Assembly (NCBI RefSeq): GCF_016806835.2
Contig: NZ_CP086114.1
Location: 1-64,000, forward strand
Source: Skermanella rosea
GTDB lineage: Bacteria > Pseudomonadota > Alphaproteobacteria > Azospirillales > Azospirillaceae
Direction of reading: 5' to 3'
Length of the DNA stretch: 64,000 nucleotides
Shown here: positions 1 to 64,000 of the stretch, piece after piece
Position numbering within the stretch: position 1 is the stretch's first letter
Layout of the letters: each line of letters begins with the position of its first letter
Notes under the pieces: model-generated
Database searches by the model: none
What the model saw: only the letters and a program-made list of their open reading frames with translations
What the model was told of the DNA's origin: nothing
Translations under genes and position numbers: made by a program

Positions 1-1356
1 GTCTCCGGCGTGTCGCTGGCGGTTGCGCCGGGGCGGCCCCTGACCCTGCTGGGCGAGACCGGCTCGGGCAAGTCGCTGGTCGCCCAGGCGGTCATGGGAA
101 CGCTGCCGGCCGGGCTGAAGGCTTCCGGCAGCATCCGCTTCCTCGGCATGGAGCTGCTGTCCGCATCGCCGGCCGCACGGCGGTCGCTATGGGGCCGCGA
201 CATCTCCCTGCTGCCTCAGGAGCCCTGGCTGGCGCTCGACCCGACCATGCGGATCGGCGCCCAGGTCGCCGAGGTCCACCGCTTCGTCCACCGCCGCACG
301 GCGTCGGAATCCGCCGCTCGGACCGGTTCCGACCTGGAGGCGGTCGGCCTCGGGAAGGCGGCGGCGCTCCACCCCTTCCAGATGTCGGGCGGCATGTGCC
401 AGCGGGCGGCGATCGCCGTCGCCCACGCGGCGGACAGCCGGCTGCTGCTGGCGGACGAGCCGACCAAGGGGCTCGACGCAGGCCTGCGCGACAGCGTCGT
501 CGCCCGGCTGCGGCAGGAGGTCGAGGCCGGCCGGCTGGTCTTCACGATTACCCACGACGTGGCCGTGGCCCGTGCGCTGGGCGGGACGGTCGGGGTCATG
601 CTCGACGGAAGACTGATCGACCTGGGTCCGGCGGAGCAGGTCCTCACCGCACCGTCGCACCCCTATACGCGGGCGCTGCTGGACGCCGATCCGGCGGCCT
701 GGGAGCACAGGGTGCCGGCAGGGGCGGGTAGCAGCGTGATCGCCGGCCGCTCGCTCGCGGTGTCGCGCGGCGGGCGCCGCCTGTTCGAGGGCATCGACGT
801 CGAGGTCGGCTACGGGGAGATCGTCTCCGTCGTCGGCCCCAGCGGCTGCGGGAAGACGACGCTGGGCAATGTGCTGCTGGGGCTGGTCAAGGCCGATTCC
901 GGGGCGGTCGAGCGGCGGGAGGCGGTGTCGCGGCTGCGCTTCCAGAAGCTCTACCAGGATCCGCCGGCCGCGTTCGGCCCGACCCAGACGATCCGGCGGG
1001 CGCTGGCCGACCTGGCGCGGCTGCACGCCATTCCCTGGACCGCGGTCGAAGCCATGCTCGCCCGGTTGCGCCTCGCGCCGAGGCTGCTCGACCGCCTGCC
1101 GGGCCAGATCTCGGGCGGCGAACTGCAACGCTTCGCGCTGGCCCGCGCGCTGCTGCTCGATCCGGTCTTCCTGTTCGCCGACGAGCCCACCTCCCGCCTG
1201 GACCCTGTCAGCCAGCAGGAGGTCACGGAGCTGCTGCTGGAAATCGTCCGCGACACGGGCCTGGGCGTCCTGCTGGTGACCCACGACCTGGCGCTCGCCG
1301 AGCGGATCTCCAACCGCGTGCTCAGGCTCCGGCCGGAAGGGGATGCCGCCGCCTGA
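1..1356 (+). CDS. Peptide/nickel-type ABC transporter, fused double ATPase (5' end missing)
   Basis: Two complete ABC ATPase domains in one chain, as in DppD-DppF/YejF-type fusions that power uptake of oligopeptides or related solutes. Domain 1 has Walker A GETGSGKS near residue 20, signature MSGGMCQR and Walker B LLLADEPTKGLD. Domain 2 has GPSGCGKT near residue 280, ISGGELQR and LFADEPTSRLD. The reading frame is open to base 1 (codons Val-Ser-Gly precede the first GTG at 10), so the true start and the N-terminal tip lie outside the window. Permease genes are presumably upstream. The C-terminal oligopeptide-binding extension looks short. The substrate cannot be read from the sequence. Confidence 0.92.
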   Translation, partial: VSGVSLAVAPGRPLTLLGETGSGKSLVAQAVMGTLPAGLKASGSIRFLGMELLSASPAARRSLWGRDISLLPQEPWLALDPTMRIGAQVAEVHRFVHRRTASESAARTGSDLEAVGLGKAAALHPFQMSGGMCQRAAIAVAHAADSRLLLADEPTKGLDAGLRDSVVARLRQEVEAGRLVFTITHDVAVARALGGTVGVMLDGRLIDLGPAEQVLTAPSHPYTRALLDADPAAWEHRVPAGAGSSVIAGRSLAVSRGGRRLFEGIDVEVGYGEIVSVVGPSGCGKTTLGNVLLGLVKADSGAVERREAVSRLRFQKLYQDPPAAFGPTQTIRRALADLARLHAIPWTAVEAMLARLRLAPRLLDRLPGQISGGELQRFALARALLLDPVFLFADEPTSRLDPVSQQEVTELLLEIVRDTGLGVLLVTHDLALAERISNRVLRLRPEGDAAA

Positions 1357-1417
1357 CGGGAAGCGCTGACCGTTGCTCGCTCAGTCCATTACTCCCCTTG
1401 ACGCCGCTACCGGATTG

Positions 1418-1467
1418 CAGGATCATTTGACGGACATTATGTCGCCGATTGATACGAGATGATCCTG
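1418..1467 (+). promoter_or_regulatory. 9-bp inverted repeat upstream of the toxin-antitoxin genes (candidate operator)
   Basis: CAGGATCAT at 1418-1426 is exactly complementary to ATGATCCTG at 1459-1467. The arms flank about 32 bases that hold TTGACG (a possible -35) and an AT-richer stretch, and the right arm ends just before the antitoxin start. Type II antitoxins usually repress their own promoter at such palindromes, so this is a plausible autoregulatory operator. The role is inferred from position only. Confidence 0.45.
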
Positions 1468-1477
1468 GTAGGTGAGC

Positions 1478-1915
1478 ATGGAAGCGGACGTTGCCGGCAT
1501 CGCCAAGGTTCTGGGTGGGCGAGAGGTTCTCGGGAGTGATCTCCGATCTCTGGGAGACCTCGAACGCGCCGTGGTCGAGGGGCTGCCCAAGGAGACCGTG
1601 CGGAGACTTGCGCGCGCCGTCTACAGCGATGCTCATCACCAGCGCGTCCTGATCCATGCCATCATTCCTGAAGCCACATACAAACGGCGTCAAGCGCGGC
1701 TCAATCAGTCGGAGAGCGAGCGGACGGAACGCTTGGCCCGGATCGTGTCCAGGGCACGCGCGGTTTGGAACGACGACGGCGATGCGGCCGAGTTCCTGAC
1801 ACGGCCCCATCCTCTCCTTGAAGGCAGAACGCCTTTGGAGGTGGTTCGAAGCGAGGTTGGAGCCAAGCGCGTCGAACAGATCCTGGGCGCCCTCGACTAT
1901 GGCTTGCCCGTCTGA
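1478..1915 (+). CDS. Xre/MbcA/ParS-type antitoxin of a RES toxin-antitoxin pair
   Basis: 145-residue protein. The C-terminal half carries the MbcA/ParS/Xre (DUF2384) signature: a helical region around residues 55-90 followed by a tail of the form HPLLEGRTPLEVVRSEVGA, the usual 'P...L.G.tPl' motif that contacts the toxin. The partner RES-domain gene follows 44 bases downstream on the same strand, the standard order for this system. ATG at 1478 is preferred because AGGTG lies 4 bases before it; an in-frame GTG at 1472 is possible. The antitoxin is expected to neutralise the toxin and repress the operon. Confidence 0.88.
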   Translation: MEADVAGIAKVLGGREVLGSDLRSLGDLERAVVEGLPKETVRRLARAVYSDAHHQRVLIHAIIPEATYKRRQARLNQSESERTERLARIVSRARAVWNDDGDAAEFLTRPHPLLEGRTPLEVVRSEVGAKRVEQILGALDYGLPV

Positions 1916-1959
1916 TGCGGTCTTTGCTTCCGGTCGCGGTTCCTTGAGGCCATCGCCGC

Positions 1960-2430
1960 ATGAAGGTATGGCGTATCGGCGGTGGATCGCATCCCGTATT
2001 CGCGGGCGAGGGAGCGCGTCTGTTCGGTGGCCGCTGGAACTCCCCCGGGCTTGCGGTCATTTATTGCGGATCGAGTTTCGCCATCTGCATGCTGGAGCGG
2101 CTGGTCTGGTCCGGCATCGGGCACGTGCCGAAGAATGACCGTTATGTAACGGCGGAGTTCCCGGAAAGCTTCGTCGAGAACCTCGATGAATCGGTATTGC
2201 CGGATTGGCAGGGCGAAGGGTCCGCCGCCGCGCGCCGCTTCGGCAACCAATGGCTCTCGGACAGGCGTTCCGCCGTGTTGTCCGTTCCGTCGGCCGTCAC
2301 CGGGATAGACCGGAATTTTCTGGTCAATCCACACCATCCTGATTTCGGATCAATCGTGACGTCGGACGAGCAACCCGTCGATTGGGATCGGCGCCTGTTC
2401 GGTGAACGGACGAATCCGGCGATGGAATGA
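1960..2430 (+). CDS. RES-domain toxin (NAD+-degrading family)
   Basis: 156 residues, the normal size for the RES family (ParT/MbcT-like). The N-terminus reads KVWRI followed by GEGARLFGGRWNSPG, which contains the conserved Arg, Gly-Gly-Arg-Trp-Asn and following residues that shape the NAD-binding pocket. A conserved Ser/Glu region follows (Y-C-G-S-S near residue 36, then Glu in MLERL). Characterised family members hydrolyse or phosphorolyse NAD+ and stop growth when not bound by the Xre partner. No strong Shine-Dalgarno precedes the ATG, which suits low toxin synthesis relative to antitoxin. No frameshift is visible, so the pair looks intact. Confidence 0.88.
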   Translation: MKVWRIGGGSHPVFAGEGARLFGGRWNSPGLAVIYCGSSFAICMLERLVWSGIGHVPKNDRYVTAEFPESFVENLDESVLPDWQGEGSAAARRFGNQWLSDRRSAVLSVPSAVTGIDRNFLVNPHHPDFGSIVTSDEQPVDWDRRLFGERTNPAME

Positions 2431-2460
2431 GAATGATACCCGGACTCCGTTGAGCACCCG

Positions 2461-2490
2461 AATGCGTTGGGTCCGAAAACCCAACGCATT
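2461..2490. terminator. Hairpin between convergent RES and creA genes (REP-like stem)
   Basis: AATGCGTTGGGT at 2461-2472 pairs perfectly with ACCCAACGCATT at 2479-2490 around a 6-base loop. It sits between the end of the toxin gene (2430) and the end of creA (2499), so it can act as a bidirectional terminator. The ATGCGTTGGG/CCCAACGCAT core recurs in the hairpin at 49055-49080, so this may be one member of a dispersed hairpin family. Confidence 0.6.
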
Positions 2491-2498
2491 CAATCCGC

Positions 2499-2981
2499 TC
2501 AGTCCGGCTTGCCGTTGCTCCAGGACACCTGTTCGTCGAACAGCGGGATGGTGGAGACGGCCATCTTGGCACTGCCTTCCTGGACCTGCCGGGAGAAGGA
2601 CACGTAGACCAGCGTGTTGTTCTTCTGGTCGTAGATCCGGCGGACCGCCAGCGACTTGAAGATCAGGCTCTGGCGCTCGCTGAAGATCTCGTCGCCGTTC
2701 TTGTCGGTGTCGATGTCGCCGATGACGATCGGCCCGGTCTGCCGGCAGGCGATCGACGAGTTGGACGGGTCCTGGAACCAGTCGCCCTGGCGCAGGCGGT
2801 CGATCAGGCCCCGGCTGAAATAGGTCATGTGGCAGGTGACGCCCTGGACCTCCGGATCGCTGATCGCCTCGATCACGATGTCGTTGCCGGTCCAGTCCGT
2901 CCCGATCTTGCCGACCTCCTCGGCCAGGGCCGGCGTCGCGGCGGCCAGTGCCGCCGCCAGTGTAAGCGCTTTTCGTAGCAT
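2499..2981 (-). CDS. creA: CreA family periplasmic protein
   Basis: 160 residues with an N-terminal signal peptide (LTLAAALAAATPALA, cleavage before EEVGKIG). The mature part matches the CreA family: D.I.IEAI.DPEVQGVTC, a stretch ending SIACRQTGPI, then ERQSLIFKSL.VRR.YD and NTLVYVSFSRQVQEGS..MAVSTIPL. Two conserved cysteines (in GVTCH and IACRQ) could form a disulfide. The molecular role of CreA is poorly defined despite its name, which refers to a genetic locus linked to catabolite repression. ATG at 2981 is chosen because GGAG lies 6 bases upstream; an ATG at 2993 is in frame. It lies just after the liv-type operon terminator, so it is probably transcribed on its own. Confidence 0.9.
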   Translation of the reverse strand: MLRKALTLAAALAAATPALAEEVGKIGTDWTGNDIVIEAISDPEVQGVTCHMTYFSRGLIDRLRQGDWFQDPSNSSIACRQTGPIVIGDIDTDKNGDEIFSERQSLIFKSLAVRRIYDQKNNTLVYVSFSRQVQEGSAKMAVSTIPLFDEQVSWSNGKPD

Positions 2982-3007
2982 TCCCGTCTCCATGGTATGG
3001 GATGCTA

Positions 3008-3043
3008 AACCCGGCGGCGGGCGATTCGTCCCGCCGCCGGGTT
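3008..3043 (-). terminator. Rho-independent terminator of the branched-chain-type ABC operon
   Basis: A perfect 14-bp stem (3008-3021 with 3030-3043, 8-base loop) lies 18 bases after the stop codon of the fused permease-ATPase gene. On the minus strand it is followed by TTTAGC. It separates the transporter operon from creA. Confidence 0.75.
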
Positions 3044-3060
3044 CCGGGAACCGGAGAACT

Positions 3061-5673
3061 TCAGAGCCAGAGGGTTTCGCGCCGGTACTCCAGGTCTTCC
3101 AGCAGCGGACGGCTCGGCCCCTGGTGGACGACCCGGCCGCGTTCCAGCGCGTAGGTGCGGTCGGACAGCGCCAGCACGAGGTCGAGGTTGTGGTCCACGA
3201 TGATGATGGAGACCTCCCGGCGCAGCCGGTCGAACACGGTGAACAGTTCCTCCGTGATGGCGGGCGACAGGCCCTCGAACGGTTCGTCCAGCAGAAGCAC
3301 GCGGACGTCGCCGTGCAGGGCGCGGGCGACCGCCACCATCTGCTGCTCGCCGCCGGAGAGATAGTCGGCCGGCGTGTCCAGCCGCTCCCGCAGCCGGGGG
3401 AAGAACTCGAAGATGCGGTCCTCGTCCCAGTGCCTGCCGGCCCCGGTGCGCCGGCGGAGCCGTCCCAGCATCAGGTTCTCGGCCACCGTCATGCCGGCGA
3501 ACAGGCCGCGGCCCTGGGGCACGTAGCCGACGCCCAGGCGGGCGATCTCCGGCGCGCCGAGGCCGACCAGGTTGCGCCCGCCAAAGTCGATGGTGCCGGA
3601 AGCCGGCGGCGCCGTGCCGATGATGCCCTTGAGCAGCGTCGACTTGCCGGCGCCGTTGCGGCCCAGCAGGGCCACGATCTCGCCCTCGTGCAGGTCGAAC
3701 GACACGTCGTTGATGATGTGGCTTTTGCCGTACAGGACGTTGAGCCCGCGCGCCTCCATCACCATGCCGCTGCCGGCCGCACTCTCCCGCGCGCGGGCCG
3801 CGATTGCGGAGGTGCCGGAGCCGATATAGACCTCCTGCACGCGGGCGTCGCTCCGCGCCTCCTCCACCGTCCCGTCGACCAGCACGCGGCCCTGGTTCAT
3901 CACCGTGACCTGGTCGGCGAGGCCGAACACCCGGTCCACGTCGTGCTCGACCAGCAGCACGGGGATATGGTCGGCGATGCGCCGGATCAGGGAGGAGATG
4001 CGCTCCCGCTCGGCCGCGGCGAGGCCGGCCAGGGGCTCGTCGAGCAGCAGGATCGATGGCCGGGACGCGAGCGCTATGCCCATGTCCACCAGCCGCTGCC
4101 CGCCATAGGACAGGCTGCCGGCCAGCGCCCGTTCCGTCCCGCCCAGCCCCATGAAGGAGATCACCTCGCGGGTTTCGGCGTTGATCTCCTCGATCGCGTC
4201 GGCCGGGCGCCAGGCGTTGAAACGGTGTGCGTGGCGCGCCTGGGAGGCGAGGCGGATGTTCTCCTCCACCGTCAGGTCGGGGAACAGGTTGGTGATCTGG
4301 AACGACCGGGCCAGCCCGGCCTGGCAGATCCGGTCGGGCGCCATGCCTGACACGGTCGCGCCGCCGAGAGTCACCGTGCCGGTGGTCGGCGGGAACATGC
4401 CGGAGATCAGGTTGAACACCGTCGTCTTGCCGGCGCCGTTGGGGCCGATCAGCGCGTGCAGCGTCCGGTTCCGGACGGTGAAGGACACCTCGTCCACGGC
4501 GGCCAGGCCGCCGAAGCGCTTGCCGATCCCGTCGCAGACCAGCACCGGGCCGGTGCCGGCCGGAACGTCGCGCAGGAACGAGGGGACCGTCGTGTCGCCG
4601 GCCCCGCCGCGGGCGGAGACCCGGTTCGCCATGGCCGCCTCGCCGACCGGGGCAGGGCGGAACATCGACCAGATCCGGGAGCCCACTCCGACCAGCCCGG
4701 TGGGCGAGAACAGGATGAACCCCACGAACAGCAGGCCGAACCACAGCAGCCAGTTCGGCGTCCACATCGACAGGTATTCGCGGAACAGGATGTAGAAGAC
4801 CGCCCCGATCGCCGGGCCGAGGAAGCTGCGCATGCCGCCGATCACGACCATCGCCAGCAGCTCGCCTGAGAAGGCGATGCTGGTCGGCTCGGCCGAGGCG
4901 AAGCGGTTCTGGAGCACGAACAACGCGCCCGCGAATCCGGTGACGGTGGAGGAAATCACGAAGGCGACCAGCTTGTAGCGCCGCGTCGGGTAGCCCGCGA
5001 AGGAGGCGCGCTGCTCGTTCTCGCGGATCGCCACCAGCGTCCGCCCCAGCGGCGAGCCGAGCAGCCGCCACAGGCCCGCCGCCACCAGCAGGGCCAGGAC
5101 GGCGACCAGGGCGTAGAAGACCCGCTGGTCGTTGAAATCGATGCCGAACAGGATCGGCCGCTGGATTCCGCCAAGCCCGTTCTCGCCGCCGGTCAGCGCC
5201 GTCCAACGGAAGGATGTCGCGAAGGTCATGGCGGTGAAGGCAAGGGTCAGCAGCGAGAAATAGACGCCGCGCCGGCGCAGGAAGAAGAAGCCGGCGACCA
5301 CGGCGAGCGCCGCGACCACGCCGATGGCGCCGAGCACAGGGGTGAACAGGCCGCCGGGCGTCCAGTTCAGCTGGATCAGCGCCGCCGCGTAGGCGCCGAT
5401 GCCGAACCACGCGCCGTGGCCGAACGATACCAGGCCGGTATAGCCCACCAGCAGGTTCAGCCCGAGCGCCGCGATCACCAGGATCAGGCAGACCGTGGCC
5501 GCGTCGTAGGTGAGGCCGATCGCCTCGAACAGGAAGGGCAGGGCGAGGATGCCGGCCGCGGCGGCGATGAGCTGCATCGGAACGGGGGAGGCAGCGGCCC
5601 GCGACGCCGGAGCCGCCGGGGCGACCCCGCGCGCCGGCTCGGTGATTTTCTTGGTAGCCATGGGCGGCCTCAC
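3061..5673 (-). CDS. Fused LivM-LivG-LivF: branched-chain-type ABC permease plus two ATPases
   Basis: 870 residues with three proteins in one chain. Residues about 35-340 are a LivM-type permease (LNLLVGYTGLVSFGHGAWFGIGAY, several membrane spans, G.MRSFLGP.IGA). Residues about 375-620 are a LivG ATPase (Walker A GPNGAGKT, signature LSYGGQR, LLLDEPLAGL). Residues about 640-870 are a LivF ATPase (GRNGAGKS, LSGGEQQM, LLLDEPFEGL). Usually these are three genes. The GTG at 5673 overlaps the permease stop as GTGA, implying coupling; ATG at 5661, with GTGAGG before it, is an alternative start. It acts with the LivH-type permease and the TAT-exported binding protein upstream. The substrate could be an amino acid, urea, amide or aromatic compound. 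Confidence 0.93.
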   Translation of the reverse strand: MRPPMATKKITEPARGVAPAAPASRAAASPVPMQLIAAAAGILALPFLFEAIGLTYDAATVCLILVIAALGLNLLVGYTGLVSFGHGAWFGIGAYAAALIQLNWTPGGLFTPVLGAIGVVAALAVVAGFFFLRRRGVYFSLLTLAFTAMTFATSFRWTALTGGENGLGGIQRPILFGIDFNDQRVFYALVAVLALLVAAGLWRLLGSPLGRTLVAIRENEQRASFAGYPTRRYKLVAFVISSTVTGFAGALFVLQNRFASAEPTSIAFSGELLAMVVIGGMRSFLGPAIGAVFYILFREYLSMWTPNWLLWFGLLFVGFILFSPTGLVGVGSRIWSMFRPAPVGEAAMANRVSARGGAGDTTVPSFLRDVPAGTGPVLVCDGIGKRFGGLAAVDEVSFTVRNRTLHALIGPNGAGKTTVFNLISGMFPPTTGTVTLGGATVSGMAPDRICQAGLARSFQITNLFPDLTVEENIRLASQARHAHRFNAWRPADAIEEINAETREVISFMGLGGTERALAGSLSYGGQRLVDMGIALASRPSILLLDEPLAGLAAAERERISSLIRRIADHIPVLLVEHDVDRVFGLADQVTVMNQGRVLVDGTVEEARSDARVQEVYIGSGTSAIAARARESAAGSGMVMEARGLNVLYGKSHIINDVSFDLHEGEIVALLGRNGAGKSTLLKGIIGTAPPASGTIDFGGRNLVGLGAPEIARLGVGYVPQGRGLFAGMTVAENLMLGRLRRRTGAGRHWDEDRIFEFFPRLRERLDTPADYLSGGEQQMVAVARALHGDVRVLLLDEPFEGLSPAITEELFTVFDRLRREVSIIIVDHNLDLVLALSDRTYALERGRVVHQGPSRPLLEDLEYRRETLWL

Positions 5674-6548
5674 TCAAATCGCATGATGCGCTCGCCGAAC
5701 AGGCCGCGCGGACGGAGCAGAAGGACCAGCAGCATCAGCAGGTAGATCGACGCCTCGGCGGCGGCCGGGACGAAATGGATCGCCAGCCCACGCACCACGC
5801 CGACCAGCAGGGCGGCGACCACCACGCCCCAGAAACTGCCGAGCCCGCCGATCACGACCACCACGAAGGCGGCGGTGATGATCTCCGCGCCCATGGCGGG
5901 ATGGACGCCCGAGATCGGGGCGAGCAGCACGCCGGCCAGCCCGGCCAGCCCGATCCCCAGCGCCACCACGGCGGTCATGATCGGGGCCAGCGAGATTCCC
6001 AGGACCGCGACCATGTCCGGGTTCTGGACGCCGGCCTTGACCACCCGGCCGAACGAGGTCTTGTTCAGCAGCAGCCAGGTCCCCGTCACGGCCAGCGCCG
6101 CGACCGCCAGCATCGCCAGGCGGTAATAGGGGAAGATCATGTCGCCGACGAACAGCTGGCCCTGGATGTAGGACGGGATGCGGAAGGGCAGGGGTGCCGC
6201 ACCCCAGACGATCCGGATGGCCTGCTCGATCACCATGGCGAGGCCGAAGGTCAGCAGCAGCCCCAGGATCGGGTCGGACCGGTAGAACCGCCGGAACATG
6301 GTCCGCTCCAGCGCGATTCCGACCACGGCGACCAGGATCGGGGACAGCACGAGCGCCCCGCCGAACCCGAGATAGCGCTCGATCTCCACGGCGAAATAGG
6401 CGCCGAGCGCGTAGAAGGCGCCGTGCGCCAGGTTGACGATCCCGCCCAGGCTGAAGATCAGGGACAGGCCGAGGGCGATGAGCAGGTAATAGGCGCTGAC
6501 GACGACGCCGTTGAGCACCTGCTCCAGGATGAAGGGTAGCTCTTCCAA
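5670..6548 (-). CDS. LivH-type branched-chain ABC transporter permease
   Basis: 292-residue inner-membrane permease of the LivH family. It starts ILEQVLNGVVVSAYYLLIALGLSLIFSLGGIVNLAHG in pattern, with the conserved N-L-A-H-G-A-F-Y segment near residue 40, an 'ERTMFRRFYRSDP' loop, and the C-terminal GGLGSFWG.VVAALLVG typical of the family. The codon at 6548 is TTG, with GAGG 8 bases upstream. The protein alignment fits this start, so a TTG initiator is likely. The gene overlaps the downstream fusion gene by GTGA. It forms the membrane channel together with the LivM part of that fusion. Confidence 0.93.
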   Translation of the reverse strand: MEELPFILEQVLNGVVVSAYYLLIALGLSLIFSLGGIVNLAHGAFYALGAYFAVEIERYLGFGGALVLSPILVAVVGIALERTMFRRFYRSDPILGLLLTFGLAMVIEQAIRIVWGAAPLPFRIPSYIQGQLFVGDMIFPYYRLAMLAVAALAVTGTWLLLNKTSFGRVVKAGVQNPDMVAVLGISLAPIMTAVVALGIGLAGLAGVLLAPISGVHPAMGAEIITAAFVVVVIGGLGSFWGVVVAALLVGVVRGLAIHFVPAAAEASIYLLMLLVLLLRPRGLFGERIMRFE

Positions 6549-6593
6549 GGGCGGGGCCTCGCGGAGGGGAAACGGACGTGGGGCGTTGGGAAA

Positions 6594-6619
6594 CCCGGCG
6601 CGGCTTGCGCCGCGCCGGG
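6594..6619 (-). terminator. Intercistronic hairpin between binding-protein and permease genes
   Basis: An 11-bp GC stem (6594-6604 with 6609-6619, loop TTGC) lies just after the binding-protein stop and before the permease start. Such hairpins in ABC operons commonly protect the upstream mRNA or attenuate readthrough, so that the binding protein is made in excess. There is no long T-run, so full termination is doubtful. Confidence 0.55.
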
Positions 6620-6626
6620 ATCGGCG

Positions 6627-7892
6627 TTACCCAAGGTTGCAGGCGCTGTCGGCCCGCGTGGTCGCGATGGTCTCCAGGTCCTCGCCGGGGCCGGGGACCG
6701 GGTCGCCGAGAAGCAGCATGTCCCACTGGTCCGCCTGCTTGTCGGCGGGCTTCGGCCGGATCGAGTACATCTCGTTCATCAGCTGGTGGTCCCAGCTGCG
6801 GAAATAGCCTTCCCGGCCCTTCAGCACGTCGAACTTGGCCCCCGATTCAAGGTGCCCGACGATCCCCTCGGCATCGGTCGATCCGGTCTCGGCGATCGCC
6901 TGCGCCAGGATCTTCATGCCGAGATAGTCGCCCCAGGCCTGGTTCTCCGGCGGCTTGCCCCAGCGCTTGGTGAAGGCTTCGGTGAAGGCCTTGGCGCTCG
7001 GCGTGTCGAGGGAGTGGTGCCAGATCGCGGGCCAGATCCCCGCGAAGGCCGCCGGACCGGCGCCCCAGGCGGCGGCGGTGTCGAAGCCGCCGCCGGCGAG
7101 CGGGTATTCCAGGCCGTATTCCTTGTACTGCTTGATGAAGTTGGTGATCTGGTTGCCGGCCAGGTTGGACACCACGACGTCGGGCCGGGCGCGGCGGATC
7201 TTCAGGATGAAGGGGCTGAAGTCGGTGCTGTCGGTCGGCACCAGTTCGTTCTGCCCCAGGTCGGCGCCGTTCTTCCGGGCGTAGTTGCGGCAGACCTCCA
7301 GCAGGTCGTGGCCGTAGGCGTAGTCGGCGGTCAGGCCGAACCAGGTCTTGCCCTCCACCAGGTTCTCGCGCTTCAGGCTGTCGCCGACGGCGTTGATGTA
7401 CATCGTGTTCGCGCCCTCGATATGGAACATGTATCGATTGCACGACTTGCCACGAAGCTCGTCGGAGTTGCAGCCGGTCTGGATGAACGGGACCTTCTCG
7501 CGCCCCGCCACCTGGGAGATCGCGAGACCGGAAGCCGAGCTGATCTCGCCCAGGATGGCGATGACGTTGTCGCGGCCGATCATCCGGTCCGCCTTGGTCG
7601 AGGCGGTGGACGGGTTGACGCTGTCCTCGGCCAGCAGCTCGATCTTGCGGCCGAGCACGCCGCCCGCCGCGTTGATCTCCTCCGTGGCGAGGGTGACGCC
7701 CATGACGCCGTATTCCCCCAGCGGGCCGAGAAAGCCGGTGCGGGGGGTCAGGTGCCCGACGCGGATCATGTCTGACTGCGCCCGGACGATGGCCGGCGCG
7801 CCGAGCGTCGCCAGCGCCGCCACTCCGGCGGAACCCTTCAGGATCGTCCGGCGGGACAGGCCCGGCTTGGCGGAATCCTTCTCGTTGAACAT
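6627..7892 (-). CDS. Branched-chain-type ABC substrate-binding protein, TAT-exported
   Basis: 421 residues of the Peripla_BP_6/LivK-like family (type 1 periplasmic binding fold). A twin-arginine signal (LSRRTILKGSAGVAALATLGAPAIV, cleavage near ARAQ) leads into IRVGHLTPRTGFLGPLGEYG, then NAAGGVLGRKIELLAEDS and the family's repeated 'AILGEISSASGLA' block. GGGAG lies about 8 bases before the ATG. It is first in the operon with the LivH permease and the LivMGF fusion. The size and the motif set resemble binding proteins for amides, urea or aromatic acids as much as for Leu/Ile/Val, so the ligand is open. The divergent GntR gene is the likely regulator. Confidence 0.9.
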   Translation of the reverse strand: MFNEKDSAKPGLSRRTILKGSAGVAALATLGAPAIVRAQSDMIRVGHLTPRTGFLGPLGEYGVMGVTLATEEINAAGGVLGRKIELLAEDSVNPSTASTKADRMIGRDNVIAILGEISSASGLAISQVAGREKVPFIQTGCNSDELRGKSCNRYMFHIEGANTMYINAVGDSLKRENLVEGKTWFGLTADYAYGHDLLEVCRNYARKNGADLGQNELVPTDSTDFSPFILKIRRARPDVVVSNLAGNQITNFIKQYKEYGLEYPLAGGGFDTAAAWGAGPAAFAGIWPAIWHHSLDTPSAKAFTEAFTKRWGKPPENQAWGDYLGMKILAQAIAETGSTDAEGIVGHLESGAKFDVLKGREGYFRSWDHQLMNEMYSIRPKPADKQADQWDMLLLGDPVPGPGEDLETIATTRADSACNLG

Positions 7893-7944
7893 GGTTTCGC
7901 TCCCACTTTGCGGTTTGTTGTTGATTGTTGAACCATCCGCGATA

Positions 7945-7954
7945 TGTGATCACA
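7945..7954. promoter_or_regulatory. Palindrome in the transporter/GntR divergent intergenic region
   Basis: TGTGATCACA is a perfect 10-bp palindrome midway between the start of the binding-protein gene (7892) and the GntR gene (8009). FCD-type GntR regulators bind short palindromes in this position. It lacks the 6-base spacer of a CRP site. Operator function is inferred. Confidence 0.4.
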
Positions 7955-8008
7955 GTAAGCGAAACGGAGCCTGCGTCAAGGTTCGAAATCACATTGTCGG
8001 GAGGAGCG

Positions 8009-8728
8009 ATGGTCGGCGCCACGATCGTCGGGCTGGAGCGGATCCACCGCGAAACCGTAGCGGGAAGGGTCTACCGCGACCTGCGGAACCTGATCATGGC
8101 CGGCCAGGTCTCGCCCGGCGAAGGCCTGACCATCCGCGCGCTGGCCACGACCCTGGGGACCAGCATGATGCCGGTCCGCGACGCGATCGCCCGGCTGGCG
8201 GCGGAGCGCGCCCTGGAGGTGCTGCCCAACCGGACGGTGCGGGTGCCGCTGATGTCGCGCAGCCGGTTCGAGGAGCTGCGGACCATTCGGCTGATGGTGG
8301 AAGGGCACGCGGTGGAGGCGGGGGTGCAGCGCATGACCGCGGAGGGGCTCGACCGGCTGCGCGAGATCCATGACGCGTTCAGGGCCGAGCACGATCTGCC
8401 GGAGCCGGATGCCGGCGCCCTGATCCGGCTGAACAAGGATTTCCACTTCCACGTCTACGCGGCGGCGGGAATGCCGTCGCTGCTCCAGATCATCGAGGGG
8501 CTGTGGCTCCAGATCGGGCCGGTGCTGAATTTCGACCTGCGCTCCAAGTCCCGGCGCATGACGGAACGGGCGGCCCTGGGCTACCACGAGGAGCTGGTCC
8601 AAGCGGCGCTGCGCGGCGACGCAGCCGCCGCCCGCGCGGCGCTGGTCGGCGACATCACCAGCGCCGGCGACTTCATCCTGGAATGCGGCGCCCTGCTGAC
8701 GGAGCCTTTTCCGGAATCCGGCGGTTGA
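8009..8728 (+). CDS. GntR family regulator, FCD/FadR subfamily
   Basis: 239 residues. The N-terminal winged helix begins ETVAGRVYRDLRNLIMAGQVSPGEGLTI in pattern, with RALATTLGTSMMPVRDAIARLAAERALEV as recognition region. The C-terminal FCD ligand-binding domain (residues about 85-225) has the metal/ligand residues of the family: D/N-K-D-FHFHVYAAAGM and later YHEELVQAALRGDAAAARAAL. ATG at 8009 is chosen because GGAGG stands 4 bases upstream; earlier in-frame codons lack conservation and a binding site. It is divergent from the ABC transporter operon and most probably controls it in response to the transported substrate or a breakdown product. Confidence 0.9.
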   Translation: MVGATIVGLERIHRETVAGRVYRDLRNLIMAGQVSPGEGLTIRALATTLGTSMMPVRDAIARLAAERALEVLPNRTVRVPLMSRSRFEELRTIRLMVEGHAVEAGVQRMTAEGLDRLREIHDAFRAEHDLPEPDAGALIRLNKDFHFHVYAAAGMPSLLQIIEGLWLQIGPVLNFDLRSKSRRMTERAALGYHEELVQAALRGDAAAARAALVGDITSAGDFILECGALLTEPFPESGG

Positions 8729-8787
8729 CAAGTTCCGAATCAGCCTCAGCTAGATGCGGGTAACTTCCCACCGATGGAGTGCCCAAG

Positions 8788-8964
8788 ATGCGTACGATCA
8801 TTGCCGCAACGGCCCTCGCGTTCGCCGTCTCCGCCGCACCGGCCCTGGCCGGCGAGGGCGGCTGCTCGTGGAGCCAGAGCGTCAGCGCGCCGACCTCCTC
8901 GACCACCCAGACCGCGCAGACCACCCCGGCCACGACGCCGGCCACCACCCAGAACGGCGGCTGA
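8788..8964 (+). CDS. Small secreted protein, Thr/Ser-rich tail
   Basis: 58 residues. A clear signal peptide (MRTIIAATALAFAVSAAPALA) is followed by GEGGCSWSQSV and a low-complexity tail rich in Thr, Gln, Pro and Ala. One cysteine remains after cleavage. GGAG lies 8 bases before the ATG at 8788; a terminator follows the stop. Similar tiny 'GEGGCSW' proteins occur, as far as I recall, in other alphaproteobacteria, but no function is known to me. Confidence 0.75.
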   Translation: MRTIIAATALAFAVSAAPALAGEGGCSWSQSVSAPTSSTTQTAQTTPATTPATTQNGG

Positions 8965-8994
8965 TCCGGTCCGCCCCTGAGGGAATGAACCGGG

Positions 8995-9020
8995 AAAGGG
9001 ACCGCCCCGGCGGTCCCTTT
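8995..9020. terminator. Bidirectional terminator
   Basis: AAAGGGACCGCC (8995-9006) is fully complementary to GGCGGTCCCTTT (9009-9020). The stem lies between the plus-strand small gene and the end of the minus-strand beta-lactamase-fold gene. It has A-rich and T-rich flanks on each side, so it can end transcripts from both directions. Confidence 0.75.
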
Positions 9021-9027
9021 CGCTCCG

Positions 9028-10347
9028 TCAGGCCTGGGCGGTGCCCAGCGCCCGGTAGGTCTCCGTCTCGAACTGCGTGAAGGTCCCGATCGCCTGGGGC
9101 TCCACGAAGGGCAGCATCTGCATCAGGATGATGCCGGTCACGCGCCGCGCGGGGTCGATCCAGAAGAAGGTGTTCGCCAGCCCCGCCCAGGCCAGGCTGC
9201 CGGGGCTCCGCCCCGTGGGCGCCCGCTCGGTGTTGAGCATGAAGGCGGTGCTCCATTTCTTGACCATGCCGGGGAAGAACTCGGCGTCGGCCGACCGGGC
9301 GGGGTCCTGGGTCCGCAGCATTGTGACGTTCAGGTCGCCCATCTGGTTGCGGCCCATGGCGGCCACGGTCTCGGGGCGCAGGACCTGCCTGCCGTCCGCC
9401 GACTTTCCATCGTGCAGGAACATTTGGCAGAACTTCATGTAGTCGCCGGCGGTGGAGTAGAGCCCGCCGCCGCCCGCGTCGAACTCCGGGTCCTGCTTGA
9501 TCTCGAAGTCGATCGGCCGGAGCGATCCGTCTGGCTGGCGGGTATGGACCCTGACCAGGCGCTCGCGCTGGGCGGGCGTCAGCCTGAAGCCGGTGTTCGT
9601 CATGCCGAGCGGCGAGAAGATGTTTTCGCGGAAATAGTCGCCCAGCCTCAGGCCGCTGACCCGCTCGACGGCCTGGCCCGCCCAGTCGATGTTGATCCCG
9701 TACTCCCAGCGCTCCCCGGGATCGAACATGAGCGGCAGGTAGAGGGACTGCTTGAGGCCGGTCGCGGTCGGCGGGTGACCGGTTTCCCGCATGAAGCGGT
9801 CCAGATCGGCGTTCCAGGTGGGATAGCAGAAGCCCGCGGTGTGGGTCAGCAGGTGGCGGAGCGTGATCGGCCGCCGGGCCGGGCGGTACTGGGGGCGTCC
9901 CGACGAGGAGAAGCCGGTGAGCACCCGCGGCGATGCCAGTTCCGGCAGCACCGTGCCGATCGGCGCGTCCAGGTCGAGCCTTCCCTGCTCCACCATCTGC
10001 ATGGCCGCCGTGCTGGTGATCGGCTTCGTCATGGAGGCGATCCAGAAGACAGAGTCGGCGGTCATGTCCACTTCCCGGTCCACGGCGCGCTTGCCGTAGG
10101 CCGTCTCGTAGAAGGTGCCCTCGTCGGTTGCCGCCATGGCGACCAGGCCGGCCATCCTGTCGGGTCCGACGGCCTGGCGCAGCACCCGGTCGATCCCGGC
10201 GATGTCGATCCCGGCGGCCCCGGCCGGGGCGGTCCCGGCGGAGGAGAGGGGAGCCTGGTTGGCCATGAAGGATGGGCCCTCGGCGGCACAGCCGGCGGTC
10301 AGGGCGGCGGCGCCCAACAGGACCGCGCGCCTGCTGATTTCCTGCAT
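9028..10347 (-). CDS. Beta-lactamase-fold serine hydrolase (class C/EstB-like)
   Basis: 439 residues with an N-terminal signal region (QEISRRAVLLGAAALTAGCAA), either twin-arginine and/or lipoprotein with the Cys as anchor. The catalytic SxxK is IASMTKPITS (Ser-Met-Thr-Lys) near residue 109 and a YxN-type motif is seen in WEYGINIDWAG. Also present is LRHLLTHTAGFCY, common in esterase members of this family. These enzymes are peptidases or esterases of the cell envelope rather than resistance enzymes. ATG at 10347 is preferred, with GAGGAA 7-8 bases upstream; the longer frame to 10446 has no signal-like N-terminus. It follows the DUF2236 gene with a 132-base gap. Confidence 0.88.
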   Translation of the reverse strand: MQEISRRAVLLGAAALTAGCAAEGPSFMANQAPLSSAGTAPAGAAGIDIAGIDRVLRQAVGPDRMAGLVAMAATDEGTFYETAYGKRAVDREVDMTADSVFWIASMTKPITSTAAMQMVEQGRLDLDAPIGTVLPELASPRVLTGFSSSGRPQYRPARRPITLRHLLTHTAGFCYPTWNADLDRFMRETGHPPTATGLKQSLYLPLMFDPGERWEYGINIDWAGQAVERVSGLRLGDYFRENIFSPLGMTNTGFRLTPAQRERLVRVHTRQPDGSLRPIDFEIKQDPEFDAGGGGLYSTAGDYMKFCQMFLHDGKSADGRQVLRPETVAAMGRNQMGDLNVTMLRTQDPARSADAEFFPGMVKKWSTAFMLNTERAPTGRSPGSLAWAGLANTFFWIDPARRVTGIILMQMLPFVEPQAIGTFTQFETETYRALGTAQA

Positions 10348-10479
10348 GATGCGTTTCCTCGCGTTCTTGTGATTGGGCCGCCGGAGACGGCGGCGGACCG
10401 GGGAAAACTTACAGTTGCAGGCTAAACCAATGAAGTTGGAGAGCAAACCACAATCGTGGCCAAGCCCCGTACGAGGTCG

Positions 10480-11445
10480 TCACGGGCCGGGCAAGGCGCT
10501 CCGGCCGATCCAGAAGCGGTTGCTGGCGCGCGTCCAGGCGTCCGGGTGCGGTCGGCCCGCCAGACGCCCCGCGGCCTCGAGGTAAGGCCCGACGAAGCGC
10601 AGGCGGGCCGGCAGCCGGGGATAGGCCCGGCGCACGAGGCCGAGTTGCCGCCGGGCCGCCCGGAGCAGGCGGGGGTCATCCGGAAGCCCGAAACCGTCCC
10701 TCAGGCGATCCGGCAGCAGGTCCCCGGTCAATGCCCGGTATGTCGCCGGAACGAACAGCCACCAGGTGCCCGCCCCGGCGAGGAACCGGTCGGCCAGTTC
10801 GCGGGCGCCCGGCATGACAGTCAGGACGGGCGAGGCGGTCATGGCATCCACATAGGCGCGGAAACCGGACCAGTCCGGCGGCAGCGCCCCGTCCGGAACG
10901 CCGAAGCAGGCGGCGAACCGGCGGCTCTCGGCGTAATAGGCCTCGCGCTCCGGATCGCGAAGCGGCGGGAGCACCAAGTCGTGGGCGGTCAGCGCGGAAT
11001 CCACGAGGGTCGCGAACACCCATGCCAGCGCCGCGACGTCGTTCGCCCGGTAGCGGCTTCCCGCCTCGAACGGGCCGGCGGCGGCCGGCATCGCGCCTTC
11101 GACACGGGCGTGGCCCCGGTGAAGCGCGCGGGATGTCGCCAGCGCCTGGTCCACGGTGCCGAAGACGATGGAGTAGACGGCCTGGAAAGTGCGGTGGAAC
11201 CGCCCGATGGGATCGTTCATCGCCCGCGAGTGCTCCAGCACGCCAGCCGCGACCCAGGGGTGGGCGAACTGGAGCAGCAGGGCCCGTCCCGCCCCGAGAA
11301 AGAGTGCCGACTCGCGGTCGATCCGCCACCGCATCGATCCGGGGCCGAACAGGCCGGCCATCGGATCCGAAGCCCGGGCCGCCGCGGCCGCGAGCCGCCG
11401 CTCGAACTCGTCCCGGGAAACCGGCTCGGCACCTTCGGCGATCAC
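10480..11445 (-). CDS. MpaB/DUF2236 family protein (putative heme oxygenase fold)
   Basis: 321 residues. It matches the DUF2236/MpaB' pattern: FGPGSMRWRIDRESALFLGAGRALLLQFAHPWVAAGV in outline (residues about 34-70), an H-S-RAMNDPIGRFHRT stretch, and a YR-AND-AALAWVFATLVDSAL segment. The same domain occurs in latex-clearing protein and in mycotoxin-biosynthesis MpaB, some of which bind b-type heme through a His. The histidines in FAHPW and in HRGHARVEG are candidate ligands. No signal peptide is visible. Substrate unknown. Confidence 0.85.
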   Translation of the reverse strand: MIAEGAEPVSRDEFERRLAAAAARASDPMAGLFGPGSMRWRIDRESALFLGAGRALLLQFAHPWVAAGVLEHSRAMNDPIGRFHRTFQAVYSIVFGTVDQALATSRALHRGHARVEGAMPAAAGPFEAGSRYRANDVAALAWVFATLVDSALTAHDLVLPPLRDPEREAYYAESRRFAACFGVPDGALPPDWSGFRAYVDAMTASPVLTVMPGARELADRFLAGAGTWWLFVPATYRALTGDLLPDRLRDGFGLPDDPRLLRAARRQLGLVRRAYPRLPARLRFVGPYLEAAGRLAGRPHPDAWTRASNRFWIGRSALPGP

Positions 11446-11630
11446 GCATTCTCCTCCCGGACGATCGAACGGCCACGGTCCTGCAACAGGAACCGGCCGG
11501 ACTTCGTCACAGCCCGGTCACCGCCGCCGGGACCCGGCCCGGTTTAAAGCCCCGCCGGCCGGCCTAATATGATGGTGAGGCGCGGGTCCGGCAGGGGCCC
11601 CGCACTCCGAGGATCAGGGCATCGCCAGCA

Positions 11631-11924
11631 GTGCATCAGAGAGAGCGTGGAGTCCGGCTGTCCGACCTTGTCGAGCCGCTGTTGAAGGTACCGGAGGGTG
11701 ACGACGGGGAACTCGTCGACGCGGTCAACCTCGTGGCCGAAGCGATCGCGGCGCTCGGCATCGCCGTCACGGACGGACAGGGACGGCCGCTGCCCGGCGT
11801 TTCCGACAAGATCGCCGTCCTCGCCCTGCTGCGGAGCTATCGCCAGCAGCTCGCCCGCCGCGGCCGGACGGAGGATGCCGTCGGGCTCGGCGATCTGGCG
11901 CGGCGCATCGAGCGGGTCGGGTAG
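11631..11924 (+). CDS. Small hypothetical protein
   Basis: 97 residues starting at GTG, largely helical and charged, with no membrane segment or recognised motif. The codon choice (G/C in third position) fits a real gene, but the ribosome binding site is weak (GAGG about 20 bases upstream). It stands alone between two minus-strand genes. Function unknown. Confidence 0.5.
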   Translation: MHQRERGVRLSDLVEPLLKVPEGDDGELVDAVNLVAEAIAALGIAVTDGQGRPLPGVSDKIAVLALLRSYRQQLARRGRTEDAVGLGDLARRIERVG

Positions 11925-12044
11925 TCGGACCGCCGTGCGGCGGACGAGGCGGGCGACGAACCGATAACGGCGGGATTATTCCGGGATATGGCCGCTTCCC
12001 GACGCATTTCCCAGGACGGTCCCGCCGCAGTACCGGTCTATCCC

Positions 12045-13037
12045 TCAGTCGATACGGACATCGACCTCGCCCACGGCGAAGGCGGTCGTGGTGCCGTTGG
12101 GTATGGAGACCTTCACCATCGCCGGGCAGCCTCTCCGCCCCGAGGGGGTTCCCTTGAAGGAGTAGCTGTACAGATAATACATCGGGTTCTCGCCATCGAC
12201 GGTCAGCGCGACCGTCGGAGCCGTCGCGGTCCAAGCGGGCTGGTTTGTGTCCGGGGCGATCGTCGCCCGGGTGTTCGGCAAACCGTTCGGCGTGACCCCG
12301 TGGGCGGCACCGCTGACCGACAGCTCGATGTTCGTCAGGGAGCGCTGGCGGCACTGCGCCCGGAGAACGCTGACTTCCCGGGTTTCCGAGTTCACCAGGA
12401 TGCCCTGGTCGGACTCGACCAGAAAGGCGCGCATCGCCCCGCCTTCGTCCAGATAGCCCTCGACCGCGGCCAGCGCGCCGACGGGCAGGTCCTTCTCGAG
12501 CTTGAAGCCGTATTCGTTCTGGAAGGGGAGGCCCGGGTATCGCGGATCGGCACCGTCCTGGCCGGCCTGCGGCAGTGGCAGGATCTTCATGCCGGACACG
12601 TAGAGCTCGGGCTTGGTACCTGGCACAGGAGCGTCATAGTTGAAGTTCGGATCCCGGGTGACGCCGCCGAGGACGACGTTCTCGTGGTAATCGGTGAAGA
12701 AGCTTTCGGCATCGATGGTGTCCCCGTCCTGCGTTCCGAGGACGATGGCCGTGCCGCCGAAGAAGCCCTTGCCTCCACTGGTTCCCGGCAGATCCCTGTA
12801 CTTGTAGTCGGGCCCGAAGAATTCGGACGCCGGCATCGACGCCGTCGGCGTCGTGATCTTCAGGTCCGAGGCCACGTTGATCTTGGTCCCCATGACCTCC
12901 ACGACGAAACCGCTCCCGTTCGGTTGGGCCGAGACCATCTTGCCTTCGACCTCGAAGGTCAGCGCCTGGGCGAAGGCGGAGCCGGAGAATGCCGATAGAG
13001 CCACGCCGATGGCAAACGCGGATGCAACTGTATGCAT
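12045..13037 (-). CDS. Secreted protein of unknown function (330 aa)
   Basis: A signal peptide (VASAFAIGVALSAFSGSAFA, cleavage before QALTFEVEG) precedes a beta-rich domain. The first part has the look of an OB-fold/DUF5666-type module (FEVEGKMVSAQPNGSGFVVEVMGTKINV). Near the end are two cysteines (AQCRQRS and RRGCPAM). ATG at 13037 has GGAG 10 bases upstream. It is the last of a minus-strand series of exported proteins with the small secreted protein, the SCO-like protein and the multicopper oxidase, so a role with that redox set is possible. I do not recognise the whole protein. Confidence 0.75.
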   Translation of the reverse strand: MHTVASAFAIGVALSAFSGSAFAQALTFEVEGKMVSAQPNGSGFVVEVMGTKINVASDLKITTPTASMPASEFFGPDYKYRDLPGTSGGKGFFGGTAIVLGTQDGDTIDAESFFTDYHENVVLGGVTRDPNFNYDAPVPGTKPELYVSGMKILPLPQAGQDGADPRYPGLPFQNEYGFKLEKDLPVGALAAVEGYLDEGGAMRAFLVESDQGILVNSETREVSVLRAQCRQRSLTNIELSVSGAAHGVTPNGLPNTRATIAPDTNQPAWTATAPTVALTVDGENPMYYLYSYSFKGTPSGRRGCPAMVKVSIPNGTTTAFAVGEVDVRID

Positions 13038-13142
13038 TGGAACTTCACTCCTGGTGAATCTGCCCGCAGCCGTCCTTTCCGGGCCGGGCGCCACGCCCGG
13101 CCGGTCATGAAAAGAGGTCGCGCGTGATGAGGTTGGCTGGTG

Positions 13143-13529
13143 TTACTTGCCGGTCAGTCTCAGCGGCACCGCGTCCGGGCACGCCGTCGGCCCGAGACCG
13201 TGCAGCTTGCCCAGCCGCGTGACGCGGGGCTTCGCCTGTGCCGGCAGTTCGACTCCGCCGGGATTCATGGAGGCTTCATGCCGCGCCATGCGGTAGGCGT
13301 GCTTCAGCCTGACCTTGTCGGCCGCACGCAGGCGGGGAGGCAGATCGGAAAGGGTGGCGATCTTCCCGGATGTCGGCCCCGAGGCTCCAGGAGCCAGTGC
13401 CCCGCAGCCCTGGAAGGCCTTGGGCTTCAAGTCAGGCCCGGTTTCCCGATAGCCCTGCGCCTGAGCCAGACCCGGCATCGCGAAGTAGAGGGCGAGCAAG
13501 GCCATGGCCGGCAAAAGCGATTGCTTCAT
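13143..13529 (-). CDS. Small secreted protein of unknown function (128 aa)
   Basis: ATG at 13529 with AAGGAG 6 bases upstream begins a signal peptide (LLPAMALLALYFAMPGLAQA). The mature part is about 100 residues, basic, with two cysteines (FQGCGAL and GPTACPD) that could form a disulfide. No known motif. It lies between the SCO-like gene and the 330-residue secreted protein on the same strand. Confidence 0.7.
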   Translation of the reverse strand: MKQSLLPAMALLALYFAMPGLAQAQGYRETGPDLKPKAFQGCGALAPGASGPTSGKIATLSDLPPRLRAADKVRLKHAYRMARHEASMNPGGVELPAQAKPRVTRLGKLHGLGPTACPDAVPLRLTGK

Positions 13530-13810
13530 TGCGTTCTCCTTAGGATTCGGAGATCTTCGGCCCCGATCAGTGAAACCACGCGCACTTACCAGCAACCTTT
13601 GATCACGTTCTTGGCCATAAGACGGGCCAGCGGCACTGATATTTCCCGGCTTTGTTCCGGACGAAGGCATTACCCCGATCACGCGGCAGGAGGGAGCATC
13701 GGTGGACGCCGGCACATCGATGGGGCATCGACCGGCGGCCGACCGGTCCCGAGGCCTGCCGGACCCGGACTGCCGGCGCCGTCAGGTCGCCGGCGGTCCC
13801 CGGGACCGGG
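13530..13810. other. Intergenic region upstream of the small secreted protein
   Basis: The 281 bases between the SCO-like gene and the small secreted protein hold no convincing gene. They include an AT-richer piece (about 13590-13625) that could carry the promoter for the minus-strand secreted-protein genes. Confidence 0.4.
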
Positions 13811-14440
13811 TCAGGTACCCCGCGCCGGAGCCTCGTCGATCGTCAGGATCGAGGCGAGGATCTCCTCGGGATCGGCGAAGGACGGACAGGCCGCCCAGCG
13901 TCCGATCGCGTCGTTGCCGAACTTCACCACGCCGATGTGGGTCTCGAGGTCGGCGTCCAGCACCGGGTCCGGGTCGACGAAGCCGAGCCTGCGGCGCAGG
14001 ATCTCGGTATCCTCCTTCGATGCCCGGAGAAACAGCCAGCCGGGTCCGACCCCATAGGTTTCCATGTAGGCCAGCATCGTTTCCCGGGTGTCCATTTCCG
14101 GCTGCAGGGTGATCGAGTACATGTGCAGGTCGCGTCCTACCCGGCCGTTCAGCATCTGCTGGACCTCGACCAGCCTCTGCGTGGACAGGGGGCAGATGTC
14201 GCCGCAGCCGGCATAGAAGAAGTTGATGACGACCTTTTTCCCCCGGACCAGGTCGTCGTAGAAACGGTAGCTCCGTCCCTCGTGCGAGGTCAGCAGGGTA
14301 TTGGGAAGAAAGCTGCCGTCGTCGCCTTCCGCCGCCAGCGACGCCGCGGCGGAGAGGAGCTCGGCAGCCCCGAGCCCGAGGGCTCCGCCGCCCAGCACGA
14401 CGGCGGATCCCCACAGGAAGTTCCTTCTGCGCATGTTCAT
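13811..14440 (-). CDS. SCO1/SenC-like thioredoxin-fold protein, TAT-exported
   Basis: 209 residues. A twin-arginine leader (MRRRNFLWGSAVVLGGGALGLG) is followed by a thioredoxin fold with CGDIC near residue 94, the CxxxC copper/redox motif of SCO proteins. The conserved distal His occurs in THIGVVKFG. Typical SCO proteins deliver copper or reduce cysteines for copper enzymes. The gene lies 12-36 bases after the multicopper oxidase gene on the same strand, so it probably serves that enzyme. Three ATGs and a GTG compete as start; 14440 is favoured because GGAG is 6 bases upstream. The longest version would start at 14464. Confidence 0.85.
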   Translation of the reverse strand: MNMRRRNFLWGSAVVLGGGALGLGAAELLSAAASLAAEGDDGSFLPNTLLTSHEGRSYRFYDDLVRGKKVVINFFYAGCGDICPLSTQRLVEVQQMLNGRVGRDLHMYSITLQPEMDTRETMLAYMETYGVGPGWLFLRASKEDTEILRRRLGFVDPDPVLDADLETHIGVVKFGNDAIGRWAACPSFADPEEILASILTIDEAPARGT

Positions 14441-14476
14441 CGCCATCTCCGGCTCGAAGTTCACAGCACCCGCCGC

Positions 14477-16198
14477 TCAGGAAGCCGCGCCGTCCACGAT
14501 GTCGTAGCGAGCCATCATGGCGTGGTCCTCGTGGATCACGTTGTGGCAGTGGAGCGGATACTTGCCGACGAAATCCCGGAACTTGACATAGATCTTCACC
14601 TTCTCGCCGGGATGCAGCCAGATCACGTCCTTGCGGGCGTACTCGACGTCACCGGGCTTCACGGCGACGCCGTTGCGCGACAGGATCCGGAATTCCTCGT
14701 AGTGCATATGGATCGGGTGCGACCAGCCGCCGCCCCCGTTCTCGATGTTCCAGATCTCGGCGGTGCCCAGCTTGCACCTGGCATTCACGACGTTGCGGTT
14801 GAACAGCTGGTTGTTGACGGTCCAGGCGCCGTTCTGCCGGTTGAAGATCCAGGTCCGCTCCTTGTTGATCACCTTGTCCATCACGGGCAGTTCGCGCAGG
14901 ACCGCGATCTCTTCGGGCTTCTTGCTGCCATCGGCCACGACGGGACCGAGATTGATCTTCAGGAGCGGCGTGCCGGGATTGAGGATCTTGCCGGTCGGGC
15001 CGGTACCGTCCTTGTGCTCCAGGACGTTCATCAGGAAGATCTCGGAGCCGGACGCCTGGGAGAAATCGACGATGATATCGACCCGCTCGGCCACCGTCAG
15101 ATTGATGCTGGTCCTCTTGATCGGCTTGGGAAGCAGGTTGCCGTCGCTCGAGATCTGCCAGAAGGGCATGTTGTTGCTGAACTTGAGGGTATGGAACCGG
15201 GAGGGGCCTGTGTTCAGCAGGCGCAGGCGATAGCGGCGTTTCTTGACGTCGAAGAAGGGCTGGATCTTGCCGTTGACGGTCTGCTTGTCGCCGATGATGC
15301 CGTCGAGCGCGAACAGGTCGTAATAGGCGATGCCCTTGCTGTCGAACACCTTGTCGCCCAGGACCAGCGGCACGTCGTACTCGCCGCTGGGCAAGCGGAA
15401 ACCGCTGCCGTTGGTCTCGTCGTTGCAGTCGAGTTCGTCGTACAGGAGATATGTTCCGACCAAGCCGCGATAGACGTTCTGGGCCGTGTAGTCCAGGCGA
15501 TGGTCATGGAACCACAGGAAGCCCAGGGCCTCCCGGGGATCGTCGTCGGGAAGCTTGTTGCAGTAGTGGAAATCCTTGTAATAGCCCGTGGTATAGTAGT
15601 CGGTTGGATTGCCGTCGCTTTCCGAGGCGGTGTGGGCGTTGTGGAGATGCGTCGAAGTATCCTGGATGCCGTATCCCCGGTGGTTCGAGGGAAGGCTGTT
15701 CCTGTTCCGGATGACGAGCGGCTCGCCGTACCGGGCGTGGATGGTGGGCTCGGCATAGTGGGCGGCGTCATCGGAGTCGCCCTGGAAATTCCAGATCTTC
15801 TGCGTGGGAAGGTCCTTGTGGAAGGACCAGGTCCGCTCCTTCTGCTCGATCTCATAGAATTTCTGCGGCTTGTATTCCTCCCACATCTGGTGGTCGGCGC
15901 GCGGGGCCTCCTTGGCATCGCCGCTGTGGCCCGCGCCGAGCCTTGTCAGGTCGAAGCTGCCGTCGGGTTCCAGGGGCTTGGGGATCGGCAGCGGCTCGAC
16001 CCAGGGAGTGGTTCTCGGACTTACCAGCGTTCCGGCGCCTGACGCCCGGATGCTGAGCCCGCTCTTTGCGACGAGCATTCCTCCCGCCGTCAGCAGGCCG
16101 TACCTGAGCATGTCGCGCCGGCTCAGCTTCGCATCGATGATCTCGACGCGATTGAGCTTGGCTTGCTCCTGAAGTTTCTCAATTGCTGTTGAAACCAT
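14477..16198 (-). CDS. Multicopper oxidase, TAT-exported (CotA/bilirubin-oxidase type)
   Basis: 573 residues with all four copper motifs: HLHNAH, LWFHDH, HPIHMH, and HCHNVIHEDHAMMAR near the C-terminus. The last combines type 1, 2 and 3 ligands, including the T1 Cys and His and an axial Met. A twin-arginine signal (LSRRDMLRYGLLTAGG) lies near residue 25-40. Such enzymes oxidise phenolics, bilirubin, Mn(II) or Cu(I) with O2. ATG at 16198 is chosen because GGGAG lies 9 bases upstream and the signal then sits close to the N-terminus; an ATG at 16282 lacks a binding site. It is likely co-transcribed with the SCO-like gene. Confidence 0.93.
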   Translation of the reverse strand: MVSTAIEKLQEQAKLNRVEIIDAKLSRRDMLRYGLLTAGGMLVAKSGLSIRASGAGTLVSPRTTPWVEPLPIPKPLEPDGSFDLTRLGAGHSGDAKEAPRADHQMWEEYKPQKFYEIEQKERTWSFHKDLPTQKIWNFQGDSDDAAHYAEPTIHARYGEPLVIRNRNSLPSNHRGYGIQDTSTHLHNAHTASESDGNPTDYYTTGYYKDFHYCNKLPDDDPREALGFLWFHDHRLDYTAQNVYRGLVGTYLLYDELDCNDETNGSGFRLPSGEYDVPLVLGDKVFDSKGIAYYDLFALDGIIGDKQTVNGKIQPFFDVKKRRYRLRLLNTGPSRFHTLKFSNNMPFWQISSDGNLLPKPIKRTSINLTVAERVDIIVDFSQASGSEIFLMNVLEHKDGTGPTGKILNPGTPLLKINLGPVVADGSKKPEEIAVLRELPVMDKVINKERTWIFNRQNGAWTVNNQLFNRNVVNARCKLGTAEIWNIENGGGGWSHPIHMHYEEFRILSRNGVAVKPGDVEYARKDVIWLHPGEKVKIYVKFRDFVGKYPLHCHNVIHEDHAMMARYDIVDGAAS

Positions 16199-16475
16199 TT
16201 GCCCGTCTCCCGAAAGCTTGCCCAAGGCACCGAATGGATCAGCCGAGAACTCCCGGTTTGACTTCGCGAGGATTGCCGGCATTGGGTGTCTGAACGGTGA
16301 CGAAGCAGCATCGTGAATATTTCATGTTTGAACTGGGTAATACCGCAAGACATCGTAGTTTATGTTTTTGAGATTAAAAAAAGTTCATGAACGGTTTTTA
16401 ACTTGCGGTGCACTGCGTAACAATATTGCATCGCGAGGATCATTTTTAATAACGGCAATATCCCGAAAGCAGAAA
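16199..16475 (-). promoter_or_regulatory. AT-rich promoter region of the multicopper oxidase gene
   Basis: Most of this gene-free stretch, especially 16310-16460, is clearly AT-richer than its surroundings and contains runs such as TTTTTGAGATTAAAAAA. It lies immediately upstream of the minus-strand multicopper oxidase gene, so it presumably holds its promoter. No specific regulator site was recognised. Confidence 0.4.
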
Positions 16476-16495
16476 GGGGCCGCCGGGGCGGCCCC
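16476..16495 (-). terminator. Terminator after the cyclase gene
   Basis: A perfect 9-bp stem, GGGGCCGCC (16476-16484) with GGCGGCCCC (16487-16495), is followed on the minus strand by TTTCTGCTTTC. It stands 24 bases after the stop of the minus-strand cyclase gene. Confidence 0.7.
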
Positions 16496-16518
16496 TCCCG
16501 TCGTGTTTCAGGCCGGGA

Positions 16519-17568
16519 TCAGCGGAGGGCGATCGGGCGCAGGGCCGTTCCCGCCACCGTTCCCCGGATGGCGTTGGTCGTGGCGACGTACGCGAACTCG
16601 TAGACGCGGTCGGCCGCGAGTTGCTCCTGGTTGTGGAATTCCAGGATATGGACACCCTGCTCGACCAGCAGGTAGACATGCACGGGGTTGAAGCTGCCGC
16701 CGACCGCCTGCGAGTCCTCCGGCCGGGGCGGCAGGACCTCCAGGCCCGACGTGTCGGTGCCGAGAGCAATCGCCCCTTTCTGTTCGACCAGCCATTTCGC
16801 AGCCTTCATTCCCAGGCCCGCCGTGTCGTGCTGGCTGATCTTGTCGTGGTCGCTGCCGTTGGCACCCCAGTAGCGCGCCGTGCCGGTGCGCACCAGGACC
16901 ACCGTGCCGGGCGTCACGTCTACCTGCTGGCGGGCGAGGGCGGCCTGCAGGTCCTCGACCGTGATCTCGTAGCTCGACGGCAGCGCATCGACGTTCTTGT
17001 AACCGGCCACGTCGATCATCACGCCGCGGGCGACGATCGGCGGAATGGTCAGGACGTCGGCCTTGCGCACGCCGAAATTCCCGCTCCAGTCCTCCTCCTT
17101 GAAGCCGTTGTACCAGTGATTGTCGTCGCCGTGGGTGATATGGGCGAGGCCGTCGATCTGGGTCGCCACGTTGTCGTTGATGAACAGGGCGTTGCTGTGC
17201 CAGGCGGTGCCGCCCGTGTTGCCCTGTTCGGGCGTGGTGAACGCCAGGTCCTTCTGGTCCTTCACGCCCACGGGAGACCGAAAGGTGATGATCTCGCCTG
17301 GGCTATGGCCCGCCCACTTATAGGACTGGCGGTCATAGGGCAGGCCAAGATCGTAGGTCTTGCCCTGGGTGGCCAGCCGCAGCGCCGCGAGACGCGACGC
17401 GTCGGTCATCTCGTTGAGGGCGCCGACCTCGTCGTCCGGACCCCAGACCCAGCCCCACCCCTTGCCTTGGGTCCATTTCTTCATGCCGGCATCCTGGGCG
17501 ACGGCCTGTCCTGTCGCGAGAGTCAGGCCGAGGCCTGCCAGGAGAACGGCGACTTTCATGGGCTTCAT
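16519..17568 (-). CDS. Exported cyclase-family (kynurenine formamidase-like) hydrolase
   Basis: 349 residues. A signal peptide (MKVAVLLAGLGLTLATGQAVA) precedes a cyclase domain (PF04199 type). The metal-binding motif reads ATQIDGLAH near residue 135, the 'GTQxDxLAH' variant of HxGTHxDxPxH. It also has PPIVARGVMIDVAGY and TPGTVVLVRTG, usual for the family. Related enzymes hydrolyse cyclic or arylformyl amides or isatin. Export to the periplasm is less common among characterised members. GGAGG lies 6-7 bases before the ATG region. Monocistronic with its own terminator. Confidence 0.85.
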   Translation of the reverse strand: MKPMKVAVLLAGLGLTLATGQAVAQDAGMKKWTQGKGWGWVWGPDDEVGALNEMTDASRLAALRLATQGKTYDLGLPYDRQSYKWAGHSPGEIITFRSPVGVKDQKDLAFTTPEQGNTGGTAWHSNALFINDNVATQIDGLAHITHGDDNHWYNGFKEEDWSGNFGVRKADVLTIPPIVARGVMIDVAGYKNVDALPSSYEITVEDLQAALARQQVDVTPGTVVLVRTGTARYWGANGSDHDKISQHDTAGLGMKAAKWLVEQKGAIALGTDTSGLEVLPPRPEDSQAVGGSFNPVHVYLLVEQGVHILEFHNQEQLAADRVYEFAYVATTNAIRGTVAGTALRPIALR

Positions 17569-17697
17569 TGTTTCCTCCCATCCATCTTCCCGCCCGGTCC
17601 GGAAAGTTCGGCCCCTCCTATACGACCGGGTGGTGTGATGAGCATATCTCAGGTGGAAGCCCCGCAGAAGATCGAAAACCAGGACAGGAGCACCGCC

Positions 17698-18279
17698 TCA
17701 AAAACCGTCGGTGCCGGACCTGCGGGAAGCCGCGCTATCGGCTGCCTGCGTCCCACCGGCCCGGGGCGTCACCTCGCTCCTGGGCCCCCCGCCCGGTATG
17801 CTGGGATAGACCACCGCATCGGCCTTGTCGGATCGCAAGCGGACCTTTCCGGATCGGATTTCGAGCACGGTCCAGCCGCCCACCTCATCCCCGGCAACCA
17901 CTCGCCGTATTCGGTCGTCGTCGGGATCGATCACGATCGCGACGGAGCGCTCGCCGGAGACCGCCGTCCCGCGGATCTCGGGGACCGGGGGGAAAGCATC
18001 CGTTTCCGCAGCTGGAACCGATGGTTGGCCGGGTCCCACGTCAGCCGGCTCGTAGGCGCGCCGTCCGGGGGTGAAGAGCGGGCGCCGCCGCAACTCGTCG
18101 ACCAGTGCCGCGATCCGTCCGCCGTCATCCGCGGACCGCTCCGCCGGGGGTTCCACCCGGGACGGCGCCACATGCACCGCGGGAACCTCGGGTTGCCATT
18201 CCAGCCCCCCCGCAAGAATCGCCCCGCCGGCTGCCAAGGCAATCAAGGGCAGCAGGCGCTGCACCGGGAAATGCGTCAT
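17698..18279 (-). CDS. GspC/PilP-like type II secretion domain protein, isolated
   Basis: 193 residues. A single N-terminal membrane segment (LLPLIALAAGGAILAGG) is followed by a proline-rich linker. A domain then begins LRRRPLFTPGRR and continues IRGTAVSGERSVAIVIDP and VVAGDEVGGWTVLEIRSGKVRLR. This is the pattern of the homology region of GspC/type II secretion protein N, which bridges the inner-membrane platform and the secretin. No other secretion gene is in the window, so it may be an orphan or part of a scattered set. ATG at 18279 has GAGG 7-8 bases upstream. The C-terminal tail is Ser/Gly/Arg-rich and disordered. Confidence 0.65.
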   Translation of the reverse strand: MTHFPVQRLLPLIALAAGGAILAGGLEWQPEVPAVHVAPSRVEPPAERSADDGGRIAALVDELRRRPLFTPGRRAYEPADVGPGQPSVPAAETDAFPPVPEIRGTAVSGERSVAIVIDPDDDRIRRVVAGDEVGGWTVLEIRSGKVRLRSDKADAVVYPSIPGGGPRSEVTPRAGGTQAADSAASRRSGTDGF

Positions 18280-18417
18280 TCGCCATCCTCCACAGCGGTC
18301 ATCCGACCGGCCGGCACATCGACGCGGATCCGTACGGGATCGTCGACAGGGGGCCACCGGCGCCCCCTCCTCGGGGTCAGGGCAGAGTTTACCATGATAC
18401 CAGGACCCCACCGCCAC

Positions 18418-19578
18418 ATGTGTCTTTCGGACAGGCGTTTCTACGTTGTTTCCGCATTGCGGCAGTCATGCTTTTAGCCCCTTCAAGGTCGTCACCAGAA
18501 ACTGTCCGGAAGGTCATCGGCATTTATGCCCAAGGTACATCATCCCTTTAGTATCATAGAAATTTTTCAGAGATTAAGGGACATTTACGCTCGATGCGAT
18601 TTCCTCGGAGGTGTGGGAATGAACAAGAAATGGCAGCTTGGAAGTCCAGATAATTGTTAGTTGTATGCGGTGAACTTTGCCCCGCCCTAGGCTTATCCAT
18701 CAGGTTTCTCTCATGAGAGGCACTGGGTAGCTTCAGCATCTCTTTTCTGCCTGCTTTGTCACGTGTGTTCAATCTGCTTGTTTCGTACATGCGGTTTACC
18801 GAACAGTTTCTTTTCTCAATCTGCCAGAAGATGTGAAAAATTACCTCAAACGGAACAATAAACTTAATCCCGGTATCCTATGCCCTATAGTTAATCCGCA
18901 AGCATGATCATTAACTTCGAAATCGGTGTTGCATTGGCATATACCGCGCATGTTGAAGTTATATTTGCCAAGTTAAAGTGTTTGCCAATTTTTTAAATAG
19001 AGGAGCCGAACGTCGTCAAGAGCTAAGCTTAACGGTTAAAGGATCTCACTCATATGACAGATTATTTTTCAGTGGCGGCGTATCGGCCGCGACTACGGGT
19101 TTGATCGTCCAACGCAACACTCAAGGCAGGCAGCACTCAAGTCAGTAATGCATCACAAAGGAGTATGTATAGTGCGATTCCGGTTAATGGATAATGAGCC
19201 GTTTGAACGTTAGAGGCTTATCCTAGATCTGGTATAGGTTTATCAATAAACAATAGCATGGAGAAGTTCAGAAAATATCTGAGACAACTCGACCCAAGGG
19301 GCAAAGTTCATCATTATCGCTAGGTTCGCAACGGGGATTCTTGCGGTTTCTCCTGATGATGACATCTTACAGGCAGAAGTCGATCATCTGCGCTCCATCA
19401 TCGAACTTTCCAGTCCGTTCACTTTGCATCGTTTCATCAATCGCCAGCTTGCTTCGGTAAGTGCGTTGCACTTCGGGAGGTTGGACAGGCTTGCTTCCCG
19501 TGATGACGGGCGGAGCCCGCTGGCGTGCGGTGGTACCTCAAAGAAGAAGTCCCATAACAAAGATTTGCGAGGTGCTTC
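18418..19578. other. 1.2-kb AT-rich stretch with no convincing gene
   Basis: Base composition drops sharply compared with both sides, and stop codons are frequent in all frames. Only very short frames follow ribosome-binding-like sequences: 13 codons from ATG 18619 (GGAGG upstream) and 16 codons from ATG 19054 (AAAGGA upstream). No tRNA, IS end or known RNA was recognised. The last 100-200 bases probably hold the promoter of the di-heme peroxidase gene. The rest may be decayed acquired DNA or house a non-coding RNA. Confidence 0.6.
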
Positions 19579-21300
19579 ATGTCACGGAAATCAAAGCGCA
19601 AATTGGCCAAGAGCATCGTCCTTTCAAGCATGATCGCGGGAGCGGGCCTGCTCATGCTTGCGGCCCCCTCGGCCCCCGTGCTCGCCGCCGAGGACGATTT
19701 CACCGATCCGGCGACGACGCCGCCCAAGGCGCCGCCTCCGGCCAACAGTGAAACGGAGGCGAGCCTTCAAAAGAAACTTCCGGCCAGCACGCCCGACTAC
19801 TTCAAGAAGATTTATTCCCACTTCATGAAACAGCCGTTACCGGCCAAGGTCTTCGACCAGGGAGGTATTCCCGTCGTCATACCGAAGCTGGAGATCGACA
19901 AGGACCCCAACGGCGAGACGGGCTCGTACCAGCCTCTCGGCCAGACGGTGACTTCACAGAACGCCTTCTTCAAGTCGCTCGGCACGAACGGCCGGTCCTG
20001 CGTCACCTGTCACCAGCCTGCCAGCGGCATGAGCGTCAGCCTCCGCAACATCGAGAAGCGGTTGAAGAAGACCAAGGGTGCCGATCCGATTTTCGCACCC
20101 GTCGACGGCGCCAACTGCCCCACCCTCGTGCCGGCGTCCGAAACCTCCGGATCCGTGCTCGGCGGCTACAAGGGCAAGAGCAAGAAGGACTTCATGGCGG
20201 CCCGCTCGCTGCTGCTGAGCCGGGGCGTCTTCCGCATAGCGCTTCCCCTGAAGAAACCCGCCGAATTCAAGGTCGAGGTCCTGAGCGATCCGACGACCTG
20301 CAACACGGACAGCCTGACGAACGTCAACGCGGACGGCGACCAGATCATTTCCGTGTTCCGGCGTCCGCTCATGTCCGCCAACCTGCACTTCAAGACCGCA
20401 TTCACGACCTTTCCCATTCCCGGCATCCCGGCACCGGAAAGGAGCGGCAACATCATGTGGGACGGTCGCGAGCCGACCTTGAGGAGCCAGGCCATCAGCG
20501 CCACGTTGGGCCATGCCCAGGCATTGACGCCGCCGAGCGACAAGGATCTCGATGAGATCGTCGCGTTCGAGACCGGGATCTTCAGCGCCCAGTACAGCGA
20601 CAAGCAGGCGGGAATCCTGTCCGCTTCGGGTGGCCTCGGCGGGCCCGTGAACCTGGCCGCGAACGGCAAGGAACCGCCGGCTTTCGGACCGGTGGCATTC
20701 GACGAGTTCGCGGCATGGGCGACCCCTCCCGGAAGCGGAGCGGCGAAGCGGGAGCGGGAGTCGATCGCCCGCGGCGAGGCCTTGTTCCACGGGGTCGGCA
20801 AGAACGCGCAAGGGAGCGTGACCCGCGGTGCGTTCATCATCAACGGGGTCAACGGCTTCAACGACCTTGTCGGCCCCAACGCTCCGGGAACATGTTCGAC
20901 CTGCCATAACTTCAAGCATTCGGGCGCCGACGTCCTGGCGAATTCGCAACGCGACATCGGCATCGGCGGCCACGCAGTCAGCGTCGGTGGCCCGCCGCCC
21001 AGCAAGGACCTGCCGATCTTCAAGGTCTCGGGCTGCGCTCCCGGCACCCTCCAATGGAATCCCGCCGCGACGGAAGCGGTGACCAATGACCTGGGCAAGG
21101 CCACCCTCACGGGCCGCTGCGCCGACATCGGCGTCAGCACCGTCCCGAGCCTGCGCGCCTTGTCGGCCCACGAGCCCTACTTCCGCGACGGTTCGGCCAA
21201 GACGCTGATGGATGTCGTGAACGTCTATGACAAGCGCTTCTCGATCGGTCTGACGAAACAGGAAAAGCAGGACCTCGCCAACTTCCTGAGCGCCCTGTAA
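19579..21300 (+). CDS. Di-heme cytochrome c peroxidase/MauG-family protein (large, 573 aa)
   Basis: An N-terminal signal (IVLSSMIAGAGLLMLAAPSAPVLA, cleavage before AEDDF) is followed by two c-type heme motifs: CVTCH near residue 139 and CSTCH near 440. Family motifs IMWDGREPTLRSQA and PYFRDGSAKTLMDVVNVY are present. Classical CcpA proteins have about 340 residues; here roughly 200 extra residues lie between and before the hemes, as in MauG-like or RoxA-like relatives. It would act in the periplasm on peroxide or an organic substrate. GAGG lies 6 bases before the ATG, and a strong terminator follows. Confidence 0.9.
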   Translation: MSRKSKRKLAKSIVLSSMIAGAGLLMLAAPSAPVLAAEDDFTDPATTPPKAPPPANSETEASLQKKLPASTPDYFKKIYSHFMKQPLPAKVFDQGGIPVVIPKLEIDKDPNGETGSYQPLGQTVTSQNAFFKSLGTNGRSCVTCHQPASGMSVSLRNIEKRLKKTKGADPIFAPVDGANCPTLVPASETSGSVLGGYKGKSKKDFMAARSLLLSRGVFRIALPLKKPAEFKVEVLSDPTTCNTDSLTNVNADGDQIISVFRRPLMSANLHFKTAFTTFPIPGIPAPERSGNIMWDGREPTLRSQAISATLGHAQALTPPSDKDLDEIVAFETGIFSAQYSDKQAGILSASGGLGGPVNLAANGKEPPAFGPVAFDEFAAWATPPGSGAAKRERESIARGEALFHGVGKNAQGSVTRGAFIINGVNGFNDLVGPNAPGTCSTCHNFKHSGADVLANSQRDIGIGGHAVSVGGPPPSKDLPIFKVSGCAPGTLQWNPAATEAVTNDLGKATLTGRCADIGVSTVPSLRALSAHEPYFRDGSAKTLMDVVNVYDKRFSIGLTKQEKQDLANFLSAL

Positions 21301-21316
21301 GCCTAACCTGCCTGCG

Positions 21317-21351
21317 GCGGCGGCGGGACACTGCCCGTGTCCCGCCGCCGC
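21317..21351 (+). terminator. Terminator of the di-heme peroxidase gene
   Basis: A perfect 15-bp stem (21317-21331 with 21337-21351, loop TGCCC) followed by TGCTTT, 16 bases after the stop codon. Confidence 0.8.
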
Positions 21352-21546
21352 TGCTTTCCAAAACCCCCGGGAGAGATGCCGGGGAACGCCGCGGCATCCC
21401 GTTTCACGGGCGCTCCGCGACCCGGATCACGGCCGCCTCGCCCCTCGCGGCGGCGCATCCGGACTGGCCTTTCGATCCCGCATCGGGAAACGGCAAAAAG
21501 ATGCTACAGTCCGGCCCTGGACTATGAACCGCCAGGGAGAGCGGTC

Positions 21547-22314
21547 ATGACGGAAAGGGCGCACATCCTCGTCGTGGATGACGAAGCCGAGGTGCGGGAC
21601 CTGCTCCGGGAGTATCTGGGCAGGCAGGAGTTCGACGTCAGCGCCGCCGGAAACGTTCCCGAGGCCCGCGCGGTGCTGAATGCCGCCGAGGGCTCGGCGC
21701 CGATCGACCTCGTCATCCTGGACCTGAAGATGCCGGGGGAGAACGGCCTGACCCTGGCCCGCGAGCTGCGGGACCGCTGCGACGTGGCGATCATCATGCT
21801 GACGGCGTCCGGCGAAACCATCGACCGCGTCGTCGGGCTGGAGGTCGGCGCCGACGACTACGTCGCCAAGCCGTTCGATCCGCGCGAACTCCTGGCCCGC
21901 ATCCGGAGCGTGCTGCGCAGGGCGGGAGCGGCCCGGCGGACGCCGCCGGCCGCCGACCAGGGAGCAGAGCCGGCGGCGCCCGCTCCCGCCCGGATCCCGT
22001 TCGGGCGGTGCACGCTGGACCCGGAGGCCCGCCGCCTGTTCGAGGCCGACGGCACGGAGGTTCCGATCACCGCGATGCAATTCGACCTGATCGAGGTCTT
22101 CCTCGGCAATCCCAACCGCGTGCTGTCCCGCGACCGGCTGCTGGAGCTGACCCATAAGCGGGGGGACGAGCCGTTCGACCGCAGCATCGACATCCGCGTC
22201 GCGCGCCTGCGGCGGAAGATCGAGCCCCAACCCGACAAGCCCCGGACGATCAAGACCGTCCACGGCGTGGGCTATGTCTACGTGCCGGGCGGAGGGGGCG
22301 GGAAATCGGCGTGA
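21547..22314 (+). CDS. OmpR-family response regulator
   Basis: 255 residues. The receiver domain (HILVVDDEAEVRDLLREYL, phosphoacceptor Asp in VILDLKMPGENG, Thr in MLTASGE, Lys in YVAKPFDP) occupies residues 1-120. A linker rich in Ala/Pro leads to an OmpR/PhoB winged helix (about 155-250: FDRSIDIRVARLRRKIE and IKTVHGVGYVYV). ATG at 21547 is preferred because GGGAG lies about 7 bases before it and the receiver begins at once. The hybrid kinase gene follows with only 38 bases between, so the two form a two-component system. Confidence 0.95.
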   Translation: MTERAHILVVDDEAEVRDLLREYLGRQEFDVSAAGNVPEARAVLNAAEGSAPIDLVILDLKMPGENGLTLARELRDRCDVAIIMLTASGETIDRVVGLEVGADDYVAKPFDPRELLARIRSVLRRAGAARRTPPAADQGAEPAAPAPARIPFGRCTLDPEARRLFEADGTEVPITAMQFDLIEVFLGNPNRVLSRDRLLELTHKRGDEPFDRSIDIRVARLRRKIEPQPDKPRTIKTVHGVGYVYVPGGGGGKSA

Positions 22315-22352
22315 CCGTGCGCCGGAAGACCCGCTCCCGAAAAGGAGAAGCC

Positions 22353-25094
22353 ATGGCTCCAGGACCGAAATATCCCCCGCTCCTCCATTTCTACCACCGC
22401 CAGTCCGAAGCCCTGTTCGGCGGCCTCCGCAACGGCCGGGCGGCGAAGCGCGCGCTGGAGCAGAGCGAGCGCCGGTTCCGCGCCATCGTCGAGGACCAGA
22501 CCGAGATGATCTGCCGCTTCGGCGCGGATTTCCGGATCAACTTCTCGAACCGGGCCCACGCCCGGTTCGTCGGTGACGAGCCGGAGACCCTGCTGGGCCG
22601 CGATTTCCTCGACTCGTTTCCGGCCAGGATACAGAAGTCGTTGCGCGCCGGGTTGGAGGCGCTGACGCCGGAGGACCCGATCCTGCGATGCGAGCATGAC
22701 CGGACGACGCCCGCCGGCGAGGTCCAGTGGTTCGCCTGGACGAACCGGGCCCTGTTCGACGAGGCCGGCCATTGCCTTGGCTACCAGTCGGTCGGCCGCG
22801 ACATCACCGCGCGCAAGCGGGCCGAGGATGCGCTCCGGGAGAGCGAGATGCGGTTCCGGACCATCGTGGAGGACCAGACCGAGTTCATCTCCCGCTGCAC
22901 GCCGGATTTCCGGTTCACCTTCGTCAACGAGGCCTACGCCCGCCAGCTGGAACGCCCGCGGGAGGAGATCATCGGGTCGAGCGTGCTCAAGCTGATGACG
23001 CCCGACCAGCGGACCCAGTTCATCGCGCAGCTCCTGGAGCTGACGCCGTCCAACCCGACGGTCTCCTACGAGATGTCCTCGGCGGCCTCCGATGGCCGCC
23101 TGCTGTGGGAGCAATGGACCGACCGCGCCCTGTTCGACGAACGCGGGCAGCTGGTGGGCTACCAGTCGGTCGGCCGCGACATCTCCAAGTCGAAGACGAT
23201 CGAGGCGACGCTCAAGGCCAGCGCCGAGGAGCTGGCCCTGATCGCCGACTGCATGCCGGTCGCCATGGCCATCGCGCGGACCGATCCCACGGAGATCCTG
23301 TTCTCCAACTCGCGGGCGCGGGAGAGCTTCGGCCTGTACCCCGGCTGCCCGCCGGACCGGATCACGGCCATCTACGAGGACCTGTCGGACCGCGACCGGC
23401 TGCTCGGCCTCCTGTCCAGGCACGGCAACGTCGAAGGGTTCGAACTGTCGCTCCGGCGGGCGGACGGCACGGTCATCCGGGCGCTGATATCGGCACGGAC
23501 CATCCAGTTCCGGGGAGCCTCGGCGGTGGTCGCGGCGATCACCGACATCACGTCGCGCCTTCAGACCGAACAGGCCCTGCGCACCAGCGAGGCGCGGCTG
23601 CAGGCCTTCATGCAGCATGCGCCGGCGGGCATGTTCCTGAAGGACCTGGACGGCCGCTACATCGTCGCCAACCCGGAGATGGAGAAGGTCCAGAACCGGC
23701 CGATCTCCAGGATCATCGGGCGCACGCCGCAGGACGTGTTCGCCCCGGAGGACGCGGCGCTGATCCGGTACTACGACCAGCAAGTGCTGAATACCGGCGC
23801 CGCCGTGGTGAACGAGGAGCATGTTCCCTACATGCCGCACTATCCCTGGCGGATGGTCGTCCGTTTTCCCATCCGCGGGGCGGACGGGCAGATCACCCAC
23901 ATCGCCGGGTTCATCTTCGACATCAGCAGCCGCAAGAACGCCGAGGCCGAGGCCGACCGGCAGAGGGCCGCCATGCACCAGCGGGACAAGCTGGCGGCCC
24001 TGGGATCGCTGCTGGCCGGCGTCGCGCACGAACTGAACAATCCGCTGTCGGTCGTGCTCGGCCGCGCCATCATGCTGGAGGAGGAAAGCACCGACGCCGC
24101 GATCCGCGAGTCCCTGGGCCGCCTCCGCGTCGCCGCGGAGCGCTGCGCGCGGATTGTCAAGAGCTTCCTCGCCCTGGCCCGGCAGAAGGCCCGCGAGCCC
24201 AAGCCGGTCGATGTCCGCGCCGTGCTCGAAGGCAGCATGGAGATCCTGGCCAGCGGCCTGCGCAGCGCCGGCATCGAGGTCGTCCGCGAGGACCCGCCCG
24301 ACTTGCCTATGGTCCTGGCCGACGAGGACGAACTCCACCAGGTCTTCATGAACATCATCATCAATGCCCAGCAGGCGCTGGAGGCGGCACCGCCGGACCA
24401 GGTCCCGGGGTCCGGCAGGACCGTGTGGGTGAGCACGGCCCACGACGCGGCCGCCGGAACGGTCCGGATCGAGATCGCGGACAACGGCCCCGGCGTTCCG
24501 GAGGCGGTGCGCGGCCAGATCTTCGATCCCTTCTTCACGACCAAGCCGATCGGATCGGGAACCGGGCTGGGCCTGTCGGTCTGCCACGGGATCATCTCGG
24601 CCCACGGCGGATCGATCGCGGTGGAGGACCGGCCAGGCGGGGGGGCGCTGTTCCGCGTGACGCTCGATGCCTGCCGGGCGCCGGCCGAAACGGCCTCGGC
24701 GATGCTGGCTGACGGCGACTGCGGCAACGGAACCGTCCTGGTGGTCGACGACGAGCCGGAAGTCGTCTCCCTGCTGGAGGAGATCCTGAAGCGGGAAGGC
24801 TACCGCGTCGAGACGGCGGACAACGGGGCGTCCGCGCTGGAGCTGCTGCGCGACCGGCGGTTCGACGCCATCCTGTGCGACATCCGCATGCCGCTGCTGG
24901 ACGGGGCCGGCCTGCTCCGGATGCTGGAGGCGCACCGGCCCGACCTGGCCGGCAGGGTCCTGCTGATGACCGGAGACGTCCTGAGGGCCGCCGCGACCCT
25001 GCCGGCCGGCGCCCGCGCCCGGCTGCTCGAGAAACCCCTGGACCCGGTGGAGGTCCGGCGCCGACTGAGGGACATGGTCGGCCGGCGCCCGTGA
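22353..25094 (+). CDS. PAS-rich hybrid sensor histidine kinase
   Basis: 913 residues and no membrane span, so a cytoplasmic sensor. Order: four PAS domains (about 35-155, 160-280, 285-410, 420-540), HisKA with phosphoacceptor His in GVAHELNNPLS (about 560), HATPase_c (N box IINAQQALE, DNGPGVPE, FFTTKPIGSGTGLGLSV), then a C-terminal receiver (VLVVDDEPEVVSLL, Asp in AILCDIRMPLLDG, Lys in LLEKPLDP). The first two PAS domains are near duplicates (both have RFR.IVEDQTE and G(H/Q)..GYQSVGRDI). ATG at 22353 is favoured by AAGGAG 5-6 bases upstream; a GTG at 22311 overlaps the regulator stop as GTGA. The signal is unknown; PAS cofactors could be heme or flavin. Confidence 0.93.
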   Translation: MAPGPKYPPLLHFYHRQSEALFGGLRNGRAAKRALEQSERRFRAIVEDQTEMICRFGADFRINFSNRAHARFVGDEPETLLGRDFLDSFPARIQKSLRAGLEALTPEDPILRCEHDRTTPAGEVQWFAWTNRALFDEAGHCLGYQSVGRDITARKRAEDALRESEMRFRTIVEDQTEFISRCTPDFRFTFVNEAYARQLERPREEIIGSSVLKLMTPDQRTQFIAQLLELTPSNPTVSYEMSSAASDGRLLWEQWTDRALFDERGQLVGYQSVGRDISKSKTIEATLKASAEELALIADCMPVAMAIARTDPTEILFSNSRARESFGLYPGCPPDRITAIYEDLSDRDRLLGLLSRHGNVEGFELSLRRADGTVIRALISARTIQFRGASAVVAAITDITSRLQTEQALRTSEARLQAFMQHAPAGMFLKDLDGRYIVANPEMEKVQNRPISRIIGRTPQDVFAPEDAALIRYYDQQVLNTGAAVVNEEHVPYMPHYPWRMVVRFPIRGADGQITHIAGFIFDISSRKNAEAEADRQRAAMHQRDKLAALGSLLAGVAHELNNPLSVVLGRAIMLEEESTDAAIRESLGRLRVAAERCARIVKSFLALARQKAREPKPVDVRAVLEGSMEILASGLRSAGIEVVREDPPDLPMVLADEDELHQVFMNIIINAQQALEAAPPDQVPGSGRTVWVSTAHDAAAGTVRIEIADNGPGVPEAVRGQIFDPFFTTKPIGSGTGLGLSVCHGIISAHGGSIAVEDRPGGGALFRVTLDACRAPAETASAMLADGDCGNGTVLVVDDEPEVVSLLEEILKREGYRVETADNGASALELLRDRRFDAILCDIRMPLLDGAGLLRMLEAHRPDLAGRVLLMTGDVLRAAATLPAGARARLLEKPLDPVEVRRRLRDMVGRRP

Positions 25095-25101
25095 CGGGAC
25101 C

Positions 25102-26220
25102 TCAGCGGACGCAGATCGCCGCCGACATGACCTGGCCCTCGAAGCCGAAGCCGACATGATCGGCCCCGAGCGTCGTTTCCAGGATGCCCTCGGCCGGCCG
25201 GGCCGCCGTGCGGCACAGGTCGGCATGGGGCCGGAATCCCGCATCGCGCAGGCGGGAGAGCCAGCGCGGAACCGTGTCGAACCGCTCGCCGCGCAGGTCG
25301 GCGGGCATGCCGAGGACATCCACGATCTCCGGCCCGAAGAACATCCGGGCCATCGTCCGCTCCTCCTGGGAGATGTCCATGCGGTCCAGGATGCTGAAGC
25401 AGGCGCCGTAATACCGCCAGGCATGGGCAAGCCGAAGCAGCAGGTCTTCGCTCTCGAAATCGGCGCTCGGCTCGGCGATCACCAGCGCCTCCGGCTTCAG
25501 CGACTTCAGGTTCCGCAGGACCGCGTCCCTGGTACCGTTCCCGCCGACATGATGAAGCGAGAACACGGCATTGACGAAGATCCGGCTTCCGATCGGCCGG
25601 AGACCGTCCCACTGCGCCGCCGTCAGGGATTCGACGCGCGACGGCACGGCCCGGAAGCGGAACGGCAGGCCGAGGCCGGAGGCCAAGGACGACAGGGTAG
25701 CCTCCGCCTCGGCCAGCGCGCCCTCGGCAGGGTCGATGCCGACGACGGTGAGCGACCGGGGCAGGGTGCCGCGTCCCGCCAGGGAGCGGAGAAGGCCGGC
25801 CACCCTGCCGCCGTTGCCGATTCCCACATCGACGAGCACGGCGTCTTCACGGCGTTCCAGCAGGCCTTCCAGGATCGTACCGGCGACCCCCGCCGCAAGC
25901 TCCATCGGCGGGAAACGGTCGGCATGGGACTCGAACAGGGCGCCGTGCAAGGTACCGTGCCCGGTCTTCCAATCTATGTTCTTGAGCAGCGCCTGCGCGA
26001 AGCACTGCGTCTTCATCCTGAGATCCATCCCGCAGGACTGGATCCTGTCGAGGAGATCGACGAAAGCGACGAAGGCGCCGTCCTCGTCGGACCGCTCGAT
26101 GCACCGGGCCATTCCCAGCAGCATGGGAAGGACGTCGTTCTCACCGACGTCGGCGGGCTTGACGCGACCGGCCGACAGGGGCGGCGTCCACCGGTCGTCC
26201 CGGGCGAGGCTGTCTGGCAT
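25102..26220 (-). CDS. SAM-dependent methyltransferase-like protein, possibly bacterial GRAS domain
   Basis: 372 residues. The central Rossmann fold reads AVLVDVGIGNGGRVAGLL, then LTVVGIDPAEGALAEAE and RIFVNAVFSLHHVGGNGTRDAVLRNLKSLKPEALVIAEP. Upstream is FAQALLKNIDWKTGHGTLHGALFE and near the end YGACFSILDRMDIS and VMSAAICVR. This order resembles GRAS-domain proteins found in some bacteria, which are predicted methyltransferases related to the plant regulators. Substrate unknown. ATG at 26220 has GGAGAG 9 bases upstream. The 46-codon membrane peptide gene ends 32 bases before it and is probably in the same transcript. It converges on the kinase gene with a 7-base gap. Confidence 0.72.
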   Translation of the reverse strand: MPDSLARDDRWTPPLSAGRVKPADVGENDVLPMLLGMARCIERSDEDGAFVAFVDLLDRIQSCGMDLRMKTQCFAQALLKNIDWKTGHGTLHGALFESHADRFPPMELAAGVAGTILEGLLERREDAVLVDVGIGNGGRVAGLLRSLAGRGTLPRSLTVVGIDPAEGALAEAEATLSSLASGLGLPFRFRAVPSRVESLTAAQWDGLRPIGSRIFVNAVFSLHHVGGNGTRDAVLRNLKSLKPEALVIAEPSADFESEDLLLRLAHAWRYYGACFSILDRMDISQEERTMARMFFGPEIVDVLGMPADLRGERFDTVPRWLSRLRDAGFRPHADLCRTAARPAEGILETTLGADHVGFGFEGQVMSAAICVR

Positions 26221-26252
26221 GGCGATTCTCTCCGCGCGCCGGATTTCCGGCT

Positions 26253-26393
26253 TCAGAGCGCGAATCCGAGAGCGATGGCCGATGCCGTCGCCAGACCGGC
26301 CGCCGCCGCGGCCAGTTTCTCGGCCGATGACCACCGGGCCCAGTCCCGGGCGATGCTCGCCACGTCGCGCCACGCTGCGCTTTCCCTCGGCAT
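26253..26393 (-). CDS. 46-residue predicted membrane peptide
   Basis: Short frame with good G/C third positions and GGGGAG about 11 bases before the ATG. The N-terminal half is amphipathic (ESAAWRDVASIARDWARW) and the C-terminal half is one hydrophobic, alanine-rich helix ending ASAIALGFAL, long enough to cross the membrane. It immediately precedes the methyltransferase-like gene on the same strand. No family recognised. Confidence 0.55.
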   Translation of the reverse strand: MPRESAAWRDVASIARDWARWSSAEKLAAAAAGLATASAIALGFAL

Positions 26394-26623
26394 GTCTCGT
26401 TGCTCCCCGGCTGGATCGCTGGTGGACGGGCCACCCTCCGGGACAGAAGGTTAGCGGGCCGGTGTTTCACGGGAACGTCCGGCCGGCCGATCGGATGTTT
26501 CAGTTGTTTCAGGCGGCGTTCCGGACCCCCGCTCCCACCGTTATATACAGTCTTATATTTCCATAATCTTGATTATGCATTCAGGTCTCCCGAAATCCTT
26601 CCAGGCACTTACTTTCGACAACT

Positions 26624-27532
26624 CTATCCGACACACGATCGGGTCGCACCGCTCCGGCCCTCCAGGAAGCCCCTGGCCGACCGGAGGAAGCGTGTGACGA
26701 CGGCGTCCCCGTCCTCGCGATACACGATCATCACGTCGGCTATGGGGCACGGGTCGGCCAGGGGCAGGTAGACGATACCGCTGCGGGCCAGGGTGCGCAC
26801 GGTCTCGGGAACCAGCGCCACCCCGAGACCGGCCGCGACCAGGCTGGTCAGCGAATAGGCTTCGAACACCTCCTGCGAGATGCGCGGCATGAATCCGGCC
26901 CGGACGCAGCAATCGACCAGATACTGCGCGAAGGGTGAATCCCGCAGGCGCAGCGACACAAAGGTCTCGCCGCGAAGATCCGCCAGCGCCACGATCCCGC
27001 GGCCGGACAGCGGATGCCCCTCGGGCAGCGCCACGACAGTCCTTTCGCTCCAGGCGAACTCCGTCTTCAGGTCGCGGTCCACGGCGGGACAACGCAGGAA
27101 GCTCACGTCGGTCCGGCGGTCGTGGAGTGCCGCGATCTGGTCCATGGGCGGCATCTCGTGCAGCCGGACCGCGACCTGGGGATAGGCCGCCGCATAGTCG
27201 GCGACCAGCTGCGCGAGCGGTCCCAGCAGCACCGAGCCGGTCATCCCGATGTCCAGCTTGCCCGACAGGCCCCGCCCGATCGCCCGCGCCTGCTCGGCGG
27301 CCTGCCCGACCTGCTCCAGCACGGCCCGGGCGTGGCGGAGGAACGCGGCGCCGGCCGGAGTCAGTTCGACCCGCCTGCTGGTCCGCCTCAGCAGTTCCGT
27401 CCCGACCTCGACCTCCAGGTCGCGGATCTGCTGGCTCAGGGGCGGCTGGGAGATATGCAGGCGCTGGGCTGCCGCGGTGAAGCTGAGTTCTTCCGCGACG
27501 ACCACGAAATAGCGCAGATGCCGGAGTTCCAT
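26624..27532 (-). CDS. LysR family transcriptional regulator
   Basis: 302 residues. The N-terminal helix-turn-helix is classical (MELRHLRYFVVVAEELSFTAAAQRLHISQPPLSQQIRDLE in outline). The effector domain begins near residue 90 (GLSGKLDIGMTGSVLLGPLAQLV) with the usual 'VALPEGHPLSGRG' and 'VAAGLGVALVPETV' segments. ATG at 27532 is preferred over GTG at 27538. It is divergent from the amidohydrolase-transporter operon that starts at 27698, so it is probably its activator, with an amide or ureide as co-inducer. The 165-base gap contains an AT-rich centre (CATATC...ACATATTG) that could hold the LysR site. Confidence 0.92.
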   Translation of the reverse strand: MELRHLRYFVVVAEELSFTAAAQRLHISQPPLSQQIRDLEVEVGTELLRRTSRRVELTPAGAAFLRHARAVLEQVGQAAEQARAIGRGLSGKLDIGMTGSVLLGPLAQLVADYAAAYPQVAVRLHEMPPMDQIAALHDRRTDVSFLRCPAVDRDLKTEFAWSERTVVALPEGHPLSGRGIVALADLRGETFVSLRLRDSPFAQYLVDCCVRAGFMPRISQEVFEAYSLTSLVAAGLGVALVPETVRTLARSGIVYLPLADPCPIADVMIVYREDGDAVVTRFLRSARGFLEGRSGATRSCVG

Positions 27533-27697
27533 GACCACCCTGCCCGCCCGCGGCGATGTCGCCCGACCATAGGTTTTTCATATCAATCCAGTCAAACGAC
27601 ATATTGGACGTCAGGATCGGAAGGGTCGAAGATGTTTCCCACAGGGAGAGAACGATAGCCCGACGCCGCGGAAAGCAGGCGCGAAGGAGCCCTTCTC

Positions 27698-28957
27698 ATG
27701 ATCAGTCTGGCAGAACAGGATCTGCGCCTGGGGACGGAGGTGATGCACCGACTGGACCGTCTGGCGCGGTTTTCCGAGGAGGAGGGCGCGCTGACCCGCC
27801 TCTACCTCACGCCCGAGCACAAGGCCGCCGCCCTCCAGGCGAGGCAGTGGATGGAGGCCGCCGGCATGGCGGTCCATGTCGATGCGGCCGGCACGGTCGT
27901 CGGCCGGTACGACGGCACGGGAGAGTGGCGGCAGGCATTGCTGATCGGCTCCCACATCGACACCGTCCGGAATGCCGGAAAGTACGACGGCAGCCTCGGC
28001 GTGGTCGCCGCGATCCAGGCCGTCGCGGAACTCCGTCGCCGCAACCGGCGCCTGCCCTTCCCCGTCGAGGTGCTGGCCTTCGGCGACGAGGAGGGCGTCC
28101 GGTTCCCGGTGACCCTGCTGGGCAGCCGGACCGTCGCCGGCACCGTCGATCCCGCCATGCTGGACGCCCGCGACGACGACGGGGTGACGGTCCGCGAAGC
28201 CCTGCTCGCCTTCGGCTGCACGCCCGAGGGAATACCCGCCGCCGCCCGCCGGCGGGACGAAGTGCTGGGCTATGTCGAACTCCACATCGAGCAGGGCCCG
28301 GTGCTCGAACGGGAGGATCTGCCGGTCGGCATCGTCACGGCGATCAACGGCGCCAGCCGTTTCCTGGTCGAGCTGGCCGGAGAGGCGGGACACGCCGGCA
28401 CCGTCCCCATGGCGCTCCGCCGCGACGCCCTGGCCGCCGCCGCCGAGATGGTCCTGGCGATCGAGCGGCGCGCGGCCGCGGTGCCGGAGCTGGTCGGGAC
28501 CGTCGGCAAGCTGGAGGTGCCCGGCGGGGCGACCAACGTGGTTCCCGGCGCCGTCCGCTTCACCATCGACGTGCGCTCCCCCGACGACGGGCAGCGGGCC
28601 TCCGCAGTCGCCGACATGCTGGCGGCGATCGAGACCGTCGCGTCGCGCCGCGGTGTCCGAGCCACGGCCCGGCGGACCTACGAGGAAACGGCGCGGAAAT
28701 GCGCCCCCTGGCTGATGGAGCGGCTTGAGGCCGCCGTCGCCGCCAACGGCATCGAACCGCGCCGCCTGTCCAGCGGCGCCGGCCACGACGCCTCGGCCCT
28801 GGCCGGCCTGACGGACATCGCCATGCTGTTCGTGCGATGCGCCGGCGGCATCAGCCACAATCCCGCCGAAGCCATCGCCGAGGCGGACGCCGATACCGCC
28901 GTCCGCGTGCTGCTGACGTTCCTGGAGACCTTGGAAGCAAGAAAAACCATCGACTGA
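27698..28957 (+). CDS. Allantoate amidohydrolase / N-carbamoyl-L-amino acid hydrolase family
   Basis: 419 residues of the M20 zinc peptidase-like family (AllC/HyuC/beta-ureidopropionase). Metal and catalytic motifs: GSHIDTV and NAGKYDGSLGV near residue 88-108, FGDEEGVRF near 128, LHIEQGPVLE near 195, SGAGHDA near 350 and GGISHNPAE near 385. The enzyme removes carbamoyl or ureido groups in purine, pyrimidine or hydantoin breakdown. It is followed 10 bases later by an NCS1 transporter, whose family carries allantoin, hydantoins and nucleobases, and is divergent from a LysR gene. Allantoate or a carbamoyl amino acid are equally possible substrates. Confidence 0.9.
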   Translation: MISLAEQDLRLGTEVMHRLDRLARFSEEEGALTRLYLTPEHKAAALQARQWMEAAGMAVHVDAAGTVVGRYDGTGEWRQALLIGSHIDTVRNAGKYDGSLGVVAAIQAVAELRRRNRRLPFPVEVLAFGDEEGVRFPVTLLGSRTVAGTVDPAMLDARDDDGVTVREALLAFGCTPEGIPAAARRRDEVLGYVELHIEQGPVLEREDLPVGIVTAINGASRFLVELAGEAGHAGTVPMALRRDALAAAAEMVLAIERRAAAVPELVGTVGKLEVPGGATNVVPGAVRFTIDVRSPDDGQRASAVADMLAAIETVASRRGVRATARRTYEETARKCAPWLMERLEAAVAANGIEPRRLSSGAGHDASALAGLTDIAMLFVRCAGGISHNPAEAIAEADADTAVRVLLTFLETLEARKTID

Positions 28958-28967
28958 GGAGGAAGCC

Positions 28968-30434
28968 ATGCCCACCGACGATCTGGCGATCAAGCGGATC
29001 GACCCGTCCCTTCACAACGACGACCTGGCGCCCCTGCCCTTCGAGAAGAGGAAATGGGGCTGGTTCGAGATCTTCAACGTCTGGTCCAACGACATCCAGA
29101 GCCTGTTCGGCTACACGCTCGCGGCGACCCTCTTCATCTCCTACGGACTCAACGGCTGGACGGTCTTCGCGGCGATCGTGCTGGCCGGCGTCATCGTGAT
29201 GTTCCTGGTGAACCTGTCGGGCAAGCCGAGCGTGCGGTACGGCATCCCCTACCCGGTGATGGCGCGCGCCAGCATGGGCGTCCGGGGCGCCAACTTCCCG
29301 GCGCTGGTTCGGGGCATCGTGGCGATCTTCTGGTACGGCGTTCAGACCTATTTCGCCTCGACCGCGGTGGCGCTGCTGATCAACTCCCTGTTCGGCATCT
29401 CCGGCGCCCCGGAATATCTCGGCATGACCCTGGTCGGCTGGATCTCCTACGTCATCGTCTGGGGCTTCCAGCTCGCGCTGTTCCTGAAGGGGATCGACTG
29501 GATCACCAAGTTCCTGAACTGGGCCGGCCCGCTGGTCTATGCCGTGATGATCGCCCTGATGCTGGCGATCTGGTACCAGGCCGGCGGCGGGCTGCTGACC
29601 GAACTGGGCAACATCTTCAGCGGACGGGGCGACTACGCGGGCGGGACGTTCTCGGCCTTCATGGCGGTCGTCGGCACCATGATCGCCTATTTCGCCGCGG
29701 TGATCATCAATTTCGGCGACTTCGCCCGGTTCTCCCGGAACGAGGCCGAGATGAAGAAAGGCAACCTGATCGGCCTTCCGATCGGCCTTGCCTTCTTCTC
29801 CTTCATCGCCCTCTTCATCACCGCCGGAACGGTGGTGGTGTTCGGCGAAACCCTGACCAACCCGGCCGACATCGTCGCCCGCGTCGACAACCTGTTCCTT
29901 ACCGTCGTGGCGGCCCTGACCTTCTTCGCGGCCACCGTCGGCATCAACCTCGTCGCCAACTTCATCCCGCCGGCCTACGACATCGCCAACCTGGCGCCGT
30001 CCCGGATCAGCGCCCGCACTGGCGGCATCATCACGGCCGTGATCGCCTTCTTCATCGGCGCCCTGTGGGTGTCGGTCATCAGCGCGATCGGCATCGCCGC
30101 CTTCGTCGACACCCTGGGCGCGGTGCTCGCCCCGCTCTACGGGATCATGATCGCGGACTACTACCTGGTCCAGAAGCAGCGGCTCGACGTCCAGCACCTG
30201 TTCTCCGCCGAGCCGGGAACGACCTATCACTTCAACGAGGGCTGGAACCGCAAGGCCATGGTCTCCTTCGCGATCGCCTCGGTCTTCTCGGTCGCCTCGG
30301 TCTGGACCCCGGGCCTGGAGAGCCTTGCCGGCTTCACCTGGATCATCGGCGCGCTCCTGGGCGGATCCTTCCACTACGCCCTGATGCGGAAGGTGTCAGC
30401 GGTGCCCTTCGCGTCCTCCGCCCCGGCGCCCTGA
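28968..30434 (+). CDS. NCS1-family transporter (nucleobase/allantoin/hydantoin type)
   Basis: 488 residues with about 12 membrane segments. The N-terminus carries the NCS1 signature region (NDDLAPLPFEKRKWGWFEIFNVWSNDIQSLFGY in outline), then RYGIPYPVMARASMGVRGAN and VIINFGDFARFSRNEAEMKKGN, all typical of PucI/CodB/Mhp1 relatives. It probably imports the substrate of the amidohydrolase encoded 10 bases upstream. A GC hairpin follows. Confidence 0.93.
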   Translation: MPTDDLAIKRIDPSLHNDDLAPLPFEKRKWGWFEIFNVWSNDIQSLFGYTLAATLFISYGLNGWTVFAAIVLAGVIVMFLVNLSGKPSVRYGIPYPVMARASMGVRGANFPALVRGIVAIFWYGVQTYFASTAVALLINSLFGISGAPEYLGMTLVGWISYVIVWGFQLALFLKGIDWITKFLNWAGPLVYAVMIALMLAIWYQAGGGLLTELGNIFSGRGDYAGGTFSAFMAVVGTMIAYFAAVIINFGDFARFSRNEAEMKKGNLIGLPIGLAFFSFIALFITAGTVVVFGETLTNPADIVARVDNLFLTVVAALTFFAATVGINLVANFIPPAYDIANLAPSRISARTGGIITAVIAFFIGALWVSVISAIGIAAFVDTLGAVLAPLYGIMIADYYLVQKQRLDVQHLFSAEPGTTYHFNEGWNRKAMVSFAIASVFSVASVWTPGLESLAGFTWIIGALLGGSFHYALMRKVSAVPFASSAPAP

Positions 30435-30459
30435 TCGCCCATAGCCTTCCATCATCCGC

Positions 30460-30486
30460 CCCGCCGGCCCCTTTCGGGCCGGCGGG
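30460..30486 (+). terminator. Hairpin after the amidohydrolase-transporter operon
   Basis: An 11-bp stem, CCCGCCGGCCC (30460-30470) with GGGCCGGCGGG (30476-30486), loop CTTTC, 25 bases after the stop codon. No T-run, so it may need Rho or act as an mRNA 3' stabiliser. Confidence 0.6.
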
Positions 30487-30524
30487 CTGCATGTACAAAT
30501 CAGGTCCTGAAGAGAGAAAAGTTT

Positions 30525-30611
30525 CTAACGCAGCTCGGCGTCGAAGCGGTCGACCATGCTGTCGAGCACGTCGAGCAGCTGGCGTTCTGGTGCCGGCCTG
30601 TCTCCACCTGA
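30525..30611 (-). pseudogene. Possible 3' remnant of a lost gene
   Basis: A short minus-strand frame without a start codon encodes about 28 residues ending LLDVLDSMVDRFDAELR and then TAG. The helix-like composition and codon use look like the tail of a real protein, but there is no start, no binding site and an in-frame stop just upstream. Family not recognised. Confidence 0.25.
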
Positions 30612-30640
30612 CTATCCACGAACCGGTTGAGACGGGGAGT

Positions 30641-30806
30641 TAGCGCGGTACCCGATCAGGTTGAACCGCTCCGGTCCTCGCAGCCGGCCGTTCCACTCGC
30701 CGCACTGTGTTGCGCCATGGGCGCAACCTACGGCTCGATGCAGGGCGGAGGTGATGCGGACCGACGGTCGTAGGTTGCGCCCATGGCGCAACGCGTCTGA
30801 TCGGCT
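30641..30806 (+). repeat. 166-bp hairpin repeat, copy 1
   Basis: This segment aligns without gaps to 37171-37336 (constant offset of 6530 bases) with only scattered mismatches. Inside it, 30709-30731 and 30770-30792 are exact 23-bp inverted copies (GTTGCGCC-ATG-GGCGCAACCTAC and its complement). Each arm is itself a small palindrome, so the RNA or single strand can fold into a long compound hairpin. There is no transposase; it resembles a REP/MITE-like non-autonomous element. Small ORFs predicted inside it are artefacts of the repeat. Confidence 0.8.
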
Positions 30807-30990
30807 ACAGCTCCAGGGAAACGTTGCGACCGCTCATGCCCAGTTCCTGTCCAGGATTGATGTCAGAATATGATATCAGCGTAGCGGCCCGGGTACCATG
30901 GCTCCGTCGGAACGAGTGATGCCGGCGCGACAAGTTCGCTGGCATCCGTAGTCAACGCGCACGCTCGAAGTCCGCATACCCATCCTCACC

Positions 30991-31006
30991 TGTGAAGCAG
31001 ATCACA
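30991..31006. promoter_or_regulatory. Perfect CRP-type site upstream of the DyP-P450 operon
   Basis: TGTGA-AGCAGA-TCACA matches the classical cAMP-CRP consensus (TGTGA-N6-TCACA) at all ten fixed positions. It lies 143 bases before the start codon of the first gene of the membrane protein-peroxidase-P450 operon, in an AT-richer stretch (30985-31140). A CRP-family protein is therefore a candidate regulator. Which one is unknown, and alphaproteobacterial family members differ in specificity. Confidence 0.5.
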
Positions 31007-31148
31007 CATTATCTTTCAGCTTTCACACTGAATAGAGATTGTCGCGAAATCCCCTTCCGTGGGATACAGGATCGTCAAAACATTCTCGTTTCAAATGAAA
31101 ATGTCGGCCGAGTCAAATCGGGCGATTTTCACTATGGTGAGGGTCGAT

Positions 31149-32825
31149 ATGGCTCAGACTGTCTTGAGCGTTGTGCTTGAAGCGCAATCCAAAGGACTTT
31201 CTATTCTGCGGGATCTCATCGAGCAGCTCAAGTACCAGGAAGAGAACCCCCCGCCTCCCTTTACCGGTTCCTACGGCAGGCTGAGGAGCCTCGTCCCCAC
31301 GCTGCACTTCATGTCCATATCCGTCTTCGAGGACGACCATTTCGATCCCCTGCTGGTGATCGAGGCGAATTTCGACGGGCCGCAGGGACCCTTCTGGGCG
31401 CAACTGGAGGCGGCGATCGGGCCCCAGCTTCGCGAGATCCTCCGTTACTGCGAGCGGCCCGCGGGCCGGACCGGCGAGACCTTCGACCTGATCACCCGGC
31501 CGGGCTCGAAGCATCCGCTGGCACCGTTCCTGGAGGCGCACACCGTGACGCCTATGATCTTCCACCAGGGCAACCGGGGTCTCGACCGCCGCCGCATCGA
31601 CCGGGAGGCCGAGCTTTTCTTCGCGGCCCAGGAAACGCTGGGAAACGGCGCGCGGTACCACGGCGTCGATGCCGTCACCCTGCACCGGACCCTGCGGTCG
31701 TCCCTGCGCGGGACCTTCGACTGGCTGGGCGAACCGGAACCCGTCCGCATCCCCGGGCGCGAGCGCCTGGCCGATCTTGCAAAGCTGGCCGGGTTCGCCA
31801 TGGTGGCGCTTCTCGTGCTGTCCTTCCCGGGGGTGCTGCTGGCCCTGATCGTGCCGAACGGCTGGGTCGTGGTCAGCGTCTCGCTCCTCGCCGCCCTGGC
31901 CACCGGCCGCCTGATAAAGGACCTGCCCGACCTGTTCCGCCAATTCTCGGGGTCGGCGCCGGCGCCGGAATCGGGGCCACCGCCCCGGATGCGCGATGCC
32001 TTCGCCAGGGATGCCATGAAGTCGGCCGGATCCACGGTGGGCTTCGTCCGCCTCGCCCTGGCCGCCGCCCTGTTCCTGGCGGTTTACGTCGCCCTCGCGG
32101 CGACCGTCTTCGGCGCCCTCGTCGCTCCCCTGACCCCCGCCCCGTTCGGCGAAACCATCGCGGCCTCCGCACGGGTCTTCGCCCTGGGCCTGTCGAGCGT
32201 GCCCTTCTCGCTCTGCGCCATCCTGCTCTGGCTGCGCCGGCTGGAGGACCGCGACCCGTGCCATGACGATCCGGCGGTGCGGCCCGAACGCCTCCAGGAC
32301 ATGATGCGGCGGGAGGACTTCATCGCCCAGAACCACATGGGCAGCATGGTGCTGGTCAAGCCCGGCCTGCTGCGCGCCGTGCTGATCCGGGCCGGGCTGA
32401 GCGGCCTGGCGCTGATCCTCCGCGTCGTGGCCACCAGCGGCTATCTCGGCAGCATGCGTACCATCCATTTCGCCCACTGGGCCATGGTCGGCAACGGCAG
32501 CCGGCTGATGTTCTTCAGCAATTTCGACGGGAGCTGGGAAAGCTACCTCGACGACTTCATCGAGAAGGCCCATGGCGGCCTGACGCTCGCCTGGGGCAAC
32601 TGCGTCGGCTTTCCCCCCGCCCGCTTCCTGAGCCTGGAGGGCGCCACCCACGGCCGGAAGTTCAAGAACTGGGCCCGCCATTCCATGGCGACGACCCTGT
32701 TCTGGTTCAGCGCCTACCGCGACTACACCGTCAACCAGATCGAGCGCCATGCCCGCGTCGCCAGCGGCCTGCGGCAGCCGACGCTCTCGCCGGAGGAGGC
32801 CATCGCATGGACCAGGGACTTGTGA
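31149..32825 (+). CDS. Membrane protein of DyP peroxidase/P450 operon, unknown function
   Basis: 558 residues. A soluble N-terminal part (1-200) is followed by two hydrophobic stretches near residues 205-250 (LAGFAMVALLVLSFPGVLLALIV and the next), two more near 295-360, and a soluble C-terminal domain. The last part reads MRTIHFAHWAMV, then LMFFSNFDGSWESYLDDFIEKA and FSAYRDYTVNQIERHARVASGL. This C-terminal pattern is one I associate with proteins encoded next to DyP-type peroxidases. ATG at 31149 has GAGG 8 bases upstream. The end overlaps the start of the peroxidase gene by 19 bases, so they are co-translated. It may anchor the two heme enzymes at the membrane; this is inference. Confidence 0.75.
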   Translation: MAQTVLSVVLEAQSKGLSILRDLIEQLKYQEENPPPPFTGSYGRLRSLVPTLHFMSISVFEDDHFDPLLVIEANFDGPQGPFWAQLEAAIGPQLREILRYCERPAGRTGETFDLITRPGSKHPLAPFLEAHTVTPMIFHQGNRGLDRRRIDREAELFFAAQETLGNGARYHGVDAVTLHRTLRSSLRGTFDWLGEPEPVRIPGRERLADLAKLAGFAMVALLVLSFPGVLLALIVPNGWVVVSVSLLAALATGRLIKDLPDLFRQFSGSAPAPESGPPPRMRDAFARDAMKSAGSTVGFVRLALAAALFLAVYVALAATVFGALVAPLTPAPFGETIAASARVFALGLSSVPFSLCAILLWLRRLEDRDPCHDDPAVRPERLQDMMRREDFIAQNHMGSMVLVKPGLLRAVLIRAGLSGLALILRVVATSGYLGSMRTIHFAHWAMVGNGSRLMFFSNFDGSWESYLDDFIEKAHGGLTLAWGNCVGFPPARFLSLEGATHGRKFKNWARHSMATTLFWFSAYRDYTVNQIERHARVASGLRQPTLSPEEAIAWTRDL

Positions 32826-34309
32826 TCCCGGAAGATACCCGCGACGCCACGAAGTGGGGTCTCTCGCCGCGGCAGCTCGGCCGCATCCAGGGGCTGGTGG
32901 TCAGCGGCTTCGGGCACCTGCCCGTGACACGGGCGCTGTTCCTGAAGCTGGACCGGCCGGGCGGCGGCTGGCTCAAGGCGCTGGAGAAGGTGGCGCCGAT
33001 CACGCCCGCCACCGGCCGGCTGAACCGGTCGACCGCCATCGCGTTCACCTGCGCCGGCCTCAAGCGGCTCGGGTTTTCCGACACGGCGGACATCCCGGCC
33101 TTCGCCCTGCCCTTCCGGGAAGGCATGCACCAGCCGGACCGGCGCCGGCGGCTGGGCGACGAGGAGAAGAACGGCACCGTCATCCCCGGCGGCCCGCTCT
33201 GGAGCGGCGATCCCGCCGCCACGCCGCAGACGGTCCATGTCCTTCTCCTCCTCTACGCGGCGGACGAGGCCGACCTGGCCGACTGGTGCGCCCAGGTCAT
33301 GGCGACGCTCGAACCGGCGGGCGTATCGCTGGTGCGGCATCTGGACCTGTCCCTGCGGCTGGACCCCGACGGACGGGCGCGGGAGCATTTCGGCTTCGCC
33401 GACGGCTTCTCCCAGCCGGTCCCCTATCTGGCCGGTCCCGATTCCGCCGACCCCGGCGGCGGGCACGCCGCCCGCGACCCGTGGCACGGCGTGCCGATGG
33501 GCGAGGTCCTGATGAGCTATACCAACGCCCATGACGAGGCCGCCCCGGCCCCGATCGTTCAGCGGCCGGCCGATATCGCGGCGAAGCACCCGGACCTCAA
33601 GCCCGGCGGCGCGCCCGAGGGCTTCCTCGACCTGGGTGCCGACGGCTCCTACCTGGTCGTGCGCGAACTCCGCCAGGAGGTCGCCGCCTTCTGGAACTCG
33701 CTGGACGTCGCGGCCCGGACCCTGGGCTGCCCCGGCATCGACGCGGACTGGCTGGCCGACCGGATCGTCGGGCGCGAGCATGACGGCGACCTGCTGTGCC
33801 CGGCCGGCGCGCACAAGACGGTGAACGGACAGCCGGCCAACGCCGTCGGGTTCTTCCGGGAGGATTTCCACGGCCTCGGCTGCCCGCTCGGCTCCCACGT
33901 CCGGCGGGCCAACCCGCGGGACGGCCTGGCCGCGACGGAAGCGGACCGGAGTGCCCTGTTCAATGCGGCCAACAACCACCGCATCCTGCGCCGCGGCCGG
34001 AAATACGGCGAGACCATCGCGAACCGGCTGGAGGACGACGGCAAGGAGCGCGGCCTGCTGTTCATGTGCCTGAACACGGACATCGTCCGGCAGTTCGAGT
34101 TCATCCAGCAGACCTGGCTGCTCAACCGGAACTTCGCGGGCCTCTACGGCGAGACCGACCCGCTGCTCGGCCCCAAGGGTCCGTTCACGATCCCCAAGGA
34201 CCCCCTGCGCCTGAAGGTCGAGGTCGAGACCTACGTGAAGATGGTCGGCGGCGACTATTTCTTCCTGCCCAGCCTTCCCGCCCTCAAGTTCATGGCGGAC
34301 CTGACATGA
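32807..34309 (+). CDS. DyP-type heme peroxidase
   Basis: 500 residues, no signal peptide. It carries the DyP hallmark GxxDG as FGFADGFSQP near residue 195, whose Asp is the distal acid. GSHVRRANPRD near 363 contains the distal Arg, and NNHRILRRGRKYGE near 388 has the probable proximal His. LLFMCLNTDIVRQFEFIQQTW near the C-terminus is also conserved. The length is that of the larger DyP classes. It uses H2O2 or organic hydroperoxides to oxidise an unknown substrate in the cytoplasm or at the membrane. Its stop overlaps the P450 start as ATGA, implying coupled translation and probably joint function. Confidence 0.93.
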   Translation: MDQGLVIPEDTRDATKWGLSPRQLGRIQGLVVSGFGHLPVTRALFLKLDRPGGGWLKALEKVAPITPATGRLNRSTAIAFTCAGLKRLGFSDTADIPAFALPFREGMHQPDRRRRLGDEEKNGTVIPGGPLWSGDPAATPQTVHVLLLLYAADEADLADWCAQVMATLEPAGVSLVRHLDLSLRLDPDGRAREHFGFADGFSQPVPYLAGPDSADPGGGHAARDPWHGVPMGEVLMSYTNAHDEAAPAPIVQRPADIAAKHPDLKPGGAPEGFLDLGADGSYLVVRELRQEVAAFWNSLDVAARTLGCPGIDADWLADRIVGREHDGDLLCPAGAHKTVNGQPANAVGFFREDFHGLGCPLGSHVRRANPRDGLAATEADRSALFNAANNHRILRRGRKYGETIANRLEDDGKERGLLFMCLNTDIVRQFEFIQQTWLLNRNFAGLYGETDPLLGPKGPFTIPKDPLRLKVEVETYVKMVGGDYFFLPSLPALKFMADLT

Positions 34310-35556
34310 CCGCGGAACAGGTCTTGCGGCCCCTGCCCGACGGCCTCGGGACGCGGCTGCGGGCATGGGCCTTCGAGCATGTCGATCTCGCCTTCGGGCT
34401 GCTGCGCGCGGTGAAGCCGATCCTCAAGGTCGGCGGCACCGTCCTGGTCACCCGCTATGACGACGTGCGGGAGGTCTTCCTGACGGACGACGCCTTCCCC
34501 GTGCCTTACCGGGCCAAGCTCGACGTCATCATGGGCGGATGCCCGTTCTTCCTCGGCATGGCGGACACGCCGGAATACCGGCGCGACACCGCCGCGATGC
34601 GCAAGGCCATCCTGCGGGAGGACATCCCGGTGCGGCTGGCCGGCGCGGTCGAGACGCTGGCCGAGAGGATCGTGGACGAGGGCGGCGGCCGGCTGGAGGT
34701 CGTGGACGAGCTGGTGCGGCGGGTCACCTTCGCGGTGCTGTCGGATTATTTCGGCGTGCCCGATCCGCCGGGCGCGGACCTGCGGGTCTGGGCGACGCGA
34801 CTGTTCGAATTCCAGTTCGCCGACCCCGGCGACGACCCGGCGCTCCGCGCCGACGTGGACCGGATGGCCCCGGCGCTCCGCGACCATATCGACCGCCTGA
34901 TCGCCGCCCGCCGCGGATCGAACACCACCGGCAGCGACTTCGAGGGCGACGACGTGCTCGGCCGCTGCCTGGCCCTGCAGCGCCAGGGCGAGCCGGGCTT
35001 CTCCGACGAGCAGATCCGCACCGCGCTGATGGGCATGATCGTCGGCGGGCCGCCTCAGCCGCCCATGGTGGTGCCGCAGGCGCTGGAGCAGCTCCTGCGC
35101 CGCCCCGACGCCCTGATGGGAGCGCAGGCGGCGGCCCGGTCGGGCGACGACGCCCTCCTCGCCGGCTACGTGTTCGAGGCGATGCGCTTCGACCCGCTCG
35201 CCCCCGCCCTGCCCCGGGTCGCCGCGCGCGACCACCGCATCGCCGTCGGGACCCCGCGCGAAACGCTGGTTCCCAAGGGCGCCACCGTGCTGGCGGCGTT
35301 CCGCTCCGCGATGCACGACGGGCGCCGGATCCCCGACCCCGGGCGGTTCGATCCGCGCCGGATGCAGCACGAATACATCCATTTCGGCCACGGCCTGCAC
35401 ACCTGCTTCGGCATCCACATGAACCGGGTGCTCCTGCCCCTGATGCTGAAGCCGCTGCTCCGGCGGAACCGGCTGAGGCGCGCGCCGGGACCCGAAGGGC
35501 ACCTGACCAAGCGCGGCCCCTTCGCCGAACGGCTCCGGGTGGTCTACGATGCGTGA
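34306..35556 (+). CDS. Cytochrome P450 with atypical I-helix
   Basis: 416 residues, soluble bacterial type. The heme loop FGHGLHTCFG contains the thiolate Cys at residue 367, and the K-helix ExxR is EAMR near 295. The I-helix, where (A/G)Gx(D/E)T normally stands, reads VGGPPQPP at residues 246-253 (bases 35041-35064). The acid and threonine used for O2 activation are absent. This loss is known in peroxygenase P450s (CYP152) and hydroperoxide isomerases (CYP74). No ferredoxin or reductase gene is nearby, and the partner gene encodes a peroxidase. A role in peroxide- or hydroperoxide-driven chemistry is therefore likely; the substrate is unknown. Start ATG overlaps the peroxidase stop. Confidence 0.92.
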   Translation: MTAEQVLRPLPDGLGTRLRAWAFEHVDLAFGLLRAVKPILKVGGTVLVTRYDDVREVFLTDDAFPVPYRAKLDVIMGGCPFFLGMADTPEYRRDTAAMRKAILREDIPVRLAGAVETLAERIVDEGGGRLEVVDELVRRVTFAVLSDYFGVPDPPGADLRVWATRLFEFQFADPGDDPALRADVDRMAPALRDHIDRLIAARRGSNTTGSDFEGDDVLGRCLALQRQGEPGFSDEQIRTALMGMIVGGPPQPPMVVPQALEQLLRRPDALMGAQAAARSGDDALLAGYVFEAMRFDPLAPALPRVAARDHRIAVGTPRETLVPKGATVLAAFRSAMHDGRRIPDPGRFDPRRMQHEYIHFGHGLHTCFGIHMNRVLLPLMLKPLLRRNRLRRAPGPEGHLTKRGPFAERLRVVYDA

Positions 35557-35691
35557 GGAAGTGCATCGTTGCGGCACTGCATAATTGGCTGCCAGACCGG
35601 CGCCCCTCCCTGGCCGCCCCGAAAATCCTCACCATCTCGTGTTTACCGAGCGGCGAGGTTTGGAGTGGACGGAGAGGTCCCGGATCGCGGC

Positions 35692-36168
35692 ATGCGCTTC
35701 CTGTGCGATGAGATGCTTCATGGGCTGGGCCGCTGGCTGCGCGGCGCCGGCTACGACACGGCGATCGCCGAGACCGGCGGGGCGGACGGAGCCCTGCTCG
35801 ACCTGGCGCTGTCCGAGGGCAGGAAACTGCTGACCCGCGACCGGGCGATCCTCCAGCGGCGGCGCGCCGCCGGCGTGGTCGTGCTGGTGCAGGGCGATAC
35901 CGTCCACGAACAGGCGCTCAACCTGGGGCAGAGGCTCGGGCTGGACTGGCTGGCCGATCCCCTGTCGCGCTGCATGGTCTGCAATACCGAGCTGGAACCG
36001 GCCCCGCCGACGCTGGCCGGCTTGGCGCCGGCCAACATCCGCGCATCCGGTCTGCCCATACGGCACTGTGCCGGCTGCGACCGGCTCTACTGGCCCGGCA
36101 GCCACGAACGCCGGATCCGCGCCACCTTGCGGGAGTTCGCCCGGGCGAGCGCCGCGGATGCGCCATAG
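35692..36168 (+). CDS. Mut7-C RNase-domain protein with zinc ribbon
   Basis: 158 residues. It opens MRFLCDEMLHGLGRWLRGAGYDT, the PIN-like Mut7-C (PF01927) start with acidic residues Asp and Glu, then KLLTRDRAIL. The C-terminal half has a zinc ribbon: CMVCNTELE near residue 104 and CAGCDRLYWPGSHERRI near 132. The family is predicted to cleave RNA, but bacterial members are little studied. ATG at 35692 is chosen by homology of the N-terminus; a GTG at 35665 has a better spaced AGG and would add 9 residues. It follows the P450 gene by 135 bases and may be separate from that operon. Confidence 0.85.
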   Translation: MRFLCDEMLHGLGRWLRGAGYDTAIAETGGADGALLDLALSEGRKLLTRDRAILQRRRAAGVVVLVQGDTVHEQALNLGQRLGLDWLADPLSRCMVCNTELEPAPPTLAGLAPANIRASGLPIRHCAGCDRLYWPGSHERRIRATLREFARASAADAP

Positions 36169-36249
36169 GCCGGAACCGTGTCCCCACGTCGCTGTTGGCA
36201 CTGCTTTGACCGGAACGGCGCTCCCGAAGGCGCCCCCAGGAGAAGATGA

Positions 36250-37173
36250 ATGAGCGTGCAGCAGCTCGCCGTCGTGACCGGCGGCTCCAGCGGCATCGGC
36301 CTCGAACTGTCCCGACAGTTCGCCCGCCATGGCCATGATCTCGTGATCGGCGGACAGGATACCGCGAAGCTCGAGGGTGCCGCCGCCCTGCTCCGCCGGG
36401 AAACCGGCCGGGAAATCGTCGCCGTGGCAGCGGACCTGTCCGATGCCGAGGGGGTGGAGCGGTTCCACCGCAGCGTCCGCGATCTGGGCCGCCCCGTGGA
36501 TGTATTCTGCGCCAATGCGGGCGTGGGCGTCGGGGGCGGCGACTTCAGCCGGACCGACCTGGACGCGGAGCTCAGGCTCATCGACCTCAATGTCCGCAGC
36601 CAGGTGCACCTGACCAAGCTGATCGTCCGGGACATGGTGGCGCGCGGCAGCGGCAGGATCCTCTTCACAGGATCGATCTCCGGCCTGATGCCGGGTCCGT
36701 TCGAAACCGTCTATTCCGCGTCGAAGATGTTCATCCGGTCCTTCGCCGAGGCCCTGCGGAACGAGCTGGCGCCCAAGGGGATCACCGTCACCGCCCTGAT
36801 GCCGGGCCCGACCGACACGGATTTCTTCGACCGCGCCGGCATGAAGGGCACGCCGGTGGGCGACGGCCCGAAGGACGATCCCGCCGAGGTCGCCCGCCAG
36901 GGCTTCGAGGCGCTGATGGCCGATCGCCATCACGTGATCTCCGCCGGCATCAAGACCAAGCTGCAGGGCGCCGCCACCAACCTGATGTCCGACCCGATGC
37001 TGGCCGGTGTCCACCGCAGGATGAGCGAGCCCAGGTCCGCGCGGTCGAACCAGGGGAACGGCTCCCTGGCGATGGTGGGAACCGGGCTGGCCCTCGCGGC
37101 GTTGGTCGCGGCTGCGGCGATCGGCAGTTCTGACCTTCGGGGTCACCGGGTCGGCCGGCGTTACCGGAGCTAG
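36250..37173 (+). CDS. Short-chain dehydrogenase/reductase
   Basis: 307 residues. Rossmann motif TGGSSGIG near residue 10, NAG in FCANAGVG near 92, catalytic Ser in GSISGL near 140 and YSASK near 153, and the PGPTDTDFF region after. The catalytic domain ends about residue 240. The last 30 residues contain a hydrophobic stretch (LAMVGTGLALAALVAAAAIG) and a basic tail. The stop codon TAG is the first triplet of repeat copy 2, so the present C-terminus may have been set by insertion of the repeat. Substrate unknown. Confidence 0.9.
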   Translation: MSVQQLAVVTGGSSGIGLELSRQFARHGHDLVIGGQDTAKLEGAAALLRRETGREIVAVAADLSDAEGVERFHRSVRDLGRPVDVFCANAGVGVGGGDFSRTDLDAELRLIDLNVRSQVHLTKLIVRDMVARGSGRILFTGSISGLMPGPFETVYSASKMFIRSFAEALRNELAPKGITVTALMPGPTDTDFFDRAGMKGTPVGDGPKDDPAEVARQGFEALMADRHHVISAGIKTKLQGAATNLMSDPMLAGVHRRMSEPRSARSNQGNGSLAMVGTGLALAALVAAAAIGSSDLRGHRVGRRYRS

Positions 37174-37336
37174 AGCGGTCCCCGATCAGGTTGAACCGCT
37201 CCGGTCCTCGCAGCCGGCCGTTCCACTCGCCGCACTGTGTTGCGCCATGGGCGCAACCTACGGCTCGATGCAGGGCGGAGGTGATGCGGACCGAAGGTCG
37301 TAGGTCGCACCCATGGCGCAATGCATCGGATCAGCT
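37171..37336 (+). repeat. 166-bp hairpin repeat, copy 2
   Basis: Gap-free match to 30641-30806. The left arm of the 23-bp inverted repeat is identical to copy 1, but the right arm has two changes (TAGGTCGCACCC instead of TAGGTTGCGCCC), so the hairpin is slightly decayed. An additional 7-bp stem (GAGCGGT at 37173-37179 with ACCGCTC at 37195-37201) lies at the left end. Copies 1 and 2 bracket the DyP-P450-Mut7C-SDR block in direct orientation. Confidence 0.8.
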
Positions 37337-37524
37337 GTCTCGGGCGGATCGACTCTTCCTGGTTGGTCCGGCTGGGAGGATCGCTGGGTGTCGGCGACCA
37401 TGAAGATTCACGAAGCGAAGACCATGGTCGGAGTGGTTCCGATACTGGCGCCGCAGGAAGCGCGACGGCCGGGACGGTTGCGGATGGCTCCGGACTTCCC
37501 GCCCGTGCCCGCCGTCCAGGAACA
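37337..37524. other. Gene-free spacer after repeat copy 2
   Basis: No convincing gene. It separates the plus-strand SDR gene from the end of a minus-strand membrane-protein gene. Short frames here lack binding sites and typical codon use. Confidence 0.4.
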
Positions 37525-38208
37525 TCACCGCGGCAGCAGCCGCCCCAGGCTGTCGGCCGCCGTCTTTGCGACATAGGCCATCCACAGGCTGATGCCGATG
37601 AACTTCGCGCCGTCCTCGATCAGGTAGACGACCGTATCGCTCTCCCACAGGCCCAAGGGCTGCATCAGGAACGGCGTGTCGCACAGGAAGCTCAGGGCGA
37701 AGAAGCTCCCGGCGGCGGCCACGAGGCGGAAATTGTTTCCGGCCAGCACCTTGAAAAAACCCAGGCCGAACGCCGCCGCGACGGCGATATAGCCGAGTTT
37801 GACGTACCGTTCCCGGATTCCGAGCCCGACCGGCACTATCTCCTCATGGAGCATGAAGGCATCGTCCAGCAGCAGCAGGGTCGTGAGCACCCCCGCCGCC
37901 AGCCAGAACCGCCGCATCTGGACGGTCTCGTGGAAGCGCGTCACGGCATGGGTCAGGAAGGCGATGCTGGCGGCGGCGGCCCAGCCGAACAGCCCCAGCA
38001 TGGAAACGACTCCCAGGAACGGATGGTATCCGAGGGTGTCGGCGGGATCGTTGAAAAGCTCGCGGTTTCCGAGAGATGTCTGGCCCATCACGGCCAGCAG
38101 AATCAAAAGGGGTCCGGCGACGGCGGAGATCACCCAGGCATTCACGGACCCGGAGGAGTGAGTTCTTTTTCTACCAAAGGTATTGTCGGCACTGGCCCTG
38201 ACCGTCAT
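37525..38208 (-). CDS. Multi-spanning membrane protein of unknown function
   Basis: 227 residues with about six hydrophobic helices: AWVISAVAGPLLILLAVMG, FLGVVSMLGLFGWAAAASIAFL, FWLAAGVLTTLLLLDDAFMLHEE, YIAVAAAFGLGFFKVLAG, LVAAAGSFFALSFLCD and the C-terminal ISLWMAYVA. Conserved-looking acidic and His residues cluster in LLLDDAFMLHEEIVP and in LIEDGAKFIGI, inside or next to helices, which could form a metal or substrate site. ATG at 38208 is chosen; a GTG at 38220 is in frame. No family assigned. Confidence 0.7.
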   Translation of the reverse strand: MTVRASADNTFGRKRTHSSGSVNAWVISAVAGPLLILLAVMGQTSLGNRELFNDPADTLGYHPFLGVVSMLGLFGWAAAASIAFLTHAVTRFHETVQMRRFWLAAGVLTTLLLLDDAFMLHEEIVPVGLGIRERYVKLGYIAVAAAFGLGFFKVLAGNNFRLVAAAGSFFALSFLCDTPFLMQPLGLWESDTVVYLIEDGAKFIGISLWMAYVAKTAADSLGRLLPR

Positions 38209-38525
38209 GACACCATCCACATTTCAATCAGGTGTCATTTCCATGACAGAATGACGAATACAAGGCACCCATATCCGCAATTAGGTCTATCCGCCGGTCT
38301 CATTCGGCGATGGGCCGACGCCCCTTCACATGCAGCCTCCATGCTGCTATATGGAACCTGGATCGACCTTTGAGCTGGGAGGACTGCATGACATCGACGT
38401 GCCTGCTTTTCGTTCCCGGCCCGGTCGTTCGATAGGTAGCGCGACCCGGTCGCCCGCTTCCCCTCCCGTTTCCGGGGTTTCACGTCCCATTTGATCCGTT
38501 GCCGCATCCCTCCCGCCCGGTGGGG
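38209..38525. promoter_or_regulatory. Divergent intergenic region
   Basis: This spacer lies between the minus-strand membrane-protein gene and the plus-strand ABC exporter gene. It is AT-richer around 38210-38290 and must hold promoters for both directions. No specific operator or RNA element was recognised. Confidence 0.35.
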
Positions 38526-40385
38526 ATGAAGCGCGATCCATTTCGGAGCCGGCGCGCCGACGCGCCGTTCGATTTCATGACTGTCGTTCGACGCACACGG
38601 CGGGCGGATGCCATGCGCACCGTCCTCGCCTTCACGTTCCGCCATTGGCGCCGTCAGTCCGCGCTCGTCGCCGGGGTCGCCTGCGCCATGGTCACGGCCA
38701 CGCTGGCCGACGTCTTCATGCCCTATTTCGCCGGGCGGCTGGTCGATGCCTTGATGCTGGTCTCCTCGGACCGCGAAGCCGCGCGCGACGCGGCCCTGGC
38801 GGCCTTCGGCGCCATGGCCGGCCTCGGCCTCGGCATGGTGGTGCTGCGCCATCTCGGCTGGAGCGGCATCATCCCGCTGACCCTGCGGATGATGGGCGAC
38901 ATCTCGCAGGACGCCTTCCACCGGGTCCAGCGATTCTCGACCGACTGGCACGCCAACAGCTTCGCGGGCGCCGTCGTGCGCAAGATCACGCGCGGCATGA
39001 ACGCGCTCGACACCCTCAACGACACCCTGCTGCTGGCGCTGCTGCCCTCGGTCACGGTCCTGCTCGGGACCATGCTGCTGATGGCCCTGCATTGGCCGGT
39101 GCTCGGGCTGGTCGTGGGTGGCGGCACGCTGGCCTACATCGCGCTGACCCTGTACCTGTCCACGTCCTACATCGCGCCCGTGGCGAAGCTGTCCAACGCG
39201 CTCGACACCCGGCTGGGCGGCATGCTGGCCGACGCGATCGGCTGCAATCCCGTCGTCAAGGCGTTCGGCGCCGAGGCGCGGGAGGACGAACGCCTCGCCC
39301 GCGTCATCGGGAAATGGCGGAACCGCACCTGGCACACCTGGACCCGGCATACCCGCAGCGGGACGACGCAGAACGCCGTGCTGCTGCTGATGCGGACCGC
39401 CGTCGTGGGAACGTCGCTCGTGCTGTGGTGGCATGGGCGGGCGACGCCCGGCGACGTGGCCTATGTGCTGACCACCTATTTCGTCGTCCACGGTTATCTG
39501 CGCGACATCGGCATGCACATCAACCATCTCCAGCGCTCGGTCAACGAGATGGAGGAACTGGTCCTGCTGCACGACGAGCCGCTGGGCATCGAGGACCGCC
39601 CCGACGCCCGGCCGATCCGCATCGGCGCCGGCGAGATCCGCTTCGACCATGCGGACTTCCACTACGGCGCCCACACCGTGCCGCTGTACAAGGACCTGTC
39701 GGTCACCATCCGGGCCGGCGAGCGCGTCGGGCTGGTCGGACCCTCGGGATCGGGCAAGACGACCTTCGTCAAGCTGATCCAGCGCCTCTACGACGTCACC
39801 GGCGGCCGGGTGCTGATCGACGGCCAGGACGTATCCAGGGCTACCCAGGCGTCGCTGCGGTCGCAGATCGCCATCGTCCCGCAGGAGCCGATCCTGCTCC
39901 ACCGCTCGCTGGCGGAGAACATCGCCTATGCCCGGCCGGGCGCCTCGATGGCGGAGATCGAGCAGGCGGCCCGCCTCGCCAACGCCCACGACTTCATCGC
40001 GCGGCTGCCCCGCGGCTACGCGACCATGGTCGGCGAGCGCGGCGTCAAGCTGTCGGGCGGCGAGCGCCAGCGCGTGGCGCTCGCCCGCGCCTTCCTGGCC
40101 GACGCGCCGATCCTGATCCTGGACGAGGCGACCTCCAGCCTGGATTCGGAATCCGAGGCCCTGATCCAGGAGGCGATGGAGCGGCTGATGCAGGGCCGCA
40201 CCGCCCTGGTCATCGCGCACCGCCTGTCCACGGTCAGGACCCTGGACCGCATCCTGGTGTTCAACCAGGGCCGCATCGTCGAGGAGGGAAGCCACAAGGC
40301 GCTGCTCCACCGGCCGGGCGGCCTCTACCGCCGGCTGTTCGAGCAGCAGTCGGCTCCGGACCGGGACCGCCGGTCGGCGGGGTGA
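38526..40385 (+). CDS. ABC exporter (membrane and ATPase domains fused, homodimeric type)
   Basis: 619 residues. Six membrane helices lie in residues about 35-320. The nucleotide-binding domain begins near 365: Walker A GPSGSGKT, Q-loop IVPQEPILLHRSLAENI, signature LSGGERQR, Walker B ILILDEATSSLD and the H-loop IAHRLSTV. This is the MsbA/multidrug-exporter half-transporter layout. It lacks the accessory genes (HlyD, TolC) and N-terminal features of an RTX type I exporter. ATG at 38526 is the first good start; later ATGs at 38577 and 38613 cannot be excluded. Substrate unknown. Confidence 0.93.
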   Translation: MKRDPFRSRRADAPFDFMTVVRRTRRADAMRTVLAFTFRHWRRQSALVAGVACAMVTATLADVFMPYFAGRLVDALMLVSSDREAARDAALAAFGAMAGLGLGMVVLRHLGWSGIIPLTLRMMGDISQDAFHRVQRFSTDWHANSFAGAVVRKITRGMNALDTLNDTLLLALLPSVTVLLGTMLLMALHWPVLGLVVGGGTLAYIALTLYLSTSYIAPVAKLSNALDTRLGGMLADAIGCNPVVKAFGAEAREDERLARVIGKWRNRTWHTWTRHTRSGTTQNAVLLLMRTAVVGTSLVLWWHGRATPGDVAYVLTTYFVVHGYLRDIGMHINHLQRSVNEMEELVLLHDEPLGIEDRPDARPIRIGAGEIRFDHADFHYGAHTVPLYKDLSVTIRAGERVGLVGPSGSGKTTFVKLIQRLYDVTGGRVLIDGQDVSRATQASLRSQIAIVPQEPILLHRSLAENIAYARPGASMAEIEQAARLANAHDFIARLPRGYATMVGERGVKLSGGERQRVALARAFLADAPILILDEATSSLDSESEALIQEAMERLMQGRTALVIAHRLSTVRTLDRILVFNQGRIVEEGSHKALLHRPGGLYRRLFEQQSAPDRDRRSAG

Positions 40386-40404
40386 TCCCGGCCCGGTCCC
40401 TCCC

Positions 40405-40623
40405 CTACCTGCCGAAGCCCTGGGGAGGGGTCATGTAGCCGACGAACACGGAGAGCAGCGTCGTGGCGGCGCTCGCCACCTCGGCGCTGATCGCCAGCTC
40501 GGGCTTCACGATGCTCAGGACGTAGATCGCGATCGTGACCAGCGCGCCCGCGACGGCGCTCGTCTGGATCTTGGGAACCGGCATCAGGGAAGGGGCCGCG
40601 TTCTGCGTCGCAACTCCGGTCAT
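40405..40623 (-). CDS. Small membrane protein (72 aa)
   Basis: AGGAGG lies 5-6 bases before the ATG at 40623, a very strong binding site. The protein has a short polar N-terminus, one clear membrane segment (AVAGALVTIAIYVLSIV) and a second, weaker helix (ASAATTLLSVFVGYMT), then PPQGFGR. The size and layout recall small holin-like proteins, but no lysis gene is nearby and the family is not certain. It converges on the ABC exporter gene with 19 bases between them. Confidence 0.7.
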   Translation of the reverse strand: MTGVATQNAAPSLMPVPKIQTSAVAGALVTIAIYVLSIVKPELAISAEVASAATTLLSVFVGYMTPPQGFGR

Positions 40624-40755
40624 GCAGTCCTCCTGTCGGATTGAAGCCGCGCCGGGAATGGCGCGGCTTCCCTTCTCTACCCGAAGGCACCGCAACCGGC
40701 AGTGAACAACTTCACACCCTATCGAGACTACCTTGAATTGCCGGCCGTCCCGGGT

Positions 40756-41691
40756 TCAGGCCGCCAGGAACGCATCATGGTGGTGATGGTGCCCGTCCTG
40801 GACCCCGATCAGGGTGATGGGTGCCGGGTCCGCCGCCGGGATCGCCGAGCCGGCCGGGTCGTCGGACGAGGCCGACATTCCGGCGACCTGGGCGGCGATG
40901 CCGGGCGGATCGATCAGGTCGATCTTCACGTTCTTGCTGCCCACGGTCACCGTCTTCGTGACCGGAGCGGCCAGGCCGCCCTCGGAGAAGGTCAGCCTGT
41001 AGGTGCCGGGAGCCACCGCGATGTCGTACCCGCCGGCGGTGCCGGTGATGTCGGCGACAGTCACGGGAGTGGTCGTGCCGGTCGAGACCGCGGTCACCTT
41101 GATGCCGCCGCGGCCTTCGCCGGGCGTGTAGAAGTCGTTGTCGTTGCGGTCGTCATAGGCGACGCCGGTGATGAAGGACGCGGTGCCGGTCCTGGCGAAG
41201 TCCTGGGTCACCATGGACGCGTTGTACGCCCCGAACTTGCCGAACTCGACGCCTACGCCGATCTCCTTGAAGTTGTCGTTCAGGATGTTGAGCCGGTGCC
41301 CGGGGCTCTTGAACAGCGACTCGTGGCGCGCCAGGGTGTGGGCCAGCTGGTTGATGGTCCCGGTGCTTCCGCCCCAGGAGATGTTCTCGCCCGCGGTCCA
41401 GCTGCCGGAGAAAACGTAGCCCTCGGCCTTCATGCGGGTCGTGAAGCTGGAGCCGCCGGCCCCCGTATGGGAGAAGGTGTCGGTGTCCAGCATCCACTTG
41501 GAATGCTTGTGCGCCGCATCGACGATGTCGCCGTCGAAGGCCAGCGGCTGCTTGGGCGCCGTGGAGATCCGGCCCGAGCTCAAGCCCTGGTCAAGGGATA
41601 TCCCGAGCCGGGATGCCTCCGCCGAAGGATTGGCCCGGGCCTGGTTGATCAACTCCAGCATATATTGGTCGAAGGCCGTAGGTTCCGGCAT
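40756..41691 (-). CDS. CAP/SCP-domain protein with carboxy-terminal beta domain and His-rich tail
   Basis: 311 residues. Residues 1-150 form a CAP domain: LELINQARANPSAEA, HSKWMLDTDTFSHTGAGG, AGENISWGG, and SPGHRLNILNDNFKEIGVGV with the CAP His and Glu residues. A second domain (about 160-260) resembles a Cna-B/SdrD-like beta module (GVAYDDRNDNDFYTPGEGRGGIKVTAV). The end is GVQDGHHHHHDAFLAA. There is no N-terminal signal peptide, although such proteins normally act outside the cell. The acidic-then-hydrophobic C-terminus suits type I secretion, as in the two RTX proteins here. AAGGAA lies 5-6 bases before the ATG at 41691. Confidence 0.85.
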   Translation of the reverse strand: MPEPTAFDQYMLELINQARANPSAEASRLGISLDQGLSSGRISTAPKQPLAFDGDIVDAAHKHSKWMLDTDTFSHTGAGGSSFTTRMKAEGYVFSGSWTAGENISWGGSTGTINQLAHTLARHESLFKSPGHRLNILNDNFKEIGVGVEFGKFGAYNASMVTQDFARTGTASFITGVAYDDRNDNDFYTPGEGRGGIKVTAVSTGTTTPVTVADITGTAGGYDIAVAPGTYRLTFSEGGLAAPVTKTVTVGSKNVKIDLIDPPGIAAQVAGMSASSDDPAGSAIPAADPAPITLIGVQDGHHHHHDAFLAA

Positions 41692-41952
41692 GATCATTCC
41701 TTATCAAGACTGACATCGCGCGAGAACTACTACTTCCGATAGCTTTAATAAATCAAGTCGCGGCCCAGGGACAATTATAAGTGCGGGAATGGACAAAAAG
41801 CAGGCATGTCGGTCGATCACCCCCGGGGCCGGGGTACGTCGATCCTGGAAATGCCTTCCCGGACCTGATGCAGGTTAATGACGGAAGGCCGTCGGCGCGC
41901 GACGATGGATCCGCAAGAGCGGGAAAAGTCCATCGTTCCGGGAGGCTTCACC

Positions 41953-42405
41953 ATGCACAGGCACGCCATCATCTGGTTCGTCCTCGTCGACGGGGCCAAG
42001 ACCCGCATCCTGCGGTGCCGATCCTCCGATCCCGACGGGATCGAGGTCGTTCTCGAGGAGGACTCCCGCGAGGCGGAGCTGCGCGCCCATGACCTCGTCA
42101 CCGACCGGCCCGGGCGCAGTTACGAGAGCGCCTCGCCGCTCCGCCACGCGGTCGGCGGGCCGGATCCGCACGAAGCGGCGATGGAGCGCTTCGAGGCGGG
42201 CGTGGCCGACATCATCGACCGGGCGGCTTCCCAGGACCGCTTCGACGGGCTGGTGCTGGTGGCGCCGCCGCGCGTGCTGGGCCGGATGCGCCAGGCACTG
42301 GGCGCCCGTGCCAGGGAACGGCTGATCCTGGAGGAAGGCAAGGATCTCCTGGGCTTGCCCGACGCGGAACTGAAGTCCCGCCTGTCGGCCCTGGTGGCCC
42401 CGTGA
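41953..42405 (+). CDS. Host attachment protein family (AtsE/PF10116-type)
   Basis: 150 residues. The order of motifs matches the Host_attach family: IWFVLVDGAKTRILR, HDLVTDRPGRSYESAS followed by RHAVGGPDPHE, FDGLVLVAPPRVLGRMRQALG and EEGKDLLGLPDAEL. The name derives from Agrobacterium mutants; the fold resembles nucleic acid release factor-like domains and the real activity is unknown. GGAGG lies 7 bases before the ATG at 41953. The stop shares a base with the start of the following cytochrome gene (TGATG). Confidence 0.87.
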   Translation: MHRHAIIWFVLVDGAKTRILRCRSSDPDGIEVVLEEDSREAELRAHDLVTDRPGRSYESASPLRHAVGGPDPHEAAMERFEAGVADIIDRAASQDRFDGLVLVAPPRVLGRMRQALGARARERLILEEGKDLLGLPDAELKSRLSALVAP

Positions 42406-42734
42406 TGCAGCGCCTCCCCTTGGTCGTGGCCACGGTGCTGGCGGCTTTCACCATCCAGGCCGCCGGCGCCCAGACGGTCGGCAGCCAGGTCCGCGGCCGG
42501 GAACGGGCGGACCAGCTCTGCGGTGACTGCCATGTCGTGGCCCCGGGCCGCGAAGGCTCCCGGTCGCTGGGTCCGAACCTCGTCGAGTATGTCCGCGATC
42601 CGGCCATCACCGAAATGGCCCTGCGGAGCTATCTCCAGACCTCGCACCCGGTCATGCCCAACGTGATGCTGGACCGGAACGATACCGACGACATCGTGGC
42701 CTATCTGCTCGCCCAGAAGGAGCCTCGGAAGTGA
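42405..42734 (+). CDS. Small class I c-type cytochrome
   Basis: 109 residues. Signal peptide (LPLVVATVLAAFTIQAAGAQT), heme site CGDCH near residue 39, and a distal Met candidate in HPVMPNVML near residue 83, as in mono-heme periplasmic electron carriers. It starts at the stop of the host attachment gene (TGATG), so it is translationally coupled to it. It converges on the FNR-type regulator gene. Confidence 0.9.
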   Translation: MQRLPLVVATVLAAFTIQAAGAQTVGSQVRGRERADQLCGDCHVVAPGREGSRSLGPNLVEYVRDPAITEMALRSYLQTSHPVMPNVMLDRNDTDDIVAYLLAQKEPRK

Positions 42735-42758
42735 CCCGGACCGCTGCTGCCCGGATCT

Positions 42759-43523
42759 CTACTGCAAGGCCGCCAGCCCTCCCCGCCCTGCCCGGCGGGG
42801 CGGCGGCGCCTCGTCCTCGATGCCGGCCAGCGCGATCAGGCGCGAGCGGTCGAGCACGTGCAGGTGCTGCCGGGCGAAGGTCAGCAGCCCGGCTTCGCGC
42901 ATCTCCTTCAGGGTGCGGCAGACATGGACGGGCGTCAGGCCCGTGGCGTCGGCGATCTGGATCTGGCTGATCGGCAGGACGGCGTCGGTGTCCGGCGGCA
43001 GTGCCTGCCGCGCCCCGGCGCGGTGCTGGCGGTCGCCGAGTTCCAGCAGCAGCCGGGCGATCCGTTCGGCGGCGGTGCAGCACCCGAGCCCGCCCAGCAG
43101 GCGCCAGTCCGAGATCGTCTCGCCCGCCAGCAGGGAGGCCATGCGGAGAGCTACGGCGGGAGCCCTCTCGCAGAACCCCAGGAGCTGCCGGCGGGGCAGC
43201 GAGCACACCGTCAGGTCGGTCAGCGCCTCGACCGTGCAGGGCATCGTTCCGTCGGGCGCGGTCTCGAACCCGATCAGGCCGCCCGGCAGGACGAACCGCA
43301 GGATCTGCCGGCGCCCGCTCTCGCGCACCGTGGAGGTGACCGCCCAGCCCGCGCGCACGATGTAGACGGCGTCGTTCCGCTCGTGCTCGGTGCAGATGTA
43401 GCTTCCCGATGGATGGCGCCGGACCGGTCGTTTCAGGGCTCCGAACTCCGACAACTGCTCGTCCGACATGCTTGCGCACAGACCTTCCCGGCGCACCGGG
43501 CATGTTTGGCATTCCGTCCGCAT
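42759..43523 (-). CDS. Crp/Fnr regulator with four-cysteine FNR-type sensor
   Basis: 254 residues. The N-terminus has Cys5-x2-Cys8-x7-Cys16, and Cys107 (LTDLTVCSLPRRQLL) aligns with the fourth cluster ligand of E. coli FNR, so an oxygen-labile [4Fe-4S] cluster is likely. The cNMP-fold occupies residues about 25-140 and the winged helix about 160-235. The recognition helix reads LTPVHVCRTLKEM, where FNR has the LTVETISRLLGRF pattern: the Glu and Ser that read TTGAT are Val and Cys here, while the Arg is kept. DNA specificity may therefore differ from FNR. It is downstream of a small gene with a 21-base gap, behind an FNR-like box. Confidence 0.9.
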   Translation of the reverse strand: MRTECQTCPVRREGLCASMSDEQLSEFGALKRPVRRHPSGSYICTEHERNDAVYIVRAGWAVTSTVRESGRRQILRFVLPGGLIGFETAPDGTMPCTVEALTDLTVCSLPRRQLLGFCERAPAVALRMASLLAGETISDWRLLGGLGCCTAAERIARLLLELGDRQHRAGARQALPPDTDAVLPISQIQIADATGLTPVHVCRTLKEMREAGLLTFARQHLHVLDRSRLIALAGIEDEAPPPRRAGRGGLAALQ

Positions 43524-43544
43524 GGTTGACCTCGTCAGTCGTTT

Positions 43545-43973
43545 TCAGTGCCGCGAGGGCCGGGATCCCGACGGCGGATTTTCCTGGAGCAACCGGGACT
43601 GGATGACGATGTCGATGAACGCCGAGACGACCACGTGATTGCCGTCCGGACCGTCGGGCGCCTCCCGGGCCGCCGCGAAATGACCGTTGAGCCGGCACGC
43701 GACCGCCAGCTTGGCGGCAATCCCCAGCACGCTGCGTGCCGGCATGGATGCCAAGGACCGCAGCAGATCGCGCCGCAGCGTCTCGCCCGCCGGGGCGGAC
43801 GCCTCGCCCTGCCCCTCCCGTCCCGGCGGCACCCATCCGGCCCCGCGGAAATGCTCGTGCAGGATCAGCAGGTCGTGGTCGCAATGCCGGCCGCTGGCCA
43901 GGGCCTCCAGGATGGCCCCCTGAAGTTCGGCCTGCAGGAAATCCTGGTCGTTCGCGCCTTCCCCTGACGGCAT
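43545..43973 (-). CDS. Hypothetical protein co-transcribed with the FNR-type regulator
   Basis: 142 residues, mostly helical, cytoplasmic, with no known domain. It contains a His/Cys-rich patch (SGRHCDHDLLILHEHF, residues about 28-43) that might bind a metal. ATG at 43973 is chosen because GGGAGG lies 5-6 bases before it. This start also puts the FNR-like box 71 bases upstream, whereas the longer frame to 44057 would place the box on top of the start codon. It ends 21 bases before the regulator gene. Confidence 0.65.
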   Translation of the reverse strand: MPSGEGANDQDFLQAELQGAILEALASGRHCDHDLLILHEHFRGAGWVPPGREGQGEASAPAGETLRRDLLRSLASMPARSVLGIAAKLAVACRLNGHFAAAREAPDGPDGNHVVVSAFIDIVIQSRLLQENPPSGSRPSRH

Positions 43974-44043
43974 GGCCGCCTCCCATAGCGGCGGTTCCCC
44001 CCCTCGCAATACGGGAATATTACCTGCAATGTCCGGCGATTTG

Positions 44044-44057
44044 TTGATCCAGATCAT
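44044..44057. promoter_or_regulatory. FNR/FixK-like box
   Basis: TTGAT-CCAG-ATCAT matches the FNR/Anr/FixK consensus TTGAT-N4-ATCAA at 9 of 10 fixed positions. It is 71 bases before the start codon of the small gene that precedes the FNR-type regulator, so a centre near -41.5 of a promoter is feasible. The operon is thus probably oxygen-controlled, by this regulator or another family member. Confidence 0.6.
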
Positions 44058-44214
44058 CCCGGGCGGCCGGTAGCCTTAATCGCCTGCCTGCCACGGAAGA
44101 AAAGATAGTTGTGGAGGGCGGTAGTCCGACGCTCCTGATCGTAGTGTATGCCCTGTTTTGGCGACCGCCGTTATGGTGATGAACGGTACCCGGATCCGGC
44201 TGCTGCTGCGGCAC

Positions 44215-44343
44215 TGAACCGCGTCGGGATTTCCGGAGGCCGATTTGGTTGAGTCACGCCGCCCTGGAGATGTCCTCGGTTTGAGCATAGTAGCGTGCTT
44301 CGGCCTCGGCGGGCGGAATGTTGCCGATGGGTTCGAGCAGGCG
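44215..44343 (-). mobile_element. IS3-family remnant (transposase OrfB tail and terminal repeat)
   Basis: The minus strand encodes LLEPIGNIPPAEAEARYYAQ and a further nine residues ending SRAA, then stop at 44254. This is the standard C-terminus of IS3-family OrfB. Beyond the stop lies the element end, whose outermost bases read TGAACCGCGTCGGGATTTCC from 44215 on the plus strand, the typical IS3-type inverted repeat. The rest of the transposase is missing because IS5-like DNA begins at 44344. Confidence 0.75.
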
Positions 44344-44715
44344 CTACTTTGTTGCAGCGAGGTAATTTCAGTCGCAGGAACCCCTTTCACAGGGTCCGGA
44401 TTACGCAACGCGGACGGAGTCCGGGCGCCCGAGGTCGAGCATGCGGTTGAGAACAGTGACGGTGATGCGGGTTTCGGTCTGCTGGGTCAGCCGGCTATGG
44501 GAACGCAAGGTGCCGCCGATGATCCGCTGGTATAGACGCATCGTTCCCTCGGCACCGGCCCTCGCATTGTAGCCGGAAATTCGCTGCCAGCCCTTCCGGC
44601 CCTGCTCGGCAATGACCTGGATATGGCAGCCGCGCTGGGTTGGATCAGTTTCGGCCGATGGACTGAGCACGGCCGTCGAGCGCGGCGGCACGACAACCGC
44701 AGCATCCGTGCACCA
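44344..44715 (-). mobile_element. IS5-family remnant (3' part of transposase and one end)
   Basis: A frame ending TAA at 44401 encodes VVVPPRSTAVLS, then CHIQVIAEQGRKGWQRISGYN, ARAGAEGTMRLYQRIIGG and TVLNRMLDLGRPDSVRVA. This is the C-terminal third of an IS5-family DDE transposase, including the catalytic Glu region. The left end, from 44344, reads TACTTTGTTGCAGCGAGG, resembling the GGCTTTGTTGCA ends of that family. The N-terminal two thirds and the other end are absent. It joins the IS3 remnant, so it inserted into that element before both decayed. Confidence 0.75.
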
Positions 44716-44782
44716 AACCATCTTCCTCCTCCGTACGACAAGCTGTCTCGTCCATTCGGCGCCAGAAGTGGTCTTCCAGCGG

Positions 44783-46366
44783 TCATTCCGGCAGTCCAGC
44801 CTTACGCAGGCCCTCCGTGAACACGGCGAGATCTTCCGGCCGCCGGAGCAGAACCCAGTCCTTGAGATTGGAGATGCGCAGCTCCGGATCGAGCCCGCGC
44901 AGATGACGCAACGCCTGACGTGCCTCGTCCGTTCGGCCGGCGAGCGCATGGCTTGCCGCGATGATGCCGGCTACCAGCAGGAATCCCGGCAAGTCTCTGA
45001 ATGCTTTCTCCGCCCATGACGATGCGGCGTCGAAGCGTCCGGCAAACAAATGGGCCATCGCCGTTCCCGCCTGCATTCGGACCATCTCCGGGTCCAGGGG
45101 GCTCAGGCGCATGGCACGTGCGATGCGCCCGATGGCATCATCGTGTTCCCCTCGGGAAATCCGCTGGAAGCCGCCGAGATACCAAGCGGCCGACAGGTTG
45201 GGGTTGAGAACCAGCGCCCTGTCGAGCAGCGCGATGCAGCCGTCGAGGTCGCCGCCGAAATGGCCGAGCGCGTGACCGCCCCTGGTGAGGGCGACCGCAT
45301 CGTTCACGCCCAGCTCCACCGCCCGGCGGGCCAGTTGGGCGCCCTCGGCGGCCTCATCAGCGGGATCGGTCATCCAGCCATTGATCTTGCGCCAGAAATG
45401 GCACCACGCCGCCATTCCATAGGCCGAGGCGAAGTCCCGATCGAGCTCGGTCGCCTTGTGGAACAACGGCAGCGCCAGGGTGACAGCCTCCCTGGTTCGC
45501 TGGTGAAAGTTTGCCATTCCGCGCAGATAGTAGTCGTAGGCGTCCAGGCTTTCGGTCGGCTTCCGCTTGGCGCGATCGATCTCCGCCCGCTCCAGCTGCG
45601 GTGCTATCGCGCCGACGACGCTCTCGGCCACCTGATCCTGCAACTCGAAGATATCGTCGAGAGCGCTTTCGAAACGCTCCGCCCAGAGATGCGCGCCCGT
45701 TGTCGCATCGATGAGCTGGCCTGTGATGCGCACGCGGTGCGCCGCTTTGCGCACGCTGCCTTCCAGCACGTAACGCACGCCCAGCTCGCGGCCCACCTGT
45801 TTCACGTCCACCGACCGGCCTTTGTAGGTGAAGCTCGAGTTTCGCGAGATGACGAACAGCCAGCCAATGCGGGATAGCGCCGAGATGATGTCCTCGACGA
45901 TGCCGTCGGCGAAATACTCCTGTTCCCGATCGCCGCTCAAATTCAGGAACGGCAAGGTGGCGATGGAAGGCTTGTCGGGAAGGGCCAAGGCATGTGCCGG
46001 TGGTTCATCCGAGGTGAGAGTTCCGGTCCTTGATGCTCCGAAGCCGTCCGATGATCGCATCTCCCGGACGTCTCCGACGAACCGGAATCCTTTCCGGGCG
46101 ACTGTTCGGATCAGCCTCTGTTCCTCACCATTGTCGCCGATCGCCTTGCGCACCGCATTGATATGACTGGTCAGTGTCGATTCAGAGACGATCCGCCCAC
46201 CCCACACCGCGTCCAGCAGACCATCCTTGCTGACGACGCGCTCGCGGTTTCGCACCAGATAGACCAGCAGGTCGAAGACTTGCGGTCCGATAGCGATCGC
46301 GTCGGCGCCCCGTGAGAGCTCCCGCCGGTCAAGGTCGAGCAGGTAGTCCCCAAACACGAATTGCAT
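44783..46366 (-). CDS. wHTH regulator with TolB-like and TPR domains (CadC/adenylate cyclase-associated type)
   Basis: 527 residues. An OmpR-type winged helix (residues 1-95: FGDYLLDLDRRELSRG, VVSKDGLLDAVWGGRIVSESTLTSHINAVRKAIGD, RTVARKGFRFVGDV) is followed by a TolB-like domain (KPSIATLPFLNLSGDREQEYFADGIVEDI, to about 260). TPR-like repeats make up the rest (NPNLSAAWYLGGFQRISRGEHDDAIGRIARAMRLSPLDPE). Proteins of this layout are common in alphaproteobacteria, mostly uncharacterised. It is divergent from the NmrA-like oxidoreductase and MBL hydrolase genes and may regulate them. The 3' end lies close to IS debris but the frame is intact. Confidence 0.88.
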   Translation of the reverse strand: MQFVFGDYLLDLDRRELSRGADAIAIGPQVFDLLVYLVRNRERVVSKDGLLDAVWGGRIVSESTLTSHINAVRKAIGDNGEEQRLIRTVARKGFRFVGDVREMRSSDGFGASRTGTLTSDEPPAHALALPDKPSIATLPFLNLSGDREQEYFADGIVEDIISALSRIGWLFVISRNSSFTYKGRSVDVKQVGRELGVRYVLEGSVRKAAHRVRITGQLIDATTGAHLWAERFESALDDIFELQDQVAESVVGAIAPQLERAEIDRAKRKPTESLDAYDYYLRGMANFHQRTREAVTLALPLFHKATELDRDFASAYGMAAWCHFWRKINGWMTDPADEAAEGAQLARRAVELGVNDAVALTRGGHALGHFGGDLDGCIALLDRALVLNPNLSAAWYLGGFQRISRGEHDDAIGRIARAMRLSPLDPEMVRMQAGTAMAHLFAGRFDAASSWAEKAFRDLPGFLLVAGIIAASHALAGRTDEARQALRHLRGLDPELRISNLKDWVLLRRPEDLAVFTEGLRKAGLPE

Positions 46367-46586
46367 TTCGGCGCTCAGCTGGCTGGTAGTCCGGAAGGTC
46401 AGGCAGCCACCGCCGGGCCAGCTCCCATAAGCCGGGCAGTGCCGGGATAGCGGCCCATTTGGACAATCTTTGAAGCTGAACTCAATGGAAATTCAAGGAG
46501 ACCGCAAGGTCTTCCGGTCAGTTTCCAGGCATTCTCCGCTCATCGGTCGCCACGGACGTGGTCGATATGAAATGGAGGAGCGAAGC

Positions 46587-47342
46587 ATGAAGATCGTCGT
46601 TATCGGAGGCAGCGGCCTTATCGGGACCAAGCTTGTCGGCAGGCTTCGTCAGAGTGGACACGAGGTCGTGGCGGCGTCCCCCAGTTCCGGCGTCGATACC
46701 ATCACCGGCGAGGGGTTGTCTGAGGCGCTTGCCGGCGCTCGGGTGGTCGTCGATGTCGCGAACTCGCCGTCGTTCGAGGACAGGAAGGTCCTGGAATTCT
46801 TCGAGACCTCCGGCCGCAACCTTCTCGCCGCGGAACAGGCGGCAGGCGTGGGGCATCACGTGGCACTGTCTGTCGTCGGCACCGATCGCCTTCCCGAAAA
46901 CGGTTACTTCCGCGCCAAGGTCGCCCAGGAGAACCTGATCAAGGCATCCGGAATTCCCTATACGATCCTCCGCTCTACGCAGTTCTTCGAGTTCATCGGC
47001 GGCATCATCGAGGCTGGCGCCGACGGCGATGTCATCCGCCTGTCGCCCGCCCTCGTGCAGCCCATCGCGTCGGATGACGTCGCCGCCACGCTGGCCGATC
47101 TTGCGGCAGCACCTCCGGTGAACGGCACCGTCGAAGTGGCCGGTCCGGAGCCGATCGCCCTCGACAAGCTGGCTGGAGAGGTCATGGCCGCGAATGGGGA
47201 CGGCCGCCGGGTGGTCGCAGACATCCACGCGCGCTACTTCGGCTCGGTGCTGAACGACCAGTCGCTGACGCCGGGCCAAGACCCGCGCACCGGACCGACG
47301 AGGTTCGAGGAGTGGCACGCCAGCTCATCGGCGCGGAAATAG
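46587..47342 (+). CDS. NmrA/SDR-like NAD(P)-binding protein
   Basis: 251 residues of the atypical SDR/NmrA group. Nucleotide-binding GGSGLIG near residue 8, then VVDVANSPSFED, a VALSVVGTDRLPENGYFRAKVAQENLIKASGIPYTILRSTQFFEF stretch typical of NmrA/YtfG-type quinone or NAD(P) oxidoreductases, and IASDDVAATLADL. ATG at 46587 has GGAGGAG 7-8 bases upstream. First of three plus-strand genes divergent from the wHTH-TPR regulator. Confidence 0.9.
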   Translation: MKIVVIGGSGLIGTKLVGRLRQSGHEVVAASPSSGVDTITGEGLSEALAGARVVVDVANSPSFEDRKVLEFFETSGRNLLAAEQAAGVGHHVALSVVGTDRLPENGYFRAKVAQENLIKASGIPYTILRSTQFFEFIGGIIEAGADGDVIRLSPALVQPIASDDVAATLADLAAAPPVNGTVEVAGPEPIALDKLAGEVMAANGDGRRVVADIHARYFGSVLNDQSLTPGQDPRTGPTRFEEWHASSSARK

Positions 47343-47436
47343 GCCGACACGGAGACAGGTCAGAGCGGCGCACGCAAGCCTGAAATGGCGCGGTGTGTAT
47401 CGCGGCGCCTCGATCCCGAAGCGAAAGGATGAAATC

Positions 47437-47877
47437 GTGAAAACGATCCTGCGTCATGAAGGCGCCCCGGTCGCGGTCACCGCTTTGGTGACGCTCAACG
47501 CGATCTTTCTTTGCGCGAACGGGCTCTTCATGCTCGTCGCTCCGCAGGTTTGGTATGATTTCGTGCCGGGCGTGACCGATACCGGCTTCTTCAATCAGCA
47601 CTTCATCCGCGATATCGGGATCATCCAGCTCTTCCTGGGCGTCGCGTTCATCGGCGGCCTGCTGCGGCCGGAGCGCCGCATCGGCCTCTGGGCCGCCGCC
47701 ACTCTGTGGCTGTCCGCGCACGCCCTGTTCCACCTGTGGGAGGTCGCAGTCGGCATCTGCGCGCCCTCGGCCATCCCGCGCGATTTTCCTGCCGTCACCC
47801 TGCCAGCACTCATCGGCATCGCGCTCACGCTCTGGGCGATCCGTCGCTCCCGCGCCGGAAGAGCGGCTTTCGCCTGA
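47437..47877 (+). CDS. Small integral membrane protein
   Basis: 146 residues with four hydrophobic helices (VAVTALVTLNAIFLCANGLFMLV, IIQLFLGVAFIGGLL, LWAAATLWLSAHALFHLW, LPALIGIALTLWAI). It begins at GTG 47437 with AAGGA 9 bases upstream; no ATG fits. It lies 94 bases after the NmrA-like gene and 44 before the MBL gene. Family not recognised; the layout is DoxX/DUF4345-like in size only. Confidence 0.75.
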   Translation: MKTILRHEGAPVAVTALVTLNAIFLCANGLFMLVAPQVWYDFVPGVTDTGFFNQHFIRDIGIIQLFLGVAFIGGLLRPERRIGLWAAATLWLSAHALFHLWEVAVGICAPSAIPRDFPAVTLPALIGIALTLWAIRRSRAGRAAFA

Positions 47878-47921
47878 GATCCTCAACTCAAGCACTCGAC
47901 CCAAGCAACCGGAGAACGACC

Positions 47922-48914
47922 ATGACAAACCGTCTGAGCTACCTCGCCCAAAAGAATGAACCCCGTCGGAATAGGGAAGGTCGGCAGGAAACGACCTTGA
48001 GCTTCGACAACGCCTCACACCCCGGCAGATCGGGGCATGACGAGCTGGTTCCGTCGCGCTACGCGCTACGAATTGGCGAAATCGACGTGCTGGTGCTCAG
48101 CGATGGGGTGCTGCCGCTCCCAACCGCGATGTTGGCGCACAACGCGGAACCGGCCGTCCGGGCAGCCTGGCTGGACGACATGTTCCTGCCGCCGGACGCC
48201 TTTGACTGGGCGCTGAACGTGGTCGTGGTGCGTAGCGGCGGGCAGACCATACTCATCGACACCGGGCTGGGATCGGACCCGGACCTGAACCTGCCTCGGG
48301 CCGGGCAGCTGGTCAAGCGACTGGAGGCCGCCGGCGTCGATCTGGCGTCCGTGACCGACGTCGTGCTTACCCACATGCACATGGACCACATCGGCGGGCT
48401 GCTCGTCGAAGGAGTGAAGGAGCGGCTGCGTCCGGATCTGCGGATCCACGTGGCGGCCGCCGAGGTGGAATTCTGGGAGGCACCCGATTTCTCCCGCACT
48501 TCCATGCCGCAGGGATTCCCGGACGCGCTTCGGTCGACCGCAAAGCGGTTCGTCAAAGAGTACGAGGGCCATCTGCGGACATTCGAGGAGGAGTACGAAG
48601 TGGCGCCGGGGGTGGTCGTCCGCCGCACCGGCGGCCACACTCCCGGGCACAGCGTGGTCTGCCTGGCATCCGGCGGCGATAGGCTGACGTTCGCCGGCGA
48701 CGCCGTGTTCGCCGTCGGGTTCGACCAACCTGACTGGCACAACGGTTTCGAACACGACCCCGAAGAGGCGGCACGCGTTCGGATCCGTCTTTTGCGGGAA
48801 CTGGCGGCAAGCGGTGAACTGCTGGTGGCCACTCACCTGCCGTTCCCATCCCTCGGCCGGGTGGCGGTCGACGGTGATACCTTCCGTTGGGTAGCAGCCT
48901 TCTGGGACTACTGA
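47922..48914 (+). CDS. Metallo-beta-lactamase-fold hydrolase (lactonase-like)
   Basis: 330 residues. Motif HxHxDH is present as LTHMHMDHIGGL near residue 150; other metal ligands are in GGHTPGHSV near 240, FAGDAVF near 260 and ATHLPFP near 306. The longer N-terminal part and PGHS motif resemble the AHL-lactonase/AttM-like and related MBL groups, but a general hydrolase is equally possible. No signal peptide. CGGAGAACGACC precedes the ATG at 47922. Confidence 0.88.
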   Translation: MTNRLSYLAQKNEPRRNREGRQETTLSFDNASHPGRSGHDELVPSRYALRIGEIDVLVLSDGVLPLPTAMLAHNAEPAVRAAWLDDMFLPPDAFDWALNVVVVRSGGQTILIDTGLGSDPDLNLPRAGQLVKRLEAAGVDLASVTDVVLTHMHMDHIGGLLVEGVKERLRPDLRIHVAAAEVEFWEAPDFSRTSMPQGFPDALRSTAKRFVKEYEGHLRTFEEEYEVAPGVVVRRTGGHTPGHSVVCLASGGDRLTFAGDAVFAVGFDQPDWHNGFEHDPEEAARVRIRLLRELAASGELLVATHLPFPSLGRVAVDGDTFRWVAAFWDY

Positions 48915-49054
48915 CGGCTTCGGTGCAGCGAGCACAGTGTAGGCGGAGTGGGCCTATCCGCTCTGATCGGTTACATGGTGCGGACGAACTCCGGGCGTGA
49001 TCATGATCTATACCTGCGGCAATCTTGTCCCCACCAAAATTTTGCAACAGAACC

Positions 49055-49126
49055 ATGCGTTGGGCCACGGCCCAACGCATCGCGGCGAGTGGAACGGCAG
49101 GCCGCATGGATCGGAGCGGTTCGACC
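49055..49126 (-). repeat. Diverged, inverted third copy of the hairpin repeat
   Basis: On the minus strand this reads GAACCGCTCCGATCCATGCG and continues CCTGCCGTTCCACTCGCCGC, aligning with the same part of copies 1 and 2 with few changes. Where those copies have the GTTGCGCC hairpin, this one has a perfect 12-bp stem (49055-49066 with 49069-49080, ATGCGTTGGGCC). Its core is shared with the hairpin at 2461-2490. It lies between the ends of the convergent MBL and fumarase genes and can also act as a terminator. Confidence 0.65.
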
Positions 49127-49164
49127 CGTTCCAAGAATGGGATGCAGGCCGCCACGGGCCAGGT

Positions 49165-50667
49165 TCAAGGCAAGTTGCGGCGCCAAGCCTCCGGCCCGGT
49201 CGCGTGGACCGACCGCCCGTCTGAGTCGACCGCCACCGTGACCGGCATGTCCCGGACCTGGAACTCGTAGACCGCCTCCATGCCCAGGTCCGCGAAGGCG
49301 ACCACCCGGGCCGACGTGATCGCCTTGGACACCAGATAGGCCGCACCCCCGACCGCCACCAGGGAAACCGCCTTGTGGACCCGGATCGCCTCGATCGCCG
49401 CCGGTCCCCGTTCCGCCTTGCCGATCATGCCGAGCAGGCCGGTTCGGCCGAGCATCAGGTCGGTGAAGCGGTCCATCCGCGTCGCCGTCGTGGGTCCCGC
49501 CGGCCCGACCGCCTCGCCCGCCACGGGATCGACCGGGCCGACATAGTAGATCAGCCGGCCGGTGAAATCCAAACCCTCGGGCAGCGGCTCGCCCCGGCCC
49601 AGCAGGTCGGCGATCCGCTTGTGGGCGGCGTCGCGGCCGGTCAGCAGGGTCCCGCTGAGCAGCAGCCGTTCCCCGGCGCGCCATTCCGACACCTGCTCCC
49701 GCGTCAGCCGGCCGAGATCGACGCGCCGGGCGGTCCCGGGCGGCTCCAGGTGGACCTCGGGCCACAGGCCGGTATCGACCGGCGGAAGCCGCGCCGGCCC
49801 CTGCCCGTCCAGCGTGAAATGGATGTGCCGCGTCGCGGCGCAATTGGGGATCAGCGCGACGGGCAGGGAGGCGGCGTGGCAGGGGAAATCCCTGATCTTG
49901 ACGTCCAGCACCGTCGTCAGGCCACCCAGCCCCTGGGCGCCGATCCCCAGCGCGTTCACCCGGTCGTGGATCGCCACCCGCAGCGCCTCGATCCGGCTGC
50001 GCGGCCCGCGCTCCTTCAGCTCGTGGATGTCGATGGGCTCCATCAGCGCCTCCTTGGCCAGGATCATGGCCTTCTCGGCGCTGCCGCCGATCCCGATGCC
50101 CAGCATCCCGGGCGGGCACCAGCCAGCACCCATCGCCGGCACCATCCGCAGCACCCACTCGACCAGGTCGTCCGACGGGTTGAGCGTGGCGAAGACGGCC
50201 TTGTTCTCCGACCCGCCGCCTTTGGCGGCCACCACCGCCTCGACGCGGTCGCCCGGCACCACCTCCATGTGGACGATCGCCGGGCTGTTGTCGCCGGTGT
50301 TCCGGCGCGCCCCGGCCGGATCGGAAACCATCGAGGCGCGGAGCGGATTGTCCCTGTCGCGATAGGCCCGGCGCACGCCCTCGTCGACCATGTCGGCGAC
50401 TCCCATGCGGGCGTCCCAGCGGACATCCATGCCGATCTTCAGGAACACGACGACGAGGCCGGTATCCTGGCAGATCGGGCGCCTCCCTTCCGCGCACATC
50501 CGCGAATTGACCAGGATCTGGGCCATGGCATCGCGGGCCGCGGGCGATTTTTCGCGCCTGTAGGCCTCCCCCAGCGCCCGGATGAAGTCCGGGGGATGGA
50601 AATAGGAGATGTATTGCAGCGCATCGGCGATGCTGGCGATGAAATCGTCCTGCCGGATGACGGTCAT
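49165..50667 (-). CDS. Class I (iron-sulfur) fumarate hydratase family
   Basis: 500 residues. Alpha part: RRPICQDTGLVVVFLKIG, RNTGDNSPAIVHMEVVPGD, AKGGGSENKA, GAGWCPPGMLGIGIGGSAEKA and NCAATRHIHF, which supply the three cysteines of the [4Fe-4S] cluster. Beta part: LLLSGTLLTGRDAAHKRI, YYVGPVDP and GPTTATRMDRFTDLML. Alpha and beta are fused, as in FumA/FumB. The family interconverts fumarate and malate or related diacids (tartrate, mesaconate), so the substrate is not certain. GGAGG lies 6-7 bases before ATG 50667, which overlaps the stop of the PAS-domain gene as ATGA. It is the last gene of the PQQ-dehydrogenase operon. Confidence 0.92.
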   Translation of the reverse strand: MTVIRQDDFIASIADALQYISYFHPPDFIRALGEAYRREKSPAARDAMAQILVNSRMCAEGRRPICQDTGLVVVFLKIGMDVRWDARMGVADMVDEGVRRAYRDRDNPLRASMVSDPAGARRNTGDNSPAIVHMEVVPGDRVEAVVAAKGGGSENKAVFATLNPSDDLVEWVLRMVPAMGAGWCPPGMLGIGIGGSAEKAMILAKEALMEPIDIHELKERGPRSRIEALRVAIHDRVNALGIGAQGLGGLTTVLDVKIRDFPCHAASLPVALIPNCAATRHIHFTLDGQGPARLPPVDTGLWPEVHLEPPGTARRVDLGRLTREQVSEWRAGERLLLSGTLLTGRDAAHKRIADLLGRGEPLPEGLDFTGRLIYYVGPVDPVAGEAVGPAGPTTATRMDRFTDLMLGRTGLLGMIGKAERGPAAIEAIRVHKAVSLVAVGGAAYLVSKAITSARVVAFADLGMEAVYEFQVRDMPVTVAVDSDGRSVHATGPEAWRRNLP

Positions 50668-51182
50668 GGTTTCCCTCCTCCAGTTTCCGGCCAGCGGGAA
50701 CCGGCGGGTTGCAGCCCCTGGATGACCTGCCAGACGCCCCGGCGGTCCTCCCGCACCGGGAGGGTGACCCGGTGGAAGGCCAGGAAATCCTTCACGGCCG
50801 GGGAATAGAGCCGGTCCGCGACCGGCCGGCGCTCCCGCACGGCCCGGCGGAGCACTTCCGTCACGGGCGCCGCGATGCGTGGGTCCAGGTCGGACATGCG
50901 GCGCCCGGTCCATTCGTGCCCGGTCAGCGTGACGATGCCGGTGCCGTCCAGCCGGACCAGGAAATCGTCCCCGCCGTCCAGCTCCTCGTAGATCGCCAGC
51001 CAGCCGAGCCAGGGCCGGAGCGTGAAGGCATCGAACTCGGCACGGCGAGGCACCTCCCCGGGGAGACACTTGGATTGCCAGAAGTCGAGCAGGCCGGCGA
51101 CAAACGGGTGAAGTTCTTCCAAGATCCTCTCCGGAAGGGTGCGGCGCGATGATGGGGCGGCACACTGCCGGACGGCAAGCAC
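50664..51182 (-). CDS. PAS_5 (PF07310-type) domain protein
   Basis: 172 residues. It has the PAS_5 pattern common in Rhodospirillales: LLDFWQSKCLPGEVPRRAEFDAFTLRPWLGWLAIYEELDGGDDFLVRLDGTGIV in outline, then GRRMSDLDP and LPVREDRRGVWQVIQGLQP. It is a stand-alone sensor-like fold without output domain. It overlaps the fumarase start by ATGA and follows the binding-protein gene by 22 bases, so it belongs to the PQQ-dehydrogenase operon. Function unknown. Confidence 0.82.
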   Translation of the reverse strand: MLAVRQCAAPSSRRTLPERILEELHPFVAGLLDFWQSKCLPGEVPRRAEFDAFTLRPWLGWLAIYEELDGGDDFLVRLDGTGIVTLTGHEWTGRRMSDLDPRIAAPVTEVLRRAVRERRPVADRLYSPAVKDFLAFHRVTLPVREDRRGVWQVIQGLQPAGSRWPETGGGKP

Positions 51183-51204
51183 GACTTCGGGACAGGACCC
51201 GGGC

Positions 51205-52029
51205 TCAAGGCTGTGCTGCCGTGCCGGCGGCAGCGTCCAGCCCGTATTTTCCCAGGATCCTGGCCAGCGATCCGTCCGCCTCCAGCCGGTCCAGGACCGA
51301 CTCGACCGCCCGGACCGTCGCCAGGTCGGACCGGCGCAACGCTATGGCCGCCTCGTAGTCCAGCGACGGATCGACGGTGACGCCCTTCACGGCGTCGATC
51401 GCCCGGTCCCCGGTTCTCGTCCGGTACCAGCCGAGACCGGGCAGGGAAACCACCCCCGCGTCCACCTCTCCCGCCGCGACGGCCGCCAGGATCTCCGCAT
51501 CGGTCGTGAACCGGACCCGGACCGGGATGCCCCGCTCGTTGAGGACGTAATGCGCCCAGGAACCGCTCGGCACCGCCACATGCCCGGTGCGGAGATCGTC
51601 CAGCTCCCGGATGTCATCCCGGGAGACGGGCGCCACCAGCACGAAGCGCACCGGCAGGTAGGGGCGGGTCAGCAGCCGCGGGAAGCGCCGCGACGCGGGC
51701 GCGGTGCCGGCCTCGGCCCGCTCCGCCGCGTCCTCCGGAAGGCTGGCGGCCGACATGAAGGCGTCGCAGCCGGTCCGGCCGGCATATTCCTTGCTCTTGA
51801 TCCAGGTGACCTCGAAGTCGAGCCCCAGCCCGCGCGCGATCTGTTCACCCAGTTCGAGCTGGAAACCCGGCGGCCCCGGCTCTCGGCTGGAGAACGGCAG
51901 GGCGTCCGGCGCCGCGCAGATCGCGAAGCGGCCGGCCCGGCGCATGTCGTCCAGCGTTCCGGCTGATGCGGCGCCGGTGACGGCCAGCCCCAGGCAGACG
52001 GCCGCCGGCAGGATTCGCCGGGCGGTCAT
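51205..52029 (-). CDS. Quinoprotein dehydrogenase-associated solute-binding protein (XoxJ/MoxJ-like)
   Basis: 274 residues. Signal peptide (RILPAAVCLGLAVTGAASAG), then an SBP family 3 domain: RRAGRFAICAAPDALPFSSREPGPPGFQLELGEQIARGLGLDFEVTWI in outline and a C-terminal RILGKYGLD. Proteins of this type are encoded with PQQ alcohol dehydrogenases and cytochrome c and are thought to help activate the dehydrogenase rather than transport solutes. ATG at 52029 overlaps the cytochrome stop as ATGA. Confidence 0.87.
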   Translation of the reverse strand: MTARRILPAAVCLGLAVTGAASAGTLDDMRRAGRFAICAAPDALPFSSREPGPPGFQLELGEQIARGLGLDFEVTWIKSKEYAGRTGCDAFMSAASLPEDAAERAEAGTAPASRRFPRLLTRPYLPVRFVLVAPVSRDDIRELDDLRTGHVAVPSGSWAHYVLNERGIPVRVRFTTDAEILAAVAAGEVDAGVVSLPGLGWYRTRTGDRAIDAVKGVTVDPSLDYEAAIALRRSDLATVRAVESVLDRLEADGSLARILGKYGLDAAAGTAAQP

Positions 52030-52412
52030 GGCTTCTGCTCCGGACCGGCGCGCAGCGACAGGATATAGGCCGCCAGTTCCCAGATCTCCTCCTCGCTGAG
52101 CGTGCTCTTCCAGGGCGGCATCACCAGCGCGCCCCGTTTCCTGCCGTTGGCGATGACGGTGAACAGGGCTGCCGGCGTCAGGTCCGAGCGCCGCTGAAGC
52201 GTGGCGCCCTTGCCGCCCGAACCGGCATGGCCGTGGCAATAGACGCAGCTCTGGTTGAAGCGCGTCGAGCCGTTCCGGATGGTCTCGGGGGCCTCCAGGT
52301 CGATGCTCGGGACCGGCTCGGCCGCGGCCGGCGCCCCCGGGAATGCTGCCAGCAGCCCGGCCAGGGCGAGGCCTGGCAGCCTCGGCCGGATGATGGTTGA
52401 TGTCGTGGGCAT
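52026..52412 (-). CDS. Cytochrome c, likely electron acceptor of the PQQ dehydrogenase
   Basis: 128 residues. Signal peptide region (LPGLALAGLLAAFPGAPAAA), heme motif CVYCHG near residue 56, and a distal Met candidate in ALVMPPWKSTLSEEEIWELAAYILSL, typical of class I cytochromes c associated with quinoprotein alcohol dehydrogenases. It lies 93 bases after the dehydrogenase gene and overlaps the binding-protein gene. Confidence 0.92.
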   Translation of the reverse strand: MPTTSTIIRPRLPGLALAGLLAAFPGAPAAAEPVPSIDLEAPETIRNGSTRFNQSCVYCHGHAGSGGKGATLQRRSDLTPAALFTVIANGRKRGALVMPPWKSTLSEEEIWELAAYILSLRAGPEQKP

Positions 52413-52505
52413 GATGCTCGTGTCCGACGAAGGGGTGAAGCGGCGATCCGGGCCGGCGCCCCGCTCGTGGCGCCGGCCCGTCCTGACGGGAAGGAATTCC
52501 GGTCC

Positions 52506-54197
52506 TCAGTCCAGCGCGAAGACCACCATCGCCGCCCCGCCCTGCAGCTCCTTCACCCGCGGGAAGACGCTCGCCATGAAGCCCGGGGCCAGCGACCCCC
52601 AGCCGCTCGGGACCGCGATATACTGCTTGCCGCCCACGGCATAGCTGATCAGACCGCTCCGGATGCCCGACCCGGTCCGGAACTGCCACAGGACCGAACC
52701 GTCATCGGCGTCGTAGGCCCGGATCACCCCTTCCGGATCGCCGTTGAACACCAGCCCGCCGCCGGTGGTCAGCACGCTGCCCAGGCCGGGGATCGGGTAA
52801 TCGACGGTCCATTTGCGCTCGCCGGTGACCGGGTCCCGGGCATCCAGGCGGGCGCTGGCCTTGCGGCCCGGCGGCGGCACCGCCTCCAGCTTGTCGACGC
52901 CCAGGTACAGCCCGGCGATGCCCAGCTTGGACGGGTCCTGCTTGCCGGGCACGGCGATCTGGCAGACCTCCATGGCGTTGGTGTACCAGAGCCCGGTCTT
53001 GGGGTTGTAGGCGCCGTGGTTCCAGCTCCGCGTGCCCAGCAGGTAGGGGCACACCAGGTTCTCCTTGCCGAACTCCAGGGGGCGGCGGTCGATCAGCTCG
53101 CCGGTCTTCGGATCGATGGTCTTGACGAAATTGTAGGTCTCGCTGAGCGGCCAGACATTGGCCAGGGCGCCGGTCGCCTTCTCCATCACGAAGACGAAGC
53201 CGCTCTTGTTCAGGTGGACGATCAGCTCCCGGCCGCCGTCCTCGACGACCAGCGCCTCGTAGGCGCTGTCATAATCCCAGGTGTCGTGCGGGATCTCCTG
53301 GCGGTGCCATTTCAGCTTGCCGGTCTTGGGATCGAGCGCCAGCAGGCTGGCGGTGTAGAGGTTGTCGCCCTTGCGCCCGTCGCCGTAGAAGTCGGGGGCC
53401 GCGTTGCTGGTGCCGATGAAGATCGTGTCGGACACGGGATCGTAGGTCCCGGGCATCCAGGCCCCGCCGCCGCCGACGTCGCCGGTGTCGCCCGGCCAGC
53501 TCTCCTCGCCCTGCTTGATGGTGTCGAAGGTCCAGGCCTTCTCGCCGGTCGCGGCCTTCACCGCGAAGATCTTGCCCCGCTGCGGCTGGTCGCCGCCCGT
53601 CGTCCCGCCGACCAGCACGTCGCCGGCCAGGACCGGGGGCGAGGAGAAAAGGCAGCCGGAGCACTTGGCCTGGTCGACCAGCCGCGTGGACCAGACCTCC
53701 TTGCCGGACAGGCTGTCCACGGCGACGAAACGCCCATCCATCGTCCCGATATAGACCCTGCCGTTCCCGACCGTGACGCCGCGGCTGGCCGAGGCGTAGA
53801 AGCTCTCGTAGGCCAGCGGGTCGATCTGGGGCTGGTAGTGCCAGATCTGCTCGCCGGTCGCGGCGTTCAGGGCGAAGACGTTGTTGTTCGGCCCGATATA
53901 GTACATCACGCCGTCGACCACGATCGGGGTGGCCTGGAGCCCCATGGTGATGTCGCCGGGCTGGTGGATCCAGGCGACCTTCAGGTCCTTGACCGTCGTC
54001 TTGTCGATCTGGTCCAGAGGGCTGTAGCGCCAAGCGTTGGACGTGCGGTGGTACTGCGGCCAATCCTCGGGGTTCTCGGTTCCCGGGGCGGGCGCCTGGG
54101 CGAGCGCCCCGGCGGTGCCGCCGATCGCGGCAAGGGCGAATGTGAGTAACCGCAGCCCCAGGCCCGTCCGCCTGCGCAGTTCTCCGTGCAGCTTCAT
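52506..54197 (-). CDS. PQQ-dependent alcohol dehydrogenase, lanthanide-type active site
   Basis: 563 residues, periplasmic (signal peptide to about residue 33). An eight-bladed propeller is implied by repeated tryptophan-docking motifs such as LNAATGEQIWHYQ, LDPKTGKLKWHRQ and YDADDGSVLWQFR. The catalytic region reads IPHDTWDYDS: Asp308 is the catalytic base and Asp310 is the additional carboxylate that marks lanthanide-dependent enzymes (XoxF, PedH), where calcium enzymes carry Ala or Ser. The vicinal Cys-Cys expected just before RGVTVGNGRVYIG is replaced by Phe-Tyr-Ala-Ser (residues 133-136); a CxxC appears at 179-182 instead. GGGAGG lies 6 bases before the ATG. It oxidises alcohols or aldehydes and passes electrons to the next-encoded cytochrome. 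Confidence 0.93.
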   Translation of the reverse strand: MKLHGELRRRTGLGLRLLTFALAAIGGTAGALAQAPAPGTENPEDWPQYHRTSNAWRYSPLDQIDKTTVKDLKVAWIHQPGDITMGLQATPIVVDGVMYYIGPNNNVFALNAATGEQIWHYQPQIDPLAYESFYASASRGVTVGNGRVYIGTMDGRFVAVDSLSGKEVWSTRLVDQAKCSGCLFSSPPVLAGDVLVGGTTGGDQPQRGKIFAVKAATGEKAWTFDTIKQGEESWPGDTGDVGGGGAWMPGTYDPVSDTIFIGTSNAAPDFYGDGRKGDNLYTASLLALDPKTGKLKWHRQEIPHDTWDYDSAYEALVVEDGGRELIVHLNKSGFVFVMEKATGALANVWPLSETYNFVKTIDPKTGELIDRRPLEFGKENLVCPYLLGTRSWNHGAYNPKTGLWYTNAMEVCQIAVPGKQDPSKLGIAGLYLGVDKLEAVPPPGRKASARLDARDPVTGERKWTVDYPIPGLGSVLTTGGGLVFNGDPEGVIRAYDADDGSVLWQFRTGSGIRSGLISYAVGGKQYIAVPSGWGSLAPGFMASVFPRVKELQGGAAMVVFALD

Positions 54198-54625
54198 GGT
54201 GTCCTCCCGAAAGGGTCGTCTTCTTCTGTCCGCCGGCAGGCAGCGCTGGGCACCGCCCCCGGCCGCATTGGATACAATGCAACCGTAATGCCAGCGATCG
54301 GGAGGGGGAGCGCGCAACATCTGGACCATTGCGGGCACACCACCCCAAGCTATGGGGGTGCGTCCTGGAACACCTGACGCATGCCGAAGCGCCACATGTC
54401 GCAGCGGATCGCTTCCGGCAGACGGTTCCGGTGCCGTATTGCGACACCCCCCGCGTCCAACCGGACTATACCCGGCGGGTGCTTGACCCCCTCGGCCACC
54501 GGCAATCACTGTCACAATGCGGGGTTGTGCCATCGTCGGCATCCGCCTTCAGCGCACCGTGTATCTCCCTCCACTCGCACCGCCAGGACAAGCCTTCCAA
54601 GGGCACGCCTCAGGGGAACCACTTC

Positions 54626-57600
54626 ATGATCAATCGCGGCGATCCGGAACCAGCCGGGCAGGTCGAAACCCTTCCCAACGAGATCATCGTCAAGATCTCG
54701 CCCGACGCCACGCCGGAGGGAATCAAGCAGGCACGGGACAGCCTCGGCGCCACGCTGGTCGAGACGACCGCGGTCCTGGGGCTGGAACGCTGGTCCCTCC
54801 CGGAGGACGCGTCCGGCAAGGGCTTCGACCTCGGCGCGACGCTCGACGATCAGCCGCCCGGTGACGCCATAGAGTACATGCAGGCGAACCGCGTCTATTC
54901 CGTCTCCCAGACCGTCCCGAACGACCCCGACCTGGGCCTGCTCTGGGGACTCGACAATCAGGGCCAGACCGGCGGCGTGGCCGATGCCGATATCGACGCC
55001 CCGGAGGCGTGGGACCAGGCGACCGGCTCCGGCGCCGTCGTGGCCGTGATCGACACGGGCATCGACCTGGCCCACCCCGACCTGGACGACAACCTGTGGT
55101 CCAACCCCGGCGAGATCGGCGGAAACGGCCTGGACGACGACGGCAACGGCTATGTCGACGACATCCATGGCTACGACTTCGTGAACGAGGACGCCGACCC
55201 GAACGACGACTATTCCCACGGCACCCATGTCGCCGGCACGATCGCGGCGGAGGCCGGCAACGGCCAGGGCATCGCCGGCGTCGCCTGGGATGCCCGGCTG
55301 ATGGCGGTCAAGGCCTTCGACTCCACGGGCTTCGCCAACGAGTTCGACATGATCCAGGCGATCGAATACGCGGCCCTGGAAGGCGCCGACATCTCGAACC
55401 ACAGCTGGGGCGCCTACGAGTTCTCCCAGGGCATCTACGACGCGATCCGGCTGGCCGCCGAGCAGGGCCAGCTTTTCGTGGCGGCGGCCGGCAACGAGTC
55501 GAACGACAACGACGCCGTCCCGGGCTATCCGGCAAGCTTCGACCTGGACAACGTCATCTCCGTCGCGGCGACGACCGCGTCCGACACCCTGGCCTGGTTC
55601 TCGAACTTCGGGGCGACCTCGGTCGACCTGGGCGCGCCGGGAGAGGGCATCTACAGCACTCTCCCCGGGAACGGCTACGGCTACCTGGACGGCACGTCGA
55701 TGGCCACGCCCCATGTCAGCGGGGCCGCGGCGCTCCTGCTGTCCCAGAATCCCGGTCTCTCGGCCGAGGAGCTGAAATCCGCCCTCCTGGGTACCGCCGA
55801 TCCCGTTGCGGACCTGGCGGGCCGAACCGTCACGGGCGGCCGCCTGAACGCCGCCGCGGCCCTCGCGGCGAGCGGCCCGCCGGTCGAGATCACCGGCACC
55901 GACGGCGACGACGACCTGACCGGCACGGCGGGCCGCGACATCATCCGCGGGCTGGCGGGCGACGACACGATCCAGGGCCTCCAGGGATCGGACGAGATAT
56001 CCGGGGGAAGCGGACGGGACCTCCCGGCCGGCGGCGCCGGGAACGACACGATCCGCGGCGGCGCGGGGAACGACGATCTCTTCGGCGAGGAAGGCGCCGA
56101 CACGATGTTCGGCGATGACGGGACGGACGCCCTGTTCGGCGGTGCCGGTGACGACAACCTGGACGGCGGCGACGGGGCGGACCGCATCCTCGGCGAGGCC
56201 GGCGACGACACCGCCGCCGGGGCCGGCGGAAACGACCTGGTCGACGGCGGCGACGGCGCCGACCGGATCGCCGGGGGCGACGGGGACGACACGATGAACG
56301 GCGGCGCCGGTGCCGACGACCTGTCGGGCGATGCCGGAACCGACATCCTCGCGGGCGGCGTCGGGGACGACACGCTGGACGGGGGCGCCGGCGCCGACAG
56401 GCTGACCGGCGTCGATCCCGCCGGGGGAGACGCCGCGGGACGGGGCGAGACCGACGCCCTGACGGGCGGCTCCGGTGGCGACACCTTCGTGCTCGGGACC
56501 GGGAACGGCACCTTCTACGAGGACGGCGACCCCCTCGCGACCGGCGAGGGCGACTTCGCCCGGATCGCGGACCTGGACGCCGGCGAAGACCGGATCGAAC
56601 TGACCGGCACGCGCGACGACTACGTGCTCGATTTCTACCGCGCGGCCGACGGCGCCCTGAAGGCCGACCTGATCCACGATCCGGGCGACACCGTGCGGGG
56701 CGACAGGATCGCCCGGATCGAGACCGCCGACCGCGGCCTCGCCCTGGACGGCCCGGCCTTCGCCTACCTGGGCACCGCCACCCCCACAAGCGCCACCACG
56801 GCCGGCTCGGTCGCCGCCGTCGCGGCGGCGGCGGAACGGCCCGGAGCCGGCGCGGACGATCCCGTCCAGCCCGCAGCGGTCACCTTCCCGGTGCAGTTGT
56901 TCGACGGGGGCGGGTACCTGTGGGACATCTGGCAGGACGGGTCGATCTTCGACGGCTCGGCCGATGCCTATGACGGCGGCATGGCCCTGATCGGCTTCCC
57001 GTTCCTGGAGGACGCCGGAACGGAGGAGGACGGGCGCGAGATCGTCATCGGGCCGCGGTCGCCGGAAGGATCGGAGGGGATCTCGGTCACCCGGAAGATC
57101 TTCGTTCCGGGCGACCAGACCTGGGCGCGGTTCCTGGAGGTCGTCACCAACACCGGCACGGTGACGACGACCTACGCGGTCGACATCGTGACCAACTTCG
57201 GGTCCGACCTGGAGACGTCCGTCATCGGCACGTCGAGCGGCGATACGGTCTTCGATCCCGGAGACCAGTGGATCGTGAGCGACGACCAGGAGGCTGCCGT
57301 TGACCCTACCCTTCTGCACGTGATCCGGAGCGCGGATGGCGCGGCGCCGTCATCCGCGTCCCTCACCGAGGATTCCCTCGGCTTCACCTATGACCTGACC
57401 CTGGCTCCGGGGGAATCCCGGATCGTCATGCATTTCGCGTCGCAGAACCCCGACCAGGCGACCGCCCTGGCCAAGGGGCCGGTCCTCGCCTCCCTGGACG
57501 GCGGGGCGCTGGCCGGCCTGAGCGACGACGAGATATCCCGGATCGTCAATTTCGGCCTTTCCGATCCCGAGCCTGTGGCCGGTACGGAGGGGGCCGACCT

Positions 57601-58399
57601 GCTGTCCGGGACGGACCGGCGGGACGGGATCGACGGGCGCGGGGGCGACGACCTGATCCAGGGGCTGGGCGGCGACGACGACCTGTCCGGCGGGTCCGGC
57701 GACGACGTGGTCGCCGGGGGGGCCGGGAACGACCGGATCGACGGCGGCGACGGCGACGACACCCTCGGCGGCGACGCGGGAAACGATACCCTGGACGGCG
57801 GCGGCGGATCGGACGACCTGGTCGGGGGAGCCGGCGACGACTCCCTGCGCGGCGATTCGGGGGATGACAGGATGCTCGGCGGCGACGGGGCCGACCGCCT
57901 GGAAGGAGGCGACGGGCAAGACGTGGCGAACGGCGGCGCCGGAGACGACACCGTCAGGGGCGGTGCCGGCGGCGACCGGCTCCAGGGCGGCACGGGCAAC
58001 GACACCGTCGAAGGCGGGGACGGCAGCGACAGGCTCGCCGGTGCCGCCACGGCCCCCGGCACGTTCGGCACCGGCGAGACGGACGTGATGACCGGCGGGG
58101 CAGACGAAGACGTGTTCGTGCTCGGCGACGGCGAGCGCGTGTTCTACGACGACCTGGACGCGACCGCCCCCGGTGAGGGCGAATACGCTCTCCTGACCGA
58201 CTTCCGGGGCACCGCCGACCGGATCGAGCTGACCGGCACGGCGGATCTCTACCGGCTGGACTTCTTCGCGCCCTCCGCCGGCACCTTCGACGCCGCCCTG
58301 ATCTACGACACCGACGAGGCCCGCGGGGAACTGATCGCGATCCTCCAGGACGTGCCGACGAGCCTGAGGCTGGCCGATCCCGGCTTCCTTTTCGTCTGA
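54626..58399 (+). CDS. Subtilisin-type (S8) serine protease with two RTX calcium-binding arrays
   Basis: 1257 residues. An N-terminal pro-like part (EIIVKISPDATPEGIKQARDSLGATLVETT in outline) precedes the S8 domain with Asp in VVAVIDTGIDLAHPDL (about residue 147), His in YSHGTHVAGT (about 201) and Ser in GTSMATPHVSG (about 358). The first RTX array runs about 430-590, then a 110-residue beta module, a separate beta domain (about 750-970), a second RTX array (about 995-1145) and a second copy of the module ending DPGFLFV. There is no N-terminal signal peptide. Calcium-induced folding after type I secretion is expected. No type I exporter genes are nearby. GGGGA lies 10-11 bases before the ATG. 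Confidence 0.92.
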   Translation: MINRGDPEPAGQVETLPNEIIVKISPDATPEGIKQARDSLGATLVETTAVLGLERWSLPEDASGKGFDLGATLDDQPPGDAIEYMQANRVYSVSQTVPNDPDLGLLWGLDNQGQTGGVADADIDAPEAWDQATGSGAVVAVIDTGIDLAHPDLDDNLWSNPGEIGGNGLDDDGNGYVDDIHGYDFVNEDADPNDDYSHGTHVAGTIAAEAGNGQGIAGVAWDARLMAVKAFDSTGFANEFDMIQAIEYAALEGADISNHSWGAYEFSQGIYDAIRLAAEQGQLFVAAAGNESNDNDAVPGYPASFDLDNVISVAATTASDTLAWFSNFGATSVDLGAPGEGIYSTLPGNGYGYLDGTSMATPHVSGAAALLLSQNPGLSAEELKSALLGTADPVADLAGRTVTGGRLNAAAALAASGPPVEITGTDGDDDLTGTAGRDIIRGLAGDDTIQGLQGSDEISGGSGRDLPAGGAGNDTIRGGAGNDDLFGEEGADTMFGDDGTDALFGGAGDDNLDGGDGADRILGEAGDDTAAGAGGNDLVDGGDGADRIAGGDGDDTMNGGAGADDLSGDAGTDILAGGVGDDTLDGGAGADRLTGVDPAGGDAAGRGETDALTGGSGGDTFVLGTGNGTFYEDGDPLATGEGDFARIADLDAGEDRIELTGTRDDYVLDFYRAADGALKADLIHDPGDTVRGDRIARIETADRGLALDGPAFAYLGTATPTSATTAGSVAAVAAAAERPGAGADDPVQPAAVTFPVQLFDGGGYLWDIWQDGSIFDGSADAYDGGMALIGFPFLEDAGTEEDGREIVIGPRSPEGSEGISVTRKIFVPGDQTWARFLEVVTNTGTVTTTYAVDIVTNFGSDLETSVIGTSSGDTVFDPGDQWIVSDDQEAAVDPTLLHVIRSADGAAPSSASLTEDSLGFTYDLTLAPGESRIVMHFASQNPDQATALAKGPVLASLDGGALAGLSDDEISRIVNFGLSDPEPVAGTEGADLLSGTDRRDGIDGRGGDDLIQGLGGDDDLSGGSGDDVVAGGAGNDRIDGGDGDDTLGGDAGNDTLDGGGGSDDLVGGAGDDSLRGDSGDDRMLGGDGADRLEGGDGQDVANGGAGDDTVRGGAGGDRLQGGTGNDTVEGGDGSDRLAGAATAPGTFGTGETDVMTGGADEDVFVLGDGERVFYDDLDATAPGEGEYALLTDFRGTADRIELTGTADLYRLDFFAPSAGTFDAALIYDTDEARGELIAILQDVPTSLRLADPGFLFV
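55900..56430 (+). repeat. RTX nonapeptide array 1 of the S8 protease
   Basis: Tandem GGxGxDxux-type codon repeats (for example GGAGNDTIR, GGDGADRIL, GGAGADDLS), each about 27 bases, encoding a calcium-binding beta roll. Confidence 0.85.
57590..58060 (+). repeat. RTX nonapeptide array 2 of the S8 protease
   Basis: A second set of about 27-base repeats (GGSGDDVVA, GGAGNDRID, GGDGDDTLG, GGAGDDTVR and others). Array and following module form a duplicated unit with array 1 and its module. Confidence 0.85.
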
Positions 58400-58424
58400 C
58401 CGCAGGACCCGGCTGCCCGGGCCC

Positions 58425-59408
58425 TCACGAGAAGCCCGCGACGGGATGGGGCACGTAGTGCTCCTCCAGCGCGGACATCTCCTCCGGCGACAGCTTGACG
58501 GAGAGCGCCGCGACGGCGTCCTCCAGGTGGTGCGGCTTGGAGGCGCCGATGATCGGCGCCGTGACGGCGGGCTTGTGCAGGAGCCACGCCAGCGCGATCT
58601 GCGCCCGCGGGATGCCGCGCGCCTCGGCGATGCGGCCGACGCTCTCGACTACCTTGCGGTCGGCGTCCTCGGTCGCCCGGTAAAGCGTCTTGCCGAACTC
58701 GTCCGTCTCGGTGCGCCGGGTGGGTTCGGCCTGCCAATCCCGCGTCAGCCGGCCGCGCGCCAGCGGGCTCCAGGGGATCACGCCGATGCCCTCCTCCCGG
58801 CACAGGGGCAGCATCTCGCGCTCCTCCTCCCGGTAGAGGAGGTTGTAATGGTCCTGCATCGTGACGAAGCGCAGCCAGCCGTGCCGGTCGGCGAGGTGGA
58901 GCGACTTGCAGAACTGCCAGGCGAACATGGACGAGGCGCCGATGTAGCGCGCTTTCCCGGCCTTCACGACGTCGTGGAGCGCTTCCAGCGTCTCCTCGAT
59001 CGGCGTCGAATAGTCCCAGCGGTGGATCTGGTACAGATCGACATAATCCGTTCCCAGCCGGCGGAGGCTGGCGTCGATCTCGGTCATGATCGCCTTGCGC
59101 GACAGGCCGCGGCCGTTCGGTTCCTTGCGCATGGGGCCATGCACCTTGGTGGCGATCACCACCTCGTCGCGTTTGGCGAAGTCGCGCAGCGCCCGGCCGA
59201 CGATCTCCTCGCTCGACCCGGCCGAATAGACGTTGGCCGTGTCGAAGAAATTGATGCCCAGCTCCACCGCGCGCTGAAGGAAGGGCCGGCTCTGCTCCTC
59301 GCCCAGCGTCCACGGGTGCGTTCCCCTGTCGGGCTCGCCATAGGTCATACAGCCGAGACACAGACGCGACACTTTCAACCCGGTCCGGCCGAGATTGACA
59401 TACTCCAT
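58425..59408 (-). CDS. Aldo/keto reductase
   Basis: 327 residues, (beta/alpha)8 NADPH-dependent oxidoreductase. Family motifs: LGRTGLKVSRLCLGCMTYG at the start, GINFFDTANVYSAGSSEEIVGRAL with catalytic Asp and Tyr near residue 58, the Lys in VVIATKVHG near 84 and His in LYQIHRWD near 125. The C-terminus has ALAWLLHKPAVTAPIIGASKPHHLEDAV. AAGGA lies 7 bases before ATG 59408. Substrate unknown. It converges on the protease gene with 25 bases between. Confidence 0.93.
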   Translation of the reverse strand: MEYVNLGRTGLKVSRLCLGCMTYGEPDRGTHPWTLGEEQSRPFLQRAVELGINFFDTANVYSAGSSEEIVGRALRDFAKRDEVVIATKVHGPMRKEPNGRGLSRKAIMTEIDASLRRLGTDYVDLYQIHRWDYSTPIEETLEALHDVVKAGKARYIGASSMFAWQFCKSLHLADRHGWLRFVTMQDHYNLLYREEEREMLPLCREEGIGVIPWSPLARGRLTRDWQAEPTRRTETDEFGKTLYRATEDADRKVVESVGRIAEARGIPRAQIALAWLLHKPAVTAPIIGASKPHHLEDAVAALSVKLSPEEMSALEEHYVPHPVAGFS

Positions 59409-59548
59409 GATCCATCCTTTCAGAGGCTTCGTGATCACCCGTCAGGACATCAACAACTTCGGGCCGCACTCTGGCGCAACGCCCCGCGTTCGGCGATATG
59501 TTCAGGCCACGTTCCGAATCAGGTTCACCATAGCAAGGGATCGCCGCC

Positions 59549-60436
59549 ATGGATCGGCACCGACTGGACAACGGGCGCATCGGCGCCGTCATCAAGGCCG
59601 ACGGGGCCGAACTCTGCTCGCTCCGGCTGACGAGCGGCGCCGGAGGGACCGCCGGCGAAGGATACGAACTGCTGTGGCAGGCCGGCCCGGCCTGGCCGCG
59701 CCACGCGCCGGTGCTGTTTCCCATCGTCGGCCGGCTCAAGGACGACCGCCTGGCCCACGGGGGAACCGATTATCCGATGACGCAGCACGGCTTCGCCCGC
59801 GACCGCCGCTTCGCCTGGGCCGGGCACGGCCCGCACTCCTGCCGGCTGACCCTGGCGGACGATGCGGAGACGCGCCGGCGCTATCCCTTCGCCTTCCGGC
59901 TCGACGTCACCTACGCGCTGGAGGGCGACTCCCTGCTGGTCAGCCATCTGGTCTCGAATCCCGGGCATGAAGAGCTTCCGGCCTCGCTCGGCGCCCACCC
60001 GGCGTTCCGCTGGCCGCTCGCCGACGGAATTCCCAAACACGCCCACGAGATCGAGTTCGACGCGGACGAACCGGCGCCGGTGCGCCGCATCGACGGCGGC
60101 CTGCTGAAGCCGGACGAATTCCCGACCCCGATACGGGACCGGCGGCTGCGCCTGGACGAGGCCCTGTTCGCCGAGGACGCCCTGATCCTGGACCGCCCGG
60201 CGAGCCGATCGGTGCGCTACACCGCCCCGGGAGCGCCGACGGTCGAGGTTTCCTGGTCCGGCTTCGAGCAGCTCGGCCTGTGGTCGAAGCCCGGCGGCGA
60301 TTTCCTGTGCATCGAGCCCTGGCACGGCTTCGCCTCCCCGGCCGGCTTCGACGGTCCCTTCGCCGCCAAGCCCGGTCTCATGCGCATCCCGCCGGGCGGG
60401 CAGCGGGAACTGAGCTACCGAGTCACCTTTTCGTGA
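59549..60436 (+). CDS. Aldose 1-epimerase family protein
   Basis: 295 residues of the galactose mutarotase-like fold. Family features: ELLWQAGPAWPRHAPVLFPIVGRL, MTQHGFARDRRF with the catalytic-type His near residue 78, SLGAHPAFRWPL with a second His near 150, and CIEPWHGFASP with the conserved Glu. This short, YeaD/LACX-like branch acts on sugar or hexose-6-phosphate anomers. It is divergent from the aldo/keto reductase gene. Confidence 0.92.
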   Translation: MDRHRLDNGRIGAVIKADGAELCSLRLTSGAGGTAGEGYELLWQAGPAWPRHAPVLFPIVGRLKDDRLAHGGTDYPMTQHGFARDRRFAWAGHGPHSCRLTLADDAETRRRYPFAFRLDVTYALEGDSLLVSHLVSNPGHEELPASLGAHPAFRWPLADGIPKHAHEIEFDADEPAPVRRIDGGLLKPDEFPTPIRDRRLRLDEALFAEDALILDRPASRSVRYTAPGAPTVEVSWSGFEQLGLWSKPGGDFLCIEPWHGFASPAGFDGPFAAKPGLMRIPPGGQRELSYRVTFS

Positions 60437-60740
60437 CAGCGCCGCCTCCTGAATGCCGCATTCCCGCCTGAAATATGACTCAGCCAGATTTATGCAATGG
60501 AGTTATCTAAGGGGGAGACTGAAAACAGGGACATACCGAGAATATTGAAACTGCATACGTTTTGGGCATCAATCAAAAAGCTTCGATAGAAGAAGCGATG
60601 TTCCCGACGGCCATGGCGCCCCGCTTTTACTGTCGCTGAAGGCGGGGCCGATCACTTCTCCTTATCCCCTGAAGGACGTCGCCCTTCCTTGCCGGCCCCC
60701 GGCGCTTTCCCCATGCCCTGACGTCACAAAGGTGCCGCCC
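60437..60740 (+). promoter_or_regulatory. AT-rich upstream region of the RTX beta-helix gene
   Basis: This 304-base stretch has no gene. Its middle (about 60470-60600) is markedly AT-rich and is the likely promoter region of the RTX protein gene. No known operator motif was identified. Confidence 0.4.
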
Positions 60741-62627
60741 ATGCCATCGAATCCGCCTAAACTCTGGGATGCCCCGGTCCTCAAGCCGAACCACACGGTC
60801 ATCGACCTGTCGAAGACGGGATCCAGGACCCTGTGGACGTTCGACAGCGACGAAGACGTGCTCTTCATGGCTTCGGACGAGGTGAGGGAACTGGACCGGC
60901 TCCAGACGACCGGCGGGAACAACATCGTCCTGGCCGGCGGCAAGTTCGAACCGACCTCCCACAGCTCGCCGGCCGGCACCCTGAACTTCACGCAGGTCAA
61001 CGGGTCGGTCTTCGTCGAAGGCGTTCACATCGACCATCGCCATGCCGACGGCAAGGACGCGATCAACTTCTACAGCGCGGCAGGCAAGAACGCCGACTTC
61101 ATCCTGCAGAATTCCCTGATCGAGAACGTGCAGGGGACCTACGCCGGCGTCCACGCCGACATCTTCCAGCCCCAGGGTCCCACCGGCGATCTCAAGTTCT
61201 ACAACGTGACGGGCACCACCACCTATCAGGGCCTCTTCCTGCAGCCCAGGAACCCGATCAAGTCGGTCACGCTCGAGAACGTCGAGATGAAGAAGCTTCC
61301 CGGCGGCGACGACGAGACCTGGCTGTATTTCTTCGCCCAGCCCAAGGACCGGAAATACCCCGTCTCGCTGGAGAACGTCTTCGTCACCGAGCAGCCGGGC
61401 CAGCAGGCCGAGTATGACTCGGTCTATCCGTCGGCATGGCTGGACGGCGCGGTCCGGGACGGCGACACCATCACCTTCCCGAACCTCCCCTACGAGGGAT
61501 CGATCGAGATCGGCGCCGGCAACTTCGTCTCGGCCGGCGAGGTGGGCCTGAACTACGACCGCTCGATCTACGGCAACGGGGAGCTGGCCTCGTCCGGCGC
61601 GTTCAGCGGAAACGATTCGGACGACGAGTTCGAGGGCGGGGCCGACGGGAAGCTCGTCAACTACAGCTGGGTCAAGTCGGCCGTCACCGTCGATCTCGCC
61701 GAGGGCGAGGCGAGCGGCGGAAGCGGCAACGACCGTCTCAGCGGCATCGACGACGTGATCGGATCGTCCTATTCCGACCGCCTGACCGGCAACGGATCGG
61801 CCAACACGCTCGTGGGCAACGGGGGCGACGACATCCTGATCGGCGCGGGAGGAGCGGACTACCTGGCCGGGCGCGCGGGCGACGACACCCTCGACGGCGG
61901 TTCCGGAGCCGACAGGATGCTCGGCGGCACCGGCGACGACACCTTCACCGTCGACAATCCGGGCGACCGGGTCGAGGAGCGCAACGGGGAGGGCACCGAC
62001 ACCGTCCTGTCCTCGATCACCTGGACCCTCACGCCCTTCGTCGAGAACCTCACGATCACCGCCGCCTCGGGGGCGACGGGCTGGGGCAGCGGCGGCGCCA
62101 ACGTGATGCGCGGCGGGGCCGGACCGGACAAGCTGCACGGGATGGGTGGCAACGACGATCTCTCCGGCGGCGACGGCACCGACCAGCTGTATGGCGGCGG
62201 CGGCGCGGACGAACTCCGCGGCGGGGCCGGCAAGGACATCCTCAAGGGCGGTGACGGCGCCGACACCCTGACCGGCGGCCTCGGCATGGACCGTCTCTAC
62301 GGCGGCGCCGGGGCGGACCGATTCGTCTATGAAACGGCGGACGACGGCGAGCCGGGCTGGGGCCGGCGCGACAATATCCAGGATTTCAACCGGAGCCTGG
62401 ACAAGATCGACCTGACCAGGATCGACGCCGACGCCGCGGCGGGAGGCAACCAGTCCTTCGCCTATATCGGCGGCGCATCCTTCGACGGGGATGCCGGCCA
62501 GCTCCGGGTTTCCAAGGTCAATGATTTCCAGCTTGTCCAGGCCGACATGACCGGCGACGGCGAACCGGATCTCGAAATCCAGATCTCGGGCAGCGCCCCG
62601 GTCGACCGGTCCGCCTTCCTGCTCTGA
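60741..62627 (+). CDS. RTX calcium-binding protein with N-terminal beta-helix-like domain
   Basis: 628 residues. Residues 1-290 show the repeating short beta pattern of a right-handed helix (NGSVFVEGVHIDHRHADGKDAINFYS, DFILQNSLIENVQGTYAGVHADIF, DLKFYNVTGTTTYQGLFL), as in pectate-lyase-like folds. The clustered His and Asp residues are possible carbohydrate-site residues. RTX repeats (GGNDDLSGG, GGAGKDILKGG, GGDGADTLTGG) run about 340-525, followed by the serralysin-type C-terminal domain (DNIQDFNRSLDKIDLTRID, SFAYIGGASFDGDAGQLRV). The end AFLL fits a type I secretion signal. AAAGG lies 8 bases before ATG 60741. It may be a polysaccharide lyase or epimerase; activity not proven. Confidence 0.85.
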   Translation: MPSNPPKLWDAPVLKPNHTVIDLSKTGSRTLWTFDSDEDVLFMASDEVRELDRLQTTGGNNIVLAGGKFEPTSHSSPAGTLNFTQVNGSVFVEGVHIDHRHADGKDAINFYSAAGKNADFILQNSLIENVQGTYAGVHADIFQPQGPTGDLKFYNVTGTTTYQGLFLQPRNPIKSVTLENVEMKKLPGGDDETWLYFFAQPKDRKYPVSLENVFVTEQPGQQAEYDSVYPSAWLDGAVRDGDTITFPNLPYEGSIEIGAGNFVSAGEVGLNYDRSIYGNGELASSGAFSGNDSDDEFEGGADGKLVNYSWVKSAVTVDLAEGEASGGSGNDRLSGIDDVIGSSYSDRLTGNGSANTLVGNGGDDILIGAGGADYLAGRAGDDTLDGGSGADRMLGGTGDDTFTVDNPGDRVEERNGEGTDTVLSSITWTLTPFVENLTITAASGATGWGSGGANVMRGGAGPDKLHGMGGNDDLSGGDGTDQLYGGGGADELRGGAGKDILKGGDGADTLTGGLGMDRLYGGAGADRFVYETADDGEPGWGRRDNIQDFNRSLDKIDLTRIDADAAAGGNQSFAYIGGASFDGDAGQLRVSKVNDFQLVQADMTGDGEPDLEIQISGSAPVDRSAFLL

Positions 62628-62655
62628 ACTCTGAGCCCTCCGCGCCCCGGCCGGG

Positions 62656-62688
62656 GCCGGCTCCCGGTTTCTCCTGCCGGGAGCCGGC
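62656..62688. terminator. Bidirectional terminator between RTX and CBS-BON genes
   Basis: A perfect 12-bp stem, GCCGGCTCCCGG (62656-62667) with CCGGGAGCCGGC (62677-62688), 9-base loop, lies between the ends of two convergent genes. Confidence 0.7.
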
Positions 62689-62693
62689 TCCCG

Positions 62694-63425
62694 TCAATCG
62701 AGCAGCTGTCCCTCGGCGCGATAATCGATCACGTCCATCCTGTCCTCGACGGCCTTGACGCCGGGAACGTTCTGCGCCGCGACCACCAGCGCCTTGCGGT
62801 GGGCCTCGGAACTGACGCTCCCCGAGAGTTGCACGACGCCCTCCTTCACGACGACGTTCTCCCCGAACTCGGGCGCCCAGGACTGCGCCCTGAACGTTTC
62901 GATGACGCTCTCGCGCAGGCGCCGGTCGTCGGTGGTCGGCATCGGGATGGCCGGCGCCGTCGAGGTCAGGACCCGCATCACGTTCGCCCGGCTGATGATC
63001 CCGACGATACGGTGATCGCTCACGACCGGAACGCGCTTGATCCGCCGGCTCTCCATCGTGCTGACCACCTCCTCCAGCGAGGCGGCGTCATTCACGCAGG
63101 CGACGTTGCGGGTCATGACGTCCCGCACGGCACGGCTGTGTTCCTTGGCGTAGGCGTCCGCCAGTTCCTCGGGCTGCTGCGCGAAAGGGCCGGCGAAGAA
63201 GCCGAGCCACCATGATTTGCGCCGGCCGGAAGCATCGTGGGCCGTGTTGATCTCGGACCGGCGCAGAAGATCGCCCTCGCTGATGATCCCGACCACGCGG
63301 CCCTCCCCGTCCACCACGGGCATGCCGCTGATGTGATGGTCGAGCATGCGCTTGGCCGCCTCCGCGACCGTGCTGTCGGCATCTATGGTTATGACCTGCC
63401 GCGTCATGATATCGCTGGCCTGCAT
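62694..63425 (-). CDS. Tandem CBS domain plus BON domain protein
   Basis: 243 residues. Two CBS domains (residues 1-60: ASDIMTRQVITIDADSTVAEAAKRMLDHHISGMPVVD in outline; 95-155: VRDVMTRNVACVNDAASLEEVVSTMESRRIKRVPVV) could bind adenine nucleotides. The C-terminal BON domain (about 165-235: VVVKEGVVQLSGSVSSEAHRKALVVAAQNVPGVKAVEDRM) is usually a membrane- or phospholipid-contact module. The protein is cytoplasmic and often stress-linked in relatives. GGGAGG lies 6 bases before ATG 63425. Confidence 0.92.
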   Translation of the reverse strand: MQASDIMTRQVITIDADSTVAEAAKRMLDHHISGMPVVDGEGRVVGIISEGDLLRRSEINTAHDASGRRKSWWLGFFAGPFAQQPEELADAYAKEHSRAVRDVMTRNVACVNDAASLEEVVSTMESRRIKRVPVVSDHRIVGIISRANVMRVLTSTAPAIPMPTTDDRRLRESVIETFRAQSWAPEFGENVVVKEGVVQLSGSVSSEAHRKALVVAAQNVPGVKAVEDRMDVIDYRAEGQLLD

Positions 63426-63651
63426 CGTTTCCCTCCCGCTGTCAACTGCATGCCCCTGGGTCGCTGTCCTCCGGATGGTTGCTCTTCGGACAGCTGCGTT
63501 CCTGATCGAGGCGGATGGCCCGGCGGATGGATCGCCCGGAGCGGAAGCTCGCGCCTCGATGGAATCATGCGCCTGCCCGGGCCGGAGGCATACCGGGGAT
63601 TCCGCAAGGTAGAAGCGATTTTCACCGGGTCCGGGCACGAACCGGTCGCCG

Positions 63652-64000
63652 TCACTGCTTTTCCCACCAGGTCTCGACCGCGGGCCAGCCGACATCGTCG
63701 GGGACGGCCGATCCCGCCATGCGGGCCGGACGGCTCAACCGGTCCCAGTAGGCATAATGGACCGTGCCGATATACCAGCCGGGCAGGATATAGGCGTTCC
63801 ACATCAGGACGCGGTCCAGGGCGCGGCTGGCCGCGATCAGGTCTTCGCGCGACGAGGCGCTTCCGATCCTGGCGACCAGGTCGTCCACGACCGGATCCTG
63901 CACGCCCGCGACGTTGACGGTGAACCGTTCGTTGGCGAACGGGGAACCCCAGTAATGCGCCATCTCGGGCCCGGGCAGGTCGGTGGACCGGGAGAACTGG
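63652..64000 (-). CDS. Peptide ABC transporter substrate-binding protein (family 5), C-terminal part
   Basis: The last 115 or so residues of a gene whose 5' end lies beyond the window. The sequence continues upstream past the first internal Met at 63963, so the frame is open to the window edge. AHYWGSPFANERFTVNVAGVQDPVVDDLVARI, then ASRALDRVLMWNAYILPGWYIG and WYIGTVHYAYWDRLSRP, match the end of YejA/oligopeptide-type extracytoplasmic binding proteins. The fused ATPase at the other end of the window belongs to the same kind of transporter but need not be its partner. Confidence 0.88.
   Translation of the reverse strand, partial: QFSRSTDLPGPEMAHYWGSPFANERFTVNVAGVQDPVVDDLVARIGSASSREDLIAASRALDRVLMWNAYILPGWYIGTVHYAYWDRLSRPARMAGSAVPDDVGWPAVETWWEKQ

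Follow-up and report, generated by a model that had tools for sequence, protein, structure and literature searches.

A DyP-type peroxidase and a cytochrome P450 linked to a twin ferredoxin-like-domain membrane protein across Pseudomonadota

A membrane protein with twin ferredoxin-like domains (hereafter MP), a DyP-type heme peroxidase and a cytochrome P450 with an altered I-helix are encoded by three overlapping genes in a 64,000-nucleotide stretch of DNA (the window), and linkage of the three families extends across Pseudomonadota, with fusion of all three in many loci and exchange of the P450 for a catalase-related protein in some. We give roughly even odds (about 0.5) to the reading that these proteins form one functional unit, in which MP would hold together heme enzymes that depend on peroxide, lack a redox partner and probably act on lipid hydroperoxides.

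Gene order, fusion and distribution of the module

In the window, the genes are co-oriented on the + strand (as are all coordinates below unless indicated) in the order MP (31149..32825), DyP (32807..34309) and P450 (34306..35556). As originally predicted, MP and DyP overlap by 19 bases, and DyP and P450 by the 4 bases ATGA. The replicon is probably a Skermanella plasmid; plasmid pSM-3 of Skermanella mucosa carries three genes of identical order and lengths, annotated in turn as hypothetical, hypothetical and cytochrome P450. Where MP and DyP are separate genes (46 loci), 41 have a start codon in the DyP frame at the 19-base position; where DyP and P450 are separate (39 loci), DyP ends in ATGA or GTGA in 37, and in one of the two exceptions (L052) the P450 gene lies upstream.

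The C-terminal domain of MP served as the marker of the system and as the query of a scan for relatives. Among the 80 loci of the best-scoring MP relatives, DyP is present in 77, as expected from the earlier association of this domain with DyP neighbors, and P450 in 67, and 25 encode P450, MP and DyP in a single open reading frame. A further triple fusion is SARO_RS19865 of Novosphingobium aromaticivorans. The conserved gene order, the overlaps and the fusions rule out a chance operon and strongly support the idea of a system, and the original prediction, which would have failed had the neighborhood not been conserved in relatives, survives this check of co-occurrence. The module was found in Mesorhizobium, Rhizobium, Sphingomonas, Methylobacterium and roseobacters, among others; in the annotated records examined, its genes are named hypothetical protein, cytochrome P450 or Dyp-type peroxidase.

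In less biased draws of genomes, all of the MP loci examined have DyP (19/19), and 17 of them encode a further heme protein: P450 in 12 and a catalase-related protein instead in 5, with neither in the remaining 2. When genomes were drawn by a P450 profile, 8 of the 385 genomes of the class had a match at E<=1e-70, with MP and DyP adjoining in 6 and not in 2. Nine genomes carry MP-DyP with no P450 at the fetched locus; 8 of these lack a close P450 (E<=1e-40), and 7 of the 9 lack both a close P450 and a catalase-related gene, several being metagenome bins of unstated completeness. MP-DyP may also act alone or with another partner, which counts against the preferred reading.

An all-against-all comparison of open reading frames from 36 loci and the window was searched for conserved neighbors of the separate-gene form. 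Leaving aside the module and antisense frames, the clusters of at least three loci belong to the fusion, catalase-related and divergent types; one three-locus cluster (L045, L078 and L096) touches the separate-gene form, its L045 member being a GMC oxidoreductase. Profiles of the TPR protein and the CRP-like regulator encoded upstream of the fusions each picked up a distant relative in the window, at 44783-46366 (-) and 42759-43523 (-), respectively, the former a Trans_reg_C-TPR protein. We do not take these two as dedicated regulators, considering that the TPR protein is encoded some 9 kb away from the P450 and that the annotation of S. mucosa between 37000 and 56000 includes a Crp/Fnr gene and no TPR-type gene of this description.

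The twin-domain membrane protein and the DyP-type peroxidase

MP (558 aa; AlphaFold2 pLDDT 89.3, pTM 0.87) matched no Pfam or NCBIfam family above the cut-off. Its model consists of an N-terminal ferredoxin-like domain (approximately residues 1-145; 31149..31583), a helical membrane segment with four hydrophobic stretches (approximately residues 203-368; 31755..32252) and a C-terminal ferredoxin-like domain (approximately residues 388-530; 32310..32738). The HF..S and E..DG residues of the N-terminal domain parallel those of the C-terminal one, and the C-terminal domain profile also matches the N-terminal half of MP in L046, L047, L049 and L139; direct comparison of our own cut-outs of the two domains with hhalign was weak (probability 2%, E=0.024). 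Both domains are ferredoxin-like by the secondary structure of the model, with weak Foldseek matches to ABM entries (E 0.16-0.18). This fold may be shared with ABM-type alpha-beta barrel proteins (2omo; WhiE-ORFI, 9lmn), unlike which MP has a membrane segment between its two domains and no sequence family. The pair of ferredoxin-like domains is the conserved part of MP, whereas the membrane segment is variable and missing in some relatives, which refines the initial label of membrane protein.

The second gene encodes a 500 aa protein that starts 19 bases inside MP and was correctly recognized at the outset as a heme peroxidase. It matches PF20628, the Pfam family of the DyP C-terminal domain, above the cut-off, scores below the cut-off of the NCBIfam DyP model TIGR01413 (E=5.5e-25; 88.4 bits against 100.5), and has relatives in the PDB (best E=8e-33). 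The heme-site residues expected of a DyP are all present: Asp199 of the GxxDG motif (33401..33403; Asp in 94/94 aligned rows), Arg366 of GSHVRRANPRD, presumably catalytic (33902..33904; Arg in 94/94), and His391 of NNHRILRRG, which we take to be at the heme-ligand position (33977..33979; His in 93/94). One module DyP, from L021, has Arg in place of this His, which counts against the preferred reading. The GxxDG, Arg and His motifs are common to Alr1585 (5c2i) and 8re3, among the best PDB sequence matches; the window-type DyP differs from these in adjoining, or being fused to, MP, usually together with a second heme enzyme. The natural roles of bacterial DyPs are poorly understood, and these enzymes are not known to make fatty acid hydroperoxides, which also counts against that reading.

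The altered P450 and its catalase-related replacement

The P450 (416 aa) matches PF00067 above the Pfam cut-off (E=1e-12), and its AlphaFold2 model (pLDDT 91.8) has bacterial P450s as Foldseek matches. It carries both signatures of the superfamily, ExxR (as EAMR) and FxxGxxxCxG (as FGHGLHTCFG, with the heme-thiolate Cys367 at 35404..35406). The I-helix, GMIVGGPPQPPMVV, lacks the acid-Thr pair expected of an O2-activating monooxygenase, in line with the original view that this P450 looks unable to activate O2 in the normal way: GGPPQPP (35044..35064) replaces the AGxDT-type motif, with Pro-Gln in place of the acid-Thr pair, and the helix is broken at residues 248-251 in the model. In P450s, this acid delivers protons. 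Of the 81 P450 rows with residues at this position, 75 have Pro instead of the acid. Four module rows (L016, L116, L122 and L128) keep Asp with Thr-Thr, so that loss of the acid is not required for membership in the module; all four near relatives found without the module (L017, L018, L163 and L164) keep Glu-Thr. A tree of the acid loss calls for two changes, with an arbitrary root and one outgroup row scored as lost by alignment.

The prediction that the P450 has no electron-transfer partner nearby is borne out in the S. mucosa copy: its gene table, which describes itself as incomplete, lists neither a ferredoxin nor a ferredoxin reductase less than 8 kb from MP, and an SDR oxidoreductase gene is present downstream. 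With the acid lost, no redox partner adjoining and fusion in many species to a peroxidase and not to a reductase, the P450 probably operates outside the usual O2/NAD(P)H cycle.

The protein that takes the place of the P450 in relatives is kin to coral allene oxide synthase (cAOS). A profile of four catalase-related proteins had this enzyme as its best match (1u5u, E=7.7e-9), a single sequence finding no match, and R367 and Y371 are invariant among them (A3), the RxxxY presumably being the heme-ligand motif. In L047, DyP is fused to the catalase-related domain. Only two loci, both of the catalase-related type (L140 and L047), have An_peroxidase neighbors that resemble fatty-acid alpha-dioxygenases (E ~1e-68), and the closest PDB entry to that of L140 is a fatty acid alpha-oxidase (E=9e-59). 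The genome of the window yielded no catalase-related match and one An_peroxidase match at E<=1e-10, on another contig, and no lipid-related annotated gene flanks the S. mucosa copy. In Pseudomonas fluorescens FW300-N2E3, a catalase-related gene comes directly after one for a RoxA-like diheme cytochrome c, far from the MP-DyP locus, and so gives the module weak support.

Taken as one unit, MP would be a scaffold, usually with a membrane segment, that places DyP beside a second heme enzyme, P450 at most loci examined and a catalase-related protein at some. Peroxide would most likely drive the P450, acting as a peroxygenase or as an isomerase or lyase of an organic hydroperoxide, and DyP may make, consume or further oxidize the same peroxide or product. 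Since P450s and catalase-related proteins are partners of fatty-acid dioxygenases and lipoxygenases, and two relatives adjoin an alpha-dioxygenase-like gene, a lipid hydroperoxide is the probable substrate.

A less likely alternative, still to be taken seriously, is that the P450 is an H2O2-driven peroxygenase of small aromatic or xenobiotic compounds, with DyP a parallel peroxidase of the same substrate or a guard against surplus H2O2 and no role for lipids. Both heme types can use H2O2, the P450 has lost its acid, the gene upstream of MP in L045 belongs to the GMC oxidoreductase family, which can make H2O2, and the source habitat of pSM-3 is a crude-oil-contaminated desert. However, this leaves unexplained the cAOS-like swap and the alpha-dioxygenase-like neighbors and also the activation of H2O2, given that the Arg with which CYP152 enzymes bind the fatty acid is absent. 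An ordinary O2 monooxygenase that uses a general cellular ferredoxin and tolerates Pro-Gln, with DyP downstream in the same biosynthetic pathway, appears improbable. The P450 does resemble ordinary bacterial P450s in sequence and fold, which counts against the peroxide-driven unit, many of its nearest folds being monooxygenases by name; many bacterial P450s borrow redox partners, and the four rows with Asp-Thr fit this alternative, but the near-universal, patterned change of the I-helix does not, nor do the domain-scanned fusions L100, L138 and L123, in which P450 and DyP were matched and a reductase was not. That the P450 is a non-catalytic helper is very improbable: its top NCBIfam match is indeed to P450-derived glycosyltransferase activators (TIGR04515, E=1.5e-13), though it scores 50.9 bits where the cut-off is 343, and the I-helix is broken in the model, but the heme Cys and ExxR are each kept in 81 of 82 rows (the Cys exception, L097, is cut by a contig end).

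Returning to the peroxide-driven unit, a specific version, rather unlikely as it stands, is a bacterial oxylipin-type synthase in which DyP, kept at the membrane by MP, would produce or channel a lipid hydroperoxide for rearrangement by an O2-independent P450 or, in other lineages, by a catalase-related enzyme. If true, this pairing would have arisen independently and would join those of COX with PGIS/TXS, fungal DOX with P450 and LOX with cAOS. Should the preferred reading hold, a group of bacterial DyPs would gain a defined partner and pathway, and the P450s would be a further peroxide-driven family that might be useful in catalysis. The same place beside one peroxidase, taken by a P450 or by a catalase-related enzyme, would then be a natural experiment in the evolution of two-heme oxidation systems.

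Comparison with known systems

No description of a DyP-P450 fusion or operon was found among the open-access papers listed in our searches, which were covered mostly by title and abstract opening. A study of alphaproteobacterial P450s (PMC8197338) does not mention fusions, peroxidases or motifs, and the searched part of PMC11719350 does not mention DyP.

The CYP152 peroxygenases (BSbeta, SPalpha and OleT) resemble the window P450 in the loss of the acid-alcohol pair, the gain of Pro and the lack of a dedicated redox partner. In CYP152, this pair is replaced by Arg-Pro (PMC5818669); the window P450 has Pro-Gln, so it is not a member. It also has no carboxylate-binding Arg and is linked to DyP and MP. 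No CYP152 enzyme is named among its best 60 PDB sequence matches or best 50 fold matches, many of which have generic names.

Fungal DOX-P450 fusions and the 10S-DOX/catalase-related hydroperoxide lyase pair of Nostoc are known (PMC13049297). Coral AOS-LOX fusions and the Nostoc pair combine a catalase-related heme protein with a partner, and the same family replaces the P450 in five module loci; the partner there is a lipoxygenase or an An_peroxidase-type dioxygenase, whereas in the module it is DyP, and the window has a P450.

The original prediction of a bacterial analog of the fungal Ppo enzymes gains from the P450/catalase-related swap and the two alpha-dioxygenase-like neighbors; the peroxide drive, the sequence of steps from DyP to P450 and the lipid substrate are what we infer. 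The fungal linoleate dioxygenase-P450 fusions (Ppo/LDS, DOX-CYP), like the module fusions, are single proteins that combine a heme peroxidase-type domain with a heme-thiolate P450, and their P450 is self-sufficient, as that of the module probably is, with distal heme-side residues (SRS4) that depart from the usual proton relay (PMC13049297). Their peroxidase domain is N-terminal, belongs to the peroxidase-cyclooxygenase superfamily (PMC4420034) and comes without MP. The module fusions instead carry a C-terminal DyP, a peroxidase of another superfamily rather than An_peroxidase, joined via MP, which places them outside the fungal Ppo family.

Overlapping, naturally fused genes and their conservation

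The genes for the membrane protein (MP; 31149-32825), the DyP-type heme peroxidase (DyP; 32807-34309) and the cytochrome P450 (34306-35556), all on the + strand of the window, overlap by 19 bases (MP/DyP) and by ATGA (DyP/P450), confirming the end-to-end overlap that had been read from the sequence. The window is the beginning of a 328,999-base contig in a 7.76 Mb genome. The same genes are present on the Skermanella mucosa plasmid pSM-3 (307,911 bases; annotated as hypothetical, hypothetical, and cytochrome P450), so this contig is probably a plasmid. An inverted-repeat-like pair around GTTGCGCCATGGGCGCAACC was noticed by eye at 30710-30800, between an NCS1 symporter gene and the module, and the gene directly downstream of the P450 (35694-36168) has an S. 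mucosa counterpart annotated as a Mut7-C RNAse domain protein. The open-access literature searches that were run gave no description of the module.

Scanning genome contigs with the C-terminal domain of MP yielded 338 confirmed places, of which the best 80 were fetched; these loci are not independent because they were picked by likeness to the window MP and many belong to Sphingomonas or Mesorhizobium. Among these 80, MP, DyP, and P450 are separate genes in that order in 38, and P450-MP-DyP form a single reading frame in 25 (1,385-1,456 residues; 1,180 in L118, which is cut by the contig end). A P450 gene lies upstream of fused MP-DyP in three loci and of separate MP and DyP genes in one; seven contain MP-DyP alone, and three contain fused MP-DyP alone at the score applied, including L123 with a weak P450 match. 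The 1,772-residue L123 fusion (4923-10241) includes a P450 part that matches Pfam over only ~58 residues and is perhaps decayed or very divergent. DyP is missing from three loci: in L082 and L098 the contig runs out within MP or shortly beyond it, and in L084 MP is broken. The module loci L128 and L081 are close to alphaproteobacterial ones, yet their contigs are assigned to Candidatus Kuenenia and Citrobacter; contamination or mis-binning is possible.

Less biased genome draws agree with this linkage. MP matches were detected in 15 of 398 Pseudomonadota genomes; the 14 examined (our own and 13 fetched, some being mutual near relatives or also among the 80) all encode DyP, along with P450 in 10, a catalase-related protein in three, and neither in one. 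One of these 10 P450s (L050) is very divergent and falls under the Pfam cut-off. In another class, 6 of 369 genomes matched, one of them already counted (DyP in six, P450 in two, a catalase-related gene in three, neither in one). Pooled, the 19 loci comprise 19 with DyP, 12 with P450, 5 with the catalase-related gene, and 2 with neither. When 385 class genomes were searched with the P450 profile, 8 matched at E ≤ 1e-70, with MP and DyP adjoining in 6; the other two, L163 and L164, lack this pairing in the 14-16 kb that were fetched. For nine genomes with MP-DyP but no P450 at the fetched locus, the rest of the genome was searched for either partner: one (Roseicella) encodes a close P450 elsewhere (motif MPQ), another encodes a catalase-related protein elsewhere, and in seven no close P450 or catalase-related gene was detected. 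The gene neighborhood, proposed as a check on the original suggestion that the three genes form one system, is conserved and naturally fused, which raises the system idea from a guess to a conserved module.

Membrane scaffold and nearby regulators

MP matched no known family above cut-off in Pfam and NCBIfam profile searches. The AlphaFold2 model (pLDDT 89.3, pTM 0.87) predicts a helical segment flanked by two ferredoxin-like domains, with weak Foldseek matches to ABM-type proteins. Hydropathy indicates four hydrophobic stretches in the helical segment, plus a weaker fifth within the C-terminal domain; 77 MP relatives have four (33), two (20), three (12), five (9), one (2), or eight (1). Three loci have two small genes each, both matching the MP C-domain profile in L141 and L162 and one of the two in L142; these small MP-domain genes encode zero or one hydrophobic stretch. 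In L142, multicopper oxidase and PLP-dependent decarboxylase genes (2303-3916 and 3998-5305) precede the small genes, DyP, and P450.

A TPR protein and a CRP-like regulator are each encoded in the same locus as 23 of the 25 triple fusions, as detected with profiles built from some of the loci counted; the TPR protein exceeds 100 bits in none of the other 55 of the best 80 loci. They possibly constitute a dedicated signaling pair. In L100 and L129 the TPR protein carries a Guanylate_cyc domain that is lacking in L044 and L048; the N. aromaticivorans TPR protein is annotated as a SARP regulator. The two genes occupy 4056-5795 and 10064-10783 in L100, and likewise accompany the fusions in L041-L043, L051, and most of L101-L130. 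Distant relatives of these regulators, one CRP-like and the other a Trans_reg_C-TPR regulator, are encoded at 42759-46366 in the window, 7-11 kb downstream of the module; no annotated gene in the S. mucosa stretch checked is described like the window TPR gene, and the window pair looks unlinked to the module.

Active sites of the two heme enzymes

The module DyP looks intact. All 94 aligned DyPs have the Asp of GxxDG and both residues of the Arg pair, and 93 have the His (Arg in L021). The window P450 matches Pfam P450 (E = 1e-12) and, among solved structures, is closest to bacterial P450s in both sequence and fold. Its heme Cys and ExxR motif are intact, and the AlphaFold2 model is a confident P450 (pLDDT 91.8) with an I-helix break at residues 248-251. 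The I-helix motif is GGPPQPP, and therefore Pro-Gln occupies the positions of the acid-alcohol pair, Asp251-Thr252 in the P450cam numbering of PMC5818669. Among 82 aligned P450s, near-duplicates included, 81 have residues at the acid site: 75 have Pro, one has Ala, and five keep Asp or Glu, followed by Gln (42), Thr (38), or Val (1). The module P450 has lost the usual proton relay. Across the alignment, acid loss accompanies the module but not universally: Glu-Thr-Thr is present in all four near relatives whose fetched DNA contains neither MP nor DyP (L017, L018, L163, and L164), and four module P450s (L016, L116, L122, and L128) keep Asp. L017, one of the five acid-keeping rows, has no module on its 8.5 kb contig.

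Replacement of the P450 and relation to known systems

In five loci (L045, L046, L047, L139, and L140), the gene following DyP does not encode a P450. A single catalase-related protein had no match in PDB; a four-protein profile matched 3e4w, a Mycobacterium catalase-related protein, as well as coral allene oxide synthase-lipoxygenase (E = 7.7e-9) and the longer form of the latter. In some lineages, the P450 is replaced by this relative of hydroperoxide-metabolizing catalase-like enzymes; in L047 it shares a 900-residue frame with DyP as a fusion. Upstream of MP-DyP-catalase-related in L140, on the same strand, a 1,047-residue An_peroxidase gene (best PDB match, fatty acid alpha-oxidase, E = 9e-59) overlaps a second catalase-related gene by 4 bases; a 1,008-residue relative adjoins the L047 module in divergent orientation. 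Of 25 genomes that carry the module, 11 have An_peroxidase matches, and only in these two does a match adjoin the module; the closest of the remaining matches lie about 15 and 50 kb from it. In Pseudomonas fluorescens FW300-N2E3 (L168, 5777-8759), a RoxA-like diheme cytochrome c gene is followed by a catalase-related gene; P. aeruginosa oleate diol synthases, according to PMC5155153, are diheme cytochrome c peroxidase family members too.

The gene set overlaps, is carried in one frame in many species, and includes a conserved scaffold. DyP and the second heme enzyme would both use peroxides independently of NAD(P)H; their shared currency may be an organic, possibly lipid, hydroperoxide. The peroxide-driven reading of the module is likely, and the lipid reading is plausible. 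In CYP152, Arg-Pro replaces the acid-alcohol pair (PMC5818669). As far as known, the P450s of fungal DOX-P450 fusions are self-sufficient; in Nostoc, a 10S-DOX is paired with a catalase-related hydroperoxide lyase (both PMC13049297). In the fungal and Nostoc precedents, as in the module, the partner is a P450 or a catalase-related enzyme, and this recurrence of the same two partner types is the strongest hint to the function of the module, though no more than a hint.
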